Positions 1-21,994 of a stretch of 21,994 nucleotides of DNA are shown here, piece after piece. Source of the stretch: a virus. The number at the start of each line of letters is the position of its first letter. Position 1 is the first letter of the stretch. The translations under genes and the position numbers were made by a program. The stretch lies in the IMG/VR virus record IMGVR_UViG_3300031659_000113, positions 1 to 21,994 of that record; one strand, 5' to 3'. Under the pieces are notes generated by a model. That model made no database searches. It was not told the origin of the DNA and saw only the letters and a list, made by a program, of their open reading frames with translations.

Positions 1-1
1 C

Positions 2-58
2 AAAGACTTCTGGACTACAGAAGATATGACTGCTGCTAATGCTGCGATTGCAGCTTAA
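2..58 (+). CDS. 3' end of an upstream gene (partial, unidentified)
   Basis: An open frame enters from the left window edge and stops at TAA 56-58. The visible tail reads KDFWTTEDMTAANAAIAA, alanine-rich and probably helical. It ends six bases before the large terminase start. Its position directly upstream of the terminase suggests a small terminase subunit or another packaging protein, but too little is visible to decide. It could also be a chance open frame, although the tight spacing favours a real gene. Confidence 0.5.
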   Translation, partial: KDFWTTEDMTAANAAIAA

Positions 59-64
59 CCTTAA

Positions 65-1600
65 ATGGCAACACTAGACCAAATAAGACAGGCAGCTGAG
101 ACTGACTTGGTGACCTTCATCAAGTTGGTTGCCCCTGAGCAAGTCTTAGGGCAGTGTCATGAGGATGTGTGTAACTGGTGGACTCGACCTGACCATAAGA
201 GCCATCAGCTACTCCTCTTCCCTCGTGACCACGGTAAGTCAAGATTAATTGCATATCGTGTAGCTTGGGAGTTGACAAAGAACCCAACCTTGCGTATACT
301 ATACATATCTGCTACAGCTAACCTAGCTGAGAAGCAACTAGGATTCATCAAAGGTATCCTAACCTCTGAGACATACAGTCGTTACTGGCCTGATCATGTA
401 CACCCAGAAGATGGTAAGCGTACACGGTGGACCAACTCTGAGATCATGTTAGATCACCCCTCCCGTAAGAAAGAGAATGTACGTGACCCTTCTGTTTTCA
501 CTGGTGGACTTACAACCTCTCTCACTGGTATGCACTGTGATATTGCAGTTCTAGATGACATCGTAGTTTACGAGAATGCTTACACAGGTGAGGGTCGTAA
601 CAAGGTTAAGTCCCAATACTCTCTTCTGTCATCCATTGAGGGTGCAGAGGCACAGGAATGGGTTGTAGGTACACGGTACCACCCAGCTGACTTGTATAAC
701 AATCTACTACAGATGCAAGAAGACTTGTATGATGATGACGGTAACAAGGTTGGCGAAGAGGAGATCTACGAAACCTTTGAACGTCCAGTAGAAGACAACG
801 GTGACGGTACAGGTCAGATGCTATGGCCTCGTAGTCAACGTAGAGATGGTAAGTGGTTCGGGTTCGACATCAGGGTTCTAGCTAAGAAACGTGGACAGTA
901 CCTAGACAGAGGGCAGTTCCGTGCACAGTACTACAACGACCCAAGTGATCCTGACAACGTACCTGTAGGTAGTGACAAGTTCCAGTACTTCGAACGTAAA
1001 CACTTGAAGCAAGAGAACGGTTACTGGTTCTACAGAGATAACAAGTTAAACGTATATGCAGCTGTTGACTTCGCCTTTAGTTTATCTAAGAAGGCTGACT
1101 ACACAGCCATCGTTGTCATTGGCATTGATGCTGACAACAACGTGTATGTACTAGACATTGACCGTTTCAAGACTGACCGTATCTCAGATTACTTCGAGCA
1201 TATCTTTCAGTTATCTAACAAGTGGTCATTCCGCAAGATGAGGGCTGAGACAACCGTAGCTCAGGTAGCAATCGTTAAGCAACTCAAAGAGCTAGTGAAG
1301 CAGCATGGCCTGTCCCTCAGCATCGAAGAGTTCAGACCTAACAAGCACCAAGGCAACAAGCAAGAACGTATCTCAGCAGCCTTAGAACCTCGTTACGATA
1401 ACCTAAGCATGTGGCACTATAGAGGTGGTAACACTCAGATCCTTGAGGAAGAGTTGTCATCCCGTAACCCACCACATGATGATGTCATTGACGCACTAGC
1501 TTCAGTTGTGGACATGGCTATAAAACCGACACGTTCAGTCCGTAGGGACCGTGGTAACGTGGTACAATTTAACAAAAGATTTGGTGGAGTTGCCTTCTAA
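65..1600 (+). CDS. terL: Terminase large subunit (DNA packaging ATPase/nuclease)
   Basis: This is the packaging motor that translocates phage DNA into the prohead and cuts it. The 511-aa protein has both expected domains. The N-terminal ATPase shows a Walker A-like PRDHGKS at residues 53-59, Walker B AVLDD with acidic residues at 164-165, and a coupling-type motif GTRYH near residue 202. The C-terminal RNase H-like nuclease shows the acidic triad: D335 in AAVDFA, E395 in RAETT, and the HDDVID cluster at 471-476. T7 gp19 is 586 aa, so this is a somewhat short relative with all motifs present. ATG 65 is the only sensible start, but no clear Shine-Dalgarno precedes it (ccttaaATG), so translation may rely on coupling to the upstream gene. 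Its stop overlaps the portal start by one base (TAATG). Confidence 0.96.
   Translation: MATLDQIRQAAETDLVTFIKLVAPEQVLGQCHEDVCNWWTRPDHKSHQLLLFPRDHGKSRLIAYRVAWELTKNPTLRILYISATANLAEKQLGFIKGILTSETYSRYWPDHVHPEDGKRTRWTNSEIMLDHPSRKKENVRDPSVFTGGLTTSLTGMHCDIAVLDDIVVYENAYTGEGRNKVKSQYSLLSSIEGAEAQEWVVGTRYHPADLYNNLLQMQEDLYDDDGNKVGEEEIYETFERPVEDNGDGTGQMLWPRSQRRDGKWFGFDIRVLAKKRGQYLDRGQFRAQYYNDPSDPDNVPVGSDKFQYFERKHLKQENGYWFYRDNKLNVYAAVDFAFSLSKKADYTAIVVIGIDADNNVYVLDIDRFKTDRISDYFEHIFQLSNKWSFRKMRAETTVAQVAIVKQLKELVKQHGLSLSIEEFRPNKHQGNKQERISAALEPRYDNLSMWHYRGGNTQILEEELSSRNPPHDDVIDALASVVDMAIKPTRSVRRDRGNVVQFNKRFGGVAF
272..300 (+). promoter_or_regulatory. Possible sigma70 promoter inside the terminase gene
   Basis: TTGACA at 272-277 is followed by exactly 17 bases and TATACT at 295-300, one mismatch from the sigma70 consensus. 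It lies in sense within the terminase coding region, where it encodes the L-T-K and R-I-L-Y stretches, so it could be chance. If active it would start an RNA near 307 covering portal and downstream genes. No other promoter was recognised between this point and 5423. Confidence 0.35.
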
Positions 1601-3345
1601 TGGCTGGAACAACTATTGATTTAGACAGCATGATCGACCCACATGCTTTGGCTGTGGACATTGCTGACCGTTGGTCAACGTGGAACAAGGCTCGTCAACC
1701 GAAGCTTGAAGAGTGGAAAGAGTTGCGTAACTACATCTATGCTACAGATACTCGCACCACATCTAACAGCAAGCTTCCATGGACGAACAGTACAACAACA
1801 CCTAAGCTAACTCAGATTGCTGACAACCTACATGCTAACTACTTCTCAGCATTGTTTCCTCAGAAGCGTTGGTTTAAGTTCGAGGCTAACGATCAGGACT
1901 CAGCTACTAAGAGTAAACGAGATGTTATCCAAGCTTATATGGAAAACAAGATTCGTCAGTCTGACTTCACAACAACTGTAAGTAAACTTCTTAATGACTA
2001 CATTCAGTATGGTAACTGCTTCGCCACTGTTGAGTTCACACGGGACGTTACTGAGTATCAGGTAGGTGACCAAGTACCTCACTACGTAGGGCCACGTCTG
2101 GTGCGCCTCAGCCCCTTTGACGTATGCTTTAACCCTATCGCACCTGACTTCGACAACAGCCCTAAGATCATCCGTTCAGTTGTTACCCTCGGTGAGATTG
2201 CACGGCGTGTAGAAGAGAGTGTTGACAACGCCTACATGTCCCAGATCATGGAGAAGATGTTAGGCAACCGTGCTCACTCCTCAGGTAATGACATTGATGT
2301 GTCAAAGTCCCAAGGCTTCATTGCTGATGGTTTCTCATCCTTGCAGGAATACTACGAATCTAACTACGTAGAACTTCTTACCTTCTATGGTGACATCTAT
2401 GACAACGACTCAGGTGTGTTCCATAAGAACCGTGTTATCACAGTAGTAGACCGTTCATACATCCTTCTCAATGAGCAGAACCCAAGTTGGCTAGGTAAGT
2501 CCCCTGTGTTCCATGCAGGGTGGCGTGAACGTCCTGACAACCTCTATGCGATGGGTCCATTGGACAACCTCGTTGGTATGCAGTACCGCATTGACCACCT
2601 AGAGAACTTGAAGGCTGATGTGTTCGATCAGATCGCCTACCCAATGCTTAAGATCCGTGGTGACGTTGAGGACTTCGACTTCGAACCAGCTGCTCGTATC
2701 TACATGGGTGAAGAGGGTGACGTAGGTTACTTAGTTCCTGACTCTACAGCTTTGAATGCTGACTTCCAGATTCAGAACCTAGAGAACAAGATGGAAGCCT
2801 TAGCTGGTGCCCCACGTGAAGCTATGGGTATCCGTAGTGCAGGGGAGAAGACAGCCTTTGAGGTTAACCAACTGATGACAGCTGCTGGTCGTATCTTCCA
2901 GCATAAGACAGCACACTTCGAACGTGTGTTCCTTGAGCCAATCCTTAACTCAATGTTAGAGTCTGCTCGTCGTAACATGGACTATGCTGACACTGTAAGA
3001 GTACTGAATGACAACACAGGTTTGTTCTTCTTTGAGCAGATCACCAAGGAAGACATCAAGGCTAACGGACGTATAGTTCCTATGGGTGCTCGTCACTTTG
3101 CTGAACGAGCTAACCGTGTACAAGGTTTGACACAACTGTATCAGCTTAAGCTAGCTGACCCAACGATGGCTGCTCACTTGTCAGGTAAAGAGTTTGCTCG
3201 TCTACTTGCAGATGAACTAGGTGAACCAGCTTTGTTCGGTGAGAACGTCACAGTCGTTGAGCAGATGGAAACCCAGAAGGTTGCCACAGAAGCACAAGTT
3301 GACTTCGAGGAAGACCAACAGATCGCCATGGAGCAAGGTCTCTAA
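1600..3345 (+). CDS. Portal protein (T7 gp8-like head-tail connector)
   Basis: A 581-aa protein next to the terminase, in the position and size class of podovirus portal proteins (T7 gp8 is 536 aa). It would form the dodecameric ring at the head vertex through which DNA is packaged and to which the tail attaches. The N-terminal region (about residues 20-150) has the helix-rich, aromatic composition typical of this family (for example LPWTNS and NYFSALFPQKRWF). The C-terminal part (about 400-581) is helical, with the sequence APREAMGIRSAGEKTAFEV near 399-417 resembling the stem and clip transition of T7-like connectors. The start ATG overlaps the terminase stop by one base, implying coupled translation. 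The call rests on recognisable family character and gene order. Confidence 0.9.
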   Translation: MAGTTIDLDSMIDPHALAVDIADRWSTWNKARQPKLEEWKELRNYIYATDTRTTSNSKLPWTNSTTTPKLTQIADNLHANYFSALFPQKRWFKFEANDQDSATKSKRDVIQAYMENKIRQSDFTTTVSKLLNDYIQYGNCFATVEFTRDVTEYQVGDQVPHYVGPRLVRLSPFDVCFNPIAPDFDNSPKIIRSVVTLGEIARRVEESVDNAYMSQIMEKMLGNRAHSSGNDIDVSKSQGFIADGFSSLQEYYESNYVELLTFYGDIYDNDSGVFHKNRVITVVDRSYILLNEQNPSWLGKSPVFHAGWRERPDNLYAMGPLDNLVGMQYRIDHLENLKADVFDQIAYPMLKIRGDVEDFDFEPAARIYMGEEGDVGYLVPDSTALNADFQIQNLENKMEALAGAPREAMGIRSAGEKTAFEVNQLMTAAGRIFQHKTAHFERVFLEPILNSMLESARRNMDYADTVRVLNDNTGLFFFEQITKEDIKANGRIVPMGARHFAERANRVQGLTQLYQLKLADPTMAAHLSGKEFARLLADELGEPALFGENVTVVEQMETQKVATEAQVDFEEDQQIAMEQGL

Positions 3346-3588
3346 ATGAAGACAGCATGGCTAAAAGAATGTAAGACGAAAGAAGAGAAGGCACAGGTAC
3401 GACAACTTATCTTGTCAAACCGTGAGAGCCTTGATCGTCTCAAAGAAATCCTAGGGCCTATGCTCAAGGACACCCCACCTACTGCTGACTATGACAGCCC
3501 TTCATGGGCTTTCAAACAGGCTGATAGGATCGGGTTCAACCGAGCACTAACCACGGTGCTTGATCTTATCAACCTAGACAAGGAATAA
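3346..3588 (+). CDS. Small helical protein between portal and scaffold (unknown function)
   Basis: An 80-aa protein that begins immediately after the portal stop codon with no gap (TAAATG). It is charged and predicted helical in its first half (KTKEEKAQVRQLILSNRESL) and has a conserved-looking C-terminal half with YDSPSWAFKQADRIGFNRAL at about residues 49-68. Small proteins ending in a similar 'YDSP.WA..QA...G.NRAL' pattern occur beside portal or capsid genes in other marine podoviruses, as I recall. No enzymatic motif or membrane segment is visible. A role in head assembly is likely from context only. Confidence 0.8.
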   Translation: MKTAWLKECKTKEEKAQVRQLILSNRESLDRLKEILGPMLKDTPPTADYDSPSWAFKQADRIGFNRALTTVLDLINLDKE

Positions 3589-3591
3589 AAC

Positions 3592-4362
3592 ATGGTATTT
3601 ACTGACGGTGCTGAAACCACACAGACCGACCAGTCCCCAGAGAATCAAGCACAAGAGACCTCACCACAGGAATCTTATGTACAGAAACTCGTAGAGGCAA
3701 AGGGAGATAACTGGAGCAATCCTGAGACTCTTGCTAAAGGAAAACTCGAAGCTGATGGCTACATTAAGACTCTAGAAGAGCAGCTAGCACTCATGCGAGA
3801 GGACATCCAGAAGAAAGATTATCAAGCTCAAGTTCTTGAACAACTCCAGAATAAGGCCACTGACACTACCGCAGTGAAGGATGGAGTGCCCAATAATAAC
3901 GGTAACACGAATGCACAGAACACCACTGATAGCATTAGTGAGGAACACCTGAAGAGCCTTGTTGAGAAGACACTGACACAGAGGGAGAACGCTACTGCTG
4001 TCAAGCAGAACCTATCCCACGTAGATCAGGAGCTAAGCAAAAGCTTTGGCACAGAAGCCACAGCAGTTGTAACTAAGAAAGCTGAAGAGCTAGGTATGTC
4101 AATGGATCGTTTACGTGACATTGCAGCTGAATCTCCTAACGCCTTCTTTGCTCTTATCGGTGAAGCACCTAAAGCCCAACAGAACCCTATGGTTCAAGGC
4201 TCGGTACGAACTGAGGGTGTCAACATGCAAGTCTCGGCAGAACGTAATTGGTCATACTACCAAAAGCTACGCCGAGAGAACCCACACGAATACTATTCTC
4301 CCCGTAATCAACAACAACTTATCTCAGATAAGATGAAGATGGGCGATAGGTTCGGTAACTAA
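3592..4362 (+). CDS. Capsid assembly scaffolding protein
   Basis: A 256-aa, acidic, highly charged protein directly upstream of the major capsid gene, the classical scaffold position (T7 gp9 is 307 aa). The N-terminal 30 residues are polar and probably disordered (rich in Q, E, T, S). A coiled-coil-like segment spans about residues 48-90. A second charged helical stretch follows at about 120-190. The C-terminus (RRENPHEYYSPRNQQQL near 226-242) is basic and aromatic, as expected for a capsid-binding tail. Scaffolds act inside the prohead and are lost on maturation. The ribosome binding site AAGGA precedes ATG 3592. Confidence 0.85.
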   Translation: MVFTDGAETTQTDQSPENQAQETSPQESYVQKLVEAKGDNWSNPETLAKGKLEADGYIKTLEEQLALMREDIQKKDYQAQVLEQLQNKATDTTAVKDGVPNNNGNTNAQNTTDSISEEHLKSLVEKTLTQRENATAVKQNLSHVDQELSKSFGTEATAVVTKKAEELGMSMDRLRDIAAESPNAFFALIGEAPKAQQNPMVQGSVRTEGVNMQVSAERNWSYYQKLRRENPHEYYSPRNQQQLISDKMKMGDRFGN

Positions 4363-4396
4363 ACTCTCTTAAACACAACACAAAAGGACTAGCACA

Positions 4397-5371
4397 ATGG
4401 CTGGCATGATTTCCTCCAATGCTGATACACAGCGTTTAATCCGTTCAGAGGTATACTCTTCTGAACTAAAAGACATCCTACGGGACGAGATGCAAGCACA
4501 ACGTTATGTACGTATGCTTGACGGTTTCCCAGATGGTGACACTTTCACAATCCCAACAATCGGTAAAACAACCGTAGCTGACTACACTGAAGATGCAGCA
4601 GTTGCTTACACACCGATGGACACAGCTGAGTTCTCTTTCACAGTTGATAAGTACTTGCAGTCTGCAACATACCTAACCAAGAAAGCTGCGCAAGATTCAT
4701 TCTATTCAGCACAGCTTGAAGCACGGTTTGTACCAGAGCAAGAACGTGCCATCCTTGAGCACTTTGAGTCAACCACATTTGCATCTCCAGAAGTCGGCGT
4801 AACAGCTAACTCAGCAGAAACAACTGATGGTGTTGCTCACCGTATCTCAGGTGGTAACTCAGGTGTCATGGAACTAGCTGACTTTGCATTCGCACGTTAT
4901 GCGTTGAAGAAGTCTAACGTTCCAGATCGTGGCTTGGTTGCAGTTGTTGACCCATCCGTTGAGTACCAACTAAACACATTGACAAACTTGACCAACGTGT
5001 CAAACAACCCAATGTTCGAAGGTATTGTTCGTGATGGTATCGCAACTGGTATGCGCTTCGTAGCTAACGTCTATGGCTTCGATGTATATACATCCAACTA
5101 CTTGAAGACAACTGTTGCAGATGCAGCATTGCTCGAAAAAGATGGTACAACTGGTAATGACTTCTCGTCTAACGCTGGTGTTGCTAACTTGTTCTTCTCA
5201 GCTGATGCGGGTGCTAACCCATTCGTTGGTGCATGGCGTCAAATGCCAGAGGTTGACTATGAGTACAACAAAGACAACCAACGTCACGAGTATGTAACTA
5301 CAGCTCGTTACGGTGTTAAGAAGTACCGTCCAGAAGGTATCGTTACAATCGTAACTAACCCTGCTGTATAA
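4397..5371 (+). CDS. Major capsid protein
   Basis: A 324-aa protein after the scaffold gene and in the size range of T7-like capsid proteins (about 345 aa). It should adopt the HK97 fold and form the icosahedral shell. The N-terminal arm (MAGMISSNADTQRLIRSEVY) is followed by a segment with FPDGDTFTIPTIG near residues 49-61, characteristic of podovirus capsid proteins. The C-terminal part ends in a beta-rich ARYGVKKYRPEGIVTIV strand region. A good ribosome binding site (AAGGACT) lies about 8 bases before ATG 4397. The 34-base upstream gap and the hairpin just downstream set this gene apart as a highly expressed unit. Confidence 0.93.
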   Translation: MAGMISSNADTQRLIRSEVYSSELKDILRDEMQAQRYVRMLDGFPDGDTFTIPTIGKTTVADYTEDAAVAYTPMDTAEFSFTVDKYLQSATYLTKKAAQDSFYSAQLEARFVPEQERAILEHFESTTFASPEVGVTANSAETTDGVAHRISGGNSGVMELADFAFARYALKKSNVPDRGLVAVVDPSVEYQLNTLTNLTNVSNNPMFEGIVRDGIATGMRFVANVYGFDVYTSNYLKTTVADAALLEKDGTTGNDFSSNAGVANLFFSADAGANPFVGAWRQMPEVDYEYNKDNQRHEYVTTARYGVKKYRPEGIVTIVTNPAV

Positions 5372-5383
5372 CTACTAAAGGTT

Positions 5384-5402
5384 GGGGGGCTTCAGGCTCC
5401 CC
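5384..5402 (+). terminator. Hairpin after the major capsid gene (terminator or attenuator)
   Basis: The arm GGGGGGC at 5384-5390 pairs with GCTCCCC at 5396-5402 (7 pairs, one of them G-U) around a 5-base loop TTCAG. It starts 12 bases after the capsid stop codon. The following bases (TTCCTACTTAAACTTTTC) are T-rich but not a clean T run, so termination may be partial, or the hairpin may protect the 3' end of the capsid mRNA. Confidence 0.7.
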
Positions 5403-5422
5403 TTCCTACTTAAACTTTTCTA

Positions 5423-5451
5423 TTGACAGATGCTTCAAACCCCTGTATAAT
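5423..5451 (+). promoter_or_regulatory. Exact-consensus sigma70 promoter
   Basis: TTGACA at 5423-5428, a 17-base spacer and TATAAT at 5446-5451 match the housekeeping bacterial promoter consensus in every position, including spacing. Transcription should begin near 5458, giving a leader of about 45 bases before the decoration protein start at 5503. It lies in the non-coding gap directly after the capsid hairpin, so the capsid unit and the tail unit are probably separately transcribed by host RNA polymerase. Confidence 0.9.
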
Positions 5452-5490
5452 TTCTTTACCTTGGCAGGGCCACTAGTATATATCCCCTAC

Positions 5491-5503
5491 GGAGATTCCC
5501 CCA
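5491..5503 (+). promoter_or_regulatory. Ribosome binding site deciding the start at ATG 5503
   Basis: GGAG at 5491-5494 sits 8 bases before ATG 5503. A TTG at 5461 is in frame upstream but has no Shine-Dalgarno and falls at or within a few bases of the predicted transcription start. ATG 5503 is therefore the likely start. Confidence 0.75.
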
Positions 5504-6069
5504 TGGCTAACGTGAACCATTCCACACTAACTGACCCATACCTACATGAGCCTAAGGGTGTAGCAACTGCTTCCGCAGGTTCTCTATACTATGCTGACGG
5601 TTCAGGCAGTGGTGCATGGAACCATGCTCATCATTATGTAGGTGGCTATGTAGACTTCGATTCAGCTAGCCCTGAGTCACAAGCTATTACAACTACCTTC
5701 TCAGCCCTAGACCCTACGTTTGCTCTAGCTGAAAACAGTGGCTTCACAGCCCTTAGCTCTCCGAATGCTCGTATTCGTTATGATGAGCCTGAGGCTATGA
5801 TTGCCACCCTGAGTTTCTCAACTTCTATTCGTCATGCAGCTGGTGGTTCTCGTGATGTAGAGCTTGCTCTATACCAGAACGGTACTATCATCAATGGTGC
5901 TCACGTAATCCAGACTACAGGTAACAGTGACTGGAACAACGTCACACTTGTTGGTCAAGTAGAACTAGCACAGAACGACTACATTGAAGTGTTTGCTAAA
6001 GCTAGTCAATCACTAACCCTTGAGACAGCCTCAGCCTTCCTAACAATCAAAGGGGTGTTCAAGCCATGA
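5503..6069 (+). CDS. Putative capsid decoration/head fibre protein
   Basis: A 188-aa protein located between the major capsid gene and tail tubular A. The N-terminal third carries a motif I associate with marine-phage decoration or head-fibre proteins (DPYLHEPKGVATA, then SLYYADGSGSGAW). The rest is beta-rich with alternating hydrophobic strands (for example VELALYQNGTII, VTLVGQVELAQNDYIEVFAKA), suggesting a C1q/TNF-like jelly-roll. A likely role is binding the outside of the capsid and stabilising it or contacting surfaces, which is inference from motif and position. It is the first gene behind the consensus promoter, so it may be made in quantity. Its stop overlaps the next start by four bases (ATGA). 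Confidence 0.75.
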   Translation: MANVNHSTLTDPYLHEPKGVATASAGSLYYADGSGSGAWNHAHHYVGGYVDFDSASPESQAITTTFSALDPTFALAENSGFTALSSPNARIRYDEPEAMIATLSFSTSIRHAAGGSRDVELALYQNGTIINGAHVIQTTGNSDWNNVTLVGQVELAQNDYIEVFAKASQSLTLETASAFLTIKGVFKP

Positions 6070-6791
6070 AGACTACACTCCTACAGATCGTACAGTCTAT
6101 CCTAAGTGATATGGACTCAGAGGGTGTCAATAGTATTAGTGACACAATCGAAGCACAACAGGTTGCTTCAGTAGTTGAAGACACGTACTACAACATTATA
6201 GCTGCACGGGATATTCCTGAGCATAATAAGTTGATGTCACTTGTATCTGCGGGTAACTCAGCTAAACCTACTCACTTCAGTTACCCAATTAACACAAAGC
6301 ACGTTGAACGTATTGAATACAACATTGGCACAGCTACAGACAAGAACTATCAGGTTATCTTTTATGTTGAGCCTATGGTCTTCCTTGATCGAATGGACGA
6401 AGACGACCTACGTGTTGAGACCTTTGAAGCTGGTGTAGACATCTTTGTCAACTCCACTAAGACCCCTTCATACTACACATCTTTCGATGACGAATACATC
6501 ATTATGAATGCTTACGATTCAACAGTAGAAGCTGCACTACAGAACAACAAGGTTCGTGCGTTTGGTTCTACCTACCCAATCTTTAGTCAAACAGATACAC
6601 ACAAACCTGATCTAGACAATACAATGTTTCCTATGCTTTTAGCTGAGTCTAAGTCAGCTTGCTTCTCCTTGTTTAAAGGGGGTCCAGACCCTAAGGTAGA
6701 ACAGTCGTCTCGTCGTCTCAAGTCCTACATCCAGAACAACATGCACAAGAGTAGTCGTGCTAACATTAAGAATAAATACGGGAGAAAGTAA
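6066..6791 (+). CDS. Tail tubular protein A (T7 gp11-like adaptor)
   Basis: A 241-aa protein upstream of tail tubular B, matching the T7 order gp11-gp12 (T7 gp11 is 196 aa). It should form the ring connecting the portal to the nozzle. The N-terminal helix region (ILSDMDSEGVNSISDTIEAQ, residues about 12-31) is followed by VASVVEDTYYNIIAARDIPEH, a pattern typical of this family, where the early helices clamp the portal. The middle is beta-rich and the last 40 residues are basic and helical. It begins inside the decoration gene stop (ATGA) and ends in a TAATG overlap with the next gene. Confidence 0.85.
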   Translation: MKTTLLQIVQSILSDMDSEGVNSISDTIEAQQVASVVEDTYYNIIAARDIPEHNKLMSLVSAGNSAKPTHFSYPINTKHVERIEYNIGTATDKNYQVIFYVEPMVFLDRMDEDDLRVETFEAGVDIFVNSTKTPSYYTSFDDEYIIMNAYDSTVEAALQNNKVRAFGSTYPIFSQTDTHKPDLDNTMFPMLLAESKSACFSLFKGGPDPKVEQSSRRLKSYIQNNMHKSSRANIKNKYGRK

Positions 6792-7102
6792 TGGTTGAGT
6801 TCTTTCATGACACACAGAACCAAACGTGTGTATGTAAGACTGACAAGATGCTCTCAACCATAACGATCTCTAAGGAGATAGGCGGTTATTGTTTCTTTGT
6901 TGTTACTGTCGAGAAGGGAAGTGTTCCTACTGAACTAGGTGGTCGGTACTCAAGTATACCTAAAGCCCAGACAGCAGTTGAGCAGTACCTAAAAACCAAA
7001 CGTAAGTCAGCTACAGTTCGTAGAAACGAGTTTAGTGAAGACTTCGACAAACGTAAGAAGGTAAAAGATGCCGCAAAGTCTAGGTCAAAAGGCAATAAAT
7101 AA
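6791..7102 (+). CDS. Small basic protein between tail tubular A and B (unknown function)
   Basis: A 103-aa protein whose ATG overlaps the tail tubular A stop by one base. The first 65 residues look like a small compact domain with beta strands (STITISKEIGGYCFFVVTV). The C-terminal 40 residues are strongly basic (KRKSATVRRN, KRKKVKDAAKSRSKGNK) and may bind DNA or RNA or an acidic partner. No known family is recognised. Its last 35 bases overlap the start of tail tubular B in another frame, an unusually long overlap for this genome but compatible with expression of both. Confidence 0.75.
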   Translation: MVEFFHDTQNQTCVCKTDKMLSTITISKEIGGYCFFVVTVEKGSVPTELGGRYSSIPKAQTAVEQYLKTKRKSATVRRNEFSEDFDKRKKVKDAAKSRSKGNK

Positions 7103-9185
7103 CTTCGTTCGTGGTCTCATTACTGAGGCTTCTGAACTTACGTTTCCTGAGGGTGCTTCTGTAAATGAAGCTAACTGTGACCTTCGTCGTGACGGTACAC
7201 GGAGACGTAGGCTATCAGCCAAGGTAGAGGACAGCAGTGTGTTGTCTTCTTTTACTTTGTCAGATACCGAAGTTGTTGCTACAGGTGACTGGGTTAACGT
7301 TGGCGGTAATGCTGACCTAACCTTCCTTGTGGTACAGAAGGGTTCTACCCTTTACTTCTATAACAAAGCTGATCTACCTTACTCAGCACAGATCGAAGCT
7401 GCATCCTTTAACCTTGCAACCCATGAATACGCAGGTTCAGCTGGTGCTGAGACAGTTAAGTGTCAGTTCACAAGCCTCAAGGGTAACCTTATAGTATCCT
7501 CCCCAGCTATCAATACGGTAGCTATTGAGTATGACGCAGGTACCCTCACAGGCACAGCTGTAGCCTTTAAGACTAGAGACTTTGAGTGGCAGGGTGACAT
7601 TGACACATACTACGAAAACGACAGCTCACCATCTAACGCACGTAAGTACGATGCACAGAACGCAGGTTGGAACGTAGGTAACGGTGCACCATCTGACTTA
7701 ACCAAACGCCTTACTCACCCTTGGTTCTCAGGTAAAGACGAAAACGGTTCTTATTCCTCAAGTGAGTGGGAGCTAATCTACGGTGGTACATCACTTACAG
7801 GTAACGGTCACTATTTACTTGACTTCTTTAACAAGGTTCGCCCTCACGTAGGCGCAGAAGCTGAGACCTCACGTTTCCGTTGTGTTGAGTCCTTTGCTGG
7901 TCGTATCTTTTACTCAGGTCTTGAGAGTTCTAAGAACGCAGGTACAATCCTGTTCTCTAAACTGGTTGACACCATTAATGACTTAGGTCGTTGTCACCAA
8001 CAGAACGACCCAACATCTGAGAACATGTCAGACTTGCTGGCCACTGACGGTGGTGAGATCAAGATTCCTGATGCTATTAAGATCCAACGTCTATACGCAT
8101 ATCAGTCATCTTTGTTTGTCTTTGCTGAGAACGGTGTATGGCAGATCACAGGTGTTGACGGTATCTTTTCAGCTTCACAGTACTCCGTTAACCGTGTGTC
8201 ACGTGTGGGTCTACTACAGCCTGAGACCTTTGTATCAGCAGATGGTACACCTTTCTGGTGGTCACGGTTTGGTATTCATACATTACAGAGTGACCCAGTA
8301 TCCCTACAGGGTTCAGAACAGAACTTGACAATCCCTACCATCCAGACCTTATGGGATAATATTAGCACAGATGCTAAGCTTAAGGTTACCGCAGCCTACG
8401 ATAGTATCAACAAACGTATCTACTGGGCTTACCCTGATGATGATGAGACTGTATCGTCTAAGCTTAATAACTTCCTTATCTTGGACATTCCACTACAGGC
8501 TTTCTTCCCATGGAAGGTATCAGACCAAACATCAAGCACATCCTCAGTTGTAGGTTTGTCATTCTACTCAGGCTTCGGAGCTAAAAATCTAGAACTTGAT
8601 GTAACAGCTAACAACGGTGTTGATGATGTAGTTCAGGGTGGTGACGACATTGTATCCCTTCAGGTGTCAACCTTTAACACGGGTGACCCAGCTATTGTTC
8701 TACTTGTTCGTGACGGTGCAACCAACAAGATAACTATGGGTGGTTTCACAGGCACTGACTTCTTGGACTGGGGTGACACAGACTACTCATCCTTTGCTGA
8801 GACAGGCTATGACTTCATTGGTGATCTTGTCACTAAGAAGAATGCACCATACATTGTGGTTTACTCTCGTCTTACAGAAGAGGGTTTCACAGGTAACGAA
8901 AACATAGGCTACGAAGCTATTCGTCCCTCATCACTTAAGGTCTCAACCGCTTGGGACTTTAATGATACTTTTGGAACTAGTCAACAAGCATACAGATTGA
9001 AGCATCCAGTGGTTGTCAACCCCAGCAACTTGTCTGACTTCAATTACCCTGAGGATGTGGTTACCACCAGACTTAAAGTATTAGGTCATGGTAGGTCAGT
9101 ACGTATCCGTTACGAGAGTGAAGCAGGTAAAGACTTCTTGCTTCTAGGTTGGGGTTTAATCCAAGGAAAGAACCCAAGGTACTAA
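7068..9185 (+). CDS. Tail tubular protein B (T7 gp12-like nozzle)
   Basis: A 705-aa protein (T7 gp12 is 794 aa) that should form the hexameric tail nozzle. The N-terminal signature FVRGLITEASELTFPEGAS (residues about 13-31) followed by NEANCDLRRDGTRRRR is typical of the family in marine podoviruses. The centre has beta-propeller-like repeats, including SFAGRIFYSG near 276-285, FVFAENGVWQITGVDG near 352-367 and FWWSRFGIHTL near 393-403. The ribosome binding site GAAGG lies about 8 bases before ATG 7068, inside the preceding gene. Its stop overlaps the next ATG (TAATG). Confidence 0.92.
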   Translation: MPQSLGQKAINNFVRGLITEASELTFPEGASVNEANCDLRRDGTRRRRLSAKVEDSSVLSSFTLSDTEVVATGDWVNVGGNADLTFLVVQKGSTLYFYNKADLPYSAQIEAASFNLATHEYAGSAGAETVKCQFTSLKGNLIVSSPAINTVAIEYDAGTLTGTAVAFKTRDFEWQGDIDTYYENDSSPSNARKYDAQNAGWNVGNGAPSDLTKRLTHPWFSGKDENGSYSSSEWELIYGGTSLTGNGHYLLDFFNKVRPHVGAEAETSRFRCVESFAGRIFYSGLESSKNAGTILFSKLVDTINDLGRCHQQNDPTSENMSDLLATDGGEIKIPDAIKIQRLYAYQSSLFVFAENGVWQITGVDGIFSASQYSVNRVSRVGLLQPETFVSADGTPFWWSRFGIHTLQSDPVSLQGSEQNLTIPTIQTLWDNISTDAKLKVTAAYDSINKRIYWAYPDDDETVSSKLNNFLILDIPLQAFFPWKVSDQTSSTSSVVGLSFYSGFGAKNLELDVTANNGVDDVVQGGDDIVSLQVSTFNTGDPAIVLLVRDGATNKITMGGFTGTDFLDWGDTDYSSFAETGYDFIGDLVTKKNAPYIVVYSRLTEEGFTGNENIGYEAIRPSSLKVSTAWDFNDTFGTSQQAYRLKHPVVVNPSNLSDFNYPEDVVTTRLKVLGHGRSVRIRYESEAGKDFLLLGWGLIQGKNPRY

Positions 9186-9484
9186 TGGACTTCATCTCAA
9201 CAAGCCTGTTTGGAATCAAAGGTACAAGTTTTGACATCCGATTAGAGTACAACGAAGAGTACATCATAGTTCACTTACCCAGAGTAAGCAAGATGGACAA
9301 AAGAGCCTTCGTTGAAATGAGAACACTACTTAACGACTGGATCAAGTTCTTCAATACAGTCGGGTACAAAGTTTTATTTGCAGTAGTAGAACCAAACAGC
9401 ACTACTGAAAGATTAGCTGTACTACTAGGTTTTACTTTTGTATCACCTTATGAAGAACAACATGTATATAAGTACGAAGGATAG
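9185..9484 (+). CDS. GNAT-like small protein in the T7 gp13 position
   Basis: A 99-aa protein. The start chosen is ATG 9185, which overlaps the tail tubular B stop by one base; an in-frame TTG at 9149 would add 12 residues inside the tail gene and is less likely. The C-terminal half (residues 60-87) has the order GYKVLFAVVEPNSTTERLAVLLGFTFV, with asparagine, a helix and LGF as in the last part of GNAT acetyltransferases. The N-terminal acceptor part of a full GNAT (about 150 aa) is missing, so catalysis is doubtful. T7 gp13 sits at this place and is needed for virion assembly. The role here is inferred by synteny. Confidence 0.75.
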   Translation: MDFISTSLFGIKGTSFDIRLEYNEEYIIVHLPRVSKMDKRAFVEMRTLLNDWIKFFNTVGYKVLFAVVEPNSTTERLAVLLGFTFVSPYEEQHVYKYEG

Positions 9485-9487
9485 GTC

Positions 9488-9922
9488 ATGCCACAAGCAG
9501 TTATGGTGATCGGAGCAGTAGTTACAGCAACCGCCACAGTAGCCTCAATGAATCAACAGAAGAGAGCAGGTAAAGCACAAGCTGCGGCTACACAAACCCA
9601 GATTCAAATGCAGAGAACAAAGGCTACACGTGAACGCCGTCAAAGTATTCGTTCAAATATAGCTGCTCGTGCTCGTATGAGAAACCAAGCTGAACTAACT
9701 GGTGTGGCTGGTAGCTCAGGTGCTCAAGGTGGTGCGTCAAGTGTAAGTTCACAGGGTGGAGCTAACCTAGGGTTTAGTTCCCAGATGTCAGGTCTCGGCC
9801 AACAGTTCACAACCTTCTCAGGTCAAGCTGCACAGGCCAGCTCTAAAGCAGCTATGTTTGGTAGCTTAGCTAGCCTAGGTGGGTCGGTGATGTCCTTTGG
9901 TCAAAGTATGCTCCCCAAATGA
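9488..9922 (+). CDS. Internal virion protein, T7 gp14-like
   Basis: A 144-aa protein in the position of T7 gp14 (196 aa), which is ejected and forms a pore in the outer membrane. Residues 1-20 are hydrophobic (AVMVIGAVVTATATVA). A basic, glutamine-rich helix spans about 22-68 (KRAGKAQAAATQTQIQMQ, RERRQSIRSNIAARARMR). The C-terminal half is rich in Gly, Ser, Ala and Gln and ends with a moderately hydrophobic helix (about 124-141). This amphipathic, low-complexity make-up is usual for gp14-like proteins. The ribosome binding site AAGGATAGG precedes ATG 9488. Identification is by position and composition, not by catalytic motif. Confidence 0.75.
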   Translation: MPQAVMVIGAVVTATATVASMNQQKRAGKAQAAATQTQIQMQRTKATRERRQSIRSNIAARARMRNQAELTGVAGSSGAQGGASSVSSQGGANLGFSSQMSGLGQQFTTFSGQAAQASSKAAMFGSLASLGGSVMSFGQSMLPK

Positions 9923-9973
9923 TGATACTTAAGATCTACCTAGTATTCAATACCTTAAAGTAAGGACACTTCT

Positions 9974-12900
9974 ATGGCTAATCCCATTTCTCTTGAAGAC
10001 CAAATAGCAAACGAACAGGTTCTCAAGGGAGAAGTTGAGGACGTAGCATCTACTGAGATCTATGATGCTAACCTACAGACCGAGATCAACAGGGCACTAG
10101 AACTTGCCATTGGTACAGGCCAACCTCTTGACGTTGTTAAGGATGCACGTAGTAAACTTGACACAACCCTTGATCAGACAGCTGTAGCTGCATCACCTGT
10201 TGTTGATGTTAACGGTCTTGTTGACAAAGGTCTAGAGAACGGTATCTCAGCTGAGGACCTAGCTACTGTCATCAGGGAACGGAACGAGAAGAAAGACGAT
10301 ATGTCCTTCGCTGAGTTCTCCCTGTTGCAGAGTCTAGTAGCCACTGATGATTCTGTCAATGCTCCAGCTGCTCGTACCCTAGCTAACATGGATGTCTTCG
10401 ATAAGATGATCCAGAAGAGACTTGAAGCTGATGAGTCGTCAACACTCAGTAAGGTTGGACAGTTCCTTGACATTCACATTCTTCGTCAGGCTGTCATAGG
10501 TAACTTCGAGGATATAACGTATAGCTCTAACCGTTCAGGTAAGGCTATCCGTGAAGCTTTCAACACACTGTCAGCTGATGACTTCAAGTTGTGGGCTGAG
10601 GACTTCATTGAAGCTCAGAGCCAAGAGGGTGTCTTCACAGAGGACAGTATCTTTAACCTGTACCGTGCAGTTAATGACAGAACCTACTTAGGTGATGACC
10701 CACTAGCTAACGTTGATGCAGCATTTGGTGCGGTTGAGATCATACCTGTAGCTGGTACCATTCTTAGTCGTGTAGGTAAGGCAGGGACAAGTGCCCTCCG
10801 TACAGCACGTGCACTAAAAGCCTTGAACAAAGGTATTGTCGATGCTGACTCTATCGAAAGACTGACTGAACTAGCTAATGCTCGACTACCAGTTGACAAA
10901 GTAGCTGTAGTTCGTGGTGAAGTAGAGGCAGCTGAGGTCTTAGCTCGTAACGTAGATGCTGAGGGAATGCACCTAGATGCAGCTTCGGTAGGTAGACAAG
11001 GCCCTGAGGCTTTAGACCCTGTTGCTGGCCCTGATGCTCGACCTGCTGGCCCTTCCACACGTTTCCATGGTCGTCGTAATGCCTTAATAGAAGCTATTGA
11101 GAATATCCGTAAACGAGGTACGTTTGGTCGTATTGTGTCAGACGCAGAAGTAGCAGAAGAAGCTGCAAGAATTGCTGCCCGAATAGCTGATTCAGTAAAT
11201 GATGTAGTTGTCAACACTGTAACTCGTCGTGATGAGGGATCAGAAGACTACGTTGTAACTGTTCGTATGGGTAAGTCAGGCACTGGCTCAGCTTTTCGTC
11301 GTAAGATGGATGCTGAAGCTGTAGCTGCACAAGACCCTAGCCTGTATGTTGTCAAACGTGATGAAGGTCGTGGTTGGTTTGTTGAGACTGAGCAGCGTAT
11401 TGACATACTAGGTATGCCAGAAGCAGCACAAGCCTATAAATACAACAACATTGTAAGTGATGCCATCTCTAAGGTCTTTGGTGCATCTACTCGTAGGCTG
11501 AGTGACAAGGTAGGGGCTATGTTCCTACAGGCTGAGGCTGGTTTGTCATTACTGCCTAAGATTGCTAAGCCATACTTAAAGTCATTCAACAACCTTAAAG
11601 GTGCTGACAAGGAAGAGTTGAGTTCATTCTTTGAACATCTTCGTGACGGTGACCTATCTCACCTACGTGAAGCCCCTGACACAGTTCGTTTCAAAAGCTT
11701 ATACAAGACTATGTACAAACGTGCGCCGTCTAAGCAGACGGTAAAAGCATATGAAGACCTACAGGTTCTTAACGATGCGTCATGGCACATGAAGTCAGAG
11801 AAACGTCTAAAGGATACAGTGGCAGCTAATGGTGTCTATGCTGAACTTGCAGATGGATACGGTGACGTTGCCTACAAGGTTGACCAACCAGCTAACAAAC
11901 TAGCTGATGACGACATGATCTATGATATTGCTACTGGTCGTTCAATCCCTAAGACTGACTTAGGTTCTGATCAACTTGTATTCAAGGTACCATCAATCTT
12001 TGAAGGACACATGTTTGTCACTAACGTGAAACGTACTCGTGTACTCGAACGTGTTGACGTGATGCCATATAACGTTGGTGGTCCTCGTACTAACAGCCAA
12101 TTCCGTTGGTTCGTAGGATCTAACCGTACAGTAACTCTAGCTTCAGGTAAAGAAGTACAGCAGGGTTTCAGTACGATCTTAGGTTCCTTTGGTCAGAAGC
12201 AAGCTAAGGCTGCAGTTGACGAACTTAACAACATCACAGCTGAGATTAGACGCCTACTAGAAGAACAGAGTGTAGACAACATTGGTGACCTTAAACTAAC
12301 TAAGGCTCAAGAGGAGGAACTCGGTGACTTCATCCGTGCTAACAACAAGTGGGACCCTGAGGTTACCGACCTAGCTGACCTACAGAGAATTGCAGAAAAG
12401 AAGAAGTTTACCTTCACTGAGGAGTTCGCAGGTAAGGCTCGTGATGAACGAGTATCAATCGGTGATGACATAGATGATACCCACTTCGGTATGTCTGTAG
12501 GTGAGTCACACAGCACACGCCTTAACGAGAAACGTGGTGACACAGTTCTCAAAGAATACGGTGGTGCACTTCCTGTGAATGCTAGTCCAGCTGCAGCTAT
12601 GGCTGACCAGTTCGGTTCTGAGACCTTCGGGTATGCTAACCGTGCAGCCTCACAGAATGCAGTTGTGTCATGGGTTAAGCTAGCTGAAACAACAGGTGGT
12701 GCTGTAACGTTCCCTACAGATGTAGGTAAGAATGATTACCTTGGTAGGTTCCTAGGTGCTAAGGTGTCAAAGACTGGTGGTTACGACGACATCACTGCTC
12801 AGCTACGTGAACAACAAGACGTGATTAAACGTAGATTGAACCAACCCACATGGTTAAGTGACAAATGGGAAGTAGCAACTACACAAGCCACTGAGTTTAT

Positions 12901-14476
12901 CTTCGGTGCCACAGGTAAGAAGGTTGACCTAACTGGTTCTGACCCAGCATCACGCCTTATGCAGGTAGGTTTCTACTCTAAGTTTGGTTTCTTGAACATT
13001 GATCAGTTCGTGTTACAGAGCCTTCACTCCCTGACTGTTGCAGCTATCTCACCTATCCATGGCTCAAAGGCTGTAGGTATGGCTACACCACTACTTGTCA
13101 TCACTAAGCTTAAGGACGGACCTACTCGTGCATTAGCTATCAAACGTATGGCTAAACTCACTAAGCCTCTAGGTCTAGATGAAGCTGAACTAACCGATAT
13201 GGTAGACTGGATTAACCAGAGTGGCCGTAACATCGTTGATGACTCCATTGTGGAACTTCAGGGACCACAGAAGTACGGTGCCTCAAGCAATCTACTGGCT
13301 AAAGGAAAAGAAGCAGCTGGTGGTCTCCTAGACAAGAGTACTGTCTTCTTTAAGGAAGGTGAACGTGCCTCTCGTATGGTAGGACTGGTGACAGCTTACC
13401 TTGAGCACAGAGCTAAACGTCCAAATGAAAGCCCTATGTCAGATGAAGGTCTACTTTGGCTCACGAACCGTGAACAAGATCTAACATTCCGTATGACATC
13501 ACAGTCAAAGAACCTTGTAACTGGTGGACCTGCTCGTGTACCTGCTCAGTGGTTGTCCTTCACAATGGCAGCTATGGAGAATGTAATTGTTGGTCGTAAC
13601 TTCACAGGAGGTGAACGTGTTCGTATGGCCTTAGCTATGGGGCCTATGTTCGGATTGACAGGCGTAGGTGCTGGTCACATGACAGGCTACGTAGTCGAGA
13701 AGATGGGCTATGAAGCTGATGACCCAGATGCGGTAAATGCGTACAACAACCTTAAGTTTGGTTTCATGGATCAAGCCTTGTCATACCTACTGGGTACTGA
13801 GACTGCGTATGCGACCCGTGTAGCCCCTATTGATCAGGTCTTTGACGTGTTTAGAGGCTTCAAGGAAGACAGTGTACTAGAGACCTTGTTTGGTCCATCA
13901 GGTTCTATTGTCAATGACATCCGTAAGCCTATATCTAATGCTCTTGGTTACATCATGACTGAGGGTTCATGGGAGCTTCTCAAGGATGACGCAATTCAGG
14001 TTGCTCGTAACATCTCTACGGTAGATAAGATCTACAAGATACGTGAGATCGTTGAATCAGGTAACTACATGAGTAAAACTAGTAAGGTAGCTGTCAGTGG
14101 TATGGAAACCAACGATGCACTTTCTGTTGCCTTCGGTGCTACACCAGCACCTGTACAGAACTTCTATGACTTCAAGGATATTCAGTACAAAGAGACAGCT
14201 ATTGTCAAAGAGACACGTACTCGTTTACAACAAAAAGCTAGAGTTGCATTAAACCTCTTGAATAGTGGTTCAAAAGATGATATGATAAGAGGTGATCGCA
14301 TGTGGGAAGCTATTAACGCAGAGATTTCCCTGTCTCCTCTATCTAAGAAGAACAAGGCTTCGATCACAAGGTCTCTAGTGACAGCTAATGACATCCTAGA
14401 CCTCCTGAGAACAGCTTCTGGACTAACTCCAGCTGCCCAGTTCGAAGCACGTATTCTAAATCAACAAGTAAATTAA
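9974..14476 (+). CDS. Giant internal virion protein (T7 gp16-like position, 1500 aa)
   Basis: The largest gene of the window, one unbroken frame. T7 gp16 is 1318 aa and forms part of the ejected core channel, and this protein probably does the same job. It is mostly helical. Residues about 339-361 form a Pro/Ala/Gly linker (GPEALDPVAGPDARPAGPS) dividing an N-terminal domain of about 340 aa from the rest. A region near 1010-1050 (FYSKFGFLNIDQFVLQSLHS) and one near 1185-1245 contain hydrophobic helices that could contact membrane. I see no lysozyme or transglycosylase motif (no clear E-S or GLMQ pattern), so the peptidoglycan activity carried by T7 gp16 appears absent here and may sit in the GH24 protein at 16,467. 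The ribosome binding site AAGGACA precedes ATG 9974. Confidence 0.82.
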   Translation: MANPISLEDQIANEQVLKGEVEDVASTEIYDANLQTEINRALELAIGTGQPLDVVKDARSKLDTTLDQTAVAASPVVDVNGLVDKGLENGISAEDLATVIRERNEKKDDMSFAEFSLLQSLVATDDSVNAPAARTLANMDVFDKMIQKRLEADESSTLSKVGQFLDIHILRQAVIGNFEDITYSSNRSGKAIREAFNTLSADDFKLWAEDFIEAQSQEGVFTEDSIFNLYRAVNDRTYLGDDPLANVDAAFGAVEIIPVAGTILSRVGKAGTSALRTARALKALNKGIVDADSIERLTELANARLPVDKVAVVRGEVEAAEVLARNVDAEGMHLDAASVGRQGPEALDPVAGPDARPAGPSTRFHGRRNALIEAIENIRKRGTFGRIVSDAEVAEEAARIAARIADSVNDVVVNTVTRRDEGSEDYVVTVRMGKSGTGSAFRRKMDAEAVAAQDPSLYVVKRDEGRGWFVETEQRIDILGMPEAAQAYKYNNIVSDAISKVFGASTRRLSDKVGAMFLQAEAGLSLLPKIAKPYLKSFNNLKGADKEELSSFFEHLRDGDLSHLREAPDTVRFKSLYKTMYKRAPSKQTVKAYEDLQVLNDASWHMKSEKRLKDTVAANGVYAELADGYGDVAYKVDQPANKLADDDMIYDIATGRSIPKTDLGSDQLVFKVPSIFEGHMFVTNVKRTRVLERVDVMPYNVGGPRTNSQFRWFVGSNRTVTLASGKEVQQGFSTILGSFGQKQAKAAVDELNNITAEIRRLLEEQSVDNIGDLKLTKAQEEELGDFIRANNKWDPEVTDLADLQRIAEKKKFTFTEEFAGKARDERVSIGDDIDDTHFGMSVGESHSTRLNEKRGDTVLKEYGGALPVNASPAAAMADQFGSETFGYANRAASQNAVVSWVKLAETTGGAVTFPTDVGKNDYLGRFLGAKVSKTGGYDDITAQLREQQDVIKRRLNQPTWLSDKWEVATTQATEFIFGATGKKVDLTGSDPASRLMQVGFYSKFGFLNIDQFVLQSLHSLTVAAISPIHGSKAVGMATPLLVITKLKDGPTRALAIKRMAKLTKPLGLDEAELTDMVDWINQSGRNIVDDSIVELQGPQKYGASSNLLAKGKEAAGGLLDKSTVFFKEGERASRMVGLVTAYLEHRAKRPNESPMSDEGLLWLTNREQDLTFRMTSQSKNLVTGGPARVPAQWLSFTMAAMENVIVGRNFTGGERVRMALAMGPMFGLTGVGAGHMTGYVVEKMGYEADDPDAVNAYNNLKFGFMDQALSYLLGTETAYATRVAPIDQVFDVFRGFKEDSVLETLFGPSGSIVNDIRKPISNALGYIMTEGSWELLKDDAIQVARNISTVDKIYKIREIVESGNYMSKTSKVAVSGMETNDALSVAFGATPAPVQNFYDFKDIQYKETAIVKETRTRLQQKARVALNLLNSGSKDDMIRGDRMWEAINAEISLSPLSKKNKASITRSLVTANDILDLLRTASGLTPAAQFEARILNQQVN

Positions 14477-14485
14477 GGAAAAACT

Positions 14486-16465
14486 ATGGCTGGATTCTCA
14501 GTAGACGTAGGTGACGCAGGTACATCCTACGCACAAGGAGTAGCTGCACCTAGTTCAGCCTATAGCTCCCCCACAGCAACAGGTCTTGAGGGTCTAGGCA
14601 AACTATTGTCAGCCTTTGAGCCTCGTGCACCAACACAGGCTGGCAAAGATAAGACCACTAACGCAGCTTTGGCTGCAAGCCTACACGCCTTGAAGGGTAC
14701 AACTGACGACCCAACTAAGCTAAAGAATGCTGTTGAAGCTGTCGTAGCTAAGCACACAGCTGCAGGTAACAACTTCGGTGATGAAGAGAAAGCAGCTGTA
14801 GAAGCTATGATCGGTGTACCTTTTGAGCTAGCTACCTTTGATGCTCAAGAGCAAGCCTTAGAGCAAGGTATGCAAGGTTTACAGGAAAACGCAGGGCAGT
14901 ATGCACTAGCTGTAAAGACACTTGCTGAGCAAGGTAACGAAAACCCTACCGACATGGACATCCTAGCTCAAGCTACCGCATACCAACAGAGAATGGGTGC
15001 AGCTGGTCTACTTGTAGCTGAGGCTAAGGCACTAGGTGCTGAGTCTTTCATGACACAAGAACTACCAGCTTCTATGCTTCTTCTTGATGGTTTAGAGAAA
15101 GAGTTCTGGTCACTATACAGTGTTGAGTCGGGTGGTGGTGAACTTGAACCACAGTTCCTAGCTCAAGCTGATGCAGCTTTGCTTCAAGTACGTGGTCAGT
15201 TAACCCAAGGTACAGGTGTCACAGACGAGATGTATAAGCCAGTTAAGGCACGTCTTGACCAACTAGAAAACATCCTGAAGATCACTAAGTCTTTCGATTC
15301 TAATGTACTAGCTACAACTGAGGCTGACCTTCAAGAGCATCTAACGAAGGTTCGTTTGAATACTGTCAACCAGCTACTAGACGCAGGTAAGACTGATCAA
15401 GCTAACATGGTTATGAACTTAGGTCCTGAGTACTGGGCTACAACTGCAGCACAGAATTACTCTAGTGTAGCTAAGAGCCTTAACGAATTAGGTGGTTCTA
15501 AGGTTGACAGAGAGCCTTACTCTATTCCTGTTAATTCTGAGGTAATGTCAACAGGACCTGAACAGCCTATTTCTGGTGAAGTAGATACCTTACCTACCTT
15601 TACAGATGAAGCTATCGAACACTCTAGTTCCCTTGAGAAGGGTGCCGTCATAGCTAACTTAACTATAGCTGCAGCTGAGAATGCTTCACTTACACCTGAA
15701 TCTGTTAAGGATGACACAGGTCTTGAGATCTTCGTGACTAATGCCACCAAGACAGCGAGTATTCTAGCTAACAATGGTAGCCTCATGAAGACAACTACGA
15801 TTGACGAGTCATTGACACCAGATTTCTTCTCTAAGATGAAGGTCTTGAAGACTGATAGTCCAGCTGTCCATGCAGACCTTAAGGCTAAGTGGAAAGAAGC
15901 ACTCCTAACACAGCTTAACATTTCAGCAACCGCTTCATCAGGTAAGATGGCTGATTCATACATTGCAGTTAGTGCATTAGGTGAGGTGTCATACCGCTTC
16001 GATAAGAAGGTAAGTGGTGAAGGTAACTTCCTGTCAATCCCACTGAACCCTAAGACAGCAGCCTTGGTCAACAGCTATGCTACAACCTACTACAACGGTG
16101 ACATGATTAGTATGTTCAGGGATCGTGGCCGTAAGCTTGATACCTTTGCTCGTAACCAAGAGGGTGTTGACTCATTCCTTCGTGAGGGTTCCCGTGATCT
16201 AAGTAAAGCTATGGGTATTGCTCGTCAAACTAAGTACTATTCAGACAAGCTTAAACAACTAGGTGTTGAGTCTAAAGACTTAGAGGCTTCACTCCTTAAT
16301 GAGCTACCTGAACCTAACCGTGATAAGGTAGGCTTTGACATTAACAAACCAATGCAAATTGTGTGGTCAGATGAAACAGATGTTGATGAGTTGTTGTTTA
16401 ACTCTCTTACTGTTGGTCAGTTCTTCACAAACCGTAACGGTGACACAGAACAAAAGGTACAGTAA
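14486..16465 (+). CDS. Internal virion protein (T7 gp15-like position, 659 aa)
   Basis: A 659-aa protein directly after the giant virion protein, with the ribosome binding site AAGGAAA before ATG 14486. It is Ala, Leu, Glu and Gln rich and strongly helical (for example KAAVEAMIGVPFELATFDAQ near 101-120), like T7 gp15 (747 aa), which forms the periplasmic tube of the ejectosome. The N-terminal 50 residues are Ser, Ala and Pro rich and probably unstructured. No catalytic motif is recognised. Compared with T7, the order of the gp15-like and gp16-like genes is reversed if these assignments hold; they are based on size and composition. Confidence 0.75.
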   Translation: MAGFSVDVGDAGTSYAQGVAAPSSAYSSPTATGLEGLGKLLSAFEPRAPTQAGKDKTTNAALAASLHALKGTTDDPTKLKNAVEAVVAKHTAAGNNFGDEEKAAVEAMIGVPFELATFDAQEQALEQGMQGLQENAGQYALAVKTLAEQGNENPTDMDILAQATAYQQRMGAAGLLVAEAKALGAESFMTQELPASMLLLDGLEKEFWSLYSVESGGGELEPQFLAQADAALLQVRGQLTQGTGVTDEMYKPVKARLDQLENILKITKSFDSNVLATTEADLQEHLTKVRLNTVNQLLDAGKTDQANMVMNLGPEYWATTAAQNYSSVAKSLNELGGSKVDREPYSIPVNSEVMSTGPEQPISGEVDTLPTFTDEAIEHSSSLEKGAVIANLTIAAAENASLTPESVKDDTGLEIFVTNATKTASILANNGSLMKTTTIDESLTPDFFSKMKVLKTDSPAVHADLKAKWKEALLTQLNISATASSGKMADSYIAVSALGEVSYRFDKKVSGEGNFLSIPLNPKTAALVNSYATTYYNGDMISMFRDRGRKLDTFARNQEGVDSFLREGSRDLSKAMGIARQTKYYSDKLKQLGVESKDLEASLLNELPEPNRDKVGFDINKPMQIVWSDETDVDELLFNSLTVGQFFTNRNGDTEQKVQ

Positions 16466-16466
16466 C

Positions 16467-17759
16467 ATGGAATCACAATTCGGAAGCAGATCAAAGGTCG
16501 TAGCTAAAGGTAAGGCTAATGTGGAAACAGCTGCTGCGCCTCAGGTAACACCTCAAGCAGCACCTCAGGTAGCCCCGACTAATGACACAGGTGGTATTGA
16601 AGGTATGTTACGTTCTCTGCTGAGTGAGTTTCTAGGTGATCGTGGTAACCCAACCTTACCTGCCGCCCCTAGTGTTACAACTACAGAGCTAGGCCCTACT
16701 ATAGATACCCTTGCTGTGCAAGATGCTCAGGAACAGGCAGCTATCCGTTCAGCTTCTGGTATCACTGAGTCACTAGGTCGTCCTACAGGTACAGCTATGA
16801 CTGAAGTAAATGAGTTTACCACTACTCCTGAAGGTGACTCAGGTGCTGGGGTTACTGTAGGGGTAGGGGATGCAATGATTGTCAGAAACCCTACGCAGGG
16901 TCTTACATCTGCACCTGTACAGGATACAGTATCAGAGGTTGATACAGGTACAGCTGAAGCTTTGGAAGTGGATACAACATTTGCTACCATTACAAAGAAT
17001 GGTACATCGACTACAGTAGAACAAACAGTTCCCCTTACTGAAGGCTTTGATAGCCTTACGTTAGCAGAGGGGACTAATATACACTTGGACGGTAGAGGTT
17101 TTGTTACTCTTCCTCACGGGATTGTACCTGATGCCAACAGTATCAAGAAAGCTGACGGTACAGCCTTTGATCCAACAGGTCGGCATGGACTAAGGGCAGG
17201 TTCCTTGTCAAGTGTTGACTACTCAGCTGCAACTAAGTTTGGTATTTCCCGCACAGACTACACAGATGATGAGGCATGGGCCAAAGCTGTCTACGCAGAA
17301 TTTGGAGATAGGACAGCAGGAAGTTATGGAACAGGTTTCTCTGACCTTACAGATAGAGCTAAGCAAGCTGCCTATGACATGACATGGAATGCTGGTATAG
17401 GTGCAGCCTCTTGGTCGTCAGTGCAGACAATGCTTACTGAAGCTAGTAAGGAAGATGACAATACTAAAAGTACAGATAACCTTATCGGTTTTACCACTAA
17501 CTTTAAATCAGGTACGGAAAAGGTGGACGGAGTTACAACAAAGAACTACCCAAGAGGTCTGTTGAAACGCCGTGCTCAAACTTATAACCTTGTAGCAAAG
17601 ACTGGTGAAGAAGCTTCTACTATTACAACAGAATCTGTTATGACAAACGGTGAGCGGACAGGCACTAAGTACGACATAAAGAAAGACGGTGGTACTGTGT
17701 TAAAATCTTGGACAAAACCTGATTTGAATGAAAGATTAGGTGACTTGGAGGTTAACTAA
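16467..17759 (+). CDS. GH24 (T4-lysozyme-like) peptidoglycan hydrolase with long N-terminal extension
   Basis: A 430-aa protein starting at ATG 16467 (AAAGG about 10 bases upstream); an in-frame upstream extension to 16335 lies within the preceding gene and is rejected. Residues 1-185 are low complexity (Ala, Pro, Thr, Val, with APQV-type repeats at 24-37). The C-terminal region (about 186-385) resembles GH24 lysozymes: EGF with E192 as catalytic acid, then D208-G-R-G-F-V-T214 followed by G218. The D-x-x-G-x-x-T-x3-G spacing is the same as D20...T26...G30 of T4 lysozyme. The later YDMTWNAG and RGLLKRRAQTYNL motifs also fit. E to D spacing is 16 instead of 9, implying a short insertion. It should cut glycan strands during DNA entry, host lysis or both. 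Its stop overlaps the holin candidate start (TAATG). Confidence 0.78.
   Translation: MESQFGSRSKVVAKGKANVETAAAPQVTPQAAPQVAPTNDTGGIEGMLRSLLSEFLGDRGNPTLPAAPSVTTTELGPTIDTLAVQDAQEQAAIRSASGITESLGRPTGTAMTEVNEFTTTPEGDSGAGVTVGVGDAMIVRNPTQGLTSAPVQDTVSEVDTGTAEALEVDTTFATITKNGTSTTVEQTVPLTEGFDSLTLAEGTNIHLDGRGFVTLPHGIVPDANSIKKADGTAFDPTGRHGLRAGSLSSVDYSAATKFGISRTDYTDDEAWAKAVYAEFGDRTAGSYGTGFSDLTDRAKQAAYDMTWNAGIGAASWSSVQTMLTEASKEDDNTKSTDNLIGFTTNFKSGTEKVDGVTTKNYPRGLLKRRAQTYNLVAKTGEEASTITTESVMTNGERTGTKYDIKKDGGTVLKSWTKPDLNERLGDLEVN
16536..16577 (+). repeat. Short Ala-Pro-Gln coding repeats
   Basis: Within the N-terminal extension of the GH24 protein, residues 24-37 read APQVTPQAAPQVAP, three imperfect copies of a four-residue unit. 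The DNA repeats the element CCTCAGGTA/CCTCAAGCA. It probably encodes a flexible linker, and slippage could change its length between relatives. Confidence 0.6.
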
Positions 17760-18181
17760 TGTTCGGCTTACCTCTAGAACTAATCACAATGCTATTCTCA
17801 ACGATCTTAGGTGGAGTAATGTCCATCTGGGGTCAGTCTATGAAGAACAAACACGAACAACAGAAGGCACTCATTGGTGCCGTTAACAAAGCCAGAGAGC
17901 ATGGCAAGAATGACAAACACTTCGCATGGACAAGACGTATCATTGCACTGTCAGCTGTGTTCTCTATCATTGTACTACCTAAGCTCGTAGCTGTATGGTA
18001 CCCTGAAGTCAGTGTCGTAGTCGGTTACACAGAAATGCAGGGTGGATTCTTTAACTGGTTGTTCGGTACTACCGAGGCAATACAGTGGAAAGCAGCTTAT
18101 GGCTTTGTCATCACACCACTAGACACACACATAGTATCAGCCATTGTTGGTCTATACTTCGGAGCAGGGTTTACCAAATGA
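17759..18181 (+). CDS. Holin candidate (three membrane segments)
   Basis: A 140-aa membrane protein whose ATG overlaps the stop of the lysozyme gene by one base. Hydrophobic segments are seen at about residues 4-24 (LPLELITMLFSTILGGVMSI), 60-79 (IIALSAVFSIIVLPKLVAV) and 113-137. A basic cytosolic-like loop lies between the first two (KNKHEQQKALIGAVNKAREHGK). Size, three membrane helices and place between a peptidoglycan hydrolase and a spanin-like gene fit a class I-type holin, which would open the inner membrane to release or activate the lysin. I recall similar proteins beginning MFGLP in many marine phages, so it is a real family, but holin activity is inferred. Confidence 0.75.
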   Translation: MFGLPLELITMLFSTILGGVMSIWGQSMKNKHEQQKALIGAVNKAREHGKNDKHFAWTRRIIALSAVFSIIVLPKLVAVWYPEVSVVVGYTEMQGGFFNWLFGTTEAIQWKAAYGFVITPLDTHIVSAIVGLYFGAGFTK

Positions 18182-18450
18182 ATGATCAAGAATGGCATCT
18201 ATCTAAGTCAGTACCACTAACGTTTGTTGTAGCTATCTTCCTACAAACTGTGTCACTGGTCTGGTATGTATCGTCTATGGACAACAACATCAAGAACAAC
18301 GAGAAAGAACTGCTTAGACAGGATGTTCGTCTCGGTTCTTTAGAGGACGTAGTACAATCTCAAGCCCTTACACTAGCTAGGATAGATGAGAATATAAAGT
18401 CTATCAGAATTATGATGGAGAAAGTGTCTGACAGAAATGACCCTCGGTAA
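18178..18450 (+). CDS. Membrane-anchored coiled-coil protein (i-spanin-like)
   Basis: A 90-aa protein starting at ATG 18178, which overlaps the holin stop by four bases (ATGA); an upstream GTG in frame lies within the holin gene and is rejected. One membrane helix is at about residues 12-32 (VPLTFVVAIFLQTVSLVWYV), followed by a charged heptad-rich stretch at 34-83 (for example NNEKELLRQDVRLGSLEDVV and RIDENIKSIRIMME). This layout (N-terminal anchor and periplasmic coiled coil) fits an inner-membrane spanin, which helps disrupt the outer membrane. No partner lipoprotein with a lipobox was found overlapping it, so it may instead be a holin-associated regulator. Confidence 0.7.
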   Translation: MNDQEWHLSKSVPLTFVVAIFLQTVSLVWYVSSMDNNIKNNEKELLRQDVRLGSLEDVVQSQALTLARIDENIKSIRIMMEKVSDRNDPR

Positions 18451-18920
18451 TGGACCCTCTTACATGTATAGCAGCAGCCAGTACAGCCTATAAAGCTATC
18501 AAGAAGGGCTTCGAAGTAGGTAAGGAGATCTCCTCTATGGGGTCTCAACTGAATCAGTGGTCTAAGGCTCTGTCTGACCTTGACTTTGCACATGAGCAAG
18601 CCTCTAAGCCGCCTATGTATAAGATGTTTTCTGACACACAAAGTCAGGCATTAGAGGCTTGGTCCTGTAAGCAACAGGCTAAGGAAATGCGTGAGGAGCT
18701 ACGTAGCTACATTAGTTTTGTACATGGTCCCTCTGCTTGGGATGAAATAGTACGCACTGAGGCTAAGATGCGTAAGGAACAACGTGAGCTTGTCTATAAG
18801 AAACAAGAGTTCTATAATAAGTGTGTCAACGTGACGTTAGGTATCCTCTTTGCCTTAGCTGGAGTAGCTGGTCTACTTCTATTACTCTTCTACATAGGTA
18901 AACAGCAGGGAAAGTTTTAA
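18450..18920 (+). CDS. Tail-anchored membrane protein (unknown, lysis-cassette context)
   Basis: A 156-aa protein whose ATG overlaps the previous stop by one base. The first 120 residues are helical and charged (KAIKKGFEVGKEISSMGSQL near 15-34; AKMRKEQRELVYKKQEF near 105-121). A single strong membrane helix lies at the C-terminus (about 126-149, LGILFALAGVAGLLLLLFYI), followed by a short basic tail. There is no signal peptide or enzymatic motif. Position next to holin and spanin-like genes suggests a role in lysis or in membrane steps of late infection; this is inference. Confidence 0.75.
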   Translation: MDPLTCIAAASTAYKAIKKGFEVGKEISSMGSQLNQWSKALSDLDFAHEQASKPPMYKMFSDTQSQALEAWSCKQQAKEMREELRSYISFVHGPSAWDEIVRTEAKMRKEQRELVYKKQEFYNKCVNVTLGILFALAGVAGLLLLLFYIGKQQGKF

Positions 18921-18976
18921 TGGCTAAAGAAAAAGATACAAGACTAAAGAATGCAGGGGTGTCAGGCTACAACTAA
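18920..18976 (+). CDS. 18-codon micro-gene, possibly the 5' part of a frameshifted gene
   Basis: ATG 18920 overlaps the previous stop by one base and encodes MAKEKDTRLKNAGVSGYN before TAA 18974-18976. The pattern KD-R-L---GVSGYN matches, as I recall, the beginning of a longer basic protein found in this place in other marine podoviruses. Here the frame stops after 18 codons. The +1 frame continues open from the same point to TAG 19011-19013 with a lysine-rich tail (KNFKQAAKKRKK), so the full product may need a +1 shift or the gene may be decayed. Confidence 0.5.
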   Translation: MAKEKDTRLKNAGVSGYN

Positions 18977-19013
18977 GAACTTTAAACAAGCAGCAAAGAA
19001 AAGGAAGAAGTAG
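18951..19013 (+). CDS. Lysine-rich micro-ORF in the shifted frame
   Basis: The +1 frame relative to the 18-codon gene is open from ATG 18951 to TAG 19011-19013 and would give a 20-aa peptide ending KNFKQAAKKRKK. No good ribosome binding site precedes ATG 18951, so the segment is more plausible as the second half of a frameshifted gene than as an independent one. Confidence 0.3.
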   Translation: MQGCQATTKNFKQAAKKRKK

Positions 19014-19014
19014 T

Positions 19015-19089
19015 ATGCCAGTTAAGAACGGTAAGAAGATGCCATACGGCAAGGGCACTAAGAAGAAGCCTGTCACTAAAAAGAAGTAA
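19015..19089 (+). CDS. 24-aa basic micro-protein
   Basis: ATG 19015 follows a strong Shine-Dalgarno-like GGAAGAAG and encodes MPVKNGKKMPYGKGTKKKPV followed by TKKK, stopping at TAA 19087-19089. Ten of 24 residues are lysine. It is the last gene before the terminator. Short basic peptides starting 'MP..NGKK.PY' are a recurring phage feature as I recall, so this looks real. A nucleic-acid- or virion-binding role is possible, but nothing in the sequence proves it. Confidence 0.6.
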   Translation: MPVKNGKKMPYGKGTKKKPVTKKK

Positions 19090-19098
19090 ACAAAAATA

Positions 19099-19126
19099 AA
19101 GCCCCTTGGATTTCTCCTTGGGGCTT
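19099..19126. terminator. Bidirectional intrinsic terminator between convergent modules
   Basis: AAGCCCC at 19099-19105 pairs with GGGGCTT at 19120-19126. Inside, after a symmetric TT/TT mismatch, GGA (19108-19110) pairs with TCC (19115-19117) around a 4-base loop. The - strand reading has a GAAA tetraloop and a good U-tract (TTTATTTTTG); the + strand reading is followed by CTTTGTT. It lies 9 bases after the last + strand gene and 5 bases after the last - strand gene ends, so it can stop both operons. Confidence 0.88.
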
Positions 19127-19131
19127 CTTTG

Positions 19132-19419
19132 TTATTCTCCTTCCATCTCTTCGATGAGACGGTCTAGATACCACTGTGCCTTACGTAGGTCTTGCAGTGG
19201 TGTTTCTTTGTATCGGTAACGGTGCAGGTATTTCTTAGTGTTACCCTCTAGGTAGCCCATGAACATCAGAGGGTCCATGTTGTCCTTCATGTAGTCAATA
19301 CATTCGATCTCACCATTACCGTAGTGAGGGGGTTCGTTTATGTTGTCAACTTCCTCATGGTAGTCGTCATACTCGTGTTGTTTACACTGACCAACACCGT
19401 CTATTGTCCACTTAGCCAT
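19132..19419 (-). CDS. DUF3310 protein (T7 gp1.7-related nucleotide kinase family)
   Basis: A 95-aa protein. After an acidic N-terminus it has the DUF3310 pattern: PPHYGNGEIECIDYM (residues 30-44), then GNTKKYLHRYRYK (59-71) and a helix DLRKAQWYLDRLIEE (77-91). The family includes T7 gp1.7, reported as a nucleoside monophosphate kinase, so a role in deoxynucleotide metabolism is plausible; this shorter version may hold only the core domain. It starts one base after the phoH stop, with GGAGAAA as ribosome binding site lying within the end of phoH. It is the last gene of the - strand operon. Confidence 0.82.
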   Translation of the reverse strand: MAKWTIDGVGQCKQHEYDDYHEEVDNINEPPHYGNGEIECIDYMKDNMDPLMFMGYLEGNTKKYLHRYRYKETPLQDLRKAQWYLDRLIEEMEGE

Positions 19420-19420
19420 A

Positions 19421-20128
19421 CTATAGTTTCTCCTTCATAAAGACTTTAACCCACTGAGCACAGATGTCACTACGAACAATGTCATCAACACCAAACTCAA
19501 TGATCGGTACAGGTAGTAGATGCTTCTTAGCAAGATGTATAACCTTTGACAACCCATCAGCTTCTTTTAAATCTGACTGTTGCACATCTCCGTTAAGAAC
19601 AATGGTTGACCCCTCACCAACCCTTGTCAACAGCATCTTGAGTTCGTGTGTGGTAATGTTCTGTGTCTCATCAACGATGATGAATGCCTGCTCAAAGGAA
19701 CGACCACGCATCAGGGCCAGTGGTGCCATCTCAATGTTACCTAGTTTGATGGCTGTCTCAACTGTACCCTTGCCCATATGTTTCTCTAGTACATCTAACA
19801 CAGGTAAGGCCCATGGCATTGTCTTCTCTTGGAGGTCACCCTTAAGGAAACCTAGCTCCTTACCTACAGCTACGTGAGGGCGAGTGATAACGATCTTATC
19901 AATCTGTTTAGCTGTATACTGTTTAGCTGCATAGGTAGCTGTGATATACGTTTTACCTGTACCAGCTGGACCTAAGACAAAGACTTGACTGAAACTGTTT
20001 AGTGCATCAATGAAGTCTTTCTGTCTAGGGGTACGAGGGATCAACTCAACGGGTGGTTTCTTAGATGCACCCTTGTATGTGGTGCTACGGCGTGGGTCTT
20101 GCTTCTTCTTAGGCTGTTGCTGTACCAT
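19421..20128 (-). CDS. phoH: PhoH-family P-loop ATPase
   Basis: A 235-aa protein with all PhoH hallmarks: Walker A GPAGTGKT at residues 53-60, the following TRPHVAVGKELGFLKGDLQE (82-101), Walker B FIIVDETQN (149-157) and the NGD motif at 179-181 before QQSDLKEADGL. The first 30 residues are a basic extension. PhoH is induced by phosphate starvation in E. coli and is a frequent marine-phage gene; an RNA-associated ATPase or helicase role is suspected but its function in infection is unproven. Its ATG overlaps the stop of the nuclease gene by one base, so it belongs to the same operon as the reductase and glutaredoxin. No Pho box can be assessed because the operon promoter is outside the window. 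Confidence 0.95.
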   Translation of the reverse strand: MVQQQPKKKQDPRRSTTYKGASKKPPVELIPRTPRQKDFIDALNSFSQVFVLGPAGTGKTYITATYAAKQYTAKQIDKIVITRPHVAVGKELGFLKGDLQEKTMPWALPVLDVLEKHMGKGTVETAIKLGNIEMAPLALMRGRSFEQAFIIVDETQNITTHELKMLLTRVGEGSTIVLNGDVQQSDLKEADGLSKVIHLAKKHLLPVPIIEFGVDDIVRSDICAQWVKVFMKEKL

Positions 20129-20574
20129 TAGAGGATAACCAATTCTGCTTCTGTGAAGGGGATGTGGAAGAACTTCTCGCCTTTAGCTATGTACCTACCG
20201 TGAGCCTCCTTAAGACCCCCTTCAGTAAGCTGTGTGTCCTTGATACGCCATGCTTGCTTGAAGTCAGGACGAAAGATGTAGAAGTTAAGGACACCTTTGT
20301 CACTAGCATACTTCTCAACTAACCGTTGCTTACGTTCAGGTAGCCTGATCTCTTTCCAGTTGGTGTTCCAGTCACCCTTCCATGCTGTCTTAACCTCAGC
20401 CTCATTGAAGTAGGTGTAACCATTCTTCTGAGACACAACGTCCACATTGTAGTTCTCCTCGTTGGAAACAATGACGTGACCTTTACCTTCTAGGTATGAC
20501 ACAAGAGCATCACGGGCTGGTGCATCATAGGCTTCGTATAGGCTACGGCTAAACGGTTTACGTACAGGTTTCAA
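20128..20574 (-). CDS. PD-(D/E)XK-type nuclease (putative)
   Basis: A 148-aa protein. The core shows NVDVV with D45, then a strand ending NEAEVK with E60 and K62, giving D-x14-E-x-K, the catalytic signature of the PD-(D/E)XK fold. A helix with basic residues follows (LPERKQRLVEKYA, 78-90) and a strand VLNFYIFRPD (95-104). It occupies the place where other podoviruses carry a small endonuclease (T7 gp3, 149 aa, has the same fold), but the sequence is not obviously gp3-like. Roles could be Holliday-junction resolution or host DNA breakdown to feed nucleotide pools. It starts with a four-base overlap with the glutaredoxin gene (ATGA). Confidence 0.7.
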   Translation of the reverse strand: MKPVRKPFSRSLYEAYDAPARDALVSYLEGKGHVIVSNEENYNVDVVSQKNGYTYFNEAEVKTAWKGDWNTNWKEIRLPERKQRLVEKYASDKGVLNFYIFRPDFKQAWRIKDTQLTEGGLKEAHGRYIAKGEKFFHIPFTEAELVIL

Positions 20575-20816
20575 TATTCCTTACCCCCAATAAACTCCAC
20601 TAAGGATTCCAAGTCACGGTAACCACCTACAAGACTACCATTAGATGCAAAGATCTGAGGTACAGTCTTGATGTTAGCTTCCTTCATGAGTGACAACACC
20701 CACTTGCTTGAACCTTCTTCGATGTTGTACGTGGTAAAGTCAATGTTCTTGGCCTTAAGTAAAGCCTTAGCTTTGTCACAGTACTTGCAGTCGTTACGGG
20801 TAATCATCGTATACAT
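20571..20816 (-). CDS. Glutaredoxin
   Basis: An 81-aa protein with the dithiol active site CKYC at residues 10-13, the cis-proline motif TVP (51-53) and the GGYRDLE glutathione-binding region (64-70), the full set of a small classical glutaredoxin (E. coli Grx1 is 85 aa). It reduces disulfides using glutathione and in this context most likely re-reduces the ribonucleotide reductase encoded upstream in the same operon. ATG 20816 is preceded by a GAGGGAC stretch. Its stop overlaps the nuclease start. Confidence 0.93.
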   Translation of the reverse strand: MYTMITRNDCKYCDKAKALLKAKNIDFTTYNIEEGSSKWVLSLMKEANIKTVPQIFASNGSLVGGYRDLESLVEFIGGKEY

Positions 20817-20877
20817 GTCGGTCCCTCATGTTAAATTAAATGGAAGCAGTTTAAACACATGCTCAGGTAGGGGGAGG
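20817..20877 (-). other. 61-base spacer before glutaredoxin
   Basis: This is one of the larger gaps in the - strand operon. It contains a palindromic GTTTAAAC and an AT-rich stretch ATTTAATTTAA but no convincing -35/-10 pair or terminator hairpin, so read-through from the upstream genes is likely. Confidence 0.5.
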
Positions 20878-21024
20878 TTACTCGGAAGGCTTTACTAAGT
20901 TGATGGCTTGGTCAACTACAGGCTTTACTATTTCAATAGCTTGAGATGCCACTGGGACGATAATCTCCTCTATGATTCCGACACCGATTACAACGGATAC
21001 TGTGAAGAATAATAGTTCGAACAT
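20878..21024 (-). CDS. 48-aa membrane micro-protein
   Basis: A small gene between the reductase and glutaredoxin genes. ATG at 21022-21024 is preceded by AAAGGAAC at suitable distance and the frame stops at TAA 20878-20880. Residues 1-23 (MFELLFFTVSVVIGVGIIEE plus IIV) form one membrane helix, with only short acidic breaks. Residues 24-48 form an amphipathic helix with repeated I/VVKPV-type units (IEIVKPVVDQAINLVKPSE). It fills an otherwise 226-base gap. Function is unknown; possible roles are a membrane anchor or regulator, a lysis-timing peptide, or a toxin-like membrane peptide. Confidence 0.7.
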   Translation of the reverse strand: MFELLFFTVSVVIGVGIIEEIIVPVASQAIEIVKPVVDQAINLVKPSE

Positions 21025-21042
21025 GTTAGTTCCTTTCTAGGT

Positions 21043-21994
21043 TTATACTAAGTCTACGATTTCACAGGAGTCACCTGAACACGCAAGTGTTTGGCTACCT
21101 GATGTGTTATCCTCATTCTCATACTCTGAAAGCTTTGTCCAGTCAATTCTTTTAGGCATGACAGATTTAAGCATATCATAGTCTGACTTACCGCAGTCTT
21201 GGTATGGTGCCTGTTGGTATGTGTGTTCGTTGAACGGTAGGAATGACACACCTGACATCTCATCGAAGTGTTTGTATACGAAGGCACCAACCTCTAACCA
21301 TTCGTCACCCTTAACATTGATGGTGACAGATGGTTTGTGTTCACACCAGTTACGTTGGTACATGAGCCACATCTCTAGCTGTTCGATAGCTGTCATGTCC
21401 TTAGTACATACGGCACCATCAGGAGCCTTCTGCGGGAAGCTAAACACTGTAGTCTGGTCTGGCTTGAACGCATCAGGTTCGTTAGGGATACCTTGATCCT
21501 TCATGAACTGGGTGAGAGGGTCTTTGTTATCACCTCTGACGGTACGGATATAGTAGGGGCTGTGTCTGGCGTGGATTCCAGATGCTGAGTCAACGAGCTG
21601 TGAAACAGTCCCACTAGGCTTAACACAGCTGATAGCAGCAGCAACAGGGATACCGAGACGGTCAGCCCATTCTGCATTGGTAGCCACAGCAACTTCTTTA
21701 AGGTGAGCAAGGGTCTTATCCAATCCTTCGTTCTTGAGGGTCATCAGTGGGTTGTCCATGATGCCAGTTAGAGACACACCTAACAGACGTTCCTCTGCTG
21801 TGTTGTCTGTCCACTGCTTACGTAGGTACGGGAACTTAATGAAGGTTGACTGGATAGTACCTAGGATTGTAGCTAGACGTACCTTCTCAGATAGTGTCTC
21901 TATCGTGTCAGTAGCACGTACCACACACTCTGTTAGGTTGCAAAACTGGCTTGGGCGTAAAATTATTTCACTGCACGGATTAGTTCCGAACTCG
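21043..21994 (-). CDS. nrdJ: Class II (adenosylcobalamin-dependent) ribonucleotide reductase, C-terminal part
   Basis: The gene enters from the right window edge; 316 C-terminal residues are visible. It converts ribonucleotides to deoxyribonucleotides using B12. Near the edge is NPCSEIILRPSQFC: the N-P-C-x-E active site holds the thiyl-radical cysteine (codon 21973-21975), and a second cysteine 11 residues later (21940-21942). This equals the C408/C419 spacing of Lactobacillus leichmannii reductase. The C-terminus has CSGDSC (21064-21081), a cysteine pair five residues apart as in C731/C736, which transfers electrons to the active site. LLGVSLTGIMDNPL and CVKPSGTVSQLVDSASGIH are further family motifs. 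The GTG at 21922-21924 is an internal valine, not a start. Its stop lies 18 bases before the 48-aa gene start. Confidence 0.94.
   Translation of the reverse strand, partial: EFGTNPCSEIILRPSQFCNLTECVVRATDTIETLSEKVRLATILGTIQSTFIKFPYLRKQWTDNTAEERLLGVSLTGIMDNPLMTLKNEGLDKTLAHLKEVAVATNAEWADRLGIPVAAAISCVKPSGTVSQLVDSASGIHARHSPYYIRTVRGDNKDPLTQFMKDQGIPNEPDAFKPDQTTVFSFPQKAPDGAVCTKDMTAIEQLEMWLMYQRNWCEHKPSVTINVKGDEWLEVGAFVYKHFDEMSGVSFLPFNEHTYQQAPYQDCGKSDYDMLKSVMPKRIDWTKLSEYENEDNTSGSQTLACSGDSCEIVDLV

Follow-up and report, generated by a model that had tools for sequence, protein, structure and literature searches.

Bacteriophage T7 possesses one terminator for its own RNA polymerase, which lies immediately behind gene 10, and its genes 11 and 12 are expressed by readthrough only (PMC5592923, in the part available). 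Cobaviruses were reported, in the available parts of the literature, as globally distributed marine phages devoid of an RNA polymerase gene, and SIO1, CRP-4, CRP-5, and related roseophages are described as lacking such a gene in the available text of PMC6775973 and PMC6918029. The genomes of cobaviruses contain a bidirectional rho-independent terminator between their two arms (available part of PMC6775973; feature table). Control of the Q type requires a Q binding element between the -35 and -10 hexamers (available part of PMC6606751). No description of the timing and dosing of cobavirus late genes was found in the cobavirus literature searched, as far as its text was available, and no transcript study of a cobavirus was found in the literature searched. 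The words "promoter" and "sigma" occur nowhere in the available main text of PMC6775973, PMC6918029, and PMC8528129, and the records of ICBM1 and ICBM2 contain no annotated promoter or terminator at the gap behind the capsid gene.

In our study, the window (the whole stretch of DNA analysed, a virus contig of 21,994 bases that represents a partial genome) was found to belong, on the basis of its capsid protein and gene order, to a Veravirus-like cobavirus, a marine virus that infects bacteria. The capsid protein showed 93.2% identity to that of Lentibacter phage ICBM2 and 91.7% identity to those of Roseobacter phages CRP-5 and CRP-4, all three of which are members of Cobavirinae, genus Veravirus; the identity to the Sioviruses ICBM1, P12053L, and SIO1 ranged between 54 and 57%. 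The order of the genes mostly matched that of ICBM2 and CRP-5.

Anatomy of the capsid gap and the genes behind it

The gap between the stop codon of the capsid gene (ending at 5371) and the next ATG (5503) comprised 131 bp, in which a G/C hairpin, TTGACA, a 17-nt spacer, TATAAT, a 45-nt leader, GGAG, and the ATG could be read directly in this order (Table 1). The sequence-only reading had described a perfect TTGACA-17-TATAAT behind a hairpin after the capsid stop, followed by a leader of 45 bases; the sequence confirms the promoter at 5423–5451 and, given the predicted start at 5458, the leader at 5458–5502.

Table 1. Features of the capsid gap and of the neighbouring genes in the window.
Feature	Position	Strand	Remarks
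Major capsid protein gene, upstream neighbour	4397–5371	+	PHROG major head protein, E 4e-38; 93% identity to annotated ICBM2 capsid
G/C hairpin, core 5384–5402	5379–5407	+	fold -18.6 kcal/mol; candidate attenuator, 3'-end element or weak terminator
T-rich tract directly upstream of -35	5416–5422	+	possible UP-like sequence or displaced terminator T-tract
-35 hexamer TTGACA	5423–5428	+	exact; exact in 78/78 distinct promoter-bearing gaps
-10 hexamer TATAAT	5446–5451	+	exact; exact in 73/78 distinct promoter-bearing gaps
Predicted transcription start A, 7th base past -10	5458	+	placed from spacing; A in 35/39 distinct-spacer rows
Untranslated leader, 45 nt	5458–5502	+	predicted start to base before ATG
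GTATAT downstream motif, +19 to +24	5476–5481	+	common to Veravirus-type leaders
GGAG, likely ribosome-binding site	5491–5494	+	identified by eye
First gene, 188-aa protein, predicted TNF/C1q-like jelly-roll fold	5503–6069	+	phrog_38624 (unknown function)
Tail protein, tubular protein A position	6066–6791	+	phrog_7592 tail protein, E 9e-66; ICBM2 annotation
Tail appendage / tubular protein B	7068–9185	+	phrog_8094, E 8e-178; ICBM2 annotation

The promoter was the sole site with a score of 12/12 in the consensus scan of the window (1–20000), and an exact site with a spacing of 15–19 occurred once in the whole 21,994-base record; the expected number of exact sites with a spacing of 16–18 on both strands was about 0.01 (first-order Markov). 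Promoter-like sites as a class were not more numerous than in the shuffled sequences, with 29 found in 1–20000 against a shuffle mean of 26.0. The reversed-pattern control gave no match in the record of the window or in the 17 records of the first set and the 24 of the second set that were searched for exact promoters. The consensus hexamers are those of E. coli, and we infer that they would be active in a host of the Roseobacter group as well. An extended -10 element (TGn) was ruled out, as the conserved TG sits one base too close to the -10 hexamer, and no Rfam family matched the window when gathering thresholds were applied. Within the terminase gene, TTGACA-17-TATACT (11/12) was present at 272–300 on the plus strand; a similar in-gene site recurs in the relatives G006, G008, and G012 and probably results from conserved protein sequence.

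A hairpin was scored as terminator-like when a G/C stem was followed by at least 5 T nucleotides in the best 8 bases directly behind it. The hairpin of the window contained 3–4 T nucleotides behind the stem, below this threshold of 5, so termination at this particular hairpin appears doubtful; it was also absent from the 14 terminator-like sites that the scan recorded in the window (shuffle mean 13.9). Counting back from the -35 hexamer, T was present at positions 7, 6, and 5 in 39, 39, and 37 of the 39 distinct-spacer rows, respectively. By its sequence this T-rich tract can serve the hairpin or the upstream region of the promoter, and it fits both.

The model of the 188-aa protein encoded by the first gene behind the promoter (AlphaFold2, alignment A1, 39 sequences) was all-beta with a mean pLDDT of 88, and its best Foldseek matches in the PDB were ExsFA, BxpB, and EDA-A1, which are jelly rolls of the TNF/C1q type. 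The sole PHROG match of the protein is of unknown function and no family match to "decoration" was found; a decoration or head-surface role is plausible. When compared by position, the gene that follows the equivalent gap bears the annotation "tumor necrosis factor-like domain protein" in Vibrio phage 1.077 and "possible head fiber" in CW02, and in O4 a "head fiber" gene precedes the corresponding gap.

Conservation of the promoter and the hairpin

The gaps compared were those of the window, of three Veravirus phages, of SIO1, and of two sets of IMG/VR loci, namely 80 of the Veravirus type (the best of at least 596 relatives) and 80 of the Siovirus type (the best of 191). L210–L212 stop before the capsid stop codon and were omitted, leaving 162 loci with 92 distinct gaps; the loci are related and hence not independent, and ICBM2 is present twice among them (L001, L018). 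A gap was called promoter-bearing at a score of at least 10/12, so that the likeness of the hexamers within this class is partly a matter of choice, and the support lies in the break between scores of 6–8 and 10–12. The promoter was present in 130 of the 162 loci (124 exact) and in 78 of the 92 distinct gaps, with 57/84 loci in the first (Veravirus-type) set and 73/78 loci in the second (Siovirus-type) set. A lack of hexamer conservation in relatives would have counted against the sequence-only reading; this comparison was run and the promoter withstood it, as 73 of the 78 distinct promoter-bearing gaps were exact, followed by two with a score of 11 and three with a score of 10. The remaining 14 distinct gaps (32 loci) scored 6 to 8 or were too short, and none scored 9. 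As the scores fall at 10–12 or at 6–8, with no decaying middle, the presence of the promoter looks all-or-none.

The exact gaps contained 44 distinct spacers, 39 of which were 17 nt long, and a 16-nt spacer was found in 8 of the 73 exact gaps. The 39 distinct 17-nt spacers showed a mean pairwise identity of 0.45 and formed 16 clusters below 65% identity. Fixed hexamers beside diverged spacers are, at the level of sequence, the pattern of selection on the hexamers. ICBM1, P12053L, and SIO1 have the promoter in the same position, and it is present in both the Veravirus and the Siovirus types.

The promoter was missing in 32 of the 162 loci, among them the cultured CRP-4. The capsid tree (FastTree), built from 121 of the 162 loci after the removal of identical protein-plus-gap pairs and short rows, required at least seven changes of the promoter state, many of its forks being weak. 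The rows without a promoter comprised the CRP-4 group together with its sister group, L058, L079, L082, L203, L042, and the distant L214–L216. These changes and the scattered promoterless rows indicate that loss and exchange of the promoter occur. L042 contained a promoterless gap of the CRP-4 type beside the capsid gene of another clade, which suggests recombination near the gap. In the Siovirus-type gaps of L159, L169, and L204, TTGACA-16-TATCCT was followed by a leader that resembles those of the Veravirus type and has a stem-loop at its 5' end; by their sequence these gaps look like an exchanged promoter cassette.

The hairpin was kept in 89 of the 92 distinct gaps, the three exceptions being gaps of 14–25 nt. 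Among the relatives, 10 variants of the stem closed by a TTCG loop were found, and several of its pairs had changed on both sides. A hairpin followed by a T-tract was present in 57 of the 78 distinct promoter gaps when any 5-pair stem within the first 70 nt was taken, in 54 of 78 when the count was repeated with the main hairpin only, and in 3 of the 11 promoterless gaps of at least 40 nt by either count. All 11 of these distinct promoterless gaps contained a strong hairpin, and the 32 promoterless loci mostly retain the hairpin. Eight phages were sampled outside Veravirus and Siovirus, of which T5S1-k141_653015 is placed in Cobavirinae. The corresponding gap contained a hairpin and a T-tract in six of the eight (six of the seven outside Cobavirinae), namely in Vibrio phages 1.015 and 1.077 and in VpV262, Klyazma, O4, and CW02; this combination was not found in the corresponding gap of MEP402 or T5S1-k141_653015. 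No promoter was found in the eight outside gaps, where the best score was 7–9 of 12. The presence of hairpin and T-tract without the promoter in outside phages suggests that the hairpin is older than the promoter.

Leaders and further promoters in the same phages

The TATAC or GTATAT motif was present at +13 to +30 in all 20 distinct long Veravirus-type gap leaders, in one of the six short Veravirus-type leaders, and in two of the 29 Siovirus-set gap leaders. TATAC was found at +14 to +30 in 33 of the 88 distinct-spacer promoters, a set that includes in-gene chance sites and Siovirus gap leaders; 300 shuffles that preserve base composition only gave a mean of 2.5 and a maximum of 7, and the background of TATAC was 1.6%. 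This positional pattern is well above chance in the sequences compared, with relatedness inflating the count. The motif was also present near +20 at many genome-end promoters and resembles a -10 hexamer only roughly; it may act as an operator, a pause element, or a part of the leader RNA. A 5'-terminal stem-loop common to all leaders is not proposed, as the leader of the window was ordinary (0.22 of shuffles as good) and the Siovirus-set leaders contained mostly none or a weak one. The 5' stem-loop beat nearly all shuffles in some genome-end and near-primase leaders and in a few capsid-gap leaders. A pattern combining promoter and leader core matched 1 of 13 records, but it was over-strict and missed the leader of the window itself.

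At least one exact promoter was found in 14 of the 17 first-set records and in 23 of the 24 second-set records. The number of exact sites per record of the relatives ranged from 0 to 6, and some of these sites lie near the genome ends, so that the capsid-gap promoter belongs to a small group. The earlier statement that exact promoters are rare is true of the window, with its single site, but does not extend to the records of its relatives. In ICBM2 (L115), exact sites occurred in the capsid gap, close to the right end (directed outward), and close to the primase gene (directed against the early genes). The right-end site (40364–40392, plus strand, 12/12) is directed at the terminal repeat, with the late arm behind it; the best promoter score on the plus strand of 1–1200 was 9/12. 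Should the outward promoter serve the left arm, this would be possible only across joined ends, in a circle or a concatemer. The near-primase site (2645–2672, minus strand) possibly gives an antisense transcript, and apparent counterparts, matched by sequence, were found in L124 (471–498, minus strand) and L126 (8412–8439, plus strand).

No 12/12 site was found in the whole records of CRP-4, G005, and G002, all of which are devoid of the capsid-gap promoter; G014, also without it, contained three exact sites. The loci concerned are the CRP-4 record (L117) and L131–L135. The genome-end site of CRP-4 was TTGACA-17-TACCCT, followed by repeated CTTAAAGGATA-like words, a sequence that hints at another mode of promoter recognition. 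In ICBM1, P12053L, SIO1, and two IMG/VR records, two promoters each share the first 20 letters from the -10 hexamer onward; in ICBM1 these are the promoters of the capsid gap and of the right end, the latter pointing into the late arm. An identical start of the 5' leader (TATAATAGTCTTAACAAGTC) was present at two promoters of one Siovirus genome, L118, at 29335–29377 and 39846–39888, both on the minus strand, and also in L119 and L120; in L118 it contained AGTCT twice, 10 bases apart.

Explanations and comparison with known systems

The feature is real and conserved; it varies on parts that are known, its place is recognisable, and it does not represent a new kind of system. We consider it likely that cobaviruses conserve a capsid-end hairpin followed by a sigma-70-type host promoter that restarts transcription, and the promoter is very probably a working restart point. 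Judged from anatomy and comparison, transcription from upstream would stop or decrease at the hairpin, with a strong effect in gaps that have a T-tract and a weak one in the window, and host RNA polymerase would restart at about 5458 and transcribe the jelly-roll gene and the tail genes. The hairpin would then be an old capsid-end terminator or attenuator, behind which cobaviruses later placed a consensus host promoter. The layout of hairpin and promoter fits the separate control of capsid and tail transcripts that had been proposed for this locus. The proposal that unmodified host RNA polymerase is used stands in part: host polymerase fits and no polymerase gene was reported, but a consensus promoter is no proof of the word "unmodified".

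That the promoter is a chance match without function is extremely improbable. Promoter-like sites as a class do not exceed the shuffles (29 against 26.0), and 32 of the 162 loci do without a promoter; against this stand the expectation of about 0.01 exact sites and the hexamers that stayed fixed in two genera whose spacers diverged, and conservation refutes the chance reading as far as sequence can. A serious candidate, which falls just short of an even chance, is that the promoter is real and the hairpin is no terminator; the hairpin would protect or set the 3' end of the capsid mRNA, as an exonuclease barrier or a processing site, transcription from upstream would continue into the tail genes, and the promoter would do no more than add to this readthrough. 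The copy in the window is without a T-tract, and in the promoterless gaps of at least 40 nt the hairpin was always kept (11/11) with few T-tracts (3/11), from which its role seems not to need the restart, whereas the T-tract behind the hairpin in 57 of 78 promoter gaps (54 by main hairpin) and in six of the eight outside phages points toward termination.

The restart promoter might also be constitutive from genome entry instead of late, and its place in the structural arm would then matter little for timing. An exact consensus promoter in principle needs no activator, and in the available literature no phage polymerase gene was reported in the group; yet the conserved sequence past the start (the shared Siovirus leaders, and TATAC/GTATAT near +20) hints at added control, and we regard this explanation as possible but somewhat less than even. 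The same conserved sequence could instead mark a phage-wide set of promoters with a common initially transcribed element that either binds a phage factor or induces a sigma-dependent pause, as in the lambdoid Q-dependent late promoters. The excess of TATAC over shuffles (33/88 against a mean of 2.5, maximum 7) and the same leader start at two places in five Siovirus-type records agree with such a set, which is nevertheless improbable: short Veravirus-type leaders (1/6) and Siovirus-set gap leaders (2/29) mostly go without the motif, the motif is only roughly -10-like, and the spacers are not conserved, though control of the Q type needs its element there (PMC6606751, in the part available). 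A lambdoid Q-dependent late promoter as such was weakened by the absence of a conserved spacer sequence (39 spacers, mean identity 0.45). It is unlikely, though conceivable, that cobaviruses run a temporal programme on host polymerase alone, in which a few consensus promoters (genome end, capsid gap, and, in ICBM2, near primase) would be coordinated through the shared initially transcribed element, read either by a factor of the phage or by way of a sigma-dependent pause, and the capsid-gap member would restart transcription behind the capsid terminator. The shared element would be TATAC/GTATAT near +20 in the Veravirus type and the common 5' leader sequence in the Siovirus type. A regulator can be tested for by way of this shared downstream element.

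The promoter resembles the bacterial sigma-70-type consensus promoter in both exact hexamers, in the spacer of 17 (16 in some relatives), and in the A at the expected start. The hairpin shares with the bidirectional arm terminator of the same phages the use of hairpin-based transcription punctuation, whereas that terminator lies at the junction of the arms instead of following the capsid gene. Other Zobellviridae (VpV262, CW02, Klyazma, O4, 1.015, and 1.077) contain a G/C hairpin and a T-tract at the corresponding place in the gene order; they differ in having no promoter above 9/12 and in that the gap follows one or two extra small genes behind the capsid gene. The position of the cobavirus hairpin, between the capsid gene and the tail genes, is that of T7 T-phi, a hairpin that limits downstream transcription (available parts of PMC5592923 and PMC3276506); the likeness is one of position, and common descent is not implied. 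T-phi acts on T7 RNA polymerase, whereas in cobaviruses no phage polymerase was reported and a host-type promoter directly follows the hairpin. T7 obtains its next two genes by readthrough, whereas cobaviruses have a predicted new start there, and if this holds, the conserved hairpin with its restart promoter would offer a simple solution to the dosage problem for which T7 uses T-phi, namely much capsid and less tail.
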